From: Mucispirillum schaedleri
Lineage (GTDB): Bacteria > Chrysiogenota > Deferribacteres > Deferribacterales > Mucispirillaceae
NCBI GenBank assembly: GCA_949287985.1
Contig: CASEIN010000072.1
Coordinates: forward strand, 1-64,000
Length of the DNA: 64,000 nucleotides
Direction of reading: 5' to 3'
Shown here piece after piece: positions 1-64,000 of the stretch (positions within the stretch are counted from its first letter, which is position 1; each line of letters opens with the position of its first letter). Below the pieces are notes generated by a model. That model saw only the letters and a program-made list of their open reading frames with translations. It ran no database searches and was not told the origin of the DNA. The position numbers and the translations under genes were made by a program.

Positions 1-8
1 ATATTGCT

Positions 9-197
9 ATGAAAGAAGCTAAATATAATAAAAAGAAAAAAGTTAAATTCAAATATTATAGGTTAGCTGAAGGTATAAAAAAAATATTAAACTATTTTGT
101 TTTTAATTATTCTATTAAAAAGAAGAAGAATATCAAAAAAAGCCTTACTATTGAGCATTTTTTACCAAAAGATAAGGACGATTTGATATGGGTATAA
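9..197 (+). CDS. Short lysine-rich ORF, possibly the tail of an HNH-type protein
   Basis: A 62-codon frame that stays open to the left edge of the window, so it may be the end of a longer gene. The C-terminus carries the string TIEHFLPK, which resembles the IEH-x-x-PK core of HNH nuclease families (DUF1524 and PtuB-like proteins), but the usual region after the histidine is missing because the frame stops seven residues later, and no zinc-binding cysteines are visible. It is either a truncated remnant or an unrelated small basic protein. The HNH resemblance is a weak inference. Confidence 0.25.
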   Translation: MKEAKYNKKKKVKFKYYRLAEGIKKILNYFVFNYSIKKKKNIKKSLTIEHFLPKDKDDLIWV

Positions 198-287
198 AAA
201 ATGGGGTACCACCAGATCCTAATTATATTGACATAAAACTTTAATTCGTCTATACTTTTTCTATTAATGTATGTTGCGGAGGGATTT

Positions 288-836
288 ATGCGACAAAGAG
301 TATTTTTATTTATTACTTTTACTATAATATTTGCTGCATCATCTTTTTCTTATGCTGCTGATTTATCATTTGGTGGTGGTATTGCGTTATCTAGAACAAA
401 AAGCGGTGGCTATGGTGAATTTGGAGCAACTATCTTTAAAAACGATGGTTTTGAAATGAGAAACTATCTTTCAATTGATGGATATGGTAATATCAGTACC
501 GATTATAATATTGGTTATCTTGGGTTTACAGAAAAAATCACTTTTGGTATGTCTAGTTCTCAGTTAGATAAGAATATTTTTGTTCTTCCTTATGGTTTTG
601 TTGCAGGCAACTTTTCTCTTGTTGGAGCAGAAGGTAGTAATTTAGGTGATGAACCTTTTTACTATGAAGTATATGGTGGTTTAGGTGCAGATATATATAG
701 TGGTAAAAATATGTCTTTATTTGTTGAAGCTGGTGGAGGTTTTGAATCATTTACTTCAAGGCTTCCCGGTTATGATGTATTAGGAACAGGGTTTGCACGT
801 ATCAATGTTGGTATTAGAGGTTTTGTAAGAAAATAA
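288..836 (+). CDS. Small exported protein, probable outer-membrane beta-barrel
   Basis: The start was set at the second in-frame ATG because a GGAGGG box lies four bases upstream; an earlier ATG at 267 has no such site. The first 23 residues (MRQRVFLF... to SYA) form a typical signal peptide with an Ala-type cleavage site. The mature part (about 160 residues) is rich in Gly, Tyr and Phe with alternating hydrophobic residues, as in small eight-stranded outer-membrane barrels, and ends in a basic RGFVRK rather than a terminal aromatic. I do not recognise a specific family. It stands alone upstream of the NifU-like gene. Confidence 0.6.
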   Translation: MRQRVFLFITFTIIFAASSFSYAADLSFGGGIALSRTKSGGYGEFGATIFKNDGFEMRNYLSIDGYGNISTDYNIGYLGFTEKITFGMSSSQLDKNIFVLPYGFVAGNFSLVGAEGSNLGDEPFYYEVYGGLGADIYSGKNMSLFVEAGGGFESFTSRLPGYDVLGTGFARINVGIRGFVRK

Positions 837-874
837 AAAAGCAATAAATAATTTTATTTAGGGAGGAAATGGAT

Positions 875-1567
875 ATGATTTATTCTACTGAAGTAGAACA
901 TATGTGCCCAATTGCTAAAGGTGCTTATCATGGCCCAGCACCTATTCCACAAGAGGGTAAATGGGTTCAGGCAAAGGAAGTTAAAGATATTAGCGGTCTT
1001 ACTCACGGTGTAGGCTGGTGTGCTCCACAGCAAGGTGCATGCAAACTTACATTAAATGTAAAAAATGGTATAATAGAGGAAGCACTTGTTGAAACATTAG
1101 GTTGTTCTGGTATGACGCATTCTGCTGCTATGGCTTCAGAAATACTCCCAGGAAAAACAATTTTAGAAGCATTAAATACTGACTTAGTTTGTGATGCAAT
1201 AAATGTTGCTATGCGTGAATTATTTTTACAAATAGTTTACGGTAGAAGCCAAACTGCTTTTTCTGAAGGTGGGCTTCCAATTGGTGCCAGCTTGGAGGAT
1301 TTAGGTAAAGGTTTACGTTCTCAAGTTGGAACAATGTTTGGAACAAAAGCAAAAGGTGCTAGATATTTAGAAATGGCAGAAGGTTACATTACACGTGTTG
1401 CAGTTGATGCTGATAATGAAATTATTGGTTATGAGTTTGTAAATCTTGGCAAAATGATGGACGCAATTAAAAAAGGCACTCCTGCTGAAGATGCACTTAA
1501 TGGTGCTAAAGGCGTTTATGGTAGATTTAACGATGCGGTAAAATATATTGACCCGCGTCACGAATAA
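875..1567 (+). CDS. NifU-like iron-sulfur scaffold protein, partner of GGGtGRT protein
   Basis: The start at 875 is preferred over 869 because the GGGAGG box at 861-866 is then eight bases away. The protein (231 residues) shows cysteines spaced as in NifU/IscU N-domains: one in a VGWCAPQQGAC segment, one in TLGCSGMTHSAAM, and one in LVCDAINVAMREL, followed by a C-terminal segment of unknown role. NifU-type proteins assemble and hand over Fe-S clusters in the cytoplasm. It lies 18 bp upstream of the GGGtGRT gene, and the two form an operon ending at a strong terminator at 2610. The cluster-scaffold role is inferred from motif similarity; the real client is unknown. Confidence 0.75.
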   Translation: MIYSTEVEHMCPIAKGAYHGPAPIPQEGKWVQAKEVKDISGLTHGVGWCAPQQGACKLTLNVKNGIIEEALVETLGCSGMTHSAAMASEILPGKTILEALNTDLVCDAINVAMRELFLQIVYGRSQTAFSEGGLPIGASLEDLGKGLRSQVGTMFGTKAKGARYLEMAEGYITRVAVDADNEIIGYEFVNLGKMMDAIKKGTPAEDALNGAKGVYGRFNDAVKYIDPRHE

Positions 1568-1585
1568 TCACAAGGAGTGGATATT

Positions 1586-2584
1586 ATGGCATTATTTGAA
1601 AGTTATGAAAGACGTATTGATAAAGTAAATGCAGCTTTAAAAGAATATGGAATATCAAGCTGTGAAGAAGCACTTAAAATCTGTGAAGAAAAAGGTTTTA
1701 ACCCTTATAATATGGTAAAAGAAATACAGCCTATTGCCTTTGAAAATGCATGCTGGGCTTATACTTGTGGTGCAGCTATTGCTATTAAAAAAGGCTCAAA
1801 AACAGCAGCAGAGGTAGCTGAAAATATAGGTATTGGTTTACAGGCATTTTGTATACCTGGCTCTGTGGCAGAAGATAGAAAAGTTGGTCTTGGTCATGGT
1901 AACCTTGGTGCAATGCTTTTAAGAGATGAAACAAAATGTTTTGCATTTTTAGCAGGTCATGAATCTTTTGCAGCAGCAGAAGGTGCAATTGGTATTGTTA
2001 AAAATGCTAATAAAGCAAGACAAACTCCATTAAGAGTTATATTAAATGGTCTTGGTAAAGACGCTGCTCAAATTATTTCTCGTATTAACGGTTTTACATA
2101 CGTTCAAACTCAATTTGACTATGCTACTGGAGAAGTAAAAGTAGTAAAAGAAAAAGCATATTCTAATGGTGAACGTGCTAATGTTCGCTGTTACGGTGCA
2201 GATGATGTTAGGGAAGGGGTTGCAATTATGCACCTTGAGGGAGTTGATGTATCTATTACAGGTAACTCTACAAATCCAACACGTTTCCAACACCCTGTTG
2301 CTGGCACATATAAAAAAGAGTGCACAGAACAAAATAAAAAATATTTTTCAGTAGCATCAGGTGGTGGAACAGGTAGAACTCTACACCCAGATAATATGGC
2401 AGCAGGCCCTGCATCTTACGGTATGACTGATACTATGGGAAGAATGCACTCTGATGCACAATTTGCAGGTTCTTCATCAGTTCCTGCTCACGTTGAAATG
2501 ATGGGCTTTTTAGGTATGGGTAACAACCCTATGGTTGGTGCTACTGTTGCAGTAGCTGTAGCAACTGCTCAAGCATTAAAATAG
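1586..2584 (+). CDS. GGGtGRT-family protein, function unknown
   Basis: The ATG at 1586 follows an AAGGAG box by eight bases; a GTG at 1577 lies inside that box and is rejected. The 332-residue protein carries the family signature ASGGGTGRTLHPDN near residue 265, then conserved glycine-rich segments (MTDTMGRMHSDAQF and FLGMGNNPMVGAT). No signal peptide or membrane segment is seen, so it should be cytosolic. The family is known from anaerobes and usually sits beside the NifU-like protein found here upstream, which suggests work on an Fe-S cluster or an oxygen-sensitive enzyme. No activity has been assigned as far as I know. Confidence 0.85.
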   Translation: MALFESYERRIDKVNAALKEYGISSCEEALKICEEKGFNPYNMVKEIQPIAFENACWAYTCGAAIAIKKGSKTAAEVAENIGIGLQAFCIPGSVAEDRKVGLGHGNLGAMLLRDETKCFAFLAGHESFAAAEGAIGIVKNANKARQTPLRVILNGLGKDAAQIISRINGFTYVQTQFDYATGEVKVVKEKAYSNGERANVRCYGADDVREGVAIMHLEGVDVSITGNSTNPTRFQHPVAGTYKKECTEQNKKYFSVASGGGTGRTLHPDNMAAGPASYGMTDTMGRMHSDAQFAGSSSVPAHVEMMGFLGMGNNPMVGATVAVAVATAQALK

Positions 2585-2609
2585 TATAACCAAATATTAT
2601 CATAATTTA

Positions 2610-2647
2610 AACCAAACTTAGATATTTTCTAAGTTTGGTTTTTTTTT
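2610..2647 (+). terminator. Rho-independent terminator after the GGGtGRT gene
   Basis: A perfect 13-bp stem (2610-2622 with 2628-2640) with a five-base loop runs directly into a T tract of nine bases. It sits 25 bases after the GGGtGRT stop codon and closes the NifU-like/GGGtGRT operon. Confidence 0.92.
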
Positions 2648-2751
2648 ATTTTCCATATAGTTTATTATAATATATTTTTTATTTCTTTATTTGTAATTTC
2701 AAAATAATACCTATATTTTATTGATAATTTATTACTTTTTATATTTTATAC

Positions 2752-2779
2752 TTGTAAAAAAAGATAAATTTTATATAAT
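2752..2779 (+). promoter_or_regulatory. Sigma-70-type promoter for the small secreted proteins
   Basis: TTGTAA at 2752-2757 and a perfect TATAAT at 2774-2779, separated by 16 bp, lie 27 bp upstream of the ATG at 2807. The position right after a terminator supports a new transcription unit starting here. Confidence 0.6.
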
Positions 2780-2806
2780 GCATATAATAAACAAATTGGT
2801 GGGAAC

Positions 2807-3295
2807 ATGAAAACAGCATATCTTGTAATAATTATAACTTTTCTTAATTTTTCGTATCTTATTGCAGCAGAAAATGAGTATGTAATTGAAGAAAGTGATT
2901 ATGGGGTATTTAGTAAGTCATTTATAGATATTACAAGTTCAAAAAATAGTTCAAAATGTAAGATTAACTTAAACAAAAGCCTTCTTTTTGAAGAAACATG
3001 CAGTAGTGAAAAAGATATAAAACTCATATATTTTACTAATTTTTATAATAAAAATTCTGAAACAATATATTTTCTTGTATTTAATATTAATAATACAAAG
3101 CTTTTGATTATGGAATTTAATCAAGATATAACCAAATTAAAATTAAGAAATAAATCATATATAGAATGGGATAATAGTATACCTGAAATTATAGCAAATA
3201 ATTCTGAAGCATCGCTTACTATTAAAAAGTATGCTAATAATAAAGAAGTGCTAAAATATAAATATAAAAATGGTAGTGTAAGCAAAGGAAATTAA
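2807..3295 (+). CDS. Small secreted protein of unknown function
   Basis: 162 residues with an N-terminal signal peptide (MKTAYLVIIITFLNFSYLIAA) and a mature part rich in Asn, Lys and Ile with two cysteines in the middle that could form a disulfide. A GGTGGG box precedes the ATG. No family is recognised. It is 11 bp upstream of another secreted protein of similar size, and the two should be co-transcribed from the promoter at 2752. The role is unknown; periplasmic location is inferred. Confidence 0.6.
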   Translation: MKTAYLVIIITFLNFSYLIAAENEYVIEESDYGVFSKSFIDITSSKNSSKCKINLNKSLLFEETCSSEKDIKLIYFTNFYNKNSETIYFLVFNINNTKLLIMEFNQDITKLKLRNKSYIEWDNSIPEIIANNSEASLTIKKYANNKEVLKYKYKNGSVSKGN

Positions 3296-3306
3296 TTGGT
3301 GATACT

Positions 3307-3777
3307 ATGAAAAAAATTATTTTTACAATTTTATTATTTGTAATTCCATTATCAATACAAGCAGAAACTAGTTTATTTTCTCTACACAGCCAGTGTTTGA
3401 ATAATTCTGATGTAAGTGTATATATAAATAATAAAAAAGTTTATGGTTTTGAAGAAGAATATTATTTATCATTATCACTTATATTTTATGTGGTTGATGA
3501 TACAGGTAGGCAATACTATGTTTTTCAAGATAATCCAGAAGGTAATGCGTGTGATGGGGCTGATTTAAGAATTTTTGAAAGAATAAATAATAAATTTACA
3601 TACATGGACACTATAGGCTGGTGTGGTCCTGGATATCCTGAAATATCATTTAATAATAATACAAAAGAAATAACAGTAAAAGGGCAGGCAGTAAGCAGAT
3701 ATCCAGAAGGAGTAAATTTTCCACTTTTATACGTATATAAAAATGGTAAGGTAACAACCATAAAAGGTTATGACTAA
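3307..3777 (+). CDS. Small secreted protein of unknown function
   Basis: 156 residues with a clear signal peptide (MKKIIFTILLFVIPLSIQA, cleavage before ETS). The mature part has three cysteines (near residues 30, 79 and 100) and a WCGPGYPEI segment. Despite the WCGP string this is not a thioredoxin motif, as the second cysteine of CxxC is absent. The ATG follows a GGTGAT box. It pairs with the upstream secreted gene. I do not recognise the family. Confidence 0.6.
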   Translation: MKKIIFTILLFVIPLSIQAETSLFSLHSQCLNNSDVSVYINNKKVYGFEEEYYLSLSLIFYVVDDTGRQYYVFQDNPEGNACDGADLRIFERINNKFTYMDTIGWCGPGYPEISFNNNTKEITVKGQAVSRYPEGVNFPLLYVYKNGKVTTIKGYD

Positions 3778-3877
3778 TAATAAAAAGTATAAAGATATTT
3801 TACAAGTTATTCTTTTTTAATAACTTTATGCTTTAAAATTTTGATTATATAAGTTTAAGTGCATTAATAAAGTCTAT

Positions 3878-4306
3878 TTAATATATTTTATTGATTTTGA
3901 ACTGCCAGTCATCATCTGATGAAGATGAAAAATCATATTCTAATATTTCATCAATAGTATTTATTTTACAGTCATGGTTAAATGTAAGCACTTTTGCTTT
4001 TCTGCTTTTCATTTCATCATTTGTAATATATTTAGAAAGAGAAATAATAACTTCATCACCAACTTGGCAGCTTCTTGCAGCAGCACCATTTAAGCATACA
4101 ACACCACTGCCTTTTTCCCCCGGCAAAACATATGTGCTTATTCTTGCACCACTTGCTTTATTCCATATATATACAAATTCCATAGGTCTAATGCCTGCTT
4201 TTTTAAGAATATCTTCATCAATTGTAATACTGCCATGGTAGTGCAGGGCACTTTCTGTTATTTTAATGCCGTGTAATTTGGCTGCTATTACTTCTATTAA
4301 TTCCAT
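3878..4306 (-). CDS. panD: Aspartate 1-decarboxylase
   Basis: PanD decarboxylates L-aspartate to beta-alanine for pantothenate and coenzyme A synthesis. The self-processing site is visible as YHGS at residues 23-26, so cleavage between Gly25 and Ser26 would create the pyruvoyl group. Downstream family blocks are present: IWNKASGARISTYV and GVVCLNGAAARSCQVGDEVII. At 142 residues it is slightly longer than typical PanD (about 120-130), with an acidic serine-rich tail. It stands alone, divergent from the TauE-type transporter; no other pantothenate gene is in the window. A GGAG box lies ten bases upstream of the ATG. Confidence 0.93.
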   Translation of the reverse strand: MELIEVIAAKLHGIKITESALHYHGSITIDEDILKKAGIRPMEFVYIWNKASGARISTYVLPGEKGSGVVCLNGAAARSCQVGDEVIISLSKYITNDEMKSRKAKVLTFNHDCKINTIDEILEYDFSSSSDDDWQFKINKIY

Positions 4307-4414
4307 TATTATATAACTCCATAAAGTAGTATTTATAAGATATATATTAAATATTAAAAGAAAGCAATTGAAATAATTATAAATTTATATTATAGCATTT
4401 ATATAGGTGATTAT

Positions 4415-5194
4415 ATGGAATATATTTCAGATTCATATTTTATATTATCAATTTTAATATTTGTATCATTTTGTGCAGGGTTTATTGATAGTATTGCAGG
4501 TGGTGGTGGTTTTATATTAGTGCCAGCTTTAATGCTTGCAGGTCTTCCCCCACAGCAAGCTATTGCTACAAATAAAGTGCCTGCTGTTTTTGGAACAGCA
4601 ACTGCTGCTTATAATTTTATACGCAGTAAGAAAGTTATATGGCCTATTGCTATAATAGGGCTTATTTTTGCATTACTTGGAGGGGCTGTTGGCTCTAGAA
4701 TAAACCAAGGAATATCAGCTGATGTGTTAAATAAAATAGTGCTTATGATACTTCCTGTTGCTGCTATTATTACATTTATCCCTAAAAAGAATATGAAACA
4801 AAATGTAAGCAGTTTTTCTAAAAAAGAATTATATATAGTTGTTCCAATTATTACATTTGTATTGGGCATATATGATGGCTTTATAGGACCTGGAATGGGG
4901 ACTTTTTTAATCATAGCCTTTTATTCTATATTAGGTATGGATATGGTAAATTCTTCAGCTGTTGCAAAAATAGTTAATTTTGCATCAGGGTTTGGCTCTT
5001 TAATAATGTATTTAAAAGCAGGGATTGTAATTATGGCAATAGGGCTGCCATTACTTGTAGCAAATGTGTTAGGCAGCTACATTGGAAGTAAACTTGCCAT
5101 TAAAAAGGGACAGTCATTTGTAAAAATGATACTTATTGTAGTTTTTATCATAATGTTTGTATCCTTAACTATTAAGATAATTAATGGACAATAA
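4415..5194 (+). CDS. TauE/SafE (TSUP) family membrane transporter
   Basis: 259 residues with about eight hydrophobic segments. The family signature GFIDSIAGGGGFILVPAL lies at residues 23-40, and a second repeat-like motif YDGFIGPGMGTFLI lies in the C-terminal half, as expected for the two-fold pseudo-symmetric TSUP proteins. Members export or import small sulfur or carbon anions such as sulfite, sulfoacetate or taurine products; the substrate here cannot be told. It is monocistronic, with an AGGTGAT box before the ATG and a hairpin at 5215 after the stop. Confidence 0.88.
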   Translation: MEYISDSYFILSILIFVSFCAGFIDSIAGGGGFILVPALMLAGLPPQQAIATNKVPAVFGTATAAYNFIRSKKVIWPIAIIGLIFALLGGAVGSRINQGISADVLNKIVLMILPVAAIITFIPKKNMKQNVSSFSKKELYIVVPIITFVLGIYDGFIGPGMGTFLIIAFYSILGMDMVNSSAVAKIVNFASGFGSLIMYLKAGIVIMAIGLPLLVANVLGSYIGSKLAIKKGQSFVKMILIVVFIIMFVSLTIKIINGQ

Positions 5195-5214
5195 ATTATA
5201 TTCTATATTGTATT

Positions 5215-5240
5215 AAAGCAGGATATTTATATCCTGCTTT
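5215..5240 (+). terminator. Hairpin terminator after the TauE-type gene
   Basis: A perfect 11-bp stem (5215-5225 with 5230-5240) with a four-base loop lies 20 bp after the stop. The T tract is short and partly inside the stem, so it may act as a processing or bidirectional hairpin. Confidence 0.65.
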
Positions 5241-5652
5241 ATACTATCAAACAAAGTCATTTTTATTATTTAGATTTAAAATAGCAAATATAAAGTTAAT
5301 CTGTAAACCTAAATTGCAGTATGTATCCAAGTAAGTAATATTAAAAGATTAATAAAATGCAGCAGGCAAATTTTTTATAATGATATTTTTTACTGCACTT
5401 TGTTTTGTATTTAGAAATGAATATAAAAATAAATCAGTTTATATTCTCAAATAAATAAGAAAAAGTATCTTGTAAGTATTTTGGCTAAATAAGATAATTA
5501 TAAATATATTTTTTAATCATTTTTGCAGTATATTTATATGCTGTTTTTTTATTTTATACTTTAATACATATATACATATTTCGTGATAATAGGGTTATTA
5601 CATAAAATATATTGGGATAAAAGTTAATAAGGTATCTTAAATTTAGATAATA
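5241..5652. other. Gene-free AT-rich spacer between convergent genes
   Basis: About 410 bp between the two convergent terminators. I see no open frame with a ribosome site, no RNA gene fold and no repeat I can support. It is very AT-rich and may be decayed sequence. Confidence 0.5.
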
Positions 5653-5688
5653 AAAAAACCTTACTCCCTAAAATTAGGGAAGTAAGGT
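5653..5688 (-). terminator. Rho-independent terminator of the flavocytochrome gene
   Basis: Read on the minus strand, a 13-bp stem (5688-5675 with 5670-5658, one bulged base) and a four-base loop are followed by a T tract of seven (A run at 5652-5658 on the plus strand). It lies 25 bp after the flavocytochrome stop codon. Confidence 0.88.
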
Positions 5689-5712
5689 CTATATGTGTAA
5701 TAATTTGATTAA

Positions 5713-7680
5713 TTATTTACCAGCTAAAGCTTGAGCTGCAGCCTGAGCACCAGCTATTCTACCAAATGTTACAGTTTCAGAAATGGAGTTACCACCAAGT
5801 CTGTTACCACCGTGAACACCACCAGTTACTTCACCTGCAGCATAGAAGTTAGGAATAACTTTGCCGTTATTATCTATAACTTGTGCATTAGTGTTGATTT
5901 TAACACCACCCATAGTGTAGTGGATACCTGGAGCAATTTCAATTGCTACATAAGGTCCTTTAGTAAGTTTTTTCTCTAAAGTATCAGCTTTTTTGCCATA
6001 TTTATCTTGTTTAGAATCAACTGCTTTGTTGTATTCTTCAACAGTAGCTTTTAAGTTTTCAGCTGGAACGTTGATGATTTTTGCTAGTTCATCTAATGTT
6101 TCAGCAGATTTAGCTAAATTAAGATGGAAATAACCTTCGATTTGTTTTAAATCTTTACGGATATTATCATCAAGTATAAGGTAAGCTGTTTGACCTTTTT
6201 GAGCTAAAATAGCTGCAGAAACTTTATCACGAGTAGAAAGTTCATCAAAGAACCTGTTACCTTCATGGTTTATCATAATAGCACCAACACCACGAACTGC
6301 TTCAGTAATAAGTGTGCTGCTGCCTACAGCAATAGAAGGGTGGATTTGGATTTGTTCCATATCAACAAATGCTGCATTAGCTTCTTTAGCTAAATCAAGA
6401 CCATCACCTGTAGCACCAGGCTGGTTAGATGTAGTCATACCTTTATAGTCTGGTTTATATGAAACAACTCTATCAGCATTAGCAGAAAAACCACCAGAAG
6501 TTAAAATAACTGCTTTAGCATGGATTTCATACATTCCTTTATGTTTACCGTCAATTACTGCACCATAAACACTGCCATTATCGCTCACTAATAATTTAAC
6601 AGCAGGAGAGTTAACTCTTACATCAAGTTTTGATTTAACTGCATTATCTTTATATACATTAACAAGGTAGCTTCCCACTGCTGCACCACCTTCTGGAGCG
6701 TGGAAACGTTTATTAGTTGCACCACCACCAAAGTTTACAGCACTTAATTTTGCACCAATAGATGTAAGCCAAGCCATAGAATCTGCTGAATTATTTGCAA
6801 GTACATGTACTAAATCTGGGTTAGAAAGATTTTTACCACCTTTCATAGTATCTTGGAACATTGTTTCAGCATCGTCTTGAATACCTGCTGCTTTTTGGTA
6901 AGTAGTACCAGCTGCATTCATACCACCTGCTGCAAGCTGAGAGTTACCACCAGTAATAGGCATTTTTTCAACTAATATAACATTAGCACCTTTTTCTTGT
7001 GCAGTTAAAGCTGAAATAAAACCAGAACCACCAGCACCAATAACTAATACATCAGTTTCTTCAACAATATCAGATTTTGCATTAGTGAAAGAAGCAATAT
7101 CTAATTTTTTAGGAAGTGGTTTATTACCTGCAAAACTGATTTGGTTATCAAATGAGTGGCAGTTATTGCAATACATACTAGATGGTTCATGACCACCGTG
7201 GCATGCTGTACAATTGATAGTTCCTAAGTGAGATTTGTGTGGGTCAATTTCTAAATCTTTTGTATATTCGTTAGAAACTTGTGCTAAATCACCATGGCAG
7301 GAAACGCAGTAAGCATTAACCATGCTTTCAGCATCATCTAAAAGACCAGATTCTCCATGACAAGCAGTGCAGGTAATACCAAACTGTTTCATATGGTCGC
7401 CTGCCATAAACTGAGCTTTTTCACCAGTAGTATAAGCAGTATCTTTTTCTTTTTCTAAAACGTTTACTGTTATCAATGGGTTTACTTCAGGAACTACTAC
7501 TGCCTGTTGTTCTACTGTAGTAGTTTTTGCAGAAGTATTATCTGTTGGTGTAGTATTATCACTAACAGATTCATTTGCAACCGCTGTTTGATTTTCAGCA
7601 GTTTCTGCTGGCTGCTGTTTTTTACATGCAGCAAATGCTAACAGCAATACGCTTAGTAAAATTAAGAACTTTTTACTCAT
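5713..7680 (-). CDS. Lipoprotein tetraheme flavocytochrome c (fumarate reductase type)
   Basis: The start at 7680 follows a GGAGGA box; a start at 7695 would lie upstream of that box. The 655-residue protein has a lipobox (AFAAC, Cys19), a long Thr/Gln-rich linker, four CxxCH haem sites at residues 104, 125, 157 and 171, and an FAD domain beginning with GAGGSG near 215. The catalytic loop contains STRDK, where the arginine is the proton donor in Shewanella Fcc3, and the C-terminus has HYTMGGV and HGGNRLGGN. It should be a lipid-anchored periplasmic terminal reductase, taking electrons through the haems and reducing an enoate such as fumarate. The residue matching Fcc3 Met375 is leucine (TLITEAVRG), so another acrylate-like substrate is possible. 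It is monocistronic. Confidence 0.92.
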   Translation of the reverse strand: MSKKFLILLSVLLLAFAACKKQQPAETAENQTAVANESVSDNTTPTDNTSAKTTTVEQQAVVVPEVNPLITVNVLEKEKDTAYTTGEKAQFMAGDHMKQFGITCTACHGESGLLDDAESMVNAYCVSCHGDLAQVSNEYTKDLEIDPHKSHLGTINCTACHGGHEPSSMYCNNCHSFDNQISFAGNKPLPKKLDIASFTNAKSDIVEETDVLVIGAGGSGFISALTAQEKGANVILVEKMPITGGNSQLAAGGMNAAGTTYQKAAGIQDDAETMFQDTMKGGKNLSNPDLVHVLANNSADSMAWLTSIGAKLSAVNFGGGATNKRFHAPEGGAAVGSYLVNVYKDNAVKSKLDVRVNSPAVKLLVSDNGSVYGAVIDGKHKGMYEIHAKAVILTSGGFSANADRVVSYKPDYKGMTTSNQPGATGDGLDLAKEANAAFVDMEQIQIHPSIAVGSSTLITEAVRGVGAIMINHEGNRFFDELSTRDKVSAAILAQKGQTAYLILDDNIRKDLKQIEGYFHLNLAKSAETLDELAKIINVPAENLKATVEEYNKAVDSKQDKYGKKADTLEKKLTKGPYVAIEIAPGIHYTMGGVKINTNAQVIDNNGKVIPNFYAAGEVTGGVHGGNRLGGNSISETVTFGRIAGAQAAAQALAGK

Positions 7681-7794
7681 GTCCTTTTCCTCCAATATAT
7701 CCTAGACATATGTTATACTTGTTTTTTACAAAATGCAATAAAATATTTTAAAAAAAATAAGATTTTTTTAATTCATAAAACAATGTTTTATAAG

Positions 7795-8277
7795 TTACCT
7801 TATACCTACTTCTACAAGTTCAGAATCCAGTATTTTAGGAAGTATTTTAGGATTAAGTTCCACAAGCATACCTTTTCTACCTCCATTAATATATATTTTA
7901 TCAAGGTCTAATATTGTTTTTTCGATATATACTTTCATTTTCATTCGAGTTCCAAAAGGGGAGGTGCCGCCTACCAAATATCCAGAATGTCTATTAGCAA
8001 CTTCTGGGGTGCAGGGGTGAACTGTCTTTGTATTCATATATCTTGCTAAATTTTTCACAGATACTTCCATATCACCATGCATTAGCACAATAAAATATTC
8101 TTTTTTATCGTTTTCCATAATAAGTGTTTTAATTACTTTATGCTCATCAACACCTAATTCTTTAGATGAAACTTTTGTGCCACCATGTTCTACATATTTA
8201 TAAAACATTGGGGTATATACAACTTTTTTCTCATTTAAGTATCTTATGGCATTTGTAGATGGGACTTTATCTTTCAT
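7795..8277 (-). CDS. ybaK: YbaK/EbsC-type aminoacyl-tRNA deacylase
   Basis: 160 residues with the family blocks VIKTLIM, a central HPCTPEVANRHSGYLVGGTSPFG segment with the GGxSPFG glycine motif, and a lysine (K46 region) used by YbaK for catalysis. YbaK proteins clear Cys-tRNA(Pro) formed by prolyl-tRNA synthetase. It starts one base after the amino-acid ABC ATPase stop codon and so is the last gene of that operon; the functional link to transport is unclear. Substrate specificity (Cys-tRNA versus other mischarged tRNAs) is inferred from family. Confidence 0.9.
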   Translation of the reverse strand: MKDKVPSTNAIRYLNEKKVVYTPMFYKYVEHGGTKVSSKELGVDEHKVIKTLIMENDKKEYFIVLMHGDMEVSVKNLARYMNTKTVHPCTPEVANRHSGYLVGGTSPFGTRMKMKVYIEKTILDLDKIYINGGRKGMLVELNPKILPKILDSELVEVGIR

Positions 8278-8278
8278 A

Positions 8279-9022
8279 TTAATAGCTGTTATTTAAAAAT
8301 AGTTTTGTTCTTTCGTTCTTAGGGTTATTAAATATTTCATCAGGTGTGCCGCTTTCTAAAATTTCACCATCAGACATAAATAATATTTTTGTGGCAACTT
8401 CTTTTGCAAAGCCTATTTCATGGGTGACAATAAGCATTGTCATTTTTTCTTCTGCTAACTGTTTCATGGTATAAAGCACTTCTTTAGTTATTTCTGGGTC
8501 AAGTGATGAAGTAGGCTCATCAAAAAGCATAATTTCAGGGTTCATCATTAAAGCACGGACAATGGCAACCCGTTGTTTTTGCCCACCTGATAAGCTGTCA
8601 GGGTAAACTTCAGCTTTATCTGCAAGCCCAACTTTTGCAAGTAATGCTAAACTTCTTTCCCTTATGGTTTTCCTGTTTTCATTTTTTACAAGTTCAACTG
8701 GTTTTTCAAGGTTTCTAATAACTTTCATATGTGGGAAAAGGTTAAAATGTTGAAACACCATACCCATTTTTAATGTAGCATTTTTCACAACAGATGCAGG
8801 CATATATTTTCCGTTTTCAACAAATTTTTCACCATCAATAGATATTGTGCCACCATCTATTTTTTCTAGATCTATCAAACATCTTAAAAGTGTGCTTTTA
8901 CCACTGCCTGATGAGCCTAATATTGCTATTACATCACCTTTTTCCACATTAAAAGATATATCTTTTAACACCTGTAAATTTCCGAAAGACTTTTTAAGAT
9001 GACTTACTTGTATTATGCTCAT
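8279..9022 (-). CDS. Polar amino-acid ABC transporter ATPase (GlnQ/HisP type)
   Basis: 247 residues with Walker [10 protein letters not shown], signature [15 protein letters not shown], Walker [13 protein letters not shown] and the H-loop THE, plus the [12 protein letters not shown]-loop segment typical of the PAAT subfamily. It energises uptake through the permease gene that overlaps its start by four bases. Together with the binding protein at 9725 this makes a full importer; the amino acid cannot be told from sequence, though GlnQ-like systems carry Gln, Glu, Arg, His or Cys. Confidence 0.93.
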
Positions 9023-9681
9023 AATGATTTACTCGTATATTTGAATTTTTTTTCAATTAATCTTAATACAATAGTAAGTATTAATATTAATAATAGATAT
9101 AAAACACCTGCCATAACAAAAGGCATAATCGAAACGTGTTTAGATACGGCTGTTTTTGCAACATAGCTGATTTCTGCCACTCCTATTACATATACTAGTG
9201 ATGTATCTTTAACTAATGTTATTGCTTCATTACTTAAAGAAGGCAGGCTTACTCGTATCATCTGTGGAATAATTACATGAATATAAGTTTGCAGTTTTGA
9301 AAGCCCTAAAACCTTTGCTGCCTCAAACTGACCTTTATCAATGGCTAAAAGACCACCTCTAAATATTTCAGCAAAATAAGCAGCATAGTTTAGTATAAAT
9401 GCTACTAATGCTGCTGTAAGCCTGTCAAAAGAAATGTATGGTGGAATATGTGGAACTACAAAATATATAAAGAATAACTGTAATATAAGCGGTGTTCCAC
9501 GCATTATGGTAATATATATATTTATAAGCCATGTAATAGGTTTATATTGTGTTTTACCAAGTAGGGTGATAATAAAGCCTAGGGGAATCGATACAGTTAT
9601 CACTACAATAAATATTAGCACTGTAATCTGAGCCCCTTGAAGCATAGCCTGGGCTGTCTGTATTAAATAACTGCTATCCAC
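9019..9681 (-). CDS. Amino-acid ABC transporter permease (HisMQ/GlnP type)
   Basis: 220 residues, starting with GTG (GTG-GAT-AGC) five bases after a GGGGTGA box. There are about five transmembrane segments, with the family blocks [15 protein letters not shown] and the EAA loop [21 protein letters not shown]. It forms the membrane channel, presumably as a homodimer since only one permease gene is present. Overlap with the ATPase start implies translational coupling. Confidence 0.93.
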
Positions 9682-9724
9682 TTTATTTCACCCCGAAAAA
9701 CATATGATAATATGCTAAAGTTTA

Positions 9725-10507
9725 TTAATATTTTTTAATAATATCTTCACCAAACCATTTTATTGATATTTTAGAAGCAGTGCCATCATCAATAAGTTCA
9801 TCAATTGCTTTTTCTACTTTAGTTTTTAATTCATCGTTTCCTTTTTTAAATGCAATTGCATAAAACTCTTCGTTAAAGTAATCATTTGATACCTTATATG
9901 CACCAGTTTTTTTGTTAAGCATATATCTTGCAACTACTTCGTCCATAATAACGGCATCAATTCTACCTATATCTAAATCTTGTAATGCTAAAACGTTATT
10001 ATCATAAGTAGATTTATTAACTTTTTCATTAATAGGGTCTTTTTCTAGTGCCTGCACAGCAGTAGAGCCAGTTTGAAGCCCAACATTTTTACCTTCTAAA
10101 TCAGCCTTTGTGTTAATTGGAGAATCAGCAGTTGTAATGATTACCATTTTATTTGCTAAATATGGTTTTGATAAAGCCATAGCTTCCTGTCTTTCAGGGC
10201 TTACGCTTAAACCGTTCCAAATACATGTAATTTTACCAGAATTTAATTCTAATTCTTTAGTGCCCCAGTCAATAGGCTGCAACACAAGTTCCATATTAAG
10301 CTTTTTAGTAACTTCTTTTGCTAAATCTATATCAAAACCTACGATTTCGTTGTTATCGCCACGAAAACCCATAGGTGGAAAACTATCATCTAATCCCATA
10401 ATTAATTGAGCCTGCCCAGAAGCAGAATTATTATCTGTTTGATTTTTTTTGCACCCAAAAGAAAGGGCAGAAAGTAATACAGTAATGAAAATAAGCAGTT
10501 TTTTCAT
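9725..10507 (-). CDS. Amino-acid ABC transporter substrate-binding lipoprotein
   Basis: 260 residues with a lipoprotein signal (MKKLLIFITVLLSALSFGC, Cys19) and a family 3 binding-protein fold: GLDDSFPPMGFRGDNNEIVG-type N-lobe, FDIDLAKEV, the inter-lobe segment GKNVGLQTGSTA, and a DAVIMDE loop. It is the first gene of the operon running to ybaK, so it is likely made in excess. Lipid anchoring in a diderm suggests inner-membrane attachment. Substrate unknown. Confidence 0.93.
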   Translation of the reverse strand: MKKLLIFITVLLSALSFGCKKNQTDNNSASGQAQLIMGLDDSFPPMGFRGDNNEIVGFDIDLAKEVTKKLNMELVLQPIDWGTKELELNSGKITCIWNGLSVSPERQEAMALSKPYLANKMVIITTADSPINTKADLEGKNVGLQTGSTAVQALEKDPINEKVNKSTYDNNVLALQDLDIGRIDAVIMDEVVARYMLNKKTGAYKVSNDYFNEEFYAIAFKKGNDELKTKVEKAIDELIDDGTASKISIKWFGEDIIKKY

Positions 10508-10623
10508 CTCTCACCTTTTTTATAAATATTCTTGTTTGCATACTTTATCATATTATATAAAAAAATCAATGAATAATTTATATTTATAAGTAAGTAATAT
10601 GGTATTTACTGCGACTACAGTGT

Positions 10624-10653
10624 ATTTTTAATTCTAAACTGGGAATTAAAAAT
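10624..10653. repeat. Perfect 11-bp inverted repeat between divergent genes
   Basis: Arms at 10624-10634 and 10643-10653 with an eight-base loop lie in the divergent gap between the binding-protein gene and the TorD-like gene, just upstream of the plus-strand promoter at 10663. As neither neighbour is transcribed towards it, an operator or a leader hairpin is more likely than a terminator. Confidence 0.55.
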
Positions 10654-10662
10654 AAAATATAA

Positions 10663-10691
10663 TTGTATTAATATGATAATTCTGCTATATA
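10663..10691 (+). promoter_or_regulatory. Promoter for the TorD-like gene
   Basis: TTGTAT at 10663-10668 and TATATA at 10686-10691 are 17 bp apart, ending 27 bp before the ATG at 10719, which is preceded by AGGTGAT. Confidence 0.5.
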
Positions 10692-10718
10692 TAGAAAAAA
10701 TGTAAATTAGGTGATAAC

Positions 10719-11339
10719 ATGATAGATATGCAAAGTATAAAACTTTTAATGGCAGGAAGGGCAGGGGTTTATGGCTTGCTTGCTGATATTTTTACAGCAC
10801 CAACAGATAGTGATAATATATATAATTTATGTAAATATTTATACGATTTAACAGAATCAGTAGAAGTAATAGATGAGCAGGAAGAAATTATACAAGGTTT
10901 TAAAGGGCTTGCAACATGGTATAAAAATTCTCAGCAAATTGAAAGTTCTTGGATAGAAGCCAAATTAAAAGAAGAATTCAATTTTATTTTTAAAAACCCA
11001 GCAGGTTCAATTGGTATAGTTTTTCCCAATACTGAAAATATTGATGAAGTATATAGCAAGTATGGATACACGCCAGAATTTAAAAGTGGTGGTATAAATG
11101 AGATATTATCATTTATGAGCCATATGGCAATAGAAACGGCAAAACAGGATAATATAGAGCAGGTTTCAGAATATGCAAAAGCTCAGCTTTTATTTTTAGA
11201 TACCTTTGTAATGCCTTATATTTCAGGGTTTTGTGAAGCATTATATGAAGTATGCCCAAGTTATGGAATATTTCAATATATAGCAGTAATATTACATGGT
11301 TACTTAATGCTTGATGAACCAACATTGAAATATTTTTAG
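10719..11339 (+). CDS. TorD/NarJ-family molybdoenzyme chaperone
   Basis: 206 residues, all helical, with family features: RAGVYGLLADIFTAPTD at the N-terminus, an EFNFIF segment, and the late FMSHMAIE...LLFLDTFVMPYISGF region. TorD-type chaperones bind the twin-arginine signal of a molybdoenzyme, allow cofactor loading and hold it for Tat export. The only Tat-tagged molybdoenzyme in the window is the one at 23218. Its 3' end overlaps the convergent TAXI gene by four bases. The family call is fairly good; the client is inference. Confidence 0.7.
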   Translation: MIDMQSIKLLMAGRAGVYGLLADIFTAPTDSDNIYNLCKYLYDLTESVEVIDEQEEIIQGFKGLATWYKNSQQIESSWIEAKLKEEFNFIFKNPAGSIGIVFPNTENIDEVYSKYGYTPEFKSGGINEILSFMSHMAIETAKQDNIEQVSEYAKAQLLFLDTFVMPYISGFCEALYEVCPSYGIFQYIAVILHGYLMLDEPTLKYF

Positions 11340-12301
11340 TTTATAAGCCCTTTATCCATATAGTAACGCATAGCACCAGGGTGAATTGGTGCTGTGTTAT
11401 ACTGGAGCATCTCTTTTATATCCATATCTTTAAAAGCAGGGTGCAGCCTTTTTAAAATGCTTAAATTTTCAACAATTTCTTTTGCTATAATATAGGCTGC
11501 ATAGTTTGATGTTTTACTTGATGTTACAACGGTTGTCATTATACTAACCGTTTTTGTGTCATTAGGATTTAATGCTTTTGGATATATTGATTTTGGTTGT
11601 GAAGTAATCTTATATTGTGGATATTCTAAAAACAATTTATTTACCCCTGTAATATCAATAAACCTAACAGGTGTAGTTTCTGTAAGTAATTTTATGGTAT
11701 TAAGTGGCATAATAGAAGTAATAAAAAAGCCATCAAGCCTGCCGTCCTGCATTTTAACAACAACATCTTGCAAAGAAGTGCTTGTATTATCAAAATATAC
11801 AGTATAGTTATCAAGCCCATATGAACTTAATATTTTTTTACTGTTTAAGTATGTGCCTTCTCCAATTAAGCCAAGATGAATATTTTTACCTTTTATATCT
11901 ACTAAGGTTTTTATTTTAGAAGCTTCTCTTGCTATAAATTGGATATATTCTGGGCTAAGGCTTATTATGGAGCGTAAATCATATTGTGGCATACCTTGCC
12001 ATTCTCCAAGCCCTTTGTATGCTCTATACTGCACATCAGCAGAAACAACTCCAAGCATTAAATCTCCATTTATAACATTATCAACATTATAAACATCGCC
12101 TTCGGTATTTATTACATTTGGCTGCAATTTATGAATTTTTGAATTTATATTTAATATTTTACCAATGGATATACCAATAGGGTATAAACCACTTTTATTA
12201 TCACCAGTGCCGATATTTACAGGTATAACTTTATTCTGTGCAAAGCATGTAAATGCCAAAAAAAATACAATTAAAAAAGTGATATAAAATAATTTTTTCA
12301 T
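11336..12301 (-). CDS. TAXI-family TRAP-type solute-binding protein
   Basis: 321 residues with a signal peptide (MKKLFYITFLIVFFLAFTCFA) and the TAXI N-terminal block NIGTGDNKSGLYPIGISIGK, followed by a GVVSADVQYRAY segment and the late NTAPIHPGAMRYY motif that is diagnostic of the family. Such proteins capture glutamate or other organic acids in the periplasm and feed a fused DctQM membrane protein. No TRAP membrane gene lies nearby, so it is an orphan here. The start has a GGAG box. Confidence 0.88.
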   Translation of the reverse strand: MKKLFYITFLIVFFLAFTCFAQNKVIPVNIGTGDNKSGLYPIGISIGKILNINSKIHKLQPNVINTEGDVYNVDNVINGDLMLGVVSADVQYRAYKGLGEWQGMPQYDLRSIISLSPEYIQFIAREASKIKTLVDIKGKNIHLGLIGEGTYLNSKKILSSYGLDNYTVYFDNTSTSLQDVVVKMQDGRLDGFFITSIMPLNTIKLLTETTPVRFIDITGVNKLFLEYPQYKITSQPKSIYPKALNPNDTKTVSIMTTVVTSSKTSNYAAYIIAKEIVENLSILKRLHPAFKDMDIKEMLQYNTAPIHPGAMRYYMDKGLIN

Positions 12302-12361
12302 ACTATCTCCGTGTATATTATATGAAATATCCTTATGAAAATCAAGAATTATTAATTTTAC

Positions 12362-12389
12362 TTGAGATTTTTGGTAAATTTAATATAAT
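12362..12389 (+). promoter_or_regulatory. Promoter for mtnA-aldolase pair
   Basis: TTGAGA at 12362-12367 and a perfect TATAAT at 12384-12389 with a 16-bp spacer, 28 bp before the ATG at 12418. Confidence 0.6.
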
Positions 12390-12417
12390 AACTACCATAT
12401 TTATATAAAGGTGTATT

Positions 12418-13473
12418 ATGGGTTCAGATATTTTACCAAAAGCAGTCAAATATGAAAACGGACAGTTAATTTTTTTAGACCAGACAAAGCTTCCCTTGGA
12501 GCTTATCTATGAGAAACAGGAAACATTAGAGCAGGTATATGATTCTATTAAAACATTAAAAGTTCGTGGTGCCCCTGCAATAGGTATAGCTGGTGCTTTT
12601 GGGCTTTTAATCTCTATGAAAAACCATATAAATAATTCGGTTGATGAATTTATTAAAATGCTAAAATCAAATGGTGAATATTTAATATCATCTCGTCCTA
12701 CTGCTGTAAATTTATCCTGGGCAGTAAATAGAATAATAAAAAAGGCAGAAAGTGTTGAAGCACATACTTCAGAAGAATTATATAAAATTATAGAGCAGGA
12801 AGCAGTATATATTTTTGAAGAAGATAAAAAAATATGCCAAAATATAGGCGAATATGGGCAGGATTTAATATGTGATGGTATGGGTATACTTACTCACTGC
12901 AATGCTGGAGCATTAGCAGTATCAGAACTTGGCACAGCTTTAGCACCAATTTATAAAGCGTTAGATAACGGCAAAAAATTTAAAGTATATGCTGATGAAA
13001 CAAGACCACTTTTACAGGGGGCAAGGCTTACAAGTTACGAGTTATATTCTGCAGGGGTAGATGTAACATTAATATGTGATAATATGGCAGCTTATGCTAT
13101 GAGTAAAGGTCTAATTAATATGGTAATAGTAGGCTGTGACAGGGTGGCAGCCAATGGTGATACTGCCAATAAAATAGGCACAATGAATGTGGCAATATTA
13201 GCAAAGTATTTTAATATTCCTTTTTATGTTGCCTGCCCATCATCGACATATGATAATATGACATTAACAGGAAAAGATATTATAATAGAAGAAAGAGATA
13301 AAAAAGAAGTTACTCATTTTTCTTCATGCCAAACTGCCCCTGAAAATGTTAATGTTTTAAACCCTGCATTTGATGTTACACCAAATGAATTAATAACAGG
13401 TTTTATTACAGAATATGGTATAATAAAGCCGCCTTTTATTGTTAATTTGGAAAAAATACTAAACAATAGGTAG
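12418..13473 (+). CDS. mtnA: Methylthioribose-1-phosphate isomerase
   Basis: 351 residues of the eIF2B-like fold. MtnA turns 5-methylthioribose 1-phosphate into 5-methylthioribulose 1-phosphate. The family blocks VRGAPAIGIAGAFGLL, GILTHCNAGALA (catalytic cysteine), ADETRPLLQGARLTSYEL and VGCDRVAANGDTANKIGT (catalytic aspartate) are all intact. The gene is followed after four bases by a class II aldolase, so product and next enzyme are coupled. An AAGGTG box precedes the ATG. It can also act on 5-deoxyribose 1-phosphate in the related 5'-deoxyadenosine route. Confidence 0.95.
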   Translation: MGSDILPKAVKYENGQLIFLDQTKLPLELIYEKQETLEQVYDSIKTLKVRGAPAIGIAGAFGLLISMKNHINNSVDEFIKMLKSNGEYLISSRPTAVNLSWAVNRIIKKAESVEAHTSEELYKIIEQEAVYIFEEDKKICQNIGEYGQDLICDGMGILTHCNAGALAVSELGTALAPIYKALDNGKKFKVYADETRPLLQGARLTSYELYSAGVDVTLICDNMAAYAMSKGLINMVIVGCDRVAANGDTANKIGTMNVAILAKYFNIPFYVACPSSTYDNMTLTGKDIIIEERDKKEVTHFSSCQTAPENVNVLNPAFDVTPNELITGFITEYGIIKPPFIVNLEKILNNR

Positions 13474-13477
13474 TAAT

Positions 13478-14065
13478 ATGATAGAAAAATATAAGCAGGA
13501 TATATGTGAAATAGGCAGAAGGCTATATAATAGGGAGCTTGTTGCTGCAAACGATGGCAATATATCTATAAAAGTAGATGAAAATAAACTGCTGATAACA
13601 CCTACTATGATGAGTAAAGGGTATATGGTGGAAGATGATATAATTTTAATAGATTATGATGGTAGTGTTCTAATGGGAAGTAAAAAGCCATCATCAGAAT
13701 ATTTGCTTCACACAACAGTTTATAAAAACAGGCAGGATATAAATGCAATAGTCCATGCTCACCCAGTAACAGCATCAGCTTTTGCAGTATGCTCTCGCCC
13801 TGTAGATATGAGATATATGCCTGAAGCTATTATGAGCCTTGGAGTTTTCCCTGTGGCAGAATATGCTCGCCCTGGCACAAAAGAGTTAGCATTATCTATT
13901 ATGCCATATATTAATGAGCATAATGGCTGCTTACTTTCAAACCATGGGGCTGTGTGCTGGTCAAAAGATGTATACTCTGCATATTATCTTATGGAGCAGC
14001 TTGAATTTTACTGTAAAACATCGCTAATAGCAGAGCAAATAGGTAACCCAAAAATTATCCCTTAA
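13478..14065 (+). CDS. Class II aldolase, probable methylthioribulose-1-phosphate aldolase
   Basis: 195 residues of the fuculose-1-phosphate aldolase/AraD fold. Visible are the phosphate-binding ANDGNIS, the substrate loop SSEYLLH, and zinc ligands in HAHP and the later NHG. Next to mtnA it could be either an MtnB-type dehydratase or the Ald2-type aldolase of the DHAP shunt, which cuts 5-methylthioribulose 1-phosphate into DHAP and 2-methylthioacetaldehyde. The absence of mtnC, mtnD or mtnE around it, and the anaerobic setting in which the oxygen-using MtnD step would fail, favour the aldolase; this is inference. The 3' end overlaps the convergent TorD-like gene by 11 bp. Confidence 0.8.
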   Translation: MIEKYKQDICEIGRRLYNRELVAANDGNISIKVDENKLLITPTMMSKGYMVEDDIILIDYDGSVLMGSKKPSSEYLLHTTVYKNRQDINAIVHAHPVTASAFAVCSRPVDMRYMPEAIMSLGVFPVAEYARPGTKELALSIMPYINEHNGCLLSNHGAVCWSKDVYSAYYLMEQLEFYCKTSLIAEQIGNPKIIP

Positions 14066-14774
14066 CTGCTTTTAAAAATTCTTCAGTTAACGTTTTATCA
14101 TATTTTATAAATTCGTTCATAATACCAGCAACTGCATAGTATAGGTTATTATCTATTTGAGTAATTTGTTCTTTTAAATGAACTGTAAATTCATTTACCC
14201 ATGTTAAAAGGTGAGCTTGAAGAAAGTTATACTGTTCTTGCAGCAGGTTTGCCACATTATCATAATTTTCTTCTTCTAAAAACTTAATTAATAACGCATT
14301 TAACTGCTGCATATAAAGCATTTCGATACTGATATGGTCTGCAGGAAGTGTATTTTCTTCTGGTGGTATAAAGTTATTTACTTCATATATATTTATAACT
14401 TTATCTTTTTCTCTTATTTGCATATTATTGCTAAATAAATATTCTGAAGCAGTGCATGGGATAGCATAAACACTATCAAGAAAAAGTTCTGTAAAAATAT
14501 CTTGTTGTAATTCAAGTAAATCTTCAATACTATCTTCATCAAGGCTTTGTTCATATGAGTTATAATTTTTTAACACGTTAATAGATACGCTGTAATCATT
14601 TGTAAGGATATGTTTTTTTAGTTCTTCAAAATAGGGAATAAGTCTTGCTGTAGCACCTATAAAGTTAGTATCTGGGTATATATTAAACACTTTGAAAAAA
14701 TAATTATAAAAGTTTGTTTTTATAACACCTGCCGAGTGCATATTATCTTTTAAAGTATTACTTATGTTGTTCAT
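14055..14774 (-). CDS. TorD-family chaperone (second copy)
   Basis: 239 residues with the TorD hallmark PADHISIEMLYMQQLNALL followed by a HLLTWVNEF segment. It is clearly related to the gene at 27779, which has EDYISVEMLYMQKLSDLI and HILVWIDLF at the same places, and more distantly to the one at 10719. It should act in the cytoplasm on a molybdoenzyme precursor. An AGAGGTGA box precedes the ATG. It is transcribed alone between the mtnA pair and mqnA. Confidence 0.75.
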   Translation of the reverse strand: MNNISNTLKDNMHSAGVIKTNFYNYFFKVFNIYPDTNFIGATARLIPYFEELKKHILTNDYSVSINVLKNYNSYEQSLDEDSIEDLLELQQDIFTELFLDSVYAIPCTASEYLFSNNMQIREKDKVINIYEVNNFIPPEENTLPADHISIEMLYMQQLNALLIKFLEEENYDNVANLLQEQYNFLQAHLLTWVNEFTVHLKEQITQIDNNLYYAVAGIMNEFIKYDKTLTEEFLKAVKG

Positions 14775-14888
14775 TTTTCACCTCTAAAAACTACTACTTT
14801 TTTTATTATAGCAAAATATTTATAATTATCTAGCTTTTTTTAATAATATGATTTATTCTATTTATATATTATATATCATTGGTGTTAA

Positions 14889-15680
14889 ATGTTAAAAATT
14901 GGATTTATGGATTATGCAAATGTCTACCCTATATTTTATTATTTACTGCAGGATAAAAATATAGAGTATATAAAAGGTGTGCCTGCAGAACTAAATAAGG
15001 CAATGCGTGAAGGCAGGATAGATTTATCTCCAGCTTCTAGTATTGAGTTTGCAAGAAATCATGCATTATATAATGTTCATAATAAAATATGTGTTTCATC
15101 TATTGGGCCAGTTAAAAGTGTAAACCTTTATAGTAAGTATAAAATAGAAGATTTGCAGGGTAAGAAAATATATTTTACAAAGGATTCTAATACATCTACA
15201 GTTTTATGCAGAATAGTGCTTGAAAAATTTTATAATCTTCAAGTTACTTATACATCTAATGAAAGTGAGGCTGATGCATTTTTATTAATAGGTGATAAAG
15301 CACTTTTTGCATATTATAACTCACCTTCGCCATATGTAATAGATTTAGGTGAGCAGTGGTATAAATTTACGAAACTTCCTTTTGTTTTTGCTTTATGGAT
15401 AATTAGTAAAAAAGCAGCAGCAGATGAATATTATAGTTCATTAGTGCAAAATATTACGAAATATGGGGAGCTTTTTCCAAAAGATATTTCAAAACTTGCA
15501 CCAAAATATATAGAGCAGGGTTTTACTTTGGAGCAAATTGAGGATTATTGGAATACCATAGTTTATAGCATTACAGATGACCATAGAAAAGGGCTTTCAC
15601 TTTTTTATAACCTTGCCTATGAACTAGGGGAAACAAAAGATAATGGTGCAGATTTTATTGATGCAGCATTTATAAAATAG
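14889..15680 (+). CDS. mqnA: Chorismate dehydratase, futalosine menaquinone pathway
   Basis: 263 residues with a periplasmic-binding-protein-like fold but no signal peptide. MqnA dehydrates chorismate to 3-enolpyruvyl-benzoate, the first committed step of futalosine-route menaquinone synthesis. Family blocks are IGFMDYANVYPIFY at the N-terminus, GVPAELNKAMREGRIDLSPASSIEFA, and SIGPVKSVNLYS. No other mqn genes are nearby. It shows that the respiratory quinone is menaquinone made by the alternative pathway. The stop is two bases from the convergent SspB-like gene. Confidence 0.9.
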   Translation: MLKIGFMDYANVYPIFYYLLQDKNIEYIKGVPAELNKAMREGRIDLSPASSIEFARNHALYNVHNKICVSSIGPVKSVNLYSKYKIEDLQGKKIYFTKDSNTSTVLCRIVLEKFYNLQVTYTSNESEADAFLLIGDKALFAYYNSPSPYVIDLGEQWYKFTKLPFVFALWIISKKAAADEYYSSLVQNITKYGELFPKDISKLAPKYIEQGFTLEQIEDYWNTIVYSITDDHRKGLSLFYNLAYELGETKDNGADFIDAAFIK

Positions 15681-15682
15681 TG

Positions 15683-16111
15683 TTATGATTTATTTTTCTT
15701 AGTAAAATCAGCCCTAACAATAACAGCCTGTTTTTTTTCTTTTGGTTTATTATGCATATTTGGGTTTGTGTTTATTCTAAGGACATTTTCCTCGTTGCTT
15801 TCATAATATGGAAAATTAAAAATACATAAAGGCTTATGCAGGTCATTTAAAACTGCATCTACTGCTTCATAAGGTATAAACACATTTTCCCATACACCGT
15901 TAAAACGAAGTTTGGCAAAAATATAATCATCTTCCATTTTAAAATCAGAGCAGGAAGCAGAGCCTATGGCAAGAACAATCCCATTATTTTTCTCACTGTT
16001 TATAAGCCCACGTTCTCCCACAATAAGTTTTGGGTGGGGCAGGGAGTGAATATATATTTTCCCATATTCTTCCATAGCAGCAGAAATTACTGTTTTTTTA
16101 AGTTTATTCAT
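15683..16111 (-). CDS. SspB-like ClpXP adaptor or related PilZ-fold-size protein
   Basis: 142 residues. The core pattern (HPKLIVGERGLINSEKNNG, then IVLAIGSASCSDF, YIFAKLRFNGVWENVFIPYEAV) follows the order of SspB, which tethers ssrA-tagged proteins to ClpX: a beta-rich body where a strand of small residues is followed by a charged strand and the VxIPxxAV segment. The tail from residue 115 is basic and lysine-rich, as a ClpX-binding tail may be. The call rests on pattern only. It is ten bases downstream of the OppD-type gene. Confidence 0.55.
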   Translation of the reverse strand: MNKLKKTVISAAMEEYGKIYIHSLPHPKLIVGERGLINSEKNNGIVLAIGSASCSDFKMEDDYIFAKLRFNGVWENVFIPYEAVDAVLNDLHKPLCIFNFPYYESNEENVLRINTNPNMHNKPKEKKQAVIVRADFTKKNKS

Positions 16112-16121
16112 AGGCTAATCC

Positions 16122-17063
16122 TTATGTATTTGGATTGTGGCATTTATATCCATTACTAAATACTGGTTTTTTATTACAGCAAACATCTATACTGTTATCA
16201 CACCTATCGGCAAAAATACATTTTTCATTATATAAAAAATTATTTTTTTCAATAAAACCTTTTATGGTAGTTAATTCGCCCTTATTACCAATTTGAGCAA
16301 TACATTTTTTTAATGCATTAGTATATGGGTGTTTTTCTTTGCCATCTATTAAATCTTTTGATGAAACTATTTCCATTAACTCCCCAGAATAAAGCACTGC
16401 TATATTATTACAAATTGAAGCAAGTAGTGCCAAATCATGTGAAATAAAAAGAGTAGTTAAATTACGTTCTTTATTTAGCTTTTGTATTAGGTTAATGATT
16501 TGTGTTTGTATTGTAACATCTAAAGCAGTGGTTGGTTCATCAGCTATTAATAGTTCAGGGTTTGTAGCAAGTGCCATAGCTATCATAACACGCTGGTTCA
16601 TTCCACCTGAAAGCTGGTGTGGGTAATTATTAAGCCTTTCTTCTGGCATATCAATTTCCACATCTTTTAAAAGTGATACTGCCATATTATAAGCATCAGA
16701 CTTACTTATGTTTTTATTATGAAGCTTGATAGTTTCTATTAAATGCCTGCCAATTGTCATTACTGGGTTTAGGGAGCTAAGTGGGTTTTGAAAAATCATT
16801 GATACTTTTTTACCACGAATAAGTTTAAAACTGTTTTTGTCATTAGTATTAATGCTATCAACAATAATTTCCCCACCTGTTTTATAAATAGGTGCTTTAT
16901 TTAACCCTAATATACATTTAGCAAAAACACTTTTACCAGAGCCAGATTCACCAGCTAAACCAAAGATTTCACCTTTATTAATATGCAGCGAAAAATCTCT
17001 TAATATATAAAAATTTTCTTTATTAGATTTTAATTCAACTGTTAAATTATTAACTTGTAACAT
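16122..17063 (-). CDS. Oligopeptide/dipeptide ABC transporter ATPase (OppD/DppD type)
   Basis: 313 residues with Walker A GESGSGKS, signature LSGGMNQRVMIAMALA, Walker B LLIADEPTTALD and the C-terminal oligopeptide domain with its cysteine cluster (CIFADRC...CC...C) near residues 278-309, as in OppD. No permease, binding protein or second ATPase lies beside it, whereas the Yej system at 54471-59985 already has its own double ATPase. It is therefore an orphan component or serves a transporter encoded elsewhere. Confidence 0.88.
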   Translation of the reverse strand: MLQVNNLTVELKSNKENFYILRDFSLHINKGEIFGLAGESGSGKSVFAKCILGLNKAPIYKTGGEIIVDSINTNDKNSFKLIRGKKVSMIFQNPLSSLNPVMTIGRHLIETIKLHNKNISKSDAYNMAVSLLKDVEIDMPEERLNNYPHQLSGGMNQRVMIAMALATNPELLIADEPTTALDVTIQTQIINLIQKLNKERNLTTLFISHDLALLASICNNIAVLYSGELMEIVSSKDLIDGKEKHPYTNALKKCIAQIGNKGELTTIKGFIEKNNFLYNEKCIFADRCDNSIDVCCNKKPVFSNGYKCHNPNT

Positions 17064-17282
17064 ATAATACCCTATATTTAATAGATATTATTATAAATAT
17101 AAGCTTAGAAATTGCAAGATAATATTTATATTAATTTATAAGAGATAATTTTTAAGTAATATATCCAAAAATTACACATAAAACCTATTTGCAATATATT
17201 AATGCATTATGAATATAGTGTTTAGTATGTGTATAGGTAATATTACTTATATGTAATACTATGATTAATAGTTAGTGGAATA

Positions 17283-17314
17283 ACAAGCACTTTTAATGAT
17301 TTAAAAGTGCTTGT
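17283..17314 (-). terminator. Hairpin after the Tat-exported small protein
   Basis: A perfect 14-bp inverted repeat (17283-17296 with 17301-17314) and four-base loop lies seven bases beyond the stop at 17321. It lacks a good T tract on either strand, so termination is plausible but not certain. The remaining 17064-17282 gap holds nothing else I can support. Confidence 0.55.
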
Positions 17315-17320
17315 GTGATT

Positions 17321-17932
17321 TTATAAAGTAATAATATTTCCCATTGGTATCATGTTATTTTTTATGATTACATGGTTATTGTTCCATGGGGAATTGTTTG
17401 ATACATAAATACTTTTATTGTATAAGCCTATTGTATTTAATGATGATAGTAACTTTTCTTCATTAAGTAATACAGTGCTGTTATTTTGAATATTAGCATA
17501 TGCTTCACTTACATATAAAAATGCATCACGAACTTTCCATGCTTTCATATCAAGGCAGGTTATATCATAATCAAATGGGATTATTGAACCAAGTGATAAT
17601 AATAATTTTTGTAAGTAATTATTAGATATTACTTTACTTGATATGTTCGCATTTAATGTATGGCTGTATACATATACATTTTCAACCCTTGTATTAGTTA
17701 GTAATTTATTTACTTGGTTAATATTTTCACTTACTAAAAATACATTATATGGTTTTGTAGTATAATCTACCATATTTGATGATATAACATTTTCTGATGT
17801 TGTAACTGGTAATGGCAAATTTGTTTGTAATGCATTAATTCCTGCTAATGCTGATATGCCTAATGCGCTATATTTTAAAAAATTTCTTCTTGTGGTTTCT
17901 GTTGTTTCTAAATTATTAAATGTAATATCCAT
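17321..17932 (-). CDS. Tat-exported protein of unknown function
   Basis: 203 residues with a twin-arginine signal (TETTRRNFLKYSALGISALAGINA, residues 12-35). The mature part is rich in Asn, Ser and Ile with no cofactor motif and one cysteine. Small Tat substrates often carry or accompany a redox subunit, but nothing here shows a cofactor. It lies 20 bp downstream of the unknown 474-residue gene and is likely controlled with it by the poly-C promoter at 19477. A GGGAG box precedes the ATG. Function unknown. Confidence 0.65.
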   Translation of the reverse strand: MDITFNNLETTETTRRNFLKYSALGISALAGINALQTNLPLPVTTSENVISSNMVDYTTKPYNVFLVSENINQVNKLLTNTRVENVYVYSHTLNANISSKVISNNYLQKLLLSLGSIIPFDYDITCLDMKAWKVRDAFLYVSEAYANIQNNSTVLLNEEKLLSSLNTIGLYNKSIYVSNNSPWNNNHVIIKNNMIPMGNIITL

Positions 17933-17952
17933 ATTTTTTTACTCCCTAATAA

Positions 17953-19377
17953 TTATTTCATATCTCTTGGTGGAACTTTATTATAATCTATTTTTGTAGC
18001 AAGCACATCTTGTGGAAAAATATATGGTCGAGCCGAAGCAAACCCTGATGGATACTTACGATAAAGCAAGTGAGCTACATATGAAAACACATCAACAAAA
18101 TAGTATTCTGCAATTTCTACTCCATATTTTACAAAATAACTGTATTCATATAAAATAATCTGCCAAAGTTTATTGTAAAAATCCTGCACAGTTTGTTTAG
18201 TGCTGTCTTTATCCCTAGGGTCTTTCATTTTACCTTTTTTAATCCAAAAATAAACACCAGGATGGTTATTCGAGCCACCATACATACCACCATAAAAGTG
18301 GGTTCCAAAATCAAGCACTAAATCAGGTGGAAATTTTTCATCAAAATAAGGGTCTAAGCCATCTATTAACTTTCTATTTCCTGCATACTGGCGAAGCTGG
18401 TTTACTCTAGCAGGGTTATTATAAACACTTACACCATTTGAATAGCATGATATTAATTCATCTAACTTACCACCAAGCATTATTGCCATACGCATACAAG
18501 CTATATAAAATATCTCATAGTCTTCCTTGTTAATATCAAAGCTGGCACTTCTCATAGCTTTTTCAAAAGCATTTCTATCTTGATATAAATAACCTGCTGT
18601 TATATACATGTCAACTGCCATACTTGAACCTTCTGTAGTTTCTGCCAAATCAAATAAAGCTTGTTTTTGTCCCATTTTTATAGCTTCATTTAAATATTTT
18701 GCAGCTGTTGTTTCATTTAAACCAAGGCTTGCAGGTGTTAGAGAAGAATATAAAAGTTTATTTCTATCTACAGTAAACCTGTATATTGCATAATAACCAT
18801 AATAACCATCTGGAGAACCTGCTTTAATAAGCTTGTTATATAAATCTAAACTTTCTTTTATATCTTTTATACCTTGAGATTCTTCAACATTTTCAATTCT
18901 AGAAAACAGTAAATCTGCTAATTCTTTACTGGCTATTAGATTATTTTTATTAGAAGCATATCGCAGGTTATTTAATATATTATCCTGCGCAGCTTTATCC
19001 ATGTTTTTAAAGGACCTGTTTGATGAAGATATGGAATTCATGGCAGCATCATATTTACTTTTACTTGTGGCATCAGTTATATTTGGATATTTATATAATT
19101 TATCAATGGTTAAATGTGGCAGAATTACACCACCTTTAAAACCCATTTTATTAATTAAATATTTCTTTTTTTCCACATGGCTTAATTTTTCAAACTTTGC
19201 CTTTTCATCGGCAGTCCACTTCATACCATTTGGTGCTGATTTAAAACTTTTTAAATCATCTAAAATCAATACATAATTTAATAATTTTGCTGATTTACCA
19301 TATTTTTTTTCTTCTGATTTATCAAAAACTTCATTGATAAATTGTAACTGTTCAGGTGAAAATATAATTTGACTCAT
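17953..19377 (-). CDS. Unknown 474-residue helical protein under a poly-C promoter
   Basis: No signal peptide or membrane segment. The middle (about residues 150-320) consists of helical units with alanine/tyrosine spacing (YNKLIKAGSPDGYYGYYAIY, AAKYLNEAIKMGQKQALFDLA, AFEKAMRSASFDI) that recall Sel1/TPR repeats. The C-terminal third is different, with a DFGTHFYGGMYGG segment and many Tyr and Phe residues. A very strong GGAGGGAG ribosome site precedes the ATG. It is first in a two-gene unit with the Tat-exported protein. The promoter spacer contains nine C residues, so expression may switch on and off. I do not recognise the family. Confidence 0.7.
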   Translation of the reverse strand: MSQIIFSPEQLQFINEVFDKSEEKKYGKSAKLLNYVLILDDLKSFKSAPNGMKWTADEKAKFEKLSHVEKKKYLINKMGFKGGVILPHLTIDKLYKYPNITDATSKSKYDAAMNSISSSNRSFKNMDKAAQDNILNNLRYASNKNNLIASKELADLLFSRIENVEESQGIKDIKESLDLYNKLIKAGSPDGYYGYYAIYRFTVDRNKLLYSSLTPASLGLNETTAAKYLNEAIKMGQKQALFDLAETTEGSSMAVDMYITAGYLYQDRNAFEKAMRSASFDINKEDYEIFYIACMRMAIMLGGKLDELISCYSNGVSVYNNPARVNQLRQYAGNRKLIDGLDPYFDEKFPPDLVLDFGTHFYGGMYGGSNNHPGVYFWIKKGKMKDPRDKDSTKQTVQDFYNKLWQIILYEYSYFVKYGVEIAEYYFVDVFSYVAHLLYRKYPSGFASARPYIFPQDVLATKIDYNKVPPRDMK

Positions 19378-19476
19378 TTTTGAAAACTCCCTCCAATTTT
19401 TGTAGAAATATTATAACATACTGATAAATAAAAGTATATTATAATATTTTAAATTAGTCATATAATTTAGAAACTT

Positions 19477-19507
19477 AGTATAATCTTTTAGGGGGGGGGT
19501 ATGTCAA
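19477..19507 (-). promoter_or_regulatory. Candidate phase-variable promoter with C9 spacer
   Basis: On the minus strand a perfect -35 TTGACA (19507-19502) and a -10 TATACT (19482-19477) are separated by 19 bp that include nine consecutive C (G run at 19491-19499 on the plus strand). The predicted start site is about 93 bp before the ATG at 19377. A run of nine C is striking in such AT-rich DNA. Loss of one or two C by slippage would bring the spacer to 18 or the optimal 17 bp, as in the meningococcal porA promoter. This is a structural prediction. Confidence 0.75.
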
Positions 19508-19530
19508 GGGTAAATATTTAAAAATATGAT

Positions 19531-20295
19531 TTATTGTAATAATAAATCAATAATTTTTTTACTTTCTTCTTCATTTAGTTCAATTTTAGGCATAGTAGCA
19601 TTTTTTTTAATACTTCTTGGGTTTAAAAGCCATTTTTTTAAATTATCTTTATTCCAGCTTTTTCCATTTAAATAATCAGGATATGAGTTTTTTAAACTGC
19701 TTAAATTTGGGGCACTGTCATAATAACCTAATGCACCAATACTTGTTAATGCTTTATGGCAGCCACCGCATTTATTATTAAATAAATCTGATGAATTATC
19801 TTTGTTATTAAGACGCACCACCTGGGTAATAGATTTTACTTCTGTATTAATAGCATAATGGTAAATCCCTGTTATTAAATACCTGTAATCTTCCTTGCTG
19901 AACTTAAATTTTGGCATATTTATAACCGGCTCTTGAATAGATTTTATAATTTCATCAGTAGATAATCGTTTAACTGTAGAATTTAAGTCTGTGGCATAAT
20001 TTGCACCAGTATTTCCAATTTTATGGCACCTTGTGCAGTTTGCATCATTTATTAATTGTATGCCTTTTTGGGTTATTATGCTTTTTTCATTATTAAATTC
20101 TGCATAGTCGCCTTTAATTAGTTTGTAATGTGCAATATCTGGACGGGTTGTTTTATCATTTCCCCTGTGGCAAATTGTGCAGTTATTACCTTTTTCCATA
20201 CATATATTATCATTATGGCAGGAAATACATTTGTTTTCCCCATAAGAATAAGTATATGAAAATATAATAAGTAAAATTAAAAACCTAATAACCAA
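19531..20295 (-). CDS. Periplasmic tetraheme c-type cytochrome of the bc-type operon
   Basis: 254 residues, starting with TTG after an AGGAAAG box and overlapping the subunit IV-like gene by 19 bp. It has a signal peptide (to about residue 18) and four CxxCH sites (CISCH, CTICH, CTRCH, CGGCH), the last in a mono-haem cytochrome c-like domain that ends with a TMPKIEL methionine region. It likely carries electrons between the cytochrome b/Rieske unit and a periplasmic partner, perhaps the molybdoenzyme of the same operon. Last gene of the seven-gene operon. Confidence 0.88.
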   Translation of the reverse strand: MVIRFLILLIIFSYTYSYGENKCISCHNDNICMEKGNNCTICHRGNDKTTRPDIAHYKLIKGDYAEFNNEKSIITQKGIQLINDANCTRCHKIGNTGANYATDLNSTVKRLSTDEIIKSIQEPVINMPKFKFSKEDYRYLITGIYHYAINTEVKSITQVVRLNNKDNSSDLFNNKCGGCHKALTSIGALGYYDSAPNLSSLKNSYPDYLNGKSWNKDNLKKWLLNPRSIKKNATMPKIELNEEESKKIIDLLLQ

Positions 20296-20696
20296 TATTC
20301 TTTCCTAAAAAAATATGCTATAATAGTTAGCATTATAATAAATAGTAAAATTATAGTCGTTAAAATATGTATCACTTTATAACTTTTATGAAACCACACT
20401 GCATTTTCTGGCACTTTTTTTATAAAAAAAGGCATAACCATATATATTATAAAAATTAAAATTATAAAATAAATATAATAGCTGCCGTAAGAAGCTAGTT
20501 CTTGAGTCCATAATAAAAACCAGGCAGATTTAGATGGGTTAGGGGCGTTATATGGTTCTGCATTTTCCTCCAGTGGTGCATCAAAAAAATATGCTCCAAC
20601 AAGCATAAAAATAATCATAATAATAGATGATATTTTTATTATTTTAAAAAAGTAGGGGTCTGATTTTATGTATTTATCTTTATTATTTTCTATCAT
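20277..20696 (-). CDS. Cytochrome b6f subunit IV-like membrane protein
   Basis: 139 residues with three hydrophobic helices. The NAPNPSKSAWFLLWTQELASY segment between helices 1 and 2 matches the PNPxKxxWxxLxxQE loop of subunit IV and QcrC proteins, which forms the quinol-oxidation pocket. The PEWY tetrapeptide of mitochondrial and plant complexes is replaced, with a serine-alanine-tryptophan at the equivalent place. It overlaps the cytochrome b gene by four bases and pairs with it to form the split cytochrome b typical of b6f-like complexes. Confidence 0.82.
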   Translation of the reverse strand: MIENNKDKYIKSDPYFFKIIKISSIIMIIFMLVGAYFFDAPLEENAEPYNAPNPSKSAWFLLWTQELASYGSYYIYFIILIFIIYMVMPFFIKKVPENAVWFHKSYKVIHILTTIILLFIIMLTIIAYFFRKEYWLLGF

Positions 20697-21310
20697 AAGT
20701 AAGGTAAAACCCCCTTATCACGCCGAACTCTAAAAAAATGTATAAAAGAAAGTATAATAATACTAATAGGCATAATTATTATATGCAGAATGTAAAACCT
20801 AATTAAAGTAAGCCTGCCGCCTATACCATCAGGGATTAACATATTATATATATAGTCACCAAATGGAAGTATTTTAATTAGTTCTGCCCCAGTTTGTGTT
20901 GCCCAAAAAGCAAGCTGGTCCATTGGTAATAGATAGCCAGTATAGCCTGTAAAAATACTAAAAAATAATAGAAATAGCCCTATAACCCAGTTGTATTTTC
21001 TGCTTAAAAAAGCACCTGTATATATAACTCTTAAAATATGTAAAAAAATTAAAACTAAAAATGTATTACTTGCAAACCTGTGCAGGTTTCTTATATATTT
21101 TCCACCTGATACATTTTCTTCTATAAATATTATTGAATTATAAGCATTATTTGGCTCTGGAGTATAATATAAAGCAAGTAATATTCCAGAAACTATCAGT
21201 ATTAAAAAGGCAGTAAAAGATAGACCACCAAGGCATAAAGTGTATGATATTTTTAAATTTTTCTTAATTGTAACTTTTGGAAATAAATGTTTTATAAATT
21301 CTTTAAACAT
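20693..21310 (-). CDS. Cytochrome b6-like subunit with four haem-b histidines
   Basis: 205 residues with four membrane helices. Two histidine pairs are in place for haems bL and bH: H77/H91 in helix B (13 residues between) and H176/H191 in helix D (14 between, the b6f-type spacing). Cys26 in a CLGG motif aligns with Cys35 of plant cytochrome b6, the residue that covalently holds the extra haem ci. It is the quinol-oxidising core of a Rieske/cytochrome b complex with the flanking Rieske and subunit IV genes. Two bases separate it from the Rieske stop codon. Confidence 0.9.
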   Translation of the reverse strand: MFKEFIKHLFPKVTIKKNLKISYTLCLGGLSFTAFLILIVSGILLALYYTPEPNNAYNSIIFIEENVSGGKYIRNLHRFASNTFLVLIFLHILRVIYTGAFLSRKYNWVIGLFLLFFSIFTGYTGYLLPMDQLAFWATQTGAELIKILPFGDYIYNMLIPDGIGGRLTLIRFYILHIIIMPISIIILSFIHFFRVRRDKGVLPYL

Positions 21311-21312
21311 AA

Positions 21313-21720
21313 CTATAAATTTATTATAATATTATTATTTTCTATGGTATATTTTATATGCTTTAAGGGTTTTAAAGCAGGGCCTTTTATAACACTGCCA
21401 TTTAATTCAAACATACTGCCATGACATGGGCAAATAAATTTATCATTTTCCACATTTAATATGCAGCCTAAATGAGTGCAGGCAATACTTAAAACTGTTA
21501 TACCATTTTCCCTGTTTAATATGCCTATCTGCTTATCTTTTATTAAATAAACACTATCATAAGGTATTGATTTAACAGGTATAGTTATAACCTTATCTTT
21601 TTTTACTTTTGGTGTCAAGTAATTGTATAGCAGGGCAAAAGGCGCAACCCATAAGAGTTTTAAAAGGTTACGCCTTTTGATATTTTTTTTAAGAAATTCC
21701 ATTTCTTTACTTGTAATCAA
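21313..21720 (-). CDS. Rieske iron-sulfur protein of the bc-type complex
   Basis: 135 residues with the [2Fe-2S] boxes CTHLGC (from residue 81) and CPCHGS (from residue 97), giving Cys/His ligands and the stabilising disulfide pair. An N-terminal anchor with KRRNLLKLLWVAPFALL near residues 16-32 looks like a Tat-type uncleaved membrane anchor. The start is uncertain: TTG at 21720 or ATG six codons later. It follows the cytochrome b membrane subunit of the molybdoenzyme by three bases, so the bc genes are read from the molybdoenzyme promoter. Confidence 0.92.
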   Translation of the reverse strand: MITSKEMEFLKKNIKRRNLLKLLWVAPFALLYNYLTPKVKKDKVITIPVKSIPYDSVYLIKDKQIGILNRENGITVLSIACTHLGCILNVENDKFICPCHGSMFELNGSVIKGPALKPLKHIKYTIENNNIIINL

Positions 21721-21723
21721 ATA

Positions 21724-22413
21724 TTATTTAACAAACATTCCAGGGTGTTTTTTCTTAGCATGTTCTAAATCATCTTTACCATCTCTAAACATAGCGTTAT
21801 ATCCTGCTTTATTAACTGGGTGAACAGCTAAGTATATATGTATGATTAAAAATATCACAAACACTGTAAAGCCGATATCATGAAGTAGACGCATAATACT
21901 TACAGTTGTAGAATCAAGTGATACCCTAAACCATAAAAATAAACCACTGACAATCATTATTACGCTAAATACAATTACAGCAAGCCCTGCAGCAATCTGC
22001 CCTAAATTATATTTACCTGCTCTTTTTGGATATGAAAAATCAATATACATTTTTTTCATATCTGCAAGTTCTTCTGTTACATAAGTTTTCCATGACTCAT
22101 CTTTTCTTTTCTTAAAAGCTAAATGCCATTTTTTAAAAAGCATAGAAAAAGCAAATGGAATGCTTAATGTTATCCATAACATAGCTGTTATTCTATGAAG
22201 TGCTCTACATATTTCTATACCAACATATGTTGGTTCTGCTGTTGAATAAAATACAGATATAGGCACACCAATAAGGTAGGCTATCCATGAAAATGAGTGG
22301 GAAAGTATTGGAAGCCCAGTAAATATAAATATCATCATAAAATGGATAACATGTTTATGATACCACATTTGCATATTTGAAAATAGTGTAATTTTTTCAT
22401 TTGAGCTACTCAT
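21724..22413 (-). CDS. Dihaem cytochrome b membrane subunit of the molybdoenzyme
   Basis: The start was set at 22413, after an AAGGAG box, rather than 22434; it overlaps the ferredoxin-like gene by eight bases. The 229-residue protein has four helices with histidines near both ends, and a KYNLGQIAAG block as in formate dehydrogenase gamma (FdnI) and PhsC-type anchors. It should pass electrons between menaquinol and the Fe-S subunit. It is the third subunit (C) of the molybdoenzyme. Confidence 0.87.
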   Translation of the reverse strand: MSSSNEKITLFSNMQMWYHKHVIHFMMIFIFTGLPILSHSFSWIAYLIGVPISVFYSTAEPTYVGIEICRALHRITAMLWITLSIPFAFSMLFKKWHLAFKKRKDESWKTYVTEELADMKKMYIDFSYPKRAGKYNLGQIAAGLAVIVFSVIMIVSGLFLWFRVSLDSTTVSIMRLLHDIGFTVFVIFLIIHIYLAVHPVNKAGYNAMFRDGKDDLEHAKKKHPGMFVK

Positions 22414-23221
22414 TTTCATTCTCCTTATGTTCATCTTTGCCTGATAATTTCACAGCAGAATAAACAGCATGCCCTGCTACAGCTGCAGCTGTTCCAATAA
22501 TTGCTGCAGTTCCTATTACTTTTGTAATTTCTCTGCCACCAGCTACCCCACTTGTTGGGTCAGCAGGCAGTAAATAGTCATCTCTATTCTCAAGTGGAGC
22601 AATAGTCATATATGAAAGAGTGCCAACAGTATCATTTACTTTATCAGCCCCATATACAAAGTATTCTTTATTAAATACTTTTGAATAATGTTCTGCACGT
22701 TTTCTAGCTTCTGCAATAACTTCTTCCTGCTTGCCAGAAAAAATAGCAACAGAAGGGCAGGCAGCAGCACAAGCAGTTGGCATTCCTGATGTGAGCCTGT
22801 CATGGCACATGGTGCATTTATATGTTTTACCAGTATCTTTAGAATATCTTGGCACATCATATGGGCATACATCTTTACAGGCTTGACAGCCTACACATCT
22901 TTCCTGATTAATAACAACAGCCCCAGTATCTTTTTTAGAAATAGCAAGAGCAGGGCATATTTCCATACATTTTGGATTATCACAATGCTGGCAGTGTTTA
23001 AATGCTGCAATTTGTAACACATTAGGAAATTTACCTTTTTCAGAACATTCTACAGTTAAGTAATTTAAGTGAGCCTGTTCCTCCACCATAGATTTTTCAA
23101 CAGTGTAATTATAATCCCTTTGTAATCTCATTCTATTTTCAGTAGAGCAGCTTATTACACAGGCAAAGCATTTTATACATGACTGAGTATCATAGCAAAC
23201 TGCCATTTTTTCGTAACTCAT
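22406..23221 (-). CDS. Four-cluster ferredoxin-type electron-transfer subunit
   Basis: 271 residues with four [4Fe-4S] cysteine sets: CIKCFACVISC, CQHCDNPKCMEIC, CVGCQACKDVC and the split CTMC...CAAAC. This is the NrfC/PhsB/PsrB pattern. A hydrophobic Ala/Ile-rich helix near residues 233-255 may anchor it in the membrane, followed by a charged tail. It links the catalytic subunit to the cytochrome b. The start has a GGAGGG box and overlaps the catalytic gene stop by four bases. Confidence 0.92.
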   Translation of the reverse strand: MSYEKMAVCYDTQSCIKCFACVISCSTENRMRLQRDYNYTVEKSMVEEQAHLNYLTVECSEKGKFPNVLQIAAFKHCQHCDNPKCMEICPALAISKKDTGAVVINQERCVGCQACKDVCPYDVPRYSKDTGKTYKCTMCHDRLTSGMPTACAAACPSVAIFSGKQEEVIAEARKRAEHYSKVFNKEYFVYGADKVNDTVGTLSYMTIAPLENRDDYLLPADPTSGVAGGREITKVIGTAAIIGTAAAVAGHAVYSAVKLSGKDEHKENENE

Positions 23222-25767
23222 TTTGCCCTCCTTATTTTAACAATAAAATCTTGTGATGGAGCAGAAGCTTCCACAGGCATAAAAGTTAAGTTACCTATAT
23301 GGTTTGGGTTTAATCCAATAGGGGAAGCAACACTTAATTTATCAGCAAGTTTTCTGTATAAACCGTTACCAACACCATAGTAAGTGAAAAGAGTATGTGG
23401 CTCAACAGTTTCTGATAACTGAACTTCTGCTTTTACTATTAATGATGGTTCTTCAATATTAAATACTTCTACTAAATCACCACTTTTTAAGCCTAAAGCA
23501 TTACCCCTTTCCGTATTTATAAATACAGCAGAATAGTTTAATTTAGAGCCAACATTTTTTAACAGTATATTATTTCTTGTTTGTGCACCTGTAAATGAAC
23601 TAAGTGGCGAAAAGCCTGTTATAGGTATAAACTCATCACTATCAAGCTGTTCTTTTAATGTTTGATAATAAGTAGGCGGGCAGGTAAATAATGGGTTATA
23701 GTATTGTGCATCTTTATCCCTGCCTTCACTTTTAAGCCTTTCATTCCATTTTGCCATAAATAATGAATAAACTTCTAGTTTGCCAGAAGGTGTTGGTTTA
23801 TTCATTGGCTTAACAGGTGCAGGCACACCACACCATACGCCATCTTCTATTAATTTTCTTCTTGAGAATATGGCTGCATCTTCATCATCAAGGTAAAGAT
23901 TATCAAGCTGATAGTCTACAATATACTTAATACCACCAGCTTCAAAATCACCAAAATATGATGCATATTCATCTTCATCAAATATTCTCTTAGCAATAGC
24001 AAGCATAATCCAGTAACCGTTTCTAGTTTCAAACATAGGCTCTACCACCTGGTCATGAACAGTGATAACTGGAAATGTTGCTTTATATTGACCAAATAAA
24101 GGCTCAGACCTTTCTAAAAATGTAGTATCAGGCAGTATAACATCAGCATAAAGAAGTGATTCATTCCAAAATGGAGAAATAGCTGCCACCATTTCCATTT
24201 TTTCCAGTGCTTTTGCCATTTTATGACCACCAACACTGCCACCTATAGGGTTTTGACCATTTAAGAAAGCCATACGTAATTTATACGGTTCTTCTCTTTC
24301 TACAGCTAAAGGAAATGTTCGTCTCATATTATATGGGTCTGCAAGTTCAAAGCCTTCCACATTTTCTTTAAACCACATATTTACTGAGATTTCATTGCTG
24401 TCTGAATAGTCAAAAGGGGATTCAAGATATGCATACCTGCCATATATTAAACCACCTTTTCTACCATATACGCCTAAAAGTCCGTTAATAACAGATATAA
24501 GCTGCTTTTCATGAAGTGAGTTAAAATACCTTGTAGCACGGTAACCTCTTTCAAGAAAACATGCAGGTCTTGTATCGTTTAAATCTTTTGCTAATTTTTT
24601 AATTTGTTCTATTGATATACCACTTTTTTCTGCTGCTTTTTCAATTGTAAACTCTTTGCATGAATCCATAAGCATTTGAAGGGCTGTTTTAGCTTTCACG
24701 CCATTAACATCATATTCACCATAAAGGGAAGGGCTTTCAGCTTCTGATTTCATCATAACAGAATTTGAAGCAGTATCAAATACCTGATAATCTGGCTCAA
24801 CAGCAACACCGTCTTCTGCATCATCTTCACTAATACCTTCTTGAAGATATACAGGCTGCAATGTTTCTGTATTTATAAGCATATCAGCATTTGTATACTC
24901 TTTTAAAAATTCTTCATCATAATATTTATTATTAAAAAGCTCTCCAGCAAGACCAATTAAAAATGCTACATCACCACCGGGAATAACAGGCAGCCATTCA
25001 GTATCAGTTTCGCCTACACCTAATGACTTTTTAGGGTCCACAAGAACTGTTTTCATACCATTTTTTCTACCCCTGCCAAACATTCCTCCCCAAGGGAAAG
25101 CAACTAAACCACCAACAGGGTTTCTGCCTATTAACACAGCAAGTTTTGCATTTTCATAATCACCCATAACAGATGAATTACCTTGTCTTGGCTCATCACC
25201 ACCACCACCAAACACACTGCCTAAACCTAACTGGTTAGTAGAACCAAAGCAGGTATCACCATATGAAAATAAGTTATCTGTTCCATATAGATTAAATATA
25301 GTATCATCAAGTAAAGATGCACTGTTAAATCTAGGGAAATAAGCTACAGAATGAGGCTCTCCCTCATCTCTTAACTGCAGCATTTTATTACCAACTAAAT
25401 CAAGTGCTTCATTCCAAGATGCACTTCTAAATTCGCCACTTCCACGTTTGCCTGTTCTTATAAGGGGAGTTTTAATCCGTTGTGGGTCATATAAAGCAGC
25501 AGCAGCTGCTCTACCTCTGCCACATATTGATGGGTATGGTGTATTTGGGTTTGCGTCAATTCTAACAAGCCTGCCATCTCTAGTATAAGCCACCATTGGA
25601 CAATTTTGAGCACACATACGGCATGTAAGAAAAGTTCTATTTTCCACACCAAAATCTGCCGATGTTATTTCTCTTGCTTCAGCTTTTAACGGACTGCCCG
25701 AATAAATGGCAGCACCAGCAAGACCAGCTACTGAAGTTTTCATAAAATTTCTTCTAGTAAGCTTCAT
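23218..25767 (-). CDS. Tat-exported molybdopterin oxidoreductase, PsrA/PhsA-like
   Basis: The start at 25767 follows an AGGAGGG box and gives a perfect Tat signal (MKLTRRNFMKTSVAGLAGAA). The 849-residue enzyme has an N-terminal [4Fe-4S] site C49-x2-C52-x3-C56-x25-C82 and a molybdenum-ligand candidate Cys173 in YGDTCFGS, as in polysulfide/thiosulfate reductases. Late blocks fit MGD binding (PFWNESLLYADVILPDTTFLE). It heads a seven-gene operon with its Fe-S and cytochrome b subunits and a Rieske/cytochrome b complex. With a rhodanese gene divergent from it, sulfur compounds are likely substrates, but arsenic, selenium or tetrathionate cannot be excluded. Confidence 0.9.
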   Translation of the reverse strand: MKLTRRNFMKTSVAGLAGAAIYSGSPLKAEAREITSADFGVENRTFLTCRMCAQNCPMVAYTRDGRLVRIDANPNTPYPSICGRGRAAAAALYDPQRIKTPLIRTGKRGSGEFRSASWNEALDLVGNKMLQLRDEGEPHSVAYFPRFNSASLLDDTIFNLYGTDNLFSYGDTCFGSTNQLGLGSVFGGGGDEPRQGNSSVMGDYENAKLAVLIGRNPVGGLVAFPWGGMFGRGRKNGMKTVLVDPKKSLGVGETDTEWLPVIPGGDVAFLIGLAGELFNNKYYDEEFLKEYTNADMLINTETLQPVYLQEGISEDDAEDGVAVEPDYQVFDTASNSVMMKSEAESPSLYGEYDVNGVKAKTALQMLMDSCKEFTIEKAAEKSGISIEQIKKLAKDLNDTRPACFLERGYRATRYFNSLHEKQLISVINGLLGVYGRKGGLIYGRYAYLESPFDYSDSNEISVNMWFKENVEGFELADPYNMRRTFPLAVEREEPYKLRMAFLNGQNPIGGSVGGHKMAKALEKMEMVAAISPFWNESLLYADVILPDTTFLERSEPLFGQYKATFPVITVHDQVVEPMFETRNGYWIMLAIAKRIFDEDEYASYFGDFEAGGIKYIVDYQLDNLYLDDEDAAIFSRRKLIEDGVWCGVPAPVKPMNKPTPSGKLEVYSLFMAKWNERLKSEGRDKDAQYYNPLFTCPPTYYQTLKEQLDSDEFIPITGFSPLSSFTGAQTRNNILLKNVGSKLNYSAVFINTERGNALGLKSGDLVEVFNIEEPSLIVKAEVQLSETVEPHTLFTYYGVGNGLYRKLADKLSVASPIGLNPNHIGNLTFMPVEASAPSQDFIVKIRRAK

Positions 25768-25806
25768 CTTAGCCCTCCTAAAATTTTGCTTCATTCATAC
25801 ATGGGT

Positions 25807-25820
25807 GTTTGTATGTTTAT
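25807..25820 (+). repeat. First copy of a 14-bp repeat in the divergent promoter region
   Basis: GTTTGTATGTTTAT here, 40 bp upstream of the molybdoenzyme start, is repeated exactly at 26092-26105, 36 bp upstream of the rhodanese gene. It overlaps a CATACA/TGTATG inverted repeat (25796-25801 with 25810-25815). A shared regulator is possible. Confidence 0.5.
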
Positions 25821-26091
25821 ATAATATATTTACATTATAATATATTTTTTTGCAAGCAAAAAAATTAATAGTGTTTTATTTTTATTGTATTTAAATAAAT
25901 TAATATATATTTTTATGCTAAAAAATATTATTCTCATAGTAAAAAGGTAGTAATAATATTATTAAAAATTCAAGTAAAATTAGTTTTAAAACCATTTTAT
26001 TGTTTTATAAAACATTATTTTAAAATATTAAATAAAAACAAAATTAAAGCTTGCATTTTTAAAAAATAGTAGTAATATTATTAATATGGTG

Positions 26092-26127
26092 GTTTGTATG
26101 TTTATTAATAATGGTATTATAAACATA
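26092..26127 (+). promoter_or_regulatory. Second repeat copy with inverted repeat upstream of rhodanese gene
   Basis: The second GTTTGTATGTTTAT copy (26092-26105) forms the left arm of an inverted repeat, TATGTTTAT at 26097-26105 with ATAAACATA at 26119-26127. This lies 14-44 bp before the ATG at 26141 and could be an operator shared with the divergent operon. The rest of the 373-bp gap is AT-rich with no gene. Confidence 0.45.
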
Positions 26128-26140
26128 AACAGGAGGAGAT

Positions 26141-27709
26141 ATGTTTACCAAATTTTACACTAAATCATTGATGTTTCTAAAGATTGCTTTAGTAACAGTT
26201 TTAGTTTTAACAGTATTTGCTGCATGTAAAAAGCAGGCTGAAGAACAGACGCAGGGGGCTGTACAGAAAGAAACTGTTGCTGCTGTTGCTGTTGAAGAAA
26301 CAGGTTCAGCTATTATTGAGGCAGATCAGTTAAAAAAATATATTGATAATGGATATAAAACAGATGATGGTAAAAAAATTCTTATTCTTCACGTAACACT
26401 TCAAAATGGAACATTACCAGAAATCACTATAAAAGGTGCTTATGCTTTTAGTCAGGAAGAATATTTAATGGAAAAAAGAAGTGATGGTGTTGCTCCAAAT
26501 GGTGCTATGGTTGCAAGTGGTGCTAAGGTGGACGGCTTTTTATCAAAATACGGGGTAGATAAAGATACTGTTATAGTTCTTACAAGCCATGACTTAACAA
26601 ACCAAATGATTTATAGAACATTTTGGGCTTTAAAATACTGGGGCTTTACAAACGACAATTTAAAAGTATTAAATGGTGCAAACTATTATTTCTTTAATCA
26701 GTTTACAAAAGATAACAATATTGCAAATATTGATACTTATAAAGCAGCTCCAGCAGATATTGCTTCTATTAAGCCGACAACATTTTCTGTTAGAGATTTA
26801 CCTGCAAATAATATAGATTCATTACGTGCTCCAATTGGGGAAGTATTAGAATATGTAAAGACAGGGAAATTAAAATCAGATGCCTCTGGTGAAGTGGCAG
26901 TTTTATCTACTATTGATGCGAAAGTACCAGTAAAATCAAACGGAGAAATTGTTACATATACCATATATAACAATAATGCAATAGATGGTAGAATTAAAGG
27001 TGCTACTCAACTTGCATTTGAGCCAATGGAAAAAGGTGGCTATGCTACACACTGGGCAATGTATCTTGATGCAGAACTTTCTAAAGATGGAAAATATAAA
27101 ATTACAGGTGGTAAAGGCACTTTTAAAACTCCAGAACAAATCAAATCCCTTGTAAAAGGTTTTACAGAAAATGATGGTAAAACAACTAATCCTTCTTCAT
27201 TTATAGCAAATCTTGATAATAACCCAAATAAAAGAATTATGTTCCACTGCTATACTGGCAGAACTACTGCTCCACACTGGTTTATATTCAGGGAAATATT
27301 AGGTTATAAAAACGCTGCTATATATGATGGTTCATGGCAGGAATGGAGCTCATATTCTTTATATTACCCACAAGATGCAGCAAATGCAACATATGCAAGG
27401 GTGTTAATTGGTGAAGATGATCCAAATACATATGATAAACAAAATACTGATTATATGTATTATAATGGTGAAAAATTTGTATTATCTGATGGTAAAACAG
27501 AACCTGCTCTTGAAAGGGAAGAAATTAAAAACTTTTTAGATAAATGGGACGTTACCAAATATACAGATTTTGCAACATTGGGTGTAGAATCATACTATGA
27601 AGATGAAGAAGTAACATTTTATCCATTAAGCAATGGTAATATAGACGCATTATATGTTGGTGATGGTAAAGAAATCAATAAAGAAGATAAAGAATATAAA
27701 GGTATGTAA
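26141..27709 (+). CDS. Periplasmic rhodanese-type sulfurtransferase lipoprotein
   Basis: 522 residues with a lipobox (TVFAAC, Cys29). It has two rhodanese-like halves; the C-terminal one carries the active-site loop HCYTGRTTA with Cys370, followed by IYDGSWQEWSSY as in thiosulfate sulfurtransferases. An inactive N-terminal half is seen near residues 60-200 with a SHDLTNQMIYRTFWALKYWG helix but no catalytic cysteine. It is divergent from the molybdoenzyme operon and may deliver sulfane sulfur to it in the periplasm; that link is inference. AGGAGGAG precedes the ATG. Confidence 0.88.
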   Translation: MFTKFYTKSLMFLKIALVTVLVLTVFAACKKQAEEQTQGAVQKETVAAVAVEETGSAIIEADQLKKYIDNGYKTDDGKKILILHVTLQNGTLPEITIKGAYAFSQEEYLMEKRSDGVAPNGAMVASGAKVDGFLSKYGVDKDTVIVLTSHDLTNQMIYRTFWALKYWGFTNDNLKVLNGANYYFFNQFTKDNNIANIDTYKAAPADIASIKPTTFSVRDLPANNIDSLRAPIGEVLEYVKTGKLKSDASGEVAVLSTIDAKVPVKSNGEIVTYTIYNNNAIDGRIKGATQLAFEPMEKGGYATHWAMYLDAELSKDGKYKITGGKGTFKTPEQIKSLVKGFTENDGKTTNPSSFIANLDNNPNKRIMFHCYTGRTTAPHWFIFREILGYKNAAIYDGSWQEWSSYSLYYPQDAANATYARVLIGEDDPNTYDKQNTDYMYYNGEKFVLSDGKTEPALEREEIKNFLDKWDVTKYTDFATLGVESYYEDEEVTFYPLSNGNIDALYVGDGKEINKEDKEYKGM

Positions 27710-27715
27710 TATTTT

Positions 27716-27745
27716 GGGGAGCTGTATGCTCCCCATTAATTAATT
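27716..27745 (+). terminator. Hairpin after the rhodanese gene
   Basis: Seven-base stem GGGGAGC (27716-27722) pairs with GCTCCCC (27728-27734) over a five-base loop, followed eight bases later by a T run. Likely terminator for the rhodanese gene and possibly for the convergent TorD-like gene. Confidence 0.65.
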
Positions 27746-27778
27746 TTTATACATAAAATTGTTTTGAATATAAAAAGA

Positions 27779-28492
27779 TTATTTTTGTAATTCATCTAAA
27801 AATTCTTTAATTAATTCTATATCATATTTAATATAGTGCTTCATAATAATTGCAACAGAAGAATAAAGTGTTGAATTTAAAGTCATTGCTTTTTCATATA
27901 CTGCATTTGCAAATAAATCTATCCATACTAATATATGCTTTTCTGCAAAATCTATTTGGTCATTAATTGCTGATAATATAAGGTTAACATCTTTTTCATC
28001 AGCCAGTTTGCCTATTAAATCACTTAATTTTTGCATATAAAGCATTTCCACACTAATATAATCTTCTGGAGATTTAATGTTTTCAGGCATCTGAAAATCT
28101 CTTGTTTTATATATGGCTGTAACTTTTTGCCATTCTTCACCTTTTAATAAACCATCGCTTGATAAATATGATGAGGCAGAAGCAGGCACATTTCCCATAC
28201 CACTTAAAAAAAGTGATGTAAATTCAATATTTAATCTTTGTAAAAAGTCTTCCCTATTTGTAAGATTTTTTTCGCTTTCAATATATTTTTCAAATAAATC
28301 ACATGCATTATGATATTCTTCATCTTCAATATATTCTTTTAAATCATTAAAGTATGAAAGATATTTTATAGATACTCCCAAAAATTCATCTGTCTGCACA
28401 CCATTAAATATTCTATAAAAATAATTAAAAAAAGCACTGCGTAATATGGAAGCATTAATTAATTCTGCTTGTAATTCTTCATTAAATGACAT
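27779..28492 (-). CDS. TorD-family chaperone (third copy)
   Basis: The start at 28492 follows GAGGT; the upstream 20 codons lack a ribosome site. The 237-residue protein matches the chaperone at 14055 along its length, with EDYISVEMLYMQKL and HILVWIDLF at the family positions. Its place beside the sulfur-linked molybdoenzyme and rhodanese genes makes it the likeliest dedicated chaperone for the enzyme at 23218. Confidence 0.75.
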   Translation of the reverse strand: MSFNEELQAELINASILRSAFFNYFYRIFNGVQTDEFLGVSIKYLSYFNDLKEYIEDEEYHNACDLFEKYIESEKNLTNREDFLQRLNIEFTSLFLSGMGNVPASASSYLSSDGLLKGEEWQKVTAIYKTRDFQMPENIKSPEDYISVEMLYMQKLSDLIGKLADEKDVNLILSAINDQIDFAEKHILVWIDLFANAVYEKAMTLNSTLYSSVAIIMKHYIKYDIELIKEFLDELQK

Positions 28493-28597
28493 ATAATACC
28501 TCATTGATAGTATATTTAGCTTTATTATAATATTTTTTATTTGTATTGACAATAAGTTTTACATCTAAAATTTTTTTATATTTATAAAAAAAAGTGC

Positions 28598-28628
28598 TTG
28601 ACAAATTAAAAAAAATTTGAGATAAAAT
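28598..28628 (+). promoter_or_regulatory. Promoter of the CAU tRNA
   Basis: A perfect TTGACA at 28598-28603 and GATAAAAT at 28621-28628 (17 bp to GATAAA, 19 bp to TAAAAT) end 17 bp before the tRNA, a strong stable-RNA type arrangement. Confidence 0.7.
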
Positions 28629-28645
28629 ACTTCCTGTTAAGGATA

Positions 28646-28720
28646 GGGCCAATAGCTCAGTTTGGTTAGAGCCACCGGCTCATAACCGGTAGGTCCTAGG
28701 TTCAAGTCCTAGTTGGCCCA
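28646..28720 (+). tRNA. tRNA with CAU anticodon (Met elongator or Ile2)
   Basis: 75 nt folding as a full cloverleaf: acceptor GGGCCAA with TTGGCCC, D arm GCTC/GAGC, anticodon stem ACCGG/CCGGT with loop CTCATAA, T arm with GGTTCAAGTCC. The 3' CCA is not encoded. CAU is shared by elongator tRNA-Met and by tRNA-Ile read after lysidine modification; the sequence alone does not settle which it is, though elongator Met is the default call. An initiator tRNA is unlikely, since the first pair is matched and the three G-C pairs of the initiator anticodon stem are absent. Confidence 0.93.
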
Positions 28721-28725
28721 TTTTT

Positions 28726-28752
28726 AAGGGGAGTTTATACTCCCCTTTTTAT
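28726..28752 (+). terminator. Terminator after the CAU tRNA
   Basis: Nine-base stem (28726-28734 with 28739-28747), four-base loop and a T run to 28750 directly behind the tRNA. Confidence 0.88.
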
Positions 28753-28784
28753 TTTTAGTATAAGAAGGTAAATAAGCTTATATT

Positions 28785-29897
28785 ATGGTTAAAACTACTG
28801 ACATAATTCATTTTTTAGAGCATCAATTTGCTGATATTAGTAAGCAGTCTAAGTGGGATTTCTCTGGTAAACAGGTTTTCACAGGTGATAAAGAGGTTAC
28901 TAAAATAGCTTTAAGTTTAGATCCAAAATATAATGTTATTGAAAAAGCAATTAAAGAGGGGTGTGGGTTATTAATTACTCATCACCCCCTTTTTTTTCAC
29001 GAAAGTAAAGGTATTGATGTTGCTAATTTCAACCATAAAAAAGCCGTTGCTGCCATAAAAGGTAATCTTGATATTTTAAGCTATCACACAAATATTGATA
29101 TTGCAGATAATGGCACAAATGATTACATATGCAGCCTTTTAAATGCTGAAAAAGAAGATGGATATTTAAGTATGGAAGGCTGTGAAGAAGTATATAAATT
29201 TGCAGTTTTCACTCCATATGATTATAAAGACCAAGTTTTTAATGCCATTACAAATGCAGGGGCTGGCTCTTTATATGGCAATTATTCTTCATGTGGTTTT
29301 ATTGCAGAAGGGGCAGGGCTTTTTACTCCACTTGAAAATGCTAAACCATTTGTGGGAGAACCTTTAGAGCCACAAATTGTAGATGAAGTAAAGATTGAAA
29401 CTGTTGTGCTTAAAAAAGATATTAATAATGTTATAAAAGCTATGAAAGAAGCACACCCTTATGAAGAAGCAGCATATGATTTGATAAAGCTTGAAAATAA
29501 TATTCCTTATGGTTTTGGAAGAATTGCCAACCTTAATAAAACTTATACTTTAAAAGAGTTTATTTCATTTGTAAAAGAAAAGCTAAATATTACTAATATT
29601 AATACTAATATGGAAGATATAGAACCATTTAATACAATAGGCATATGCACAGGTTCTGCTGCTTCACTTTGGAAAGATGCCTTGAAAAAAGGAGTAAAAG
29701 TCCTTTTAACTGGTGATATGAAATACCATGATGCTTTAGATGCCTATGAGCATGGAATATGTATTATTGATGCAGGCCACCAAGGCACTGAAGAAATATA
29801 TATGAACTATTTATTAGAAATATTAAAGAAACAATTTAATATAGAAGTTATAGTGATAAAACAAGAAACACAAATAATTAACTGGGGAGGCAAATAA
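28785..29897 (+). CDS. Nif3-like dinuclear metal centre protein
   Basis: 370 residues of the Nif3/YbgI (DUF34) family, with metal-ligand blocks ITHHPLFFHESKGIDV near residue 65 and the late MKYHDALD and DAGHQGTE. An inserted ACT-like or YqfO domain (about residues 120-225, with AHPYEEAAYDLI) is typical of bacterial long forms. The proteins form hexameric rings; they were once called type 2 GTP cyclohydrolase I, but the true role is open. Four bases upstream of the zinc-ribbon coiled-coil gene, a widespread pairing. Confidence 0.9.
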   Translation: MVKTTDIIHFLEHQFADISKQSKWDFSGKQVFTGDKEVTKIALSLDPKYNVIEKAIKEGCGLLITHHPLFFHESKGIDVANFNHKKAVAAIKGNLDILSYHTNIDIADNGTNDYICSLLNAEKEDGYLSMEGCEEVYKFAVFTPYDYKDQVFNAITNAGAGSLYGNYSSCGFIAEGAGLFTPLENAKPFVGEPLEPQIVDEVKIETVVLKKDINNVIKAMKEAHPYEEAAYDLIKLENNIPYGFGRIANLNKTYTLKEFISFVKEKLNITNINTNMEDIEPFNTIGICTGSAASLWKDALKKGVKVLLTGDMKYHDALDAYEHGICIIDAGHQGTEEIYMNYLLEILKKQFNIEVIVIKQETQIINWGGK

Positions 29898-29900
29898 TCC

Positions 29901-30620
29901 ATGCAGGAAACACTAGAACAACTTATTGAACTTCAAAAAATTGATTCAAAAATAGCATCTATTGAAGGAGTTATAAAAAATACTCCATCACAAATCAAAG
30001 CAGTAAAAGAAAAATATGAAAAAGCAATTTCAGGCTATGACAGCATTAAGGAAGCATTAGACGAAAATAAAAAAGCATACCTTAGCCTTGAAGCATCTTT
30101 AAATGAGAAAAAAAATAATTTAATGAGCTCTCAAAATAAACTTTCATCTGTTCAAAATACTAAAGAATATGAATCTGTTATTAGAGAACTTGATACTTTA
30201 AAGAAAAATATTACTGATGATGAAAGCAAATTAAAAGAAATGATGAATTTAGATTTCAAATATGAATCTGAACTTAGTAAAATGGTAGAACTTAAAGAAA
30301 GTTTGGAAAAAGAACTGGCAGAAGTTTCATCATCTAAAGCAGATGAAGATAAAGAAATGCATGATGAACTTGAAAAATTAATAGAAGAAAGACAGGCACA
30401 AGCATCTAAAATTAAAAAAAGCACATTAATGAAATATGATAGAGTTAGGGCTCACAGACATAATATTGGTATTGCTTCTGTTAAAGATGAAGTTTGTAAC
30501 GGCTGCTATATGCATATACCACCTCAACTTTATGTAGAAGTTAAAAAAGATAATGATATTCATACTTGCCCACACTGCCAGAGAATACTTTATTATATAC
30601 CACCAAAAACTGCTGAATAA
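29901..30620 (+). CDS. Zinc-ribbon coiled-coil protein (DUF164 family)
   Basis: 239 residues: a long coiled coil over residues 1-180 rich in Lys and Glu, then a C4 zinc ribbon CNGCYMHIPPQ...CPHC near residues 202-227. The family is usually next to Nif3, as here; functional data are scarce, with suggested roles in nucleic acid or chaperone work. GGAGG lies ten bases before the ATG. Confidence 0.88.
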   Translation: MQETLEQLIELQKIDSKIASIEGVIKNTPSQIKAVKEKYEKAISGYDSIKEALDENKKAYLSLEASLNEKKNNLMSSQNKLSSVQNTKEYESVIRELDTLKKNITDDESKLKEMMNLDFKYESELSKMVELKESLEKELAEVSSSKADEDKEMHDELEKLIEERQAQASKIKKSTLMKYDRVRAHRHNIGIASVKDEVCNGCYMHIPPQLYVEVKKDNDIHTCPHCQRILYYIPPKTAE

Positions 30621-30663
30621 AGTTAAGTAATATGTAATACTTCAAAAAAAATATAAAGCATAC

Positions 30664-30692
30664 TTGATTTATGCCGAATATAGTAACATAAT
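30664..30692 (+). promoter_or_regulatory. Promoter for the TPR lipoprotein gene
   Basis: TTGATT at 30664-30669 and CATAAT at 30687-30692 with a 17-bp spacer, 41 bp before the TTG start at 30734. Confidence 0.5.
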
Positions 30693-30733
30693 AGGGTATG
30701 CATTTTTATATTAAAATTTTTTAGAGGTATGGT

Positions 30734-33478
30734 TTGATAAAAATAATACTTTTTGCACTATCTGCAATTTTATTTATATATGGTTGTAGTGAAAAAAGAA
30801 CAATTGTTTATGATAACGCAACTGCTAATCTTAATATATCTTCAGTTGCTCAATCTGAAAATACCGATATATTAGCAGGTAATGAAAAGTTTTCAACTGG
30901 TGATTTTCAAGCAGCCATAGCATCATATGAAAAAGCAACTACAGAAAATAAGGCTACTGCACTTTATAATATAGGTGTAAGCTATTATCTTTTAAATAAT
31001 ACACCAATGGCAGAATTAAATTTTAGAGAGGCCGTTAAAGCTGACCCAGATTTTACAGAGGCTTTAATGAATTTAATTGCAGTTTTAGCAGAGCAGGGTG
31101 GAGAAAAAGCTGTAGAGGCTGGAAGCTATGTTGAAAAATATATTGAAAAATCAAACCATTCTGCTGCAGCTTACAGTGGTATTGCAAACGTTTACTTAAG
31201 CATTAATGATACAGCAAAAGCTATGTATTATTATAGAAAAGCTATGGAAAAAGATGCAAAATCACCACTTGTTCTTGAAAATTATGCTAACTTATTAATA
31301 AGTATTGGGGAGTATAGAGATGGTATAGATTTATTAGAATCTTTACCTACTCGTAACTTTTTTATACATTATAACTTAGCAAATGCTTATCTTGCACTTG
31401 GTAATAAAGATAGTGCTTATTCCAATGCTCAAGAGGCCTTATATTCTGATGGTGCATCAGAAACAGGATATGATAAGCTTGCTCAAATATTTAATGCATT
31501 AAAAAAATATTCTGATGAGGCACAAACACTTCGCATATTAATTAGTGGCAATGATGAAAGAGACTATAGAGTTCGTCTTATAAAAGCATACATGTCATTA
31601 TCGCAAAATAATCAAGCTATAGACGAAGTGGACTCTTTATTAAAAGAATACCCAAATGATGAAGAATTAAGCCTTTTAAAATATAATATACTAGTTTATA
31701 TAGATACAGCAAAGGCAGGAGAATATATTAAAACATTATATGGTCAGTTAAAAACTGATAAAGTGCTGTCATATTACGCAAAACATGTATGTTATTTTAA
31801 TAAAACACAAAATGAAATAAGACCATATATTCAAGCGAACAAAAATAATGGCTGGTATGCCCTTGCTAGAGCAGTTTATGCATTAAAACAGGGCAGATAT
31901 AACGATGCAGAAAATTATTTAAAATCTGCAAGTGGTGAAAACGGTCACGATTATTATGCTTATAATACATTTTTAAATATTAAGAAAAAAGATTTTGCTC
32001 GTGCTGCAGAATTTGCAGAAAATTTGGACTTATTACAGTATGATACATTTTGGTATAAGCTTGTAACAGCATGGAATTTAAGGCAGCCGCAAACTATTCT
32101 TGCAATAGGTGAGGAATATAAAAACAGCTCACTAATATCTATTCGCCCACCGTCTTTTGAGTTTAATGTCCGCCCTGTTCTTGATGATATGAGTTTTACA
32201 TACAGGTTTGATGATAAAAGTATTGATGTAGCTTCTATGCTTGCTTACCCTGTATTTATAAAACCTGACGAAACAGCACAGTTTTTAATTGCAGGAAGAA
32301 CAACATTAAAAGAAAGAGATAGAGATAGTCTTACTGGTAAGCTTGAAGGTATTAAGCTAAATAATGCAGCTATGGACGATTTTGCAGCTTTTAATTTTGA
32401 TGCAGCAAGGGTTAAATTTGAAAAAGCAGCTGATGAACTTACAAATAATATTATTATCCTTTATAACCTTGCTCTTACTTATTTTAATTTAGGTGATAAT
32501 GAAAAAGCTCAATCTATTATTGATAAAGCTTTTGTAATAGATAAAAATAATGGTTATATTCACCTTATATCTGGATTATTAAATTATAGAAAAGGTAACT
32601 ATCCAGATGCTAAACTAAATTTTGACCAGGCTAAAATTTATGCATCAAAAGTAATAGGTGAACAGTTAAACCCACGTGATGAAGATGTTATGCTTTTATA
32701 TCTGGCAGTTTTAGCAGGGGAGAGAAACTCAAGAAGAAACGAAGCAGAAAGTATATTTAAAGATGAAAATAACGGCTTTGCAGCAACTATGGTTCTATTT
32801 ATGGACTATTTTGATGATTATGATATTAGTAAGTTAGATAACCTTGAAAACTCGCCTATTTTTAGGGTAAGCCGTGTGAGAAATTTACTGGCATTAAGGC
32901 ATATTCCTGTTGAACAGTTTAAAGATGTTGATGATGCTGACAGGTATTATACTCTAGCTTATAAGTTTGCAATGCTGCAGCGTGGAGCAGCAAATGCTAT
33001 ACAGTTTAACTCGCGGTTTGCAAAAGATAAAGTTTATTTAAAAGATATGGTTTATTTTTCAATTTTTAAAAATGACAAAAATAATGGCTTGAAATATTTG
33101 CAGACTTTATCTAATATGGATTTTAGATATTCTGAGCTTTATAAAGTATCCTTATATTATTTTACATGGCTTAGGGATTTTGTCAACGCTGAAGCATCTT
33201 ATGGCTCTCTTGATAGGCTTGGCTATACTGACCAGACATCTTTTTTCTATATGCTTTTATATTTTCTTGTTAATTTTAACGAAACAAGGTTAAATAATTA
33301 TTTGAAAATATATAATGATACATATGGGGCTGATTATAAATATGATTTAATTACTGCCTTAATGAATTTATATACTAAAAACATAAGTACATTTGATAGT
33401 ATTATTAGGCGTCTTTTAAATCAAGACCCATATTTATTTGATAAAATGTTTATAGAGGTTAACTTTGAAAAATTTTAG
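30734..33478 (+). CDS. Large TPR-repeat lipoprotein
   Basis: 914 residues starting with TTG, five bases after AGAGGT; no ATG fits the reading frame. A lipobox (FIYGC, Cys18) is followed by many tetratricopeptide units, for example AAIASYEKATTENKATALYNIG, TALYNIGVSYYLLNN and AAAYSGIANVYLSIND, over residues 55-260 and again from 550 to 640, with less regular helices in between. Such proteins act as periplasmic or outer-membrane scaffolds. The partner is unknown. Its 3' end overlaps the next gene by 14 bp. Confidence 0.8.
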   Translation: MIKIILFALSAILFIYGCSEKRTIVYDNATANLNISSVAQSENTDILAGNEKFSTGDFQAAIASYEKATTENKATALYNIGVSYYLLNNTPMAELNFREAVKADPDFTEALMNLIAVLAEQGGEKAVEAGSYVEKYIEKSNHSAAAYSGIANVYLSINDTAKAMYYYRKAMEKDAKSPLVLENYANLLISIGEYRDGIDLLESLPTRNFFIHYNLANAYLALGNKDSAYSNAQEALYSDGASETGYDKLAQIFNALKKYSDEAQTLRILISGNDERDYRVRLIKAYMSLSQNNQAIDEVDSLLKEYPNDEELSLLKYNILVYIDTAKAGEYIKTLYGQLKTDKVLSYYAKHVCYFNKTQNEIRPYIQANKNNGWYALARAVYALKQGRYNDAENYLKSASGENGHDYYAYNTFLNIKKKDFARAAEFAENLDLLQYDTFWYKLVTAWNLRQPQTILAIGEEYKNSSLISIRPPSFEFNVRPVLDDMSFTYRFDDKSIDVASMLAYPVFIKPDETAQFLIAGRTTLKERDRDSLTGKLEGIKLNNAAMDDFAAFNFDAARVKFEKAADELTNNIIILYNLALTYFNLGDNEKAQSIIDKAFVIDKNNGYIHLISGLLNYRKGNYPDAKLNFDQAKIYASKVIGEQLNPRDEDVMLLYLAVLAGERNSRRNEAESIFKDENNGFAATMVLFMDYFDDYDISKLDNLENSPIFRVSRVRNLLALRHIPVEQFKDVDDADRYYTLAYKFAMLQRGAANAIQFNSRFAKDKVYLKDMVYFSIFKNDKNNGLKYLQTLSNMDFRYSELYKVSLYYFTWLRDFVNAEASYGSLDRLGYTDQTSFFYMLLYFLVNFNETRLNNYLKIYNDTYGADYKYDLITALMNLYTKNISTFDSIIRRLLNQDPYLFDKMFIEVNFEKF

Positions 33479-33977
33479 AACAAATAAAACTTTTATAATA
33501 TTACATATTTTTATTTTGGTTTTATTAATTATTTATACCATTAATGATGTAAACAGGCAAAGTAATTTAAATGTAAAGCTCTTATCTGTTATGATAACTG
33601 TTGTATTTATTATGCTTATTTCATCATTAATGAAGAAAGTTATTGTTACTGAAGATAATATTATTGTAAAAAGTTTATTTAAAACAACAATAATAGAAAT
33701 TGATAAAATAGGCTATGGGTATGCTATTTCTGCAATGGGCAGGTTTGTATTAATTATAAATGATGGAACCCATACTGCCATGATTTCATCATTAATGAAT
33801 GGGTTTAATGAGATAGTAGCACTAGTGTCCAGTAAGATTGTTGAGGAAGAACGTAAAGCTTTTGATATTATCACAGAGAATTCTTTAAAAAGAAAGTATA
33901 TAATATATACTTGTGTTATGCTTATAATAGTGGCACTTTTAATATACGGAAATATTACAAGCTATAATTTAATATAG
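33465..33977 (+). CDS. Membrane protein with PH-like domain, unknown function
   Basis: 170 residues starting with TTG after an AGAGGTT box inside the end of the TPR gene, so translation is coupled. It has two N-terminal helices (residues 8-27 and 37-57), a beta-rich middle domain of the bacterial PH type (VTEDNIIVKSLFKTTIIEIDKI), and a third helix near the C-terminus. No function can be assigned. Confidence 0.6.
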   Translation: MKNFRTNKTFIILHIFILVLLIIYTINDVNRQSNLNVKLLSVMITVVFIMLISSLMKKVIVTEDNIIVKSLFKTTIIEIDKIGYGYAISAMGRFVLIINDGTHTAMISSLMNGFNEIVALVSSKIVEEERKAFDIITENSLKRKYIIYTCVMLIIVALLIYGNITSYNLI

Positions 33978-34011
33978 ATAATTATTTTTTGAAGTTTTAT
34001 AGTTATATATG

Positions 34012-34830
34012 CTACTTGTTTTGAACTTTATTTATAAGCTCATAGGCTTCATTTCGTTTAAGCCCTAAAGTTTTCATTACTTTTAATATATCTTTAGATG
34101 ATAAACCATCACTTAATAATTCATTTATTATCTTATTATAATCAATTCTTTGTTCATTATGCTGGCTTGCAGTATCCTGCACTTTATTATTAACTACAAT
34201 TACAAATTCACCTTTAATATTTATTTTTTCTATATCTTCTTCATTATATACAAAAACAGTTTCTTCAAACATTTTTGTAGCTTCTCGTGTTACAGCAACA
34301 GGGGCAGGGAAGTAATTTAATAGCAATGTTAATGTTTCTTTTACTCTATAGGGTGATTCATAAAATATAACTGGTGCATTAATCGATGTAAGTTCTTTTA
34401 TTTCCTTCTCTTTATCATTTTTTTTATGTGGTAAAAACCCATGAAAATAAAAAGATGAACCACTAAAGCCTGAAGCAATAAGCCCATGAATTAGTGCAGT
34501 AGGACCTTGTATTATTTCATATTCCAGCCCATTTTTTATTACTTCCTGTATGACAACAGCACCTGGGTCAGAAATACAAGGCATACCAGCTTCACTTATT
34601 AATGCAATATTATCTCCATTAAGCAGTAGCTGTATCAATTCCTTAGATGCTTTTGTTTCATTATCTTTATAGTATGATTTACATGGTTTTTTTATGTTTA
34701 ATGCATTTAAAAGGTTAAGGGCAGTTCTAGTATCTTCAGCAAATACAACATCTACTAAAGAAAGGGTTTCAACTGCCCGTTTAGATATATCGGATAAATT
34801 ACCAATGGGAGTGCCAATAACATATAACAT
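34012..34830 (-). CDS. rsmI: 16S rRNA ribose 2'-O-methyltransferase
   Basis: 272 residues of the tetrapyrrole-methylase fold. RsmI methylates the 2'-O of C1402 of 16S rRNA with SAM. The N-terminal VIGTPIGNLSDIS, FAEDTRTALNLL and the SEAGMPCISDPG block are the family landmarks. It is two bases downstream of trxB and the last gene of the minus-strand cluster from tRNA-Gly. Confidence 0.94.
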   Translation of the reverse strand: MLYVIGTPIGNLSDISKRAVETLSLVDVVFAEDTRTALNLLNALNIKKPCKSYYKDNETKASKELIQLLLNGDNIALISEAGMPCISDPGAVVIQEVIKNGLEYEIIQGPTALIHGLIASGFSGSSFYFHGFLPHKKNDKEKEIKELTSINAPVIFYESPYRVKETLTLLLNYFPAPVAVTREATKMFEETVFVYNEEDIEKINIKGEFVIVVNNKVQDTASQHNEQRIDYNKIINELLSDGLSSKDILKVMKTLGLKRNEAYELINKVQNK

Positions 34831-34831
34831 A

Positions 34832-35788
34832 TTAAGCTTTTAGCTCTTCATTTATATATTTTTCTGCCATTTTAGCAGCAACAGCACCATCAGAAGCAGC
34901 AGTTACTACCTGCATAAGTCCTTTCTTACGGACATCACCTGCTGCAAAAATACCATCAATATTTGTTTTAGTATCTTCACCAGCTTTTATAAACCCACCA
35001 TCAGTAAGTTCTAAAAGGTTAGTAAATATATCAGTATTAGCGTCCCAGCCTATAAATTCAAAAATACCATCGCATTTATAGTCAACTATCTCACCAGTTT
35101 CTCTGTTTTCTAGTTTTACACCAGTTACAGTGTTTTCTCCAAGCATTTCGTTTACTACATATGGTGTCATAAAATGGATTTTTTCATTTTCTTTTACACG
35201 CTGTTGTATTATTTTTGCTGCACGAAATTCATTTCTTCTATGAACTATTGTTACTTTTGATGCAAATTTTGTAAGGTAAATACCTTCTTCTAAAGCAGAA
35301 TCACCACCGCCAATAACAATAACTTCTTTATTTCTAAAAAAGCCGCCATCACAAGTAGCACAAAATGATATACCTCTGCCAATAAAATTTTGTTCGTTTT
35401 TAGCTTCTGTTTTTTTAGGTTTAGAGCCTGTTGCAATAATTAATGCTTTACATTTAACTTTCCTGCCATCTTCTAAAATAACAGTTTTCCATACACCTTC
35501 ATTTATAACTTCTATGCAGTTTCCCTGCCTTAATATTGCACCAAATTTTTGTGCATGTTTCACAAACTTATCTGTTATTTCATGACCTAGAACAGGTTCA
35601 GTAAAACCAGGATAGTTTTCAATATGCTCAGTAATAGCCATATTGCCACCGGGGAAGTTTTTTTCTAAAATCAGCACAGAAAGGGCATCTCTTGCTGCAT
35701 ACATTCCAGCAGCGCATCCTGCAGGACCACCACCAAGTATAATAACATCATAGCTTTCTGCTAAATCTTTGTTAAAAAAGTTTTCCAT
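34832..35788 (-). CDS. trxB: Thioredoxin reductase
   Basis: The start at 35788 follows GGAGGG and overlaps the upstream stop as TAATG. The 318-residue flavoprotein has the FAD motif GGGPAGCAAG, the redox pair CATC (in SFCATCDGG), the NADPH motif GGGDSALEEG and the C-terminal AAGDVRKKG. It reduces thioredoxin with NADPH. Its immediate upstream neighbour is a thioredoxin-fold protein with no cysteine, so its real thioredoxin must be elsewhere. Confidence 0.93.
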   Translation of the reverse strand: MENFFNKDLAESYDVIILGGGPAGCAAGMYAARDALSVLILEKNFPGGNMAITEHIENYPGFTEPVLGHEITDKFVKHAQKFGAILRQGNCIEVINEGVWKTVILEDGRKVKCKALIIATGSKPKKTEAKNEQNFIGRGISFCATCDGGFFRNKEVIVIGGGDSALEEGIYLTKFASKVTIVHRRNEFRAAKIIQQRVKENEKIHFMTPYVVNEMLGENTVTGVKLENRETGEIVDYKCDGIFEFIGWDANTDIFTNLLELTDGGFIKAGEDTKTNIDGIFAAGDVRKKGLMQVVTAASDGAVAAKMAEKYINEELKA

Positions 35789-36342
35789 TAGTCCCTCCAT
35801 AAAATTTGCTGCACTTTATCAGCACTGCCAATTTTTGTTTCATAAATCACTCTATTATCAGAGCTAATAACATACAAATGCGGCCAGCTTCTTATCCCAT
35901 AATCTTTACCTGCCGTCTTTGTATCAGCAGCAAATATTATATTTTTATAATTTTTATAATCTTCTTCCCCTAAAAGATTATTTAATTCATTAACAGTATC
36001 ATAGCCTTGTGCTATTACTATAACTTGAGCAAGTCCTTTATCCTGCAGTATTTTAAACCCAGCAAGAGCTCGTTTATATGTAGTATTAATTATATAATTG
36101 GAGAAAAAAGTATGTTTTTTATAAAAAATTAAAACTTTTGCCCCCATTATTTCATTCATCTTAAAACTTTCCCCATTATATGCATAAAGGGTAAGTTCTG
36201 GTGCTTGAGTACCTATTTCTAAAGGACTGTTAAGCCTGTATATATTTAAAGCAGCAAAAGCAATTGCAACAACAGCAAAAATATATACATTTTTGCCGGC
36301 AAATATTCTTCTAAAATACGGCTGCTTATTTTCATATGCCAT
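35788..36342 (-). CDS. Membrane-anchored thioredoxin-fold protein with no cysteine
   Basis: 184 residues. A membrane helix (about 18-36) is followed by an AhpC/TlpA-like fold: IGTQAPELTLYAYNGESFKM, KVLIFYKK, and the cis-proline region SWPHLYVISSDNRVIYE. Where TlpA proteins have WCxxC, residues 75-84 read KKHTFFSNYI; the whole protein lacks cysteine. It cannot do thiol-disulfide exchange itself and may bind or present a partner. It is coupled to trxB downstream (TAATG) and to valS upstream (TAATG). Confidence 0.75.
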   Translation of the reverse strand: MAYENKQPYFRRIFAGKNVYIFAVVAIAFAALNIYRLNSPLEIGTQAPELTLYAYNGESFKMNEIMGAKVLIFYKKHTFFSNYIINTTYKRALAGFKILQDKGLAQVIVIAQGYDTVNELNNLLGEEDYKNYKNIIFAADTKTAGKDYGIRSWPHLYVISSDNRVIYETKIGSADKVQQILWRD

Positions 36343-38969
36343 TATTTTTGCAATCCTTTTAAAGCTTCATTTATTTTTTCAAGCCTAGCTTTTGCTTCTT
36401 CAAAAGTCTTTTTATCTTTTTCTATAACATGAGCAGGTGCTTTTGCTAAATAACCTTGATTTTGAAGCTTGCCACCGTAAAGATTTACATCTTTTTCTAC
36501 AGCTTTTTTCTCTTTTTCAAGCCTTGCAATTTCTTCTGCCACATTAACTGCACCTTCTAATGATACCATAACCTCAAAACCATTACCAACACTTTTTGCA
36601 CAGTCTTTTGGTGCTTCCTCATTAAAAAATAATGCTTCAGCTTTACCCATTTTCATGATTAATGGGCTTTCTGATTTAAAAAGTGATAATGCATTACTAT
36701 CTTGTGTTGTTATATATATTTTTAAAAGAGCAGCAGGTGTAACATTATATTCACCTCTAATATTTCTTATTAAGTTAATAGCTTCAATAATTTTATCAAT
36801 ACCTTTTTCTTCATTTTCAAAATTATAAGCTAAATTATCAGGATAAGTTTCATACATTATTGTTTCTTTTCCTGTTAATGTTTGGAAAATATGCTCTGTT
36901 ACAAATGGAATGTATGGGTGTAATGCTATTAATGATTTTTCTAAAACAAAGGCAGCAGTAGCAAGAGCCTGTTCTTTTTCTTCAATGCTTCCTTTAAACA
37001 TTCTATCTTTTATTAACTCTAAATACCAGTCGCAAAATGTTAGCCAGAAAAACTGGTAAAGCTCGTTTGCACCTTCATTAATACCATATGTATTAATTGC
37101 TTGAGATGCTTTTTTAGCTGCACTTTGAAGCTTCATTAATACCCATTTATCAACACTTGTAAGTTTGCTTTCATCAATTACAGGGATATTATCGCCAAGA
37201 TTCATAAGTATAAATCTTGATGCATTCCATATTTTATTAATAAAGTTACGGTATCCCTCAACTCTATCAACATTCATTTTAATATCTCTGCCTTGTGCTG
37301 CAAATATGGCAAGTGTAAAGCGAAATGCATCAGCGCCGTATTTATCAATTAAAATAAGCGGGTCAATAACATTACCTTTAGATTTAGACATTTTTTGCCC
37401 CTTTTCATCTCGCACAAGAGCATGCAGGTATACATCTTTAAATGGAACATCGTCCATAAATTTAATACCCATCATCATCATTCTTGCAACCCAGAAAAAC
37501 AGAATATCAAAACCTGTTACAAGTGTGGAAGTAGGGTAGAATTTTTTAAGTAAATCAGTTTTTTCAGGATAACCCATTGTGGAAAATGGCCATAATGATG
37601 AAGAAAACCATGTATCTAACACATCTTCATCTTGAGATATATTAGTAGAGCCACATTTTTCGCATTTTTCCACATCGTTTTTTGCAACTGTAATATGAGA
37701 GCAGTCATGGCAGTGCCATGCAGGTATCCTATGCCCCCACCATATTTGACGAGAAATACACCAGTCACGAATATTATTCATCCATTCAAAAAATGTATTT
37801 TCCCATTGTTTTGGTATAAGCTTAATTTTACCAGTTTGCACAGCTTCAACTGCTTTTTCTGCCAGTGGTTTTGTTTTTACAAACCACTGCATAGAAACTC
37901 TAGGCTCAATAGTAGAAGAACACCTGTAACAGCAGCCAACATTATGTTTTAATGGCTCTATTTTTTCCACTAGTCCTAATTCTTTAAATTTTTCTATAAC
38001 TTTTTTACGAGCATCTAAAATATCAAGCCCTTCAAATTCAGCATAAAAATTACCACATATTTTATTGTTTTCATCTATACAAACTATTTCTTCTAAATTG
38101 TGGCGTTTACCTGCTGCAAAGTCGTTTTGGTCGTGTGCTGGTGTAATTTTAACACAGCCTGTTCCAAATTCGGTTTCCACAAATTCATCAGCTATTATAG
38201 GTATTTTTCTATTAATAAGTGGAAGAATAATATTTTTACCTACTAAATGTTTATATCTTTCATCATCAGGATGCACTGCAACAGCAGTATCACCAAGGTA
38301 AGTTTCTGGGCGAGTTGTAGCAATTTCTAAAAATTCATTACTATTTTCTATAGGATATTTTAAATGGTATAAAAAGTCGTCTTTTTCTGTAAACTCTACT
38401 TCAATATCACTTAAAGCAGTATGGCATCTTGCACACCAGTTTACCATATAGTTTGACCTGTATATTAATCCTTCTTTATAAAGAGTATAAAAAACTTCTC
38501 TTACAGCCTGAGATAAGCCTTCGTCCATTGTAAAACGTTCTCTATCCCAGTCACAGCTGGAACCTAATGCTTTTAACTGGCTTATAATTGTGCCACCAGA
38601 TTCTCTTTTTTGCTGCCATACTCTTTCAATAAAGGCTTCTCTTCCAAGGTCGTATCTAGTTTTACCTTCTTGTGCAATAATTTTTTCAACAACATTTTGT
38701 GTGGCAATACCAGCATGGTCAGTTCCAGGCATCCATAAAACTTCATAGCCTTTCATTCTTTTATACCTTGCTAATATATCTTGTATAGTCTCATCAAGAG
38801 CATGCCCCATATGAAGCGAACCTGTAACATTTGGTGGCGGTATAACTATTGAATAAGGTTCTTTTTCAGAGTATTCATCTGCATGAAATAATTTTTTTTC
38901 TAACCAAAATTCATATATACTCTTTTCATATTCTGCAGGGTTTATTCTGCTTGACAATTCTTTTGCCAT
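36342..38969 (-). CDS. valS: Valyl-tRNA synthetase
   Basis: 875 residues, start chosen at 38969 after GGAG. Class I synthetase with HMGH in PPPNVTGSLHMGHALDE (HIGH motif), KMSKS in GQKMSKSKGN, a full editing domain (TTRPETYLGDTAVAVHPDD), a zinc-binding CxxC pair near residue 410-430, and a C-terminal coiled coil (AEEIARLEKEKKAVEKDV). It charges tRNA-Val. Housekeeping gene in the minus-strand cluster. Confidence 0.97.
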   Translation of the reverse strand: MAKELSSRINPAEYEKSIYEFWLEKKLFHADEYSEKEPYSIVIPPPNVTGSLHMGHALDETIQDILARYKRMKGYEVLWMPGTDHAGIATQNVVEKIIAQEGKTRYDLGREAFIERVWQQKRESGGTIISQLKALGSSCDWDRERFTMDEGLSQAVREVFYTLYKEGLIYRSNYMVNWCARCHTALSDIEVEFTEKDDFLYHLKYPIENSNEFLEIATTRPETYLGDTAVAVHPDDERYKHLVGKNIILPLINRKIPIIADEFVETEFGTGCVKITPAHDQNDFAAGKRHNLEEIVCIDENNKICGNFYAEFEGLDILDARKKVIEKFKELGLVEKIEPLKHNVGCCYRCSSTIEPRVSMQWFVKTKPLAEKAVEAVQTGKIKLIPKQWENTFFEWMNNIRDWCISRQIWWGHRIPAWHCHDCSHITVAKNDVEKCEKCGSTNISQDEDVLDTWFSSSLWPFSTMGYPEKTDLLKKFYPTSTLVTGFDILFFWVARMMMMGIKFMDDVPFKDVYLHALVRDEKGQKMSKSKGNVIDPLILIDKYGADAFRFTLAIFAAQGRDIKMNVDRVEGYRNFINKIWNASRFILMNLGDNIPVIDESKLTSVDKWVLMKLQSAAKKASQAINTYGINEGANELYQFFWLTFCDWYLELIKDRMFKGSIEEKEQALATAAFVLEKSLIALHPYIPFVTEHIFQTLTGKETIMYETYPDNLAYNFENEEKGIDKIIEAINLIRNIRGEYNVTPAALLKIYITTQDSNALSLFKSESPLIMKMGKAEALFFNEEAPKDCAKSVGNGFEVMVSLEGAVNVAEEIARLEKEKKAVEKDVNLYGGKLQNQGYLAKAPAHVIEKDKKTFEEAKARLEKINEALKGLQK

Positions 38970-38989
38970 TTTTTTCTCCATTTTACATA

Positions 38990-39406
38990 TTATTTCACAG
39001 TTATTGTTCTTGAATTATTACTGTTAACCTTGAAGTTTACTATTTTATAGTTTTTTATATATTTTTCAATATTAAATTTATCTGCCCATTCTATTAAAAT
39101 GGTAGCATTTTCAGTTAATGTGTCATAGAAACCTATCATATCAAGTTCAATTTCTTCCTGCATTCTGTATAAATCAAAATGTATTATAAGCCCATTTTCT
39201 GTTTCATACCTGTTTTCAATTGAAAAAGTAGGGCTGCAAACACCATCATATAAACCACATGATTCTACAAAATATTTTGTAAATGTAGTTTTTCCAGCAC
39301 CTATTTCACCAATTAAAAATACAACATTGTCCTTTAAAATATTAACCAATTTTTCTGCAATATTTTTCGTTTCTTCTACACCATTTACTATAAACTCATT
39401 ACTCAT
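38990..39406 (-). CDS. tsaE: tRNA threonylcarbamoyladenosine ATPase TsaE
   Basis: 138 residues with Walker A GEIGAGKTTF and the family blocks VCSPTFSIENRY, HFDLYRM and ILIEWADK. TsaE works with TsaB and TsaD to add threonylcarbamoyl to A37 of ANN-decoding tRNAs; TsaB is also in this window at 61178. It overlaps the nnrDE stop by eight bases. Confidence 0.95.
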   Translation of the reverse strand: MSNEFIVNGVEETKNIAEKLVNILKDNVVFLIGEIGAGKTTFTKYFVESCGLYDGVCSPTFSIENRYETENGLIIHFDLYRMQEEIELDMIGFYDTLTENATILIEWADKFNIEKYIKNYKIVNFKVNSNNSRTITVK

Positions 39407-40877
39407 TATACACCTTTTTATAATACTTGATAATATCTGTAATTAAAAGGGAAGAAGGGTGATTTTTTTTAACTGCATATTCTGCTGCTTTACCTAGTGT
39501 ATAAACAGCTAAAATACATGCATGCTCAATTAAATATCCTTGAGCAATATATGAGGCAATAAGCCCAGTTAATGCATCACCACTGCCACCTTTTGAAAGT
39601 GCAGTATTACCTTTATTTAAAATATATATATTTTTATTTGGTATGGCAATAATAGTATCTGCTGATTTTAATACAAGCGTAATATTATATTTATCTGCAA
39701 ATTCTTTTGCCATACTTATTTTATTTTTAATGATTTCTTCCACAGTGCAGTTTACAAGCTTTGCAAATTCTTTTAGGTGTGGTGTTATAACAGTATCTAC
39801 TTTTATTCTAGATAAAATATCAAGGTTAATATTATTAATACCATCTGCATCAATTATTAATGGTTTATTTATATTATATATTACATCACATATAAATTCT
39901 TTAATATTTTCCTGCTGAGTCATACCATTACCAATAGCAGCACATGATGCATTGGCATTAATAAATTCATACACTGCATAAGGGCAGTTATAATCAAATT
40001 CTTTCGTCATAATTTCTGGTATATCTGAAATAAAGTTTCTGTGTAATTCATTAGGGTGTATAACTGTTACAAGCCCACAGCCTGATTTTAGTGCAGAAAT
40101 AGCAGTAATTTTTACTGCTCCTGCCATATTAATAGAGCCACCAATGGATACAACTCTGCCAAATGTTCCTTTATGAGCATCTTTTTCCCGTTTTTTAAAG
40201 ACTGGTATATTCTTTTTATTTATAAATATACTATGTTCATATTTTTCAATATGCTTTTTAGGTATTGTAATATCTGCCACTTTAATTTTGCCTGCATATT
40301 TTTTAGCAGGGTATAAACATAGGCAGTATTTTAAACATGAAAAAGTGACTGTATAATCAGCATTTATAACATTATTATCTACAAAAGCATTATCAGCATA
40401 TAAACCTGATGGAATATCAATAGAAACTTTAACAGCTTTAGATTTATTTGCCATTGTAATGATTTTATCATAAATACCTTGAACTTCTCTTTTTAATCCA
40501 ATACCAAAAAGACCATCTATAATAATATCATACTCATCTAATGAATTAAGTTCTTCAAAGTTCCTTAATGGAATTTCAAAGTTTTTTAATATGTCAAGGT
40601 TTGTTTTAGATGATGATTTATAGTTATTATCATCGCCAGTATAATATATATGGACATTGTAATTATTTTGCAGTAAATGTCTTGCCGTTACAAAACCATC
40701 GCCACCATTATTTCCAGGCCCTGCTAAAACTGCTATTTTATCATATTTTTTGACTATTTTTTTTACTAAGTTATAAACAGCAGTGCCAGCATTTTCCATT
40801 AAAATATCTTCAGTATAGCCAATCTCTTTTGCAGATTGTTCCATGGAGTATATATCACTGCTTTTTAATACATACAT
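39399..40877 (-). CDS. Bifunctional NAD(P)HX epimerase/dehydratase
   Basis: 492 residues fusing an N-terminal YjeF epimerase domain (NnrE, with GPGNNGGDGFVTARHLL near residue 53) to a C-terminal ADP-dependent dehydratase (NnrD, with KGTFGRVVSIGGS, NKGNTALSKGGSGDALTGLIASYIAQG). It repairs hydrated NADH and NADPH. It has the fused arrangement common in bacteria. AAGGA lies before the ATG. Confidence 0.95.
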   Translation of the reverse strand: MYVLKSSDIYSMEQSAKEIGYTEDILMENAGTAVYNLVKKIVKKYDKIAVLAGPGNNGGDGFVTARHLLQNNYNVHIYYTGDDNNYKSSSKTNLDILKNFEIPLRNFEELNSLDEYDIIIDGLFGIGLKREVQGIYDKIITMANKSKAVKVSIDIPSGLYADNAFVDNNVINADYTVTFSCLKYCLCLYPAKKYAGKIKVADITIPKKHIEKYEHSIFINKKNIPVFKKREKDAHKGTFGRVVSIGGSINMAGAVKITAISALKSGCGLVTVIHPNELHRNFISDIPEIMTKEFDYNCPYAVYEFINANASCAAIGNGMTQQENIKEFICDVIYNINKPLIIDADGINNINLDILSRIKVDTVITPHLKEFAKLVNCTVEEIIKNKISMAKEFADKYNITLVLKSADTIIAIPNKNIYILNKGNTALSKGGSGDALTGLIASYIAQGYLIEHACILAVYTLGKAAEYAVKKNHPSSLLITDIIKYYKKVYNE

Positions 40878-40880
40878 ATA

Positions 40881-41063
40881 CTATTCCTTTTCAATTTCAT
40901 ATAAATTAATTGCATTATCTATAAGCATAATTGGCATATTATTATCGATTTTATAAGCAAGATGACAGTTATCACATATAATATATTCTTGGTTTTTAGA
41001 AAGTCTTATTTCTCCCTTACACTTTGGGCAAATAAGAATATTAAATAATTCACTATCAAGCAT
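40881..41063 (-). CDS. Trm112-family small zinc-ribbon protein
   Basis: 60 residues; the start was moved to 41063, after GGAGT, from an unsupported upstream ATG. It has CPKC and CDNC zinc ligands in LLICPKCKGEI-type context, and NMPIMLID at the end, as in the YcaR/Trm112 family. These proteins activate methyltransferases or serve in envelope synthesis. It lies between tRNA-Gly and nnrDE. Confidence 0.85.
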   Translation of the reverse strand: MLDSELFNILICPKCKGEIRLSKNQEYIICDNCHLAYKIDNNMPIMLIDNAINLYEIEKE

Positions 41064-41174
41064 AAAAAATACTCCTGCATAAATAGGCTTTATTATCAGC
41101 CAACAATATATTGCATACATACTGCATATTTCAAGAAAGAAAATCTTTAGTGGTAGGTGTTGATAAAAAAAGGA

Positions 41175-41247
41175 AGCGGGCAGCGGGACTTGAACCCGTG
41201 ACCTAAAGCTTGGGAAGCTTCCACTCTACCAACTGAGCTATGCCCGC
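41175..41247 (-). tRNA. tRNA-Gly (CCC anticodon)
   Basis: 73 nt: acceptor GCGGGCA with TGCCCGC, D arm GCTC/GAGT, anticodon stem GAAGC/GCTTT with loop TTCCCAA, and T arm with GGTTCAAGTCC. The discriminator is U, as in tRNA-Gly; CCA is not encoded. It reads GGG codons and sits upstream of the Trm112-like gene on the same strand. Confidence 0.94.
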
Positions 41248-41479
41248 AACTACAAAAATACAGTGTATAGTTCTATATAATATTTTTTATAAAAATACAA
41301 TAGAAAAATTTATTAATTTTATAAATGAAATTTTATTTTATTAGTTTTATGTATATTAAATAATATATTTAGTTATAACTAAATTATAATTTATATTAAT
41401 TAGATATTTTTATATGAAAAAATATTTTAATATATATAACTTATTAATAAATAAGTAAAAATATATATAAAAATTCTTA

Positions 41480-41512
41480 TTGACAAATTAAATAAAAAGT
41501 ATTAATGATAAT
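41480..41512 (+). promoter_or_regulatory. Promoter of the TonB/M16/Yej locus
   Basis: A perfect TTGACA at 41480-41485 with a -10 candidate in TAATGATAAT (TAATGA at 41503-41508, 17-bp spacer). The -10 overlaps a Fur-like box. The ATG at 41548 has AGGAGTGA upstream. Confidence 0.6.
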
Positions 41513-41520
41513 TAATATCA
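41506..41520. promoter_or_regulatory. Fur-type operator
   Basis: TGATAATTAATATCA matches the 7-1-7 Fur box (TGATAAT-N-ATTATCA) at 13 of 14 defined positions and overlaps the promoter -10 region. Iron repression of the following locus is therefore likely; Zur or PerR boxes have similar halves and are the main alternatives. Confidence 0.7.
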
Positions 41521-41547
41521 ATAAATAAAAGATTTTAGGAGTGATTT

Positions 41548-44500
41548 ATGAAAAAAATTTCAGCAATGGTTATATTGCTTGCAGCTGTTGCTGCAGGTTG
41601 TAGTAGTGGCAGTAGTTCTGGGGGAAGTTCTGCTGTGCCTTTAATGACTATTACAGGAAAAGTTAGCGACCCTGCTGTAGAGGGTGCAAAAGTAGAGTTA
41701 ATTGATAGTAATAAAAATATATATGGTAAATGTGGGGTTAATGGTAATTCATTATGTAATGTATGGAGCAAAAGTGACGGCTCTTTTGTAATAACATTAC
41801 CATTAGGTTCAGATATTAGTAATTTCTCATTAAAATCAACAGGAGGGACTGATACAGCATATGGCACTGAAATAACTGTTTCTTATACTGCAGATATTAA
41901 TAATTATGCAGGAAATTACAGCAATATTATTCTTTCACCTATATCTTCGCTGTATACTAATCTTTTATTATCAAATACGCATGATAATGCAATAACCATA
42001 TTATCCAGCTATTTTGGTCTTGATAAAAATGTAGTACTTCTTGACCCAGAAAGTAATGGAGATTTACTAAAAATATCTTACATTATAAATCAAATCGCTT
42101 CAAATATTGGAAGTGATGATGCTTTTAGTAAAATAGCTGCTTTAATTAAATCAACAAGTCAGTTTACTACTGATATTGATAATATGCTTGCTTCTTTATT
42201 TACAAGTAATTCTCAACTACAGGTATCACTAAAAGAAATGTACCAAAATGTATCCAGTATACAAAGTCAAGATGTATATACAGTGCTTTCTTCTATTCAA
42301 AATCTTGAAAAAGTGCGTATGTTTAAAAATGCTTATGTAAATATTTTTGACGGCATAAGTGGGCAGGCATCAGCTGAAGCTTTAGCAAATATTGAGTTAT
42401 TATATAATCAGTTAAACAATAAAGTAGTAATACCTACAAGCCAGTTCCAAATAGAACAAATTGTTAGATTTGTTGCTTCTCAAACTGTTTTAACATCAAA
42501 AAAATTAAATGATTATGCAAATTTTAATGTAGATGCTGCTTCTTTTCAAAGTATCTTAACAGCTTTTATAAATGATGCTGCATTAATTGCAGATATTAAA
42601 ACCTTAGCTTCAGAAACAGTTTATGCTGTAACTGTGCCACTTGACAGCCCACTTGGTTTAAGTGATAACCAAAAAAGGGTAGATTATTACTTTAATTCCA
42701 CACAAGATGTAGGTTATCAGGCAAGGCTTATTACTAAAAGAGTAACAAGTGATACTATAATTGATGAAATATATAAAGATATAACATCAACTTATGCTAA
42801 GTATGGGCTGGCTGAAAAAGCAAAAAAATTAGCAGATGTAAATATTGCAGATAATATGGCAAGAATAAATGCTGTTATTTCTATTGCAAGATATGCATCA
42901 GGCTATAACTTAACTTTAGCAAAAACATATATTGCAGAAGCAAAACAGTTACTAGATACTTTAAAGGGAAGTGGCTGGTCTGATATTAGTAATGATGTGG
43001 TAGATACTTATGTAAGCCTTGTGAGAGCTTACAGATATGCTGGTATGGTAAGTGAAGCCAATACTTTAAAAGATGAAATAATAAATTTAATTAAAAATTC
43101 ATCTTCTTTAAATGATAGCCTCAAACAAACAAGGTATTTACGAATAGTATCTCACTTTGGTAATGCAGCAGATGATTCCATGATACCATCGTTAATATCA
43201 CAAGGTAATTTAGAATTAGCTTACAGCATGCTTCAAGAGTATAAATTACTAATAGATAATACTCCATGGAATACAGTCAATGATACATATAAAAATAATC
43301 AGGGAATGTATTATGTTTTTTATTTAAAATTTGCTTCAGATATTGTAGTAAAAGACAGCTCATATAAAACAAAACTACAGTCTGATTTTGCAACTGTTTA
43401 TAATACTGTAAAAAGTTTAATACAAGATAATGGTGGTATAGCATTTTTAAAAAGAACAGGTGTGGCAGGTGATGCAATAATTTCAGCTTATAAATTTAGT
43501 GGTGAAACTTTTGCCAATGAAATACTTGCTTTAATTACTGAAACAGATAAGGCTTATCCTTATACAATAGGTAGTTTAGTTTTAGAAAAAGCTAAAAGTA
43601 ATGGTTTTAATACTGCAAAAATATATTATGAAACAAAATACCCAATGGATAGCGAATATGCAAGATTAACAGAAACAAATGGATATGTGGATACTATAAA
43701 AAATATTGTAGAATATGCACAAGATAACAGTAATACTGTTCTTGCAAAAGAAGCTGTTGATTATTTAGCTAATCAAACAAATAAGGCAGTAGATTACCTT
43801 GTAGCAAATAAAAAAACTTTATCAAAATTAGTGCATTTTGCTGTTGCAAGCTCAAACCCTCAGGGTAAATTTGTAAGTTTTTATGGCTTTAATGCAGTTG
43901 CAGATATGTATATTGCTTTAGGTTATAACAGTGAAGCATTAAGCGTATTAGATAAAGCTAACACATATATTGGAAGCCTTAATCCTTCAATAGATAAATA
44001 TATTGGTTATATATTAATGTCTTATATGGCTCAAAGGGCAGGCAGTGCAGATAAAGCTATACAATACTATAATAATGCAGTTGCTGTAGAATTAACTTCT
44101 GGAACAGCTCAAAATATTAGTGATTTAAATATTCATAAAGCATCTGATACTTTATCGTTAAATATTGCAAATAAAGAAACATTATACCAAAATTACCTTA
44201 CAAAAGCTGAAGAACAAGTGCCTTTAATGGACAGCTCCAGTGATACAAATAAAAATAAGCAGGTTAGCCAGTATACATATATAGCAAATGTTTATTATGA
44301 TATTGCAAATATTACTGGTATGAAAAATATATTAGTAAAAGCAGAAAACCATGCAAAAACCATAGGTGCAGCTGCAACTAAATTAACGGCTATGAAAAAT
44401 ATTGCAAAAAAATATGCCAGCTATGAGATGATTGATGAAGGGTTTATTCTTGCAGAAAGAAACTACACATCATCTGCTGATATTTTTGCAATAGCACAGG

Positions 44501-44706
44501 AAATGGCAGCATCTGTTTTAGATTCAACAAGTATAGATTCAGATATTGCATTTGTTGATACAGACAGGGACGGCAAACCAGACTTCTTCCTGCCAAATGC
44601 AACACCTGAACAGATTACAGCGTCAGGGTTGACTCTTGATGATGATATAGATGGCGATGGTATCAAAGATGATACTGATTTGCTGCCTTATGTTGCAAAT
44701 AATTAA
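41548..44706 (+). CDS. Giant surface-type lipoprotein with helical repeats
   Basis: 1052 residues: lipobox AVAAGC (Cys18), a Ser/Gly linker, a carboxypeptidase-regulatory-like beta domain near 33-100 (TGKVSDPAVEGAKVELID), a long all-helical body with TPR-like units (ADMYIALGYNSEALSVLDKA, AGSADKAIQYYNNAV), and a calcium-type tail with DTDRDGKPD and DIDGDGIKDDTD (thrombospondin type 3-like). It is the first gene behind the Fur box, so it probably is an extracellular or outer-membrane partner of the TonB receptor. The ligand is unknown. Confidence 0.7.
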   Translation: MKKISAMVILLAAVAAGCSSGSSSGGSSAVPLMTITGKVSDPAVEGAKVELIDSNKNIYGKCGVNGNSLCNVWSKSDGSFVITLPLGSDISNFSLKSTGGTDTAYGTEITVSYTADINNYAGNYSNIILSPISSLYTNLLLSNTHDNAITILSSYFGLDKNVVLLDPESNGDLLKISYIINQIASNIGSDDAFSKIAALIKSTSQFTTDIDNMLASLFTSNSQLQVSLKEMYQNVSSIQSQDVYTVLSSIQNLEKVRMFKNAYVNIFDGISGQASAEALANIELLYNQLNNKVVIPTSQFQIEQIVRFVASQTVLTSKKLNDYANFNVDAASFQSILTAFINDAALIADIKTLASETVYAVTVPLDSPLGLSDNQKRVDYYFNSTQDVGYQARLITKRVTSDTIIDEIYKDITSTYAKYGLAEKAKKLADVNIADNMARINAVISIARYASGYNLTLAKTYIAEAKQLLDTLKGSGWSDISNDVVDTYVSLVRAYRYAGMVSEANTLKDEIINLIKNSSSLNDSLKQTRYLRIVSHFGNAADDSMIPSLISQGNLELAYSMLQEYKLLIDNTPWNTVNDTYKNNQGMYYVFYLKFASDIVVKDSSYKTKLQSDFATVYNTVKSLIQDNGGIAFLKRTGVAGDAIISAYKFSGETFANEILALITETDKAYPYTIGSLVLEKAKSNGFNTAKIYYETKYPMDSEYARLTETNGYVDTIKNIVEYAQDNSNTVLAKEAVDYLANQTNKAVDYLVANKKTLSKLVHFAVASSNPQGKFVSFYGFNAVADMYIALGYNSEALSVLDKANTYIGSLNPSIDKYIGYILMSYMAQRAGSADKAIQYYNNAVAVELTSGTAQNISDLNIHKASDTLSLNIANKETLYQNYLTKAEEQVPLMDSSSDTNKNKQVSQYTYIANVYYDIANITGMKNILVKAENHAKTIGAAATKLTAMKNIAKKYASYEMIDEGFILAERNYTSSADIFAIAQEMAASVLDSTSIDSDIAFVDTDRDGKPDFFLPNATPEQITASGLTLDDDIDGDGIKDDTDLLPYVANN

Positions 44707-44717
44707 TTTAAAATTTA

Positions 44718-44745
44718 ACCTGTGCCTTTTGGCACAGGTGTTTTT
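44718..44745 (+). terminator. Terminator between lipoprotein and receptor
   Basis: Nine-base stem (44718-44726 with 44731-44739) and TTTT loop with GTTTTT behind it, 12 bp before the receptor ATG. It would reduce read-through, so the receptor is made at a lower level than the lipoprotein, or has its own promoter. Confidence 0.82.
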
Positions 44746-44756
44746 AGGCTTCATTA

Positions 44757-47285
44757 ATGAATAATTCTAATAAACATATAAAGATTAAATTAATACTAAT
44801 ACTTATACCTTGTTTGCTATTTTTAACAGCTGCTATTGTATTAGCTGATGAAAATATGGAACATGATAATATAGATAATGAAACATATATAGAAGATACA
44901 TTTATTATGGAAGATATGGACGTAATTGAAACTATTGGCGAAGGAGCAGATTCTGGGGTAACAGAAATACCTAGAGATATGATAGAGCTTATTCCCAGTG
45001 GTAATCAAGGTGTTACAGATATTTTAAAAATTGCCCCGGGAGTTCAGTTTAGCGAAGAATACAGGGGAGCATCTTCTGCTGGTGAAATTTCACCGGGGCA
45101 AATATCCATATCAGGTGCAGCACCCTATGACAATTTATTTTTACTTGATGGAATGTCTAATTCAAGCTTATTAGACCCAGCATCTAATAACCCTAATTTA
45201 GCAAGCGATGTGGCAGGTGACCCACAAAAGTTTTTCATTAGCCAGTGGTTAATTGATGATGTTACATTATATGACAGCGATATTTCAGCTAAATATGATG
45301 GATTTCAAGGTGGCGTAGTTGATGTTAAAACAAGAAAACCCGGCACAAAGCTAGGTGGTAATATATCTTATAGAGGAACAAACAATTACTTAACTAATTT
45401 TTTTCTTAATGATGATGCTTATAATAATTTTCTAAATAGCGACCAGTCTAACCAGCTTTATTTTGAAAAACATTTTTTAAGTGCAGCAGTAGATATTCCA
45501 ATAAATAATAAAGGTGGAATATTATTAAGTTATAATAGAAACTGGTCTAAAATACCATTAATGAACTTTAAAAACTGGAAAAATCAAGAAAGAGTTTCAG
45601 AAAGTTATTATGCAAAAGGTTTGTATAATATTAATAGTGCAAGCTATATAGAATCATCTTTTTCTTATTCGCCACATAATAATAAGTATTTTATAAAAAA
45701 TACATTAAACAGCGATTTTAATATAAAAGGCGGTGGGTATTTTGGTGCTTTAAATTACGTTAATGAAACAGGCGGACACAAAATAAAACTTCATGCTGAT
45801 TATTCTTATTCAGAAAATAAGAAAATATCCCCAGATGATTATAAATCATGGGCTGCCACATCATTTAAACCATGGGGCTATGATTCATCTTCAACTTCTG
45901 AACAGCCTTTAAGTATGGAAGGTGGTTTTGGCAGTATTGATAAATATGAACACCAGGCAAAATTAAATTTTGACCACAATGTAAAACCATTAGATTTTTT
46001 TGGGGAACATAATATAAGCTATGGGGTAGCATATTCTTTTGGTTATGGCAGGTATTTAAGGAAAAATGATGCTCATGTATATAAAGATGCAATACTTAGC
46101 ACAGGTGTTATATGCGGCGGAGATTTTGGAACATGTGTTGATGGCGACCAATATTTTTCATCAAGATATACAACACCAGCAAGTGATGTAAGTGCCATAA
46201 TAAATGAAGTTAGTGGATATATAGAAGAAGATTATCAAATTGAAAGGGTAAATTTAAGAGCAGGGTTAAGAGTAAGTTATGATGATTATATGACTAATGT
46301 TAATTTTTCACCACGTATACGTTTATCTATTGATTTATTAAATAATAAAAACACGATTATAACAGGTGGATATGGTAGATATTATGCAGCATCTATGATG
46401 ACTTATAAACTTAGGGAAGGCAGAGCACCCAGTTTTTACGAAGAAAGATGGACTACAAAAAATGAACTTCAAAATTGGCAGTTAAGCAGTGATAATGTTC
46501 GTTCTGCTTATAAGTTTGATAATTTAAAAACACCTTATAATGATGAATATACTGCAAGTATTAACCAAAAAATATTTGATAGCTATATTAATTTGAAATA
46601 TGTAGAACGACATGGAAAAGATGGCATAGCCACTTCAAGAAGTGTAAGCAGCAGCGATGGTATATCTTATTATACATTTAATAATAATGGCACAAGTTTA
46701 TACAGGTCTGTTCAATTAAAATGGAGCAAATCATGGAAAAACCATAAATTACTTGCAAATTTAACATGGTCTATGTCTGAAACTTCAAATGATTCTTATG
46801 ATGATACTTTTGATATAGAAGAAATGGAAGATATTATATACTACAATGGTAAGCAAATACATCTTTATGAACTTCCAAAAAGCAACTATGCAAGGCCCGT
46901 TATTTTAAATGTGGCTTATGTGGGCAGGTATTTTGACCATTTAAAAATATCTGTAGCTCTAAATTATAAATCTCCGTATGTAGCAATAGAACAAGTGGAA
47001 GATAAAAGCTATGGTTATCAAGAAGTGGACCCTGTTACAGGTGGCTTAGTCTCTAAAACTACATCAGCTTATGAAGATGTGCAATATGGTCATAATTTTA
47101 CAGTAGATTTAGGGATTTACTGGGAACAGCCACTTTGGAAAAATCATAAATTAACTATATTTTGTGAAGTATATAATCTTTTTAATACTAAAAACATAAT
47201 AGGTAAAAGAGTTTATTCTTCCACATCTGCAAATGATTATGAATTAGGAACTCAGTTATGGTTGGGAGCAAATTATGAATTCTAA
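44757..47285 (+). CDS. TonB-dependent outer-membrane receptor
   Basis: 842 residues with a signal peptide (about 1-31), an acidic linker with MDVIETIGE (TonB-box-like), a plug domain (IPRDMIELIPSGNQGVTDIL, ISGAAPYDNLFLLDGM, YDGFQGGVVDVKTRKPG), and a long barrel ending in GTQLWLGANYEF with the terminal Phe. It imports a ligand using TonB-ExbBD, whose genes lie 3 kb downstream. The ligand is unknown; the Fur box and M16 protease suggest iron-bearing protein or peptide. Weak ribosome site. Confidence 0.88.
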   Translation: MNNSNKHIKIKLILILIPCLLFLTAAIVLADENMEHDNIDNETYIEDTFIMEDMDVIETIGEGADSGVTEIPRDMIELIPSGNQGVTDILKIAPGVQFSEEYRGASSAGEISPGQISISGAAPYDNLFLLDGMSNSSLLDPASNNPNLASDVAGDPQKFFISQWLIDDVTLYDSDISAKYDGFQGGVVDVKTRKPGTKLGGNISYRGTNNYLTNFFLNDDAYNNFLNSDQSNQLYFEKHFLSAAVDIPINNKGGILLSYNRNWSKIPLMNFKNWKNQERVSESYYAKGLYNINSASYIESSFSYSPHNNKYFIKNTLNSDFNIKGGGYFGALNYVNETGGHKIKLHADYSYSENKKISPDDYKSWAATSFKPWGYDSSSTSEQPLSMEGGFGSIDKYEHQAKLNFDHNVKPLDFFGEHNISYGVAYSFGYGRYLRKNDAHVYKDAILSTGVICGGDFGTCVDGDQYFSSRYTTPASDVSAIINEVSGYIEEDYQIERVNLRAGLRVSYDDYMTNVNFSPRIRLSIDLLNNKNTIITGGYGRYYAASMMTYKLREGRAPSFYEERWTTKNELQNWQLSSDNVRSAYKFDNLKTPYNDEYTASINQKIFDSYINLKYVERHGKDGIATSRSVSSSDGISYYTFNNNGTSLYRSVQLKWSKSWKNHKLLANLTWSMSETSNDSYDDTFDIEEMEDIIYYNGKQIHLYELPKSNYARPVILNVAYVGRYFDHLKISVALNYKSPYVAIEQVEDKSYGYQEVDPVTGGLVSKTTSAYEDVQYGHNFTVDLGIYWEQPLWKNHKLTIFCEVYNLFNTKNIIGKRVYSSTSANDYELGTQLWLGANYEF

Positions 47286-48168
47286 TAATGTTGTTATTTC
47301 AGTTGCAAATTTAGAGCATAGTTATGGTTCTACAAAAGTATTAAATGGGCTAAATTTCACCATAGAAAAAGGAAAAATATTCGGGCTTTTTGGCAAAAAT
47401 GGAGCAGGTAAAACTACCACTATAAATATTTTAATGGGTTTTTTAACTCCAGAAAAAGGAGAATGTATTATATATGGTGAAAAAGCAGCCAGTTTAAGTA
47501 ATGAAAATAAAAGACGCATAGGACTTTTACATGAAGGCCATATTAGCTATGATTTTATGACATTAGAGCAGACAGAAAAATTTTATAAAGGTTATTTTCC
47601 ACAGTGGGAAAGCAAAACATTTGCATATTTTATGGAAAAATTAAATCTTCCAAAAAATAGAAAAATTAAACATATGTCTTGTGGGCAGCGTTCTCAAGTG
47701 GCATTGGCTGTTTTAATGGCTCAAGGAGCAGAAACCTTAATTTTAGATGATTTTTCTATGGGGCTTGATGCAGGGTATAGAAGGTTATTTCTAGACCATC
47801 TAAATGAGTTTGTAAAAGATAATAATAAAACCATATTAATTACATCACACATTGTGCAGGATTTAGAAAGGTTTGTTGATGAAGCAGTAATTATTAATAA
47901 AGGACAGGTTTTACTTTCTGCACCTCTTTCTAGTATAAAAGATGGAATTAATGGTTACAGGCTTCCATTAAACATAGATATAGAAAGATATAGAAATCAT
48001 AAAGATATATTAGATATATCCATAACAAAAGAACATTATGAGTTTATTTCAAAGCTTACATTAGAGGAAAGTTATAATTTATTTAAAGATACTGTTAAAA
48101 AGGAACAGATTATTCCTTATACTGTATCTTTTGAAGATGCTTTTATTGCCTTAACAGGCAAATATTAA
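47275..48168 (+). CDS. ABC-2 type transporter ATPase with non-standard motifs
   Basis: 297 residues, overlapping the receptor by 11 bp. Walker A GKNGAGKTTT (40-49) is standard. The signature is MSCGQ (134-138) in place of LSGGQ and the Walker B ends LILDD, with Asp in place of the catalytic Glu. A C-terminal 80-residue domain follows. It pairs with the next permease gene and a DUF4857-like protein, which is a non-importer arrangement; energising an envelope process or export is possible. Confidence 0.85.
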   Translation: MNSNNVVISVANLEHSYGSTKVLNGLNFTIEKGKIFGLFGKNGAGKTTTINILMGFLTPEKGECIIYGEKAASLSNENKRRIGLLHEGHISYDFMTLEQTEKFYKGYFPQWESKTFAYFMEKLNLPKNRKIKHMSCGQRSQVALAVLMAQGAETLILDDFSMGLDAGYRRLFLDHLNEFVKDNNKTILITSHIVQDLERFVDEAVIINKGQVLLSAPLSSIKDGINGYRLPLNIDIERYRNHKDILDISITKEHYEFISKLTLEESYNLFKDTVKKEQIIPYTVSFEDAFIALTGKY

Positions 48169-48180
48169 ATGGGGTAATCA

Positions 48181-48840
48181 ATGAAAAATATATTTTATAA
48201 AGAATTTATTAAATTAAACCGTATTTTACTTGCTGTATTTATTATTCATCTAGCAGTTCTTGTATATACTTTTTTTAGAGTGCGAGTGGGCATTATTATG
48301 AATGAGCCTAGTGCTATATGGCTTGATATAATTCTAAAAAATGGTATTTTTTACAGTAAAGTAGAAGTTGCTTTTTATATATCGGCCTTATTGCTTGGTG
48401 TAATGCAGTTTTATCCAGAATTTGAGAGAAAAAGATTTCGTCTTGCCTGTCACCTGCCAATAAATGAATATAAAATGATATTTTATACATCATTTTTTGG
48501 TTTTTGCATACTTACTTGCATTTGGATTTTTAATACACTAGGTGTTGTGTTAATAACAGCTCAATTTTTCCCAGTAGACTTATATAAAGAAATCCCTCTT
48601 ATAATTTTTTACTGGTTTATAAATTCATTAATTATTTATTCATTTGCTTCCTCTATAACACTTGAAGCATCGTGGAATGTAAAATTACGCCTTGCATTAA
48701 TGATGGCAGGCTCTATTGGTGCTTTTAAAATGGCAGTATATAACAGTAATCCACTATACGCATTTACGGCATTTGTTTTTGCTGTAATTTACTTTTTTGC
48801 CATATATTTTCCAGCATTAAGGTTTAGGAAGGGGTTGTAA
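48181..48840 (+). CDS. ABC-2 type permease-like membrane protein
   Basis: 219 residues with six hydrophobic segments (about 12-32, 58-78, 98-122, 133-155, 168-185, 190-210) and YPEFERKRFRLACHLPI in a cytosolic loop, where ABC-2 permeases contact the ATPase. It is the partner of the preceding ATPase by position. The substrate is unknown. The TGGGGTAA stretch before the ATG gives a weak ribosome site. Confidence 0.75.
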   Translation: MKNIFYKEFIKLNRILLAVFIIHLAVLVYTFFRVRVGIIMNEPSAIWLDIILKNGIFYSKVEVAFYISALLLGVMQFYPEFERKRFRLACHLPINEYKMIFYTSFFGFCILTCIWIFNTLGVVLITAQFFPVDLYKEIPLIIFYWFINSLIIYSFASSITLEASWNVKLRLALMMAGSIGAFKMAVYNSNPLYAFTAFVFAVIYFFAIYFPALRFRKGL

Positions 48841-48841
48841 T

Positions 48842-50098
48842 ATGAAGCTTTATTCAAAATATCTTATTGTATGTATTGCTGTTTTTTCTTTTAGTATATT
48901 GATGCCTTATTTTTATGCCTTAATTTTTGTAAAAAATACAGATAAAGATTTTATTTATTACAGCGAAATAATAGATGATTTTGCCATAAGAACATATACT
49001 GCAGATAGAAATAATATATATAAAGATAAAGCAGGTAATATATACACAGAACAAGAGTTTAAACAGTTATTGCCACAAATATTTGCACGAGATTTATCAT
49101 TAAACAATAAATATACTGAAATTATTAACAATAAAATAGTAAGTGCAGAAGATATGATAAAATATAATTTTTATTTATCAACTGAACCAGATAAAATTAA
49201 TGAAGAAAATATTAGAATAAAATTAACTCCAGTATTTGAATCTCAAAGTGGCTCTGCAAGCCTTAGTATGCCTGTGGATTTAGCACGTATTGGTAAAGAT
49301 ATTACTTTTATTAATGCAAGAACTAATAAAGTTGATACTGAAAAATCAAAGCTGTTTACCAGTGAACTTTTAAATAATGGTTTTGTATTTCCTGTAAAAA
49401 TATATGGCTCTAATCCTGATGTTAGAAAATCTTTTGATGCAGGGGTATTTTTACTTGACAGTAACAACCAGTTATTCAACCTTAAAATGGTGGAAAATAA
49501 ACCTGTTGTTGAAAAATATAAAGCTGATTTTAATAATGAAGAAATCGCTTTAATATCCGTAAAAGAAAACCAATATGCCACTTTTTATGGTTTTATTGTA
49601 TCAAAATCAGGCATTATTTATTTAATAAATACAAACAATACTGTCAGCAGGTATGCTATTAAAGATTACAACCCTTATAAAGACAGCTTAAGAATCAATA
49701 TAAATCCACTACACACCTTAGTAAATATTACAAAAGAAACAGAACAAACTAGTTATCTTTTTTATAATAACCAGTTAATAAAAAGCTATACTTTAGAAAT
49801 AATACCAACATTAAGCGGTGCAAGGTTATATTTTTATAATGTATTATTTCCATTTAGCATATATGGAAATATTTATACAGCTGCAGAATATTTAAAAGTA
49901 GAAATAAGCTCAAATATACCTGCTTCAATAATTTTTATTATAATTTTAATGATTATATACTTTATAATATGCAGATATTTTAAAAGCATATCAAAAACAA
50001 CAATTATAGATATGGCAGTAATTGCTTTAAGTGGGATATATGGTTTTACTGCATTATTACTACTACAAAATTATAAGAAGGATACGTTATGGGAATGA
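48842..50098 (+). CDS. DUF4857-like membrane protein
   Basis: 418 residues: an N-terminal helix (8-30), a long periplasmic region, and two helices near the C-terminus (355-380, 388-410). The domain layout and the IYKDKAGNIYTEQEFKQLLP block fit the DUF4857 family, which accompanies ABC-2 transporters in Bacteroidetes. It starts one base after the permease stop and overlaps exbB by ten bases. Function unknown; it may be a third subunit of the ABC complex. Confidence 0.65.
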   Translation: MKLYSKYLIVCIAVFSFSILMPYFYALIFVKNTDKDFIYYSEIIDDFAIRTYTADRNNIYKDKAGNIYTEQEFKQLLPQIFARDLSLNNKYTEIINNKIVSAEDMIKYNFYLSTEPDKINEENIRIKLTPVFESQSGSASLSMPVDLARIGKDITFINARTNKVDTEKSKLFTSELLNNGFVFPVKIYGSNPDVRKSFDAGVFLLDSNNQLFNLKMVENKPVVEKYKADFNNEEIALISVKENQYATFYGFIVSKSGIIYLINTNNTVSRYAIKDYNPYKDSLRININPLHTLVNITKETEQTSYLFYNNQLIKSYTLEIIPTLSGARLYFYNVLFPFSIYGNIYTAAEYLKVEISSNIPASIIFIIILMIIYFIICRYFKSISKTTIIDMAVIALSGIYGFTALLLLQNYKKDTLWE

Positions 50099-50520
50099 AA
50101 CATTTAGTTGATTATGGCGTTATAGCAATACTTGCAATTATGAGTGTAATTGCAGTAGCTGTGGCTATTGAACGGTTTAAGTTTTTTAAGAAAGTAAATA
50201 TTGATAATTACAAAACACTGGAACTTTTGGAATTAGAACTTACAAAACACATGCATATTATTGCCACTATAGGTTCAAACGCACCTTATGTAGGATTACT
50301 TGGCACAGTTCTTGGCATTATGTTTACGTTTTCTGTTATGGGAACAGGAGCAGGTGCTAATGTTAATGATATTATGACAGGGTTAGCTCTTGCACTAAAA
50401 GCTACAGCAGCTGGGCTTTTAACAGCCATTCCTGCTATTATACTATATAACATACTTCATAGAAAAGCTAATGAATTACTGCTTTTAAAGGAGGACAGCC
50501 TTGAGAGAGAAAAGCTTTGA
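50089..50520 (+). CDS. exbB: ExbB/TolQ-type proton channel subunit
   Basis: 143 residues, a short form with three helices. The family block GSNAPYVGLLGTVLGIMFTF and the ALKATAAGLLTAIPAIILYNI helix with its Thr/Ala pattern are clear. It drives TonB by proton flow with the next gene. It overlaps the DUF4857-like gene by ten bases and exbD by 20 bases, so the operon is translationally coupled. Confidence 0.92.
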   Translation: MGMKHLVDYGVIAILAIMSVIAVAVAIERFKFFKKVNIDNYKTLELLELELTKHMHIIATIGSNAPYVGLLGTVLGIMFTFSVMGTGAGANVNDIMTGLALALKATAAGLLTAIPAIILYNILHRKANELLLLKEDSLEREKL

Positions 50521-50884
50521 TTCAATTAATGTAGTCCCTTTTATTGATATAATGCTTGTACTTTTAACAATTGTGCTTGCAACAGCTACATTTATACAAA
50601 CTGGTGCAATACCTGTTAAGTTGCCTGAAACATCATCATCAACATCTCAACAGGTAGAAGGTGTGGTGGTTACTATTTCAAAAGATAGTAAAATATATGT
50701 TAATAATAAGCAGGTAAACATAAATGAGATAGCAGCTATCCTTAAAGAGCATGACCCTAAAAATACTTTTATAACCATATGGGCAGATAAACAGGCAGCC
50801 ATACAGCCACTGGCTGAATTAATGGGTTATTTAAAAGAACATAAGTTTGAAAAAGTAAACTTACAAATAGAGGTAAAAAAATAA
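50501..50884 (+). CDS. exbD: ExbD/TolR-type protein
   Basis: 127 residues starting with TTG seven bases after AAAGGAGG, overlapping exbB. It has one helix with the conserved Asp in FIDIMLVLLTIVLATATF (proton path), then a periplasmic domain ending in LAELMGYLKEHKFEKVNLQIE. Partner of ExbB and TonB. Confidence 0.92.
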   Translation: MREKSFDSINVVPFIDIMLVLLTIVLATATFIQTGAIPVKLPETSSSTSQQVEGVVVTISKDSKIYVNNKQVNINEIAAILKEHDPKNTFITIWADKQAAIQPLAELMGYLKEHKFEKVNLQIEVKK

Positions 50885-50885
50885 T

Positions 50886-51632
50886 ATGAAGCAGGCATTT
50901 ACATATTCATTTATTATACATTTTTCGTTTGCTGTATTAATAATATTTTTATCATCAATTTCATTTCAAGTGGAAAAACCACAGCATATACAGCTTTCTA
51001 TGGAAATATTTAATAATAACGAAGGAAGTGGGGCAGTGGCAAAAGGTATAGAAACATCTACTTCAAATGTAAATGTAAAAAGCAATGCAAATGCAGTTAA
51101 AAATGCTCAAAATAATATGGTAGAGCAAAAAGAAATTAAAAAGATAGAAGATACTGCCTTAAAAACTGCAGCTGTTAAAAAAGAAGAAATTATTAAAGAA
51201 AAACAAAAAAAACAGGTTAATAAACAGGCATCTAAAGGTGCAGTTATGGCAGCAAAAGGTAAGGCAGCAGGAACTGGTGCAGGAAAGAAAAGCATATCAG
51301 ATGGTGCTCCTAAATCTGTAGGTGGAGCAGATGGAGTATATTCACTAAAAGAAGTGGATAATGTGCCAAAATCATTAAAAAGTGTACGCCCTGTATATCC
51401 AGAATATGCTAGAAATATGAGAATAGAAGGATTTGTACAGGTTAGATTTATTTTAGATGATAAAGGAAAAATTGTTAACCCTAAAGTTGTTAAAGCAGAA
51501 CCTGTTGATGTATTTGAAAATGCAGCATTAAACGCTGTTAATCAGTGGAAATTTCAACCAGCTAAAAAAGATGGTAAAAATGTTAATGTGGCTATGGTTG
51601 TAAAATTAAATTTTAAATTGGATGAACAATAA
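50886..51632 (+). CDS. tonB: TonB energy-transducing protein
   Basis: 248 residues with one N-terminal helix (about 8-27), a Lys/Ala-rich periplasmic spacer instead of the usual proline-rich one, and the C-terminal domain PVYPEYARNMRIEGFVQVRFILDDKG...AALNAVNQWKFQPAKKDGK. It connects ExbBD to the receptor. The presence of a private TonB set within the locus means this system does not rely on a housekeeping TonB. Confidence 0.92.
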   Translation: MKQAFTYSFIIHFSFAVLIIFLSSISFQVEKPQHIQLSMEIFNNNEGSGAVAKGIETSTSNVNVKSNANAVKNAQNNMVEQKEIKKIEDTALKTAAVKKEEIIKEKQKKQVNKQASKGAVMAAKGKAAGTGAGKKSISDGAPKSVGGADGVYSLKEVDNVPKSLKSVRPVYPEYARNMRIEGFVQVRFILDDKGKIVNPKVVKAEPVDVFENAALNAVNQWKFQPAKKDGKNVNVAMVVKLNFKLDEQ

Positions 51633-51648
51633 TTTTGGAGAAATATAT

Positions 51649-54471
51649 ATGAAGTTGATATTAAAAAAATCATTTTTCTTAATTTTAATACTACAATTAC
51701 TTTTTATTACAGGCTGTAAGAAAAATAACGAACAAAATATAAAGGAGGAGCTGCTTCCATTTAGTGATAAAGTGGTAACAGGCGTGTTAGATAATGGCTT
51801 AAAGTTTTATATTAAACAAAACGATTTTCCTTCTGATAAAATAGAGTTAAGGCTAAATGTTAGAAGCGGCTCTTTAAATGAAACAGATGAAGAAAGAGGG
51901 CTTGCTCATTTTGTAGAACATATGGCATTTAATGGCACAAAAAACTTTAAAGGTAATGATGTTATAAAATTTATGGAAGAAGCGGGGCTTGTTTTTGGTA
52001 AAGATACAAACGCATCAACTTCTACAGATTATACAAATTATCAACTTACAGTGCCTTATGATAATGACAGGCTTATAAATACAGCTTTTTTAATACTAAA
52101 AGACTGGGCAGTAAACATTACATTTGATAAGGAAGAAATAGAAAAAGAAAAAGGTGTTATAATAGAAGAGTGGAGAGCAAGAAACGATGTTAGATACAGG
52201 CTTGGTGTAGAAAGTAGAAAACATACACTTGCAGGTTCATTATATCCAGAACGCGACCCTATTGGTGTAATGGATATTGTTAAAGGTGCTAATAAAGAAT
52301 TATTAGAAGGATACTATAAAAAATGGTATCGTCCTGATAATATGGCAGTAATCGTTGTTGGTAATATAGATATAGAAAGAGCTAAAAAATTAATTATGGA
52401 TAATTTTGCAGATATTCCTGTATCACAGGTTTATGAGCCGGCTAGTAAAAATATTAATTATCCTAAAGGTATTCGAACAGCTGTAGTTAAGGATAAGGAA
52501 GCAAAAGGCATTTTTGCTACTCTTTACATATACCATAAAGGTAAAGAAACAACTACATACAGTGAATTTAAAGAAGATGTGCTTGAAATGGGTGCAATGA
52601 ATATGTTTGCAAGAAGAATGATGCTTGATATTCAAGAAAAAAAATTAAACCTGCTTGCGTTAAGGGGAAATGTTAATATTTCAGGTGATAATACAAAAAT
52701 TGTAACAATTTCTGGCTCTTTTTTGCCTAATACTTTCAATGCTTCCCTTAAAAGTATGCTTCAAGAAATAGAAAGGGTAAAACGTTATGGGTTTACTAAA
52801 GATGAATTAAATTACTTCAAAACTACACAAATGGCATTTTTAGATAAAGCATCTAAAGAAGATTATAATTTTCCATCAAGCAAATACGCTGATCAATTAA
52901 GTGATTTTGATACAAGTGGTGGTTATTTTACAGAGTTTCATCAGGATAAAATATTATTTGAAAGGGTTTTTAATGAAACAAATATTACTAGTTTCAATAG
53001 AGCATTTCAAAATATGGTTTCATCAAATGATATGCTTTTATTAGTATCAGCACCTGAAAACCAATTATCAGATATAAATATATCAAGTGATATATTTAAT
53101 AAAATGAATGCTGAAATCGAGAAAAGCTCTATAAGCCCTGTAGAAGAAACAGCATATACCACAAAATTAATCGATGAAAATATTAGGGAAGGAAAAATAA
53201 TATCAAGAAAAGATAATACAATATTAGGCATTACAGAAGTAGTGTATGAAAACGGTGTTAAGTTATATATAAAACAAAATAAGGAAGAGCATAATAAATT
53301 TGAATTATCTGGTAAAAAACTAGGTGGATTATCTATTTTACCAGATGATGAATATATATATGCAGATACCATGACAAAAGTAATATCAAAAAGTGGCTTT
53401 GAAAATATATCCAAAAGAAATCTTGATGAGTTACTGGCTTCAAAAAATGTAACTATTGCACCTGCTGTATCAGAATATACTTTTGATTTTACAGGTGGTG
53501 GATTTAGCGATGATATAGAAAGTGGATTCCAACTTTTATATAAATATTTTACAGCACCAGTTATAGATAAAAACTTTTTAAGTGCTTATATTAATTCTAT
53601 GATTACAAAAATTGAACTTGATAAAAATGATGCTAAAATCCAGTTTGGTAGAAAAGCAACAGAAAAAATGTATAATAAAAATTATAGAAGAAATTATTTA
53701 ATAGAAGATGATTTAAAAGAAATAAATGCAGATAAATTGCTTAGTATATATAAAAATAATTATTTAGATATTAATAACTATATTTTTGCCATATCAGGTG
53801 ATGTAGATGTAGAACAGGTTATAAAATTGGGCGCAAAATATCTTGGTTCTTTGAAAAAAATAGATAAAAAATCATATTTTAAAGATAGAAATGTATATTT
53901 AGAAAGCACTTATGCTGAATATGAAGCAAATGGAGATAGTGAACCAAGAACTACTTTAAATATAATCAAAATGGCTAAGCCAAAGGCAAATGTGCAGGGC
54001 AGATTTATAGCAGGGCTTACAAGAAACATTTTAAGCATTAGAATGAGAGAAGCAATTAGAGAACAAGAAAGCGGTGCTTATTCTGTCTCTACCTTTATCA
54101 GATATATAGAAGCCCCAAAAACAGAAGTTTTTACTAAAATTGCTTTCCCATGTGAACCATCAAGAAAAGATGAAGTTAGAGCAAAAACATTAAATGTATA
54201 TGATAATTTTATAACAAAAGGTATTACAAATGAAGAATTACAGGCTTCAAAATTAGTGCTAAAAAATAATTACAGCACTGCCTTTAAAGAAAATAAATAC
54301 TGGATAAATACATTAACATATAATAATTTAATGGGATTAAAAGTTTATTCACTGGAAGAAATAAATAATATATATGACAAGCTGACAGTGGAAGAAGTCA
54401 ATAAGTTTATCCATGATAATCTGCTTGGAGCAGATACTTTTATAAGTATTTTTAATCCGGAGCAGAAATAA
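51649..54471 (+). CDS. M16-family zinc protease lipoprotein
   Basis: Start set at 51649 after GGAG, giving a lipobox (LLFITGC, Cys23). The 940-residue protein has the inverted zinc motif HFVEH (87-91) in ERGLAHFVEHMAFNGTKNF and a downstream Glu in IIEEWRARNDVR, so the first M16 unit is active. A second M16-like half from about residue 530 lacks HxxEH, as is usual for the partner half. PqqL and FusC are similar. Lipid-anchored in the periplasm, it could cut imported peptide or protein. It overlaps YejA by one base. Confidence 0.9.
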   Translation: MKLILKKSFFLILILQLLFITGCKKNNEQNIKEELLPFSDKVVTGVLDNGLKFYIKQNDFPSDKIELRLNVRSGSLNETDEERGLAHFVEHMAFNGTKNFKGNDVIKFMEEAGLVFGKDTNASTSTDYTNYQLTVPYDNDRLINTAFLILKDWAVNITFDKEEIEKEKGVIIEEWRARNDVRYRLGVESRKHTLAGSLYPERDPIGVMDIVKGANKELLEGYYKKWYRPDNMAVIVVGNIDIERAKKLIMDNFADIPVSQVYEPASKNINYPKGIRTAVVKDKEAKGIFATLYIYHKGKETTTYSEFKEDVLEMGAMNMFARRMMLDIQEKKLNLLALRGNVNISGDNTKIVTISGSFLPNTFNASLKSMLQEIERVKRYGFTKDELNYFKTTQMAFLDKASKEDYNFPSSKYADQLSDFDTSGGYFTEFHQDKILFERVFNETNITSFNRAFQNMVSSNDMLLLVSAPENQLSDINISSDIFNKMNAEIEKSSISPVEETAYTTKLIDENIREGKIISRKDNTILGITEVVYENGVKLYIKQNKEEHNKFELSGKKLGGLSILPDDEYIYADTMTKVISKSGFENISKRNLDELLASKNVTIAPAVSEYTFDFTGGGFSDDIESGFQLLYKYFTAPVIDKNFLSAYINSMITKIELDKNDAKIQFGRKATEKMYNKNYRRNYLIEDDLKEINADKLLSIYKNNYLDINNYIFAISGDVDVEQVIKLGAKYLGSLKKIDKKSYFKDRNVYLESTYAEYEANGDSEPRTTLNIIKMAKPKANVQGRFIAGLTRNILSIRMREAIREQESGAYSVSTFIRYIEAPKTEVFTKIAFPCEPSRKDEVRAKTLNVYDNFITKGITNEELQASKLVLKNNYSTAFKENKYWINTLTYNNLMGLKVYSLEEINNIYDKLTVEEVNKFIHDNLLGADTFISIFNPEQK

Positions 54472-56285
54472 TGGTAAAGTTTTTAAGTTTATTTCTTATA
54501 TTAATAACATTTAATGCAGCTTATTGCCAAAATATTATTAAAACTCATGCAATATCTTTAACGGATACTATAAAATATAGTGCAGATTTTAAACATTATG
54601 ATTATGTTAATCCAAATGCACCTAAAGGTGGAACATTTCGAAGAGCTTTATATGGAACGTATGACAGCTTTAATATGTTTGCATTAAAAGGTGTATCTAT
54701 GAGTGGTTTAAGTTATATATATGATACTCTTTTAGTAAGTTCATCAGATGAGGCAGGAACGTATTATGGGCTTTTAGCTGAAAGTATAGAATACCCTGAA
54801 GATTATTCGTGGGTTATATTTAATATTAGAAAAAATGCATACTGGCATGACGGCAAACCTATTACCAGTGAAGATGTTGTATTTAGCTTTAATGAAATTA
54901 CAAAAGTAAGTCCTTATTACAGAAATTATTATGCTTTAATAGAAAAAGCTGAAGCAGTTAATAAATATAGAGTAAAATTTATATTTAAAAAAGGTGAAAA
55001 AAGCAGGGAACTGCCTCTTATTGCAGGGCAGCTTACAATTATCCCAAAACACTACTGGCAGACAAGAGATTTATCAAAAGCGACACTTGAAATTCCTTTA
55101 GGCAGCGGAGCATATAAAATATCAAATTATACAGCAGGTAAATCTGTAACTTTAAAAAGAGTTCCAAATTATTGGGGAAAAGATATACCTGTTAATAAAG
55201 GTATGGATAATTTTGATACTATAATCTTTGAATATTTTAGAGACCAGACAGTTGCTTTTGAAGCCTTTAAAGCTGGACAGTTTGATTTAATATCAGAAGG
55301 TTCTGGTAAAAGATGGTATAGAGGATATACTGGTAAATATTTTGATTTAGGATATATTAAAAAAGAAGAAATACCATTTCGTAATGGGCAGGGCATGCGT
55401 GGTATTTTTATGAATACTGCTAAATATCCATTAAATAATATAAATGTAAGAAAAGCACTAAATTATGCTTATGATTATGAATGGATAAATAAAAACTTAT
55501 ATTTTGGTAATTATAAAAGATGTGACAGCTTTTTTTCAAACTCACCTTTATCAAGTGGTGTTGTTCCCTCTAGTGAAGTGCAGCAGATAATAAAACAAGT
55601 AAAACCAAATGCAGATAAAGAACTACTATCATCACCTTTTTATTTTCCTAAAAATCAGGGCGATGCCACAAACAGAGCAAATTTAATCGAAGCAGTTAAA
55701 TTATTACAGCAGGCAGGATATAAAAATATCAATGGAAAAATGGTTGATAAAAATGGAAAGCCTCTTGTTTTAGAAATTGGTCTTACATCAAAAGCATTAG
55801 AAAATGAACTTGTTATTTTTCAAAAAGCATTGGAACGAATTGGTGTAGAGTTAAAAATTTTATTTTTAGATAACAGCCAGTATGCACAAAAAGTAAGAAA
55901 TAAAGACTTTATGCTAATATATGCTGGTATGAAACAATCTGAATCACCAGGCAATGAACAGCGTTCCATGTGGGGAAGTTATGCAGCACTTGAAAATGGC
56001 ACTAGAAACTATGCTTCAGTTAGAGATGAATCTGTTGATAAACTTATAGATATGATAATACAAGCACCAAACCGTAAAGATTTGGTGTTATATACACAAG
56101 CACTAGATAGGATACTGCTTTTTGGTTGGTATGTAATTCCTTCTGGTTTTTCTGATAAATACAGGCTTGCTTACTGGGATAAATTTGAAAAACCAGACAT
56201 TACACCATACTATAGTTTAAGTATTTCAAGCTGGTGGATAAATACTGAAAAAGAAGAAAAAATTAATAAAATGGTTATAAAATAA
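54471..56285 (+). CDS. yejA: YejA-like peptide-binding protein
   Basis: 604 residues with a signal peptide (to about residue 19) and a family 5 binding fold: [27 protein letters not shown] at the front, which is specific to the YejA branch, and [19 protein letters not shown]. It captures peptides in the periplasm for the permeases that follow. The ATG overlaps the protease stop codon (TAATG), so its synthesis is coupled to the M16 protease. Confidence 0.9.
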
Positions 56286-56286
56286 T

Positions 56287-57387
56287 ATGAATGCATATAT
56301 ATTAAAAAGATTATTTTTAATAATTCCTACACTGCTTGGTATATTTACCATAAACTTTTTTCTAATACAGGCAGCTCCCGGTGGCCCTGTAGATACTATG
56401 ATTGCAAAAATTACAGGACAATCAGTAAGTATAGAAGATAGAGCACTAGGGAATGATTCATCAAATGAAAGGCTGGAATTATCAGAAGAAACAAATGACC
56501 TAGCATCTAAATATGCTGGAGGGCAGTATCTTACACCAGAATTAATAAAAGAAATAGAAAAATTATATGGCTTTGATAAGCCAATTGTAGAACGTTTTTT
56601 CTTAACTTTAAAAAATTATTTATTGTTTGATTTTGGTGATAGTTTTTTTACAGATAAAAGTGTATTGCAAATGATAAAAGAACGGCTGCCAGTATCTATT
56701 TCTCTTGGTGTATGGAGCACAGTGTTAATTTATTTAATCAGCATACCACTTGGTATTAAAAAGGCAGTAAAACATGGCTCAAAGTTTGATGTTTGGAGCT
56801 CATTTTTTATAATATTAGGCTCTGCCATTCCTGTATTTTTATTTGCAGTGATTTTAATTATATTTTTTGCAGGTGGTAATTATTTTGCATGGTTTCCTCT
56901 TCGTGGGCTTACATCAGAAGATTTTGAAAATATGTCGTTAATAGGTAAAGTAATGGATTATTTATGGCATATATTTCTACCAATATTTAGCATGGTTATA
57001 GGTGGTTTTGCAGGTCTTACTATGCTTACTAAAAATTCATTTCTTGATGAACTTCATAAGCAGTATGTTATTACAGCAAGAGCAAAAGGAATATCAGAAA
57101 AAAGAGTGCTTTATGGTCATATTTTTAGAAATGCTATGCTTATTGTTATATCTGGGCTTCCTGCAACTTTTATTTCCATGTTTTTTTCAGGTTCATTACT
57201 TATTGAAGTAATTTTTTCATTAAATGGTATGGGGCTTATGGGTTTTGAAGCTGCTATTAACAGGGATTATCCTGTAATGTTTAGCACTTTATATATTTTT
57301 ACCTTAATTGGACTTTTGCTTAATCTAATAAGCGATATTACATATACACTTGTTGACCCTAGAATATCTTTTAAAGCCGTAAAGTGA
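56287..57387 (+). CDS. yejB: YejB-like peptide ABC permease
   Basis: 366 residues with about six helices. It has the long periplasmic loop of YejB after helix 1, and the [26 protein letters not shown] loop. It forms the peptide channel with YejE. One base after yejA stop. Confidence 0.92.
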
Positions 57388-57394
57388 GAGAAAT

Positions 57395-58408
57395 ATGAGC
57401 CCAATACTAAAAAGAAGATTAAAAAGATTTAAAAATAATAAAAGAGCATTTATTTCACTTATAATATTTATGTGTTTATTTATTACAAGTCTTTTTGCAG
57501 AATTTATTGCTAATGATAAACCAATCATTATGAAATATAAAGGTGAATTTTATTTTCCTGTTTTTTTTACATACAGCGATAAAGAATTTAATGGTTTTTT
57601 TGATACAGAAGCTAACTATAAAGATGAATTTACCCTAAATGAAATAACTAATAACGGTTGGATTATATGGCCTATTATTAAATACAGCTATGACACAATA
57701 GAATACAACATGTCATCACCACCACCACTGCCACCAACTTTAAATAACCCATTAGGTATAGATGCACAGGGCAGAGATGTTTTTGCAAGATTAATATACG
57801 GCTTTAGGTTTTCTGTTATTTTTGGTATATTACTTACTATTACAACATCAATTATAGGCATTATTACAGGAGCATTACAGGGGTATTATGGTGGTAAGGT
57901 TGATATTGCAGGGCAAAGATTTATGGAAATATGGGCAGGTATACCAATGCTTTATTTACTTATTATGATAAATAGTATCCTGCGGCCTGGTTTTTGGTGG
58001 CTGTTATTTTTAATGACGTTATTTGGCTGGATGAAACTTGTTGGTGTTGTCCGTGCCGAATTTTTAAAGGCTAGAAGTTTAGAATACATTCAAGCAGCAA
58101 AAGCTATGGGAGTAAAAGACAGCGTAATAATTTTTAGGCATATTCTACCTAATGCACTTGTAGCAACTATCACATTTCTACCATTTATTTTAAGTGGTTC
58201 AATTACATCTCTTACTTCCCTTGATTTTTTGGGGTTTGGTATGCCTGCAGGTTCACCATCTTTGGGCGAATTGCTATCATCTGGTAAAGCTAATATTCAT
58301 GCCCCATGGCTTGGTATTTCTGCTTTTGTATTACTTTCATTGCTTTTAAGCCTGCTTGTTTTCATTGGAGAAGGGCTGCGAGATGCTTTTGATCCTAATA
58401 AAATATAG
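57395..58408 (+). CDS. yejE: YejE-like peptide ABC permease
   Basis: 337 residues with about six helices, the YejE-type extended periplasmic loop (about 50-115, with YSYDTIEYNMSSPPPLPPTL) and the EAA block EYIQAAKAMGVKDSVIIFRHILPN. Pairs with YejB. Confidence 0.92.
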   Translation: MSPILKRRLKRFKNNKRAFISLIIFMCLFITSLFAEFIANDKPIIMKYKGEFYFPVFFTYSDKEFNGFFDTEANYKDEFTLNEITNNGWIIWPIIKYSYDTIEYNMSSPPPLPPTLNNPLGIDAQGRDVFARLIYGFRFSVIFGILLTITTSIIGIITGALQGYYGGKVDIAGQRFMEIWAGIPMLYLLIMINSILRPGFWWLLFLMTLFGWMKLVGVVRAEFLKARSLEYIQAAKAMGVKDSVIIFRHILPNALVATITFLPFILSGSITSLTSLDFLGFGMPAGSPSLGELLSSGKANIHAPWLGISAFVLLSLLLSLLVFIGEGLRDAFDPNKI

Positions 58409-58416
58409 GTGTATAT

Positions 58417-59985
58417 ATGTTAAAAGTTGAAAATATAGAAATTATATTTAATACAGAATTAGGACAAACAGTCGCTGTTAAAGATTTCTCTTTTCATGTG
58501 AAAAAAGGGGAAATTATGGCTGTTGTTGGAGAAAGTGGTTCTGGTAAATCAGTTTGTGCATTGTCTATTACAGCATTGTTAAAAGAACAAGGTGCAGTTC
58601 TAACGAAGGGAAAAATTATTTTTAATAATCAAATAATAGATTATAACGATGAAAAAAAACTACGGGAAATTCGTGGTGGTGAAATAGCTTATATATTTCA
58701 AGAACCTATGGTTTCATTAAATCCACTTCATACAATTGGCAGGCAAATTACAGAAAGGCTTATTTATGTTGAGGGTGTTTCAAAAACAGAAGCTATGGAA
58801 AAAGCTGTGGAGCTTTTATCTTTATGTGGCATTAAAAATTCAAAATCAAGACTTAAGGATTATCCACATAATTTTTCTGGTGGTGAAAGGCAAAGGATTA
58901 TGATTGCTACTGCTCTTGCATGCAACCCAAAACTACTAATAGCAGATGAACCAACCACAGCATTAGATGTAACCGTTCAAAAACAAATTTTAGATTTATT
59001 AAAGGATTTAAAAGAAAAGTTTAATATGTCTGTTTTATTAATTACTCATGATTTAAGAATAGTAAAAAAATATGCAGATAATATTGTGGTTGTGAGAAAT
59101 GGAAATGTAATAGAGAAAGGAAGCTGTAAAGAGATTTTCTCTAATCCTTTTCATGAATACACAAAATTATTAATTAATACAGAGTATGGCAAGCCTGTAA
59201 AAGCATGCAGTAATAAAGAAATGTTTAAAGCAGAAAATATTAATGCTTACTATAAATTACCTAAAAAAGTATTTAAAAAACAGCAGTATTTTTATGCAGC
59301 TAAAAATATTAATTTATCTATATTAGAGGGAGATAGTTTAGGCATTGTTGGAGAAAGTGGTTCAGGTAAATCAAGCCTTGTTAAAGCATTTCTTCATTTA
59401 ATTGATTTTACTGGAAATGTATATTTTGATAATATATGTTTTAGTCAGCTTAAAAAAGAGCATCTAAGAAAGCAGCGCAGGAATATTCAAATTGTTTTTC
59501 AAGATCCATTTGGTAGCCTAAACCCACGAATGACAGCTGAAATGATTATTAGCGAAGGTATAAAATCATGTGGTTACAGTAAAGATGAAATAAAAAAACA
59601 AGTGGAAGAAATATTAATAAAAATAGGACTTCCAGAAAACAGTAAAAATAAGTATCCACATGAATTTTCTGGAGGACAAAGACAGCGTATTGCTATTGCT
59701 AGAGCAGTAATTATGAAGCCCAAAATTATTATTTTTGATGAACCAACATCATCACTTGATAAAAATGTGCAAATGCAGATACTAGATATGCTAAGAGATT
59801 TGCAGCAGGAATATAAAATTACATATATTTTTATAAGCCATGACCTTCACGTAGTTCAATCTATATGCAACAATATGGCAGTAATGAAAGATGGCGAGAT
59901 AATAGAATATGGTAAGAGCAATGAGATTATCAATAATCCAAAACATGAATATACAAGACAGCTAATAGAAGCAGCTTGGATTTAA
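58417..59985 (+). CDS. yejF: YejF-like double ATPase of the peptide importer
   Basis: 522 residues with two complete ABC domains: Walker A GESGSGKS at residues 38-45 and again near 316, signatures FSGGERQRI and FSGGQRQRI, and Walker B LLIADEPTTALD and [12 protein letters not shown]. It powers YejB/YejE. In E. coli YejABEF takes up microcin C-type peptides. Confidence 0.94.
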   Translation: MLKVENIEIIFNTELGQTVAVKDFSFHVKKGEIMAVVGESGSGKSVCALSITALLKEQGAVLTKGKIIFNNQIIDYNDEKKLREIRGGEIAYIFQEPMVSLNPLHTIGRQITERLIYVEGVSKTEAMEKAVELLSLCGIKNSKSRLKDYPHNFSGGERQRIMIATALACNPKLLIADEPTTALDVTVQKQILDLLKDLKEKFNMSVLLITHDLRIVKKYADNIVVVRNGNVIEKGSCKEIFSNPFHEYTKLLINTEYGKPVKACSNKEMFKAENINAYYKLPKKVFKKQQYFYAAKNINLSILEGDSLGIVGESGSGKSSLVKAFLHLIDFTGNVYFDNICFSQLKKEHLRKQRRNIQIVFQDPFGSLNPRMTAEMIISEGIKSCGYSKDEIKKQVEEILIKIGLPENSKNKYPHEFSGGQRQRIAIARAVIMKPKIIIFDEPTSSLDKNVQMQILDMLRDLQQEYKITYIFISHDLHVVQSICNNMAVMKDGEIIEYGKSNEIINNPKHEYTRQLIEAAWI

Positions 59986-59995
59986 AGGAGCTATA

Positions 59996-61075
59996 ATGAA
60001 AAAATTATTATATCTATTTTTATTTATATGTTTAAATTTTCAGATATCATATGCTATAGAATTAGAACATAATAACTTTAAATTTAATATATATTCAAAT
60101 ATTTATGGAGATTTTTTTTATAAATATAATAAACCATCAAGTTATACTAATAATATAGAACATCAGTTTGCAAGCTATGCCTTTACAGGCTCATCAAATG
60201 CAGGTATTAGTATAGAATATGGAAAAACAGGTTTCGTATTTGAAGCAGGTATATCTGATATTATACGTAAATATTATCTACAATATAATATAAACAAGGA
60301 AAACAAACATTTTATTCTAATAGGTCGAGATACGACTATTGCTCATTATGCTTTTGGACAAATATCAAATAATTTAGCAGGCTTAAGCAATTACGGAACA
60401 TTAATTAATAATAATAGACGTTTTCAGGTTCGTTATGGTATAAATGGTTTTCAAATAGCCTTAATTTTACCTTATTTAAGCAGCTGGAACCAAGAATATG
60501 TTAATGATCCAGCATCTTTATATGATGGATTTATAAATATTCCACGTTTTGAGATATCTTATGATTATTCAAATAAATATATGGAATTAAAAACTTATGC
60601 AGGTTATGGTGCTTATTTATATGACAAAAATATTTACAATAAAATTATTCATTCTGGTAATATTGGTGTAGGAAGTAAATTATTAGTAGACGAAAAATCA
60701 TCTGTATATTTATCATTATTTTATGGCTATAACCTTAGTATGACAAACTCACTTACAAATATGAATACTATAACTTTAATTAATAATACTATAAATGTTA
60801 CAAATATTCATTCTTTTGGTGTTGCTGCTGGATTTAAATATGATTATAATCAATATATTACATTGCAAACTGGTATAGGTTATACATTTAATTATTCAGA
60901 GACTTATGAAAGCATTGATGATGCACTGGGTGCATATCTGAATGTTCAAATCAAAATTAATAATTATTTTAGTATCATACCAGAATTATCTTTATGTAAT
61001 AATATGCAGTCAAACAATAAGCAGTCAGAAGGGTATAGTTTTCTTGCAGGTTTGTTAATGCTTTTTCAAATATAA
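59996..61075 (+). CDS. Outer-membrane porin-like barrel
   Basis: 359 residues with a signal peptide (MKKLLYLFLFICLNFQISYA) and a mature part of alternating Tyr, Phe, Asn and Gly strands (ISYDYSNKYMELKTYAGYGAYLY), ending with LLMLFQI, an aromatic near the C-terminus as barrel proteins have. Last gene of the locus after AAAGGAG. It may be a peptide pore or an unrelated porin; family not recognised. Confidence 0.7.
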   Translation: MKKLLYLFLFICLNFQISYAIELEHNNFKFNIYSNIYGDFFYKYNKPSSYTNNIEHQFASYAFTGSSNAGISIEYGKTGFVFEAGISDIIRKYYLQYNINKENKHFILIGRDTTIAHYAFGQISNNLAGLSNYGTLINNNRRFQVRYGINGFQIALILPYLSSWNQEYVNDPASLYDGFINIPRFEISYDYSNKYMELKTYAGYGAYLYDKNIYNKIIHSGNIGVGSKLLVDEKSSVYLSLFYGYNLSMTNSLTNMNTITLINNTINVTNIHSFGVAAGFKYDYNQYITLQTGIGYTFNYSETYESIDDALGAYLNVQIKINNYFSIIPELSLCNNMQSNNKQSEGYSFLAGLLMLFQI

Positions 61076-61141
61076 TTATTCTAAAGAAAATAACAGAATT
61101 TACGATATATAATAACCATACAAAAAATATAATTATCATTC

Positions 61142-61171
61142 TTGACTTATTTTTTGAAAGTGGTATATATT
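61142..61171 (+). promoter_or_regulatory. Promoter next to the tsaB start
   Basis: TTGACT at 61142-61147 and TATATT at 61166-61171 are 18 bp apart. The -10 ends six bases before the ATG at 61178, so transcription should start at or near the start codon. Confidence 0.55.
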
Positions 61172-61177
61172 AGAAGT

Positions 61178-61765
61178 ATGACACGTTTAATAATAGATAC
61201 ATCAAGTGATTATATTGTTATAGTAATCTCTAAAGATAATACGATTATTGCCAGTCATATTTTATACGCTGGCAGGAAAATGAGTGAGTTACTTTTAGAG
61301 CAGCTTGATAATATACTGAAATCACTATCTATTGATATAAACAGTATAGATGAATTATACGCTGGTATTGGACCTGGTTCATTTACTGGTGTTAGAATTG
61401 GTGTAGCTTTAATTTTAGGTCTTTCTTCAGGGCTTAATAAAAAAGCATATGGTATCTCATCATTAGACGTGGAAGCTATAATATCTTGTAAGAATAATTT
61501 AAAAACAGCATCGCTTTTAAAAGGCGATGTTTATGCTGTTAGGGACTATGATTTTTCTAAAAATATTTTTTCAGAATATTATACAGAAGAAATTAGTCAT
61601 AATATAAATGATTATACTCTTGTAAATAGTGATAAATGGTATTTTCCTAATTTACCAAAAGCTGTCCAAAGTGGTAAATTGTGGGATTTTCGTGCAGAGT
61701 GTTCACCAATTTACTTGAGGAAATCAGAAGCAGAGATTAATCTTGATAAGAAAAGCAACGCTTGA
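61178..61765 (+). CDS. tsaB: tRNA threonylcarbamoyladenosine protein TsaB
   Basis: 195 residues starting at the ATG in MTRLIIDTSS; a TTG at 61142 would lie within the -35 box and is rejected. The LIIDTSS start, ELYAGIGPGSFTGVRIGVALILGLS block and KAYGISSLD match TsaB, an ASKHA-fold partner of TsaD and TsaE in t6A synthesis. The C-terminal half is shorter than in E. coli. It overlaps rimI by 23 bp. The message may be leaderless. Confidence 0.92.
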   Translation: MTRLIIDTSSDYIVIVISKDNTIIASHILYAGRKMSELLLEQLDNILKSLSIDINSIDELYAGIGPGSFTGVRIGVALILGLSSGLNKKAYGISSLDVEAIISCKNNLKTASLLKGDVYAVRDYDFSKNIFSEYYTEEISHNINDYTLVNSDKWYFPNLPKAVQSGKLWDFRAECSPIYLRKSEAEINLDKKSNA

Positions 61766-62204
61766 CGATTTAGATTGTATATATAAAATTGCATTAGCTT
61801 CTTTTGAAACTCCATGGGCTAAAGCATCATTAGAAGCAGAGTTTTATAATGAACATGCAAATATTTATGTATATGAACATGAAAATGAAATAAGGGCATA
61901 TATTATTACATGGCTTATTGCTGATGAAGCAGAATTACTTACTATTGCAGTTGATGAAGGCTGGCGAAATAAGGGTATAGGTAAATCCCTTATAAATTAT
62001 ATGAAAGAGCTTTACGGTAATAAAGTTATATGGCATTTAGAAGTGGCATGTAGTAATAAAAGTGCTATACATTTATATAAAAGTTATGGTTTTGAGATTA
62101 ATTCTATCATAACTAATTATTATGGAACAGGAAAAGATGCATATAGAATGCTTCTTTGTCCAAACTTAAGTATTAAAACAGGAGAAACAAATGTTGGAAG
62201 ATAA
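61743..62204 (+). CDS. rimI: Ribosomal protein S18 alanine N-acetyltransferase
   Basis: 153 residues of the GNAT fold, starting with TTG in the end of tsaB (IRKATLDDLDCIYKIALASFETPWAKASLEAEF). The acetyl-CoA loop VDEGWRNKGIGKSLINYM and VACSNKSAIHLYKSYGF are clear. tsaB-rimI is a common pair. Substrate uS18 is inferred from family. Confidence 0.92.
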   Translation: MIRKATLDDLDCIYKIALASFETPWAKASLEAEFYNEHANIYVYEHENEIRAYIITWLIADEAELLTIAVDEGWRNKGIGKSLINYMKELYGNKVIWHLEVACSNKSAIHLYKSYGFEINSIITNYYGTGKDAYRMLLCPNLSIKTGETNVGR

Positions 62205-62409
62205 GTTTGAGCTGTATGAGCGTATTAGTAAGGAGAATATCGAGTTTAAAAGACTCTTTGATGAACATATCCGTTTAGAGCAGGATTTAGAGGCATTATA
62301 TAGCTTGAAATATTTTCCACCAGAAGTTGAAATGAAAATTAAAGAAATTAAAAAGAAAAAACTTCTTGGAAAAGATAAAATGGAGAAGATTATTTCTTCT
62401 TATCAATAG
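62191..62409 (+). CDS. YdcH/DUF465-family small protein
   Basis: 72 residues, helical hairpin, with IEFKRLFDEHIRLEQDLEAL and KEIKKKKLLGKDKMEKII, the conserved H...LD and KKxKLxxKD patterns of DUF465. Function unknown. AGGAG precedes the ATG; it overlaps rimI by 14 bp. Confidence 0.85.
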   Translation: MLEDKFELYERISKENIEFKRLFDEHIRLEQDLEALYSLKYFPPEVEMKIKEIKKKKLLGKDKMEKIISSYQ

Positions 62410-62445
62410 ATAATACAACACTATAATAAGGAGTGTATAAGGTTA

Positions 62446-63600
62446 ATGAATAATCGTAATTATTTATTTACATCAGAATCTGTTACAGAAGGTCACCCAG
62501 ATAAAATGGCAGACCAAATTTCTGATGCTGTTCTTGATGCAATGCTTAAAGATGACCCATTTAGTCGTGTTGCATGTGAGACTATGTTGACTACTGGTCT
62601 TGTTGTGGTTTCAGGTGAAGTTACAACAAAAACTTATGTAGATATACCAGCAATTGTAAGAGATACTATTGCAGGTATAGGCTATACAAGAGCTAAATTT
62701 GGTTTTGACTATGAAACTTGTGGTGTAATATCTACCATTAACCGTCAGTCGCCAGATATTGCAATGGGGGTCGATACTGGTGGTGCAGGTGACCAAGGTT
62801 TAATGTTTGGTTTTGCATGTGATGAAACTCCTGAACTTATGCCACTTCCTATTATGCTGGCACATAAAATTACAATGAAACTTTCTGAAGTGAGAAAAAG
62901 CGGTGAGCTTGATTATCTTCGCCCAGATGGTAAATCACAAGTAACAATTGAATATAATGGGTTTGAGCCTGTGAAAGTGCATACTGTAGTTGTGTCTTCT
63001 CAGCATTCTGAAAGTGTAGCAATGGATAAATTAAAATCAGAAATAATTGAAAAAGTTATAAAACCAGTTATGCCTGAAAATCTTTTTAATGAAAAAGATA
63101 CAATTTTCCATATAAACCCAACAGGTAGATTTGTTATTGGTGGCCCAATGGGTGACTGTGGTTTAACAGGCAGAAAAATTATTGTTGATACATATGGTGG
63201 TATGGGGCGTCACGGTGGTGGTGCTTTCTCAGGTAAAGATGCAACTAAAGTTGACCGTTCTGCAGCATATGGTGCAAGATGGGTTGCAAAAAATATTGTT
63301 GCAGCAGGTCTTGCAAAAAGGTGCGAAGCTCAGCTTGCATATGCTATTGGTGTTAGCGAGCCTGTATCTATTATGGTTAATACATTTGGAACAGGTGCTA
63401 TTGATGATGGTGAAATAGAAAAAATCGTTGCAAAAGTATTTGATTTAACTCCAAAAGGGCTTATTTCAGCACTTGATTTAAGAAAACCAATATTTAAAAG
63501 AACTGCAAGCTATGGTCATTTTGGTAGAAATGAATTTGCATGGGAAGATACTAATAAAGTATCTGATTTAAAAGATTTAGCAGGAAAATTAGGGAGCTAG
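62446..63600 (+). CDS. metK: S-adenosylmethionine synthetase
   Basis: 384 residues with [23 protein letters not shown] at the front, [16 protein letters not shown], and the phosphate loop [18 protein letters not shown]. It makes SAM from methionine and ATP. No riboswitch fits in the 36-bp gap before it. It is followed after three bases by ahcY, so synthesis of SAM and removal of SAH are coupled. Confidence 0.97.
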
Positions 63601-63603
63601 TAA

Positions 63604-64000
<397 letters not shown>

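Follow-up and report, generated by a model that had tools for sequence, protein, structure and literature searches.

A predicted Fur operator before a 14-gene Fus-like import operon in Mucispirillum schaedleri

The box before the operon

We asked what controls a 14-gene import operon of Mucispirillum schaedleri and to which nutrient its control points. The operon lies in a 64-kb stretch of DNA that was analysed as a whole and is called the window here (Table 1). The initial annotation had described a near-perfect 7-1-7 Fur box over the -10 region of a promoter with a perfect TTGACA, had considered it the one clear operator of the whole locus and had named iron as the regulated nutrient. The box is where it was said to be: TGATAATTAATATCA (reverse complement TGATATTAATTATCA) lies exactly at 41506-41520 and has a single mismatch to the 7-1-7 Fur consensus TGATAATNATTATCA, i.e. 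13 of the 14 defined positions agree. Its overlap with the promoter was also borne out. TTGACA (41480-41485) and AATGAT (41504-41509) together give 10 of 12 matches, with AATGAT as the best -10 in the scan, and the box overlaps both this -10, which is itself a weak prediction, and the expected start site. Promoter-like matches as such were not above chance between 41250 and 61200 (125 found, compared to 131.9 in shuffles). The ATG at 41548 begins 27 bp after the end of the box. From its sequence and the comparisons described below, this site is very probably a Fur operator through which the operon is repressed by iron.

Table 1. Features of the promoter region and of the operon in the window
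Feature	Position	Strand	Remark
Predicted Fur box, 19 bp	41504..41522	.	7-1-7 core 41506-41520
-35 hexamer TTGACA	41480..41485	+	Sequence; identical in two same-genus orthologous promoters
Best-matching -10 hexamer AATGAT	41504..41509	+	18-bp spacer; weak match (4/6), putative
Ribosome binding site AGGAG	41537..41541	+	Sequence; conserved in same-genus alignment
1052-aa predicted lipoprotein, first gene	41548..44706	+	No Pfam/NCBIfam match; homologues beside TBDT in relatives
Terminator-like hairpin, 9-bp stem, T-rich tail	44718..44739	+	Between genes 1 and 2; identical in both same-genus orthologues
FusA-like TonB-dependent receptor (TBDT)	44757..47285	+	Profile search
ABC transporter ATPase	47275..48168	+	
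219-aa protein	48181..48840	+	No family match; probable membrane partner
DUF4857 protein	48842..50098	+	
ExbB	50089..50520	+	
ExbD	50501..50884	+	
TonB	50886..51632	+	
M16 protease, PqqL/FusC-like	51622..54471	+	HFVEH zinc motif at residue 96
Peptide-type solute-binding protein (SBP_bac_5)	54471..56285	+	
OppB-type permease	56287..57387	+	
OppC-type permease	57395..58408	+	
YejF-like double ATPase	58417..59985	+	606 bits, model cut-off 834
359-aa protein, no family match	59996..61075	+	10 bp downstream; likely last operon gene

No other match in the 64-kb window has fewer than two mismatches. The single promoter may drive the genes unequally: the hairpin at 44718-44739 may lower transcription after the lipoprotein gene, which suggests that more lipoprotein than receptor is made. 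Strong but different hairpins are present in the gap between the lipoprotein and receptor genes of two relatives (G011 and G012). In another relative (G007) the operon's solute-binding protein gene is split into two adjacent open frames (L037:14490-16304).

Could the palindrome be a product of chance in AT-rich intergenic DNA that binds nothing? As a loose motif it does occur at background frequency. When up to three mismatches were allowed, the window contained 25 matches compared to 22.3 expected, and 29 of 100 shuffles reached 25. We also scanned the own genome (2.44 Mb, 79 contigs) with the reversed pattern as a control. The loose motif was not enriched there with up to two mismatches (113 sites versus 130 in the control); with up to one mismatch there were 11 sites versus 6. 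TGATA-N5-TATCA occurred nine times in this genome and nine times in the control, and three of the nine sites were iron loci. The genome-wide count of the loose motif was therefore rejected as proof of the box, and the warning about AT-rich DNA that accompanied the initial annotation was a fair one for loose matches; the high genome-wide frequency that it named does not extend to the exact variant in promoter position. What sets the window site apart is where it lies, which genes share the box and that it is conserved, rather than any rarity of the loose motif.

The same box at iron and heme genes

The exact variant TGATATTNATTATCA, counted on either strand, is present at only three sites in the own genome, all of them intergenic, and its reversed control at none. 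The three sites precede a gene with a FeoA domain (PF04023 match), an anaerobic heme operon with hutW and a TBDT gene, and the Fus-like operon of the window. Such a small number of loci, two of them iron or heme genes, argues against a palindrome that arose by chance. HutW degrades heme anaerobically and was assigned by TIGR04107 (498 bits, cut-off 400); its gene is the first in a row that also encodes a TBDT, an ECF-like transporter and ExbB-ExbD-TonB-like proteins (the names were given by eye, the TBDT by its plug match). Three genes of the own genome encode a TBDT plug, namely the heme receptor beside hutW, a BtuB-like receptor, whose best NCBIfam score is below the cut-off, and the window receptor; the box is found at two of these three loci. 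At feoA, hutW and the Fus-like operon, the box and the start codon are separated by a similar distance (26-27 bp). This was not used as evidence because at hutW it holds only if an upstream ATG is taken as the start, and relatives share a start codon 48 bp further into the gene.

The annotation had suggested looking for the same box at known iron genes. The FeoA-domain gene and hutW carry it, but feoB of the own genome does not (the best sites within 1500 bp upstream have three mismatches). A feoAB reading was thus rejected for this genome: in the genus the gene after the boxed feoA is RseC-like and not feoB, and feoB lies in another contig. There it is directly preceded by a gene (L165:1320-2072, contig C59) in which DtxR-type iron-dependent repressor domains are fused to a FeoA domain. 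As feoB has no box and stands behind this gene, some iron genes of this bacterium would lie outside the control of Fur. The DtxR-type gene may encode a second iron sensor, and iron regulation may be divided between Fur and this repressor.

Next, we surveyed 45 genomes of the order for the exact form and found 33 sites, compared to nine for the reversed control. More than half of them (19 of 33) precede feoA (13 sites), hutW (4) or the Fus-like operon (2, in the own genome and in G040), and none of the nine control sites precedes a gene that was recognisable by eye as iron-related. Together with the boxes at the FeoA-domain gene and hutW, these 19 sites support the initial proposal that the window site is a Fur operator and that the nutrient under control is iron. 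Nine of the 13 feoA sites belong to the genus and four to family f6. Pfam identified FeoA in all eight of the boxed feoA genes that were tested, and the other five were identified by their near-identical sequence; in family f6 the next gene is FeoB by Pfam at one of the four loci and shows the same N-terminal motif by eye at the other three. The remaining exact sites comprise two before DUF2325-type genes and 12 that are inside open frames or before genes without an evident iron role. A 17-mer search across the genus gave 40 sites versus 14 in the control, and 16 of the 40 were identified (8 feoA, 5 hutW and 3 Fus-like operon sites).

The survey also led to several observations beside the main question. 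At the two DUF2325-type genes the exact variant is found 10-31 bp before the gene (L077 in G040, assigned by likeness, and L078 in G039, assigned by Pfam), and this uncharacterised family may be iron-regulated here. The 17-mer of the window site recurs unchanged in G007 (L161:4979-4993), 42 bp before a gene of 166 aa that had no match in Pfam or NCBIfam and may be a further member of the iron regulon. Another recurring site, TTGATAATGCTTATCA in G000 (the own genome), G005 and G007, was set aside as an operator since the conserved stretch looks like RNA stems. A conserved intergenic stretch with hairpins is present in three genomes (L006, ~1250-1760, in contig C47 of the own genome, and L162 and L163), and one of its hairpins carries a paired change (CAGCAGG/CCTGCTG versus CAGTAGG/CCTACTG). 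A search of Rfam with this stretch gave no family at gathering level and weak hits below it; the stretch is possibly an undescribed structured RNA.

Orthologous promoters and candidate regulators

The feoA sites had been found with the window site's own pattern, and a matrix of all 19 sites is therefore partly circular. For this reason we built a matrix from hutW sites only. The hutW genes were collected by protein family, independently of the box pattern, and were present in 15 of the 45 genomes. TGATA-N5-TATCA is found upstream of hutW in all five same-genus genomes that have the gene and in G011, i.e. in 6 of 15 genomes of the order. In the other nine hutW has no such box, and several of these genes seem, by eye, to lie inside a longer operon. 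Scored with this matrix, which was made from five distinct hutW sites, the window site reached 20.4 bits, the highest value in the 64 kb (the next was 12.0).

We then compared the promoters of orthologous operons. A match to the TBDT was found in 14 genomes, and 11 promoters were compared; G010, G024 and G035 were left out, as their contigs do not contain the start of gene 1. The box is present in five of the 11 promoters (G000, G005, G007, G011 and G040). Each 300-bp upstream region was put through 1000 dinucleotide shuffles, which never reached the best score for G000, G011 or G040 and reached it once for G005 and four times for G007. The partly circular 19-site matrix also gives the window site the top rank in the window and identifies the same five promoters. 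The G005 and G007 sites have three mismatches to the 7-1-7 consensus, and the G040 box lies 225 bp before the gene. With the hutW matrix, no box was found in the upstream regions of G012, G013, G014, G038 and G048, and G032 gave a weak match only (reached in 12 of 1000 shuffles). On this prediction, some relatives that carry the operon would lack Fur control. Three genomes (G038, G032 and G040; loci L043, L047 and L048) share a leader motif, GAGGATCTCCGAATCCC, upstream of the lipoprotein gene, which could serve as another kind of regulatory element in promoters whose Fur box is absent or far away. At distant Fus-like loci, sites with two mismatches precede those of Yersinia and Vibrio and no convincing box was seen upstream of the Pectobacterium locus, in a scan that was run without a shuffle control and provides a lead only.

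Within the genus the TBDT of the operon has a patchy distribution (3 of 10 genomes, with 3 of the 10 being <90% complete). We aligned the window promoter with its two same-genus orthologues, whose TBDTs are 97-98% identical. TTGACA, the arms TGATA and TATCAAT, and AGGAG are unchanged, and the centre of the palindrome varies. The conserved arms provide modest support because the aligned stretch as a whole is 86% identical in the three promoters. The top score with an independently collected matrix, the absence of an equal score in 1000 shuffles and the arms conserved in the genus all speak against a chance palindrome, and we regard that explanation as very unlikely.

Which protein would then bind the site? 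Two FUR-family genes were found in the genome, which is 97% complete. The product of the first (C17) matches PF01475 with 118 bits, its best PDB matches are Fur proteins, and it aligns along most of its length with the Campylobacter Fur-type protein 4ets (E 2.6e-31) and with other Fur proteins. The second (C63) scores best as PerR and is located directly before rubrerythrin. Both proteins are below the NCBIfam equivalog cut-offs, so that the names Fur and PerR-like rest on relative scores and neighbours. In the own genome there is no box within 200 bp before fur.

Alternatively, the site could be the operator of another metalloregulator. Candidates are two FUR-family proteins, the peroxide regulator PerR and the zinc regulator Zur, and the DtxR-type repressor beside feoB. 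FUR-family boxes resemble one another, a PerR-like gene is present, and the DtxR-type repressor fused to FeoA means that Fur is not the sole iron regulator of this bacterium. Several observations speak against these regulators. No third FUR-family gene, and hence no separate Zur, was found in the 97% complete genome; the promoter of PerR-like and rubrerythrin genes has no such box (the best upstream site has four mismatches), and neither does the neighbourhood of the DtxR-type gene. DtxR and PerR boxes have other sequences, and the genes that share the box are feoA and heme genes rather than peroxide or zinc genes. We thus consider control by another metalloregulator highly improbable, and retain Fur as the predicted regulator. 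The promoter region of the PerR-like gene (C63, L017) contains a different imperfect palindrome, TAGTAAT-N7-ATTACTA, noticed by eye, which is a possible PerR operator.

Proposed function and relation to known systems

We asked what the operon could import when it is expressed. An alignment profile of the TBDT matched the ferredoxin receptor 4zgv (E 1.8e-152) and 6ofr, which we take to be YddB (E 2.5e-87). The protease matched the M16 peptidase 9ldy (E 6.4e-98), PqqL (E 5.2e-90) and 6b03, presumably FusC (E 1.6e-41). Two elements of a Fus or protease-associated import system are present, namely a FusA-like receptor and an associated M16 protease with HxxEH, and judged by these homologies the operon is a Fus/YddB-PqqL-like protein-import system. 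Among the distant relatives, the Pectobacterium locus has the order TonB-TBDT-M16-ABC, i.e. Fus (we take its ABC part to be FusD), and rhizobial loci combine a TBDT with an M16 protease, with peptide-transporter genes also present in L138, L140 and L141. The 4zgv structure is named as FusA, a ferredoxin receptor, in PMC6793856.

We propose the following mechanism. When iron is sufficient, iron-loaded Fur (C17) would bind the palindrome at 41504-41522, cover the -10 and the start of the best promoter-like match, and block transcription. When iron is scarce, Fur would leave and the 14-gene operon would be made, probably as a single transcript. The surface lipoprotein and the FusA-like receptor could then capture a protein or large peptide that carries iron and import it, with the dedicated ExbB-ExbD-TonB motor powering the uptake. 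The M16 protease would cut the imported protein in the periplasm, and the Yej-like importer would take up the pieces.

It is also conceivable that Fur binds the site with iron acting just as a cue, and that the operon serves another nutrient (e.g. peptides, nickel or a metallophore). Of the models matched by the solute-binding protein, those of the NikA type score highest, although far below their cut-offs (105 versus 393 bits), and E. coli yddB and pqqL mutants are described as growing normally under iron limitation (PMC6793856). On the other hand, the window receptor is closest to FusA, whose system takes iron from ferredoxin according to the same source (PMC6793856). On balance we find another nutrient rather unlikely and favour iron itself as the nutrient. 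A Fur box that probably switches on protein-scavenging uptake at low iron is a sensible but fairly ordinary result. The wider proposal is that Mucispirillum-like bacteria, which stand outside the Proteobacteria in which such systems have been described, possess a complete, Fur-controlled operon for eating a protein to obtain its iron. One transcription unit would combine outer-membrane protein import and periplasmic digestion with a peptide importer of its own, and the hairpin after gene 1 would cause the surface lipoprotein to be made in excess; here we see the chances as evenly balanced.

The prediction would tie a 14-gene import operon that otherwise has no assignment to iron starvation, and this iron link names the growth conditions in which to look for the operon's substrate. 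It also outlines a predicted Fur regulon for Deferribacterales, consisting of feoA, the heme operon and the Fus-like operon. Among open-licence PMC papers we found no published regulon of this kind and no publication on Fur in Mucispirillum, Deferribacteres or the phylum.

The 7-1-7 form of the Fur box is reportedly that of Baichoo and Helmann. The window site is likewise a 15-bp inverted repeat over a promoter (13/14 positions) and the same box precedes feoA and heme genes in these bacteria; most of the Deferribacterales sites in this analysis have an A/T exchange next to the centre (TGATATTNATTATCA). The 7-1-7 view appears as well in PMC11353095, which describes a feoAB1 operator bound by Magnetospirillum Fur.

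With Fus of Pectobacterium and ydd/pqqL of E. coli, the window operon has in common a FusA/YddB-type receptor, an M16 protease with the zinc motif, and TonB. The E. coli ydd/pqqL operon is described as Fur-regulated (PMC6793856), which resembles the window operon with its predicted Fur box. Fus-type clusters are reported across Proteobacteria in that paper, whose main text contains no words beginning with 'Deferri' or 'Mucispirillum' (PMC6793856), whereas the window operon belongs to Deferribacterales. Compared to both known systems, the window operon adds its own ExbB-ExbD, the 1052-aa lipoprotein, an ABC/DUF4857 module and a Yej-like peptide importer.
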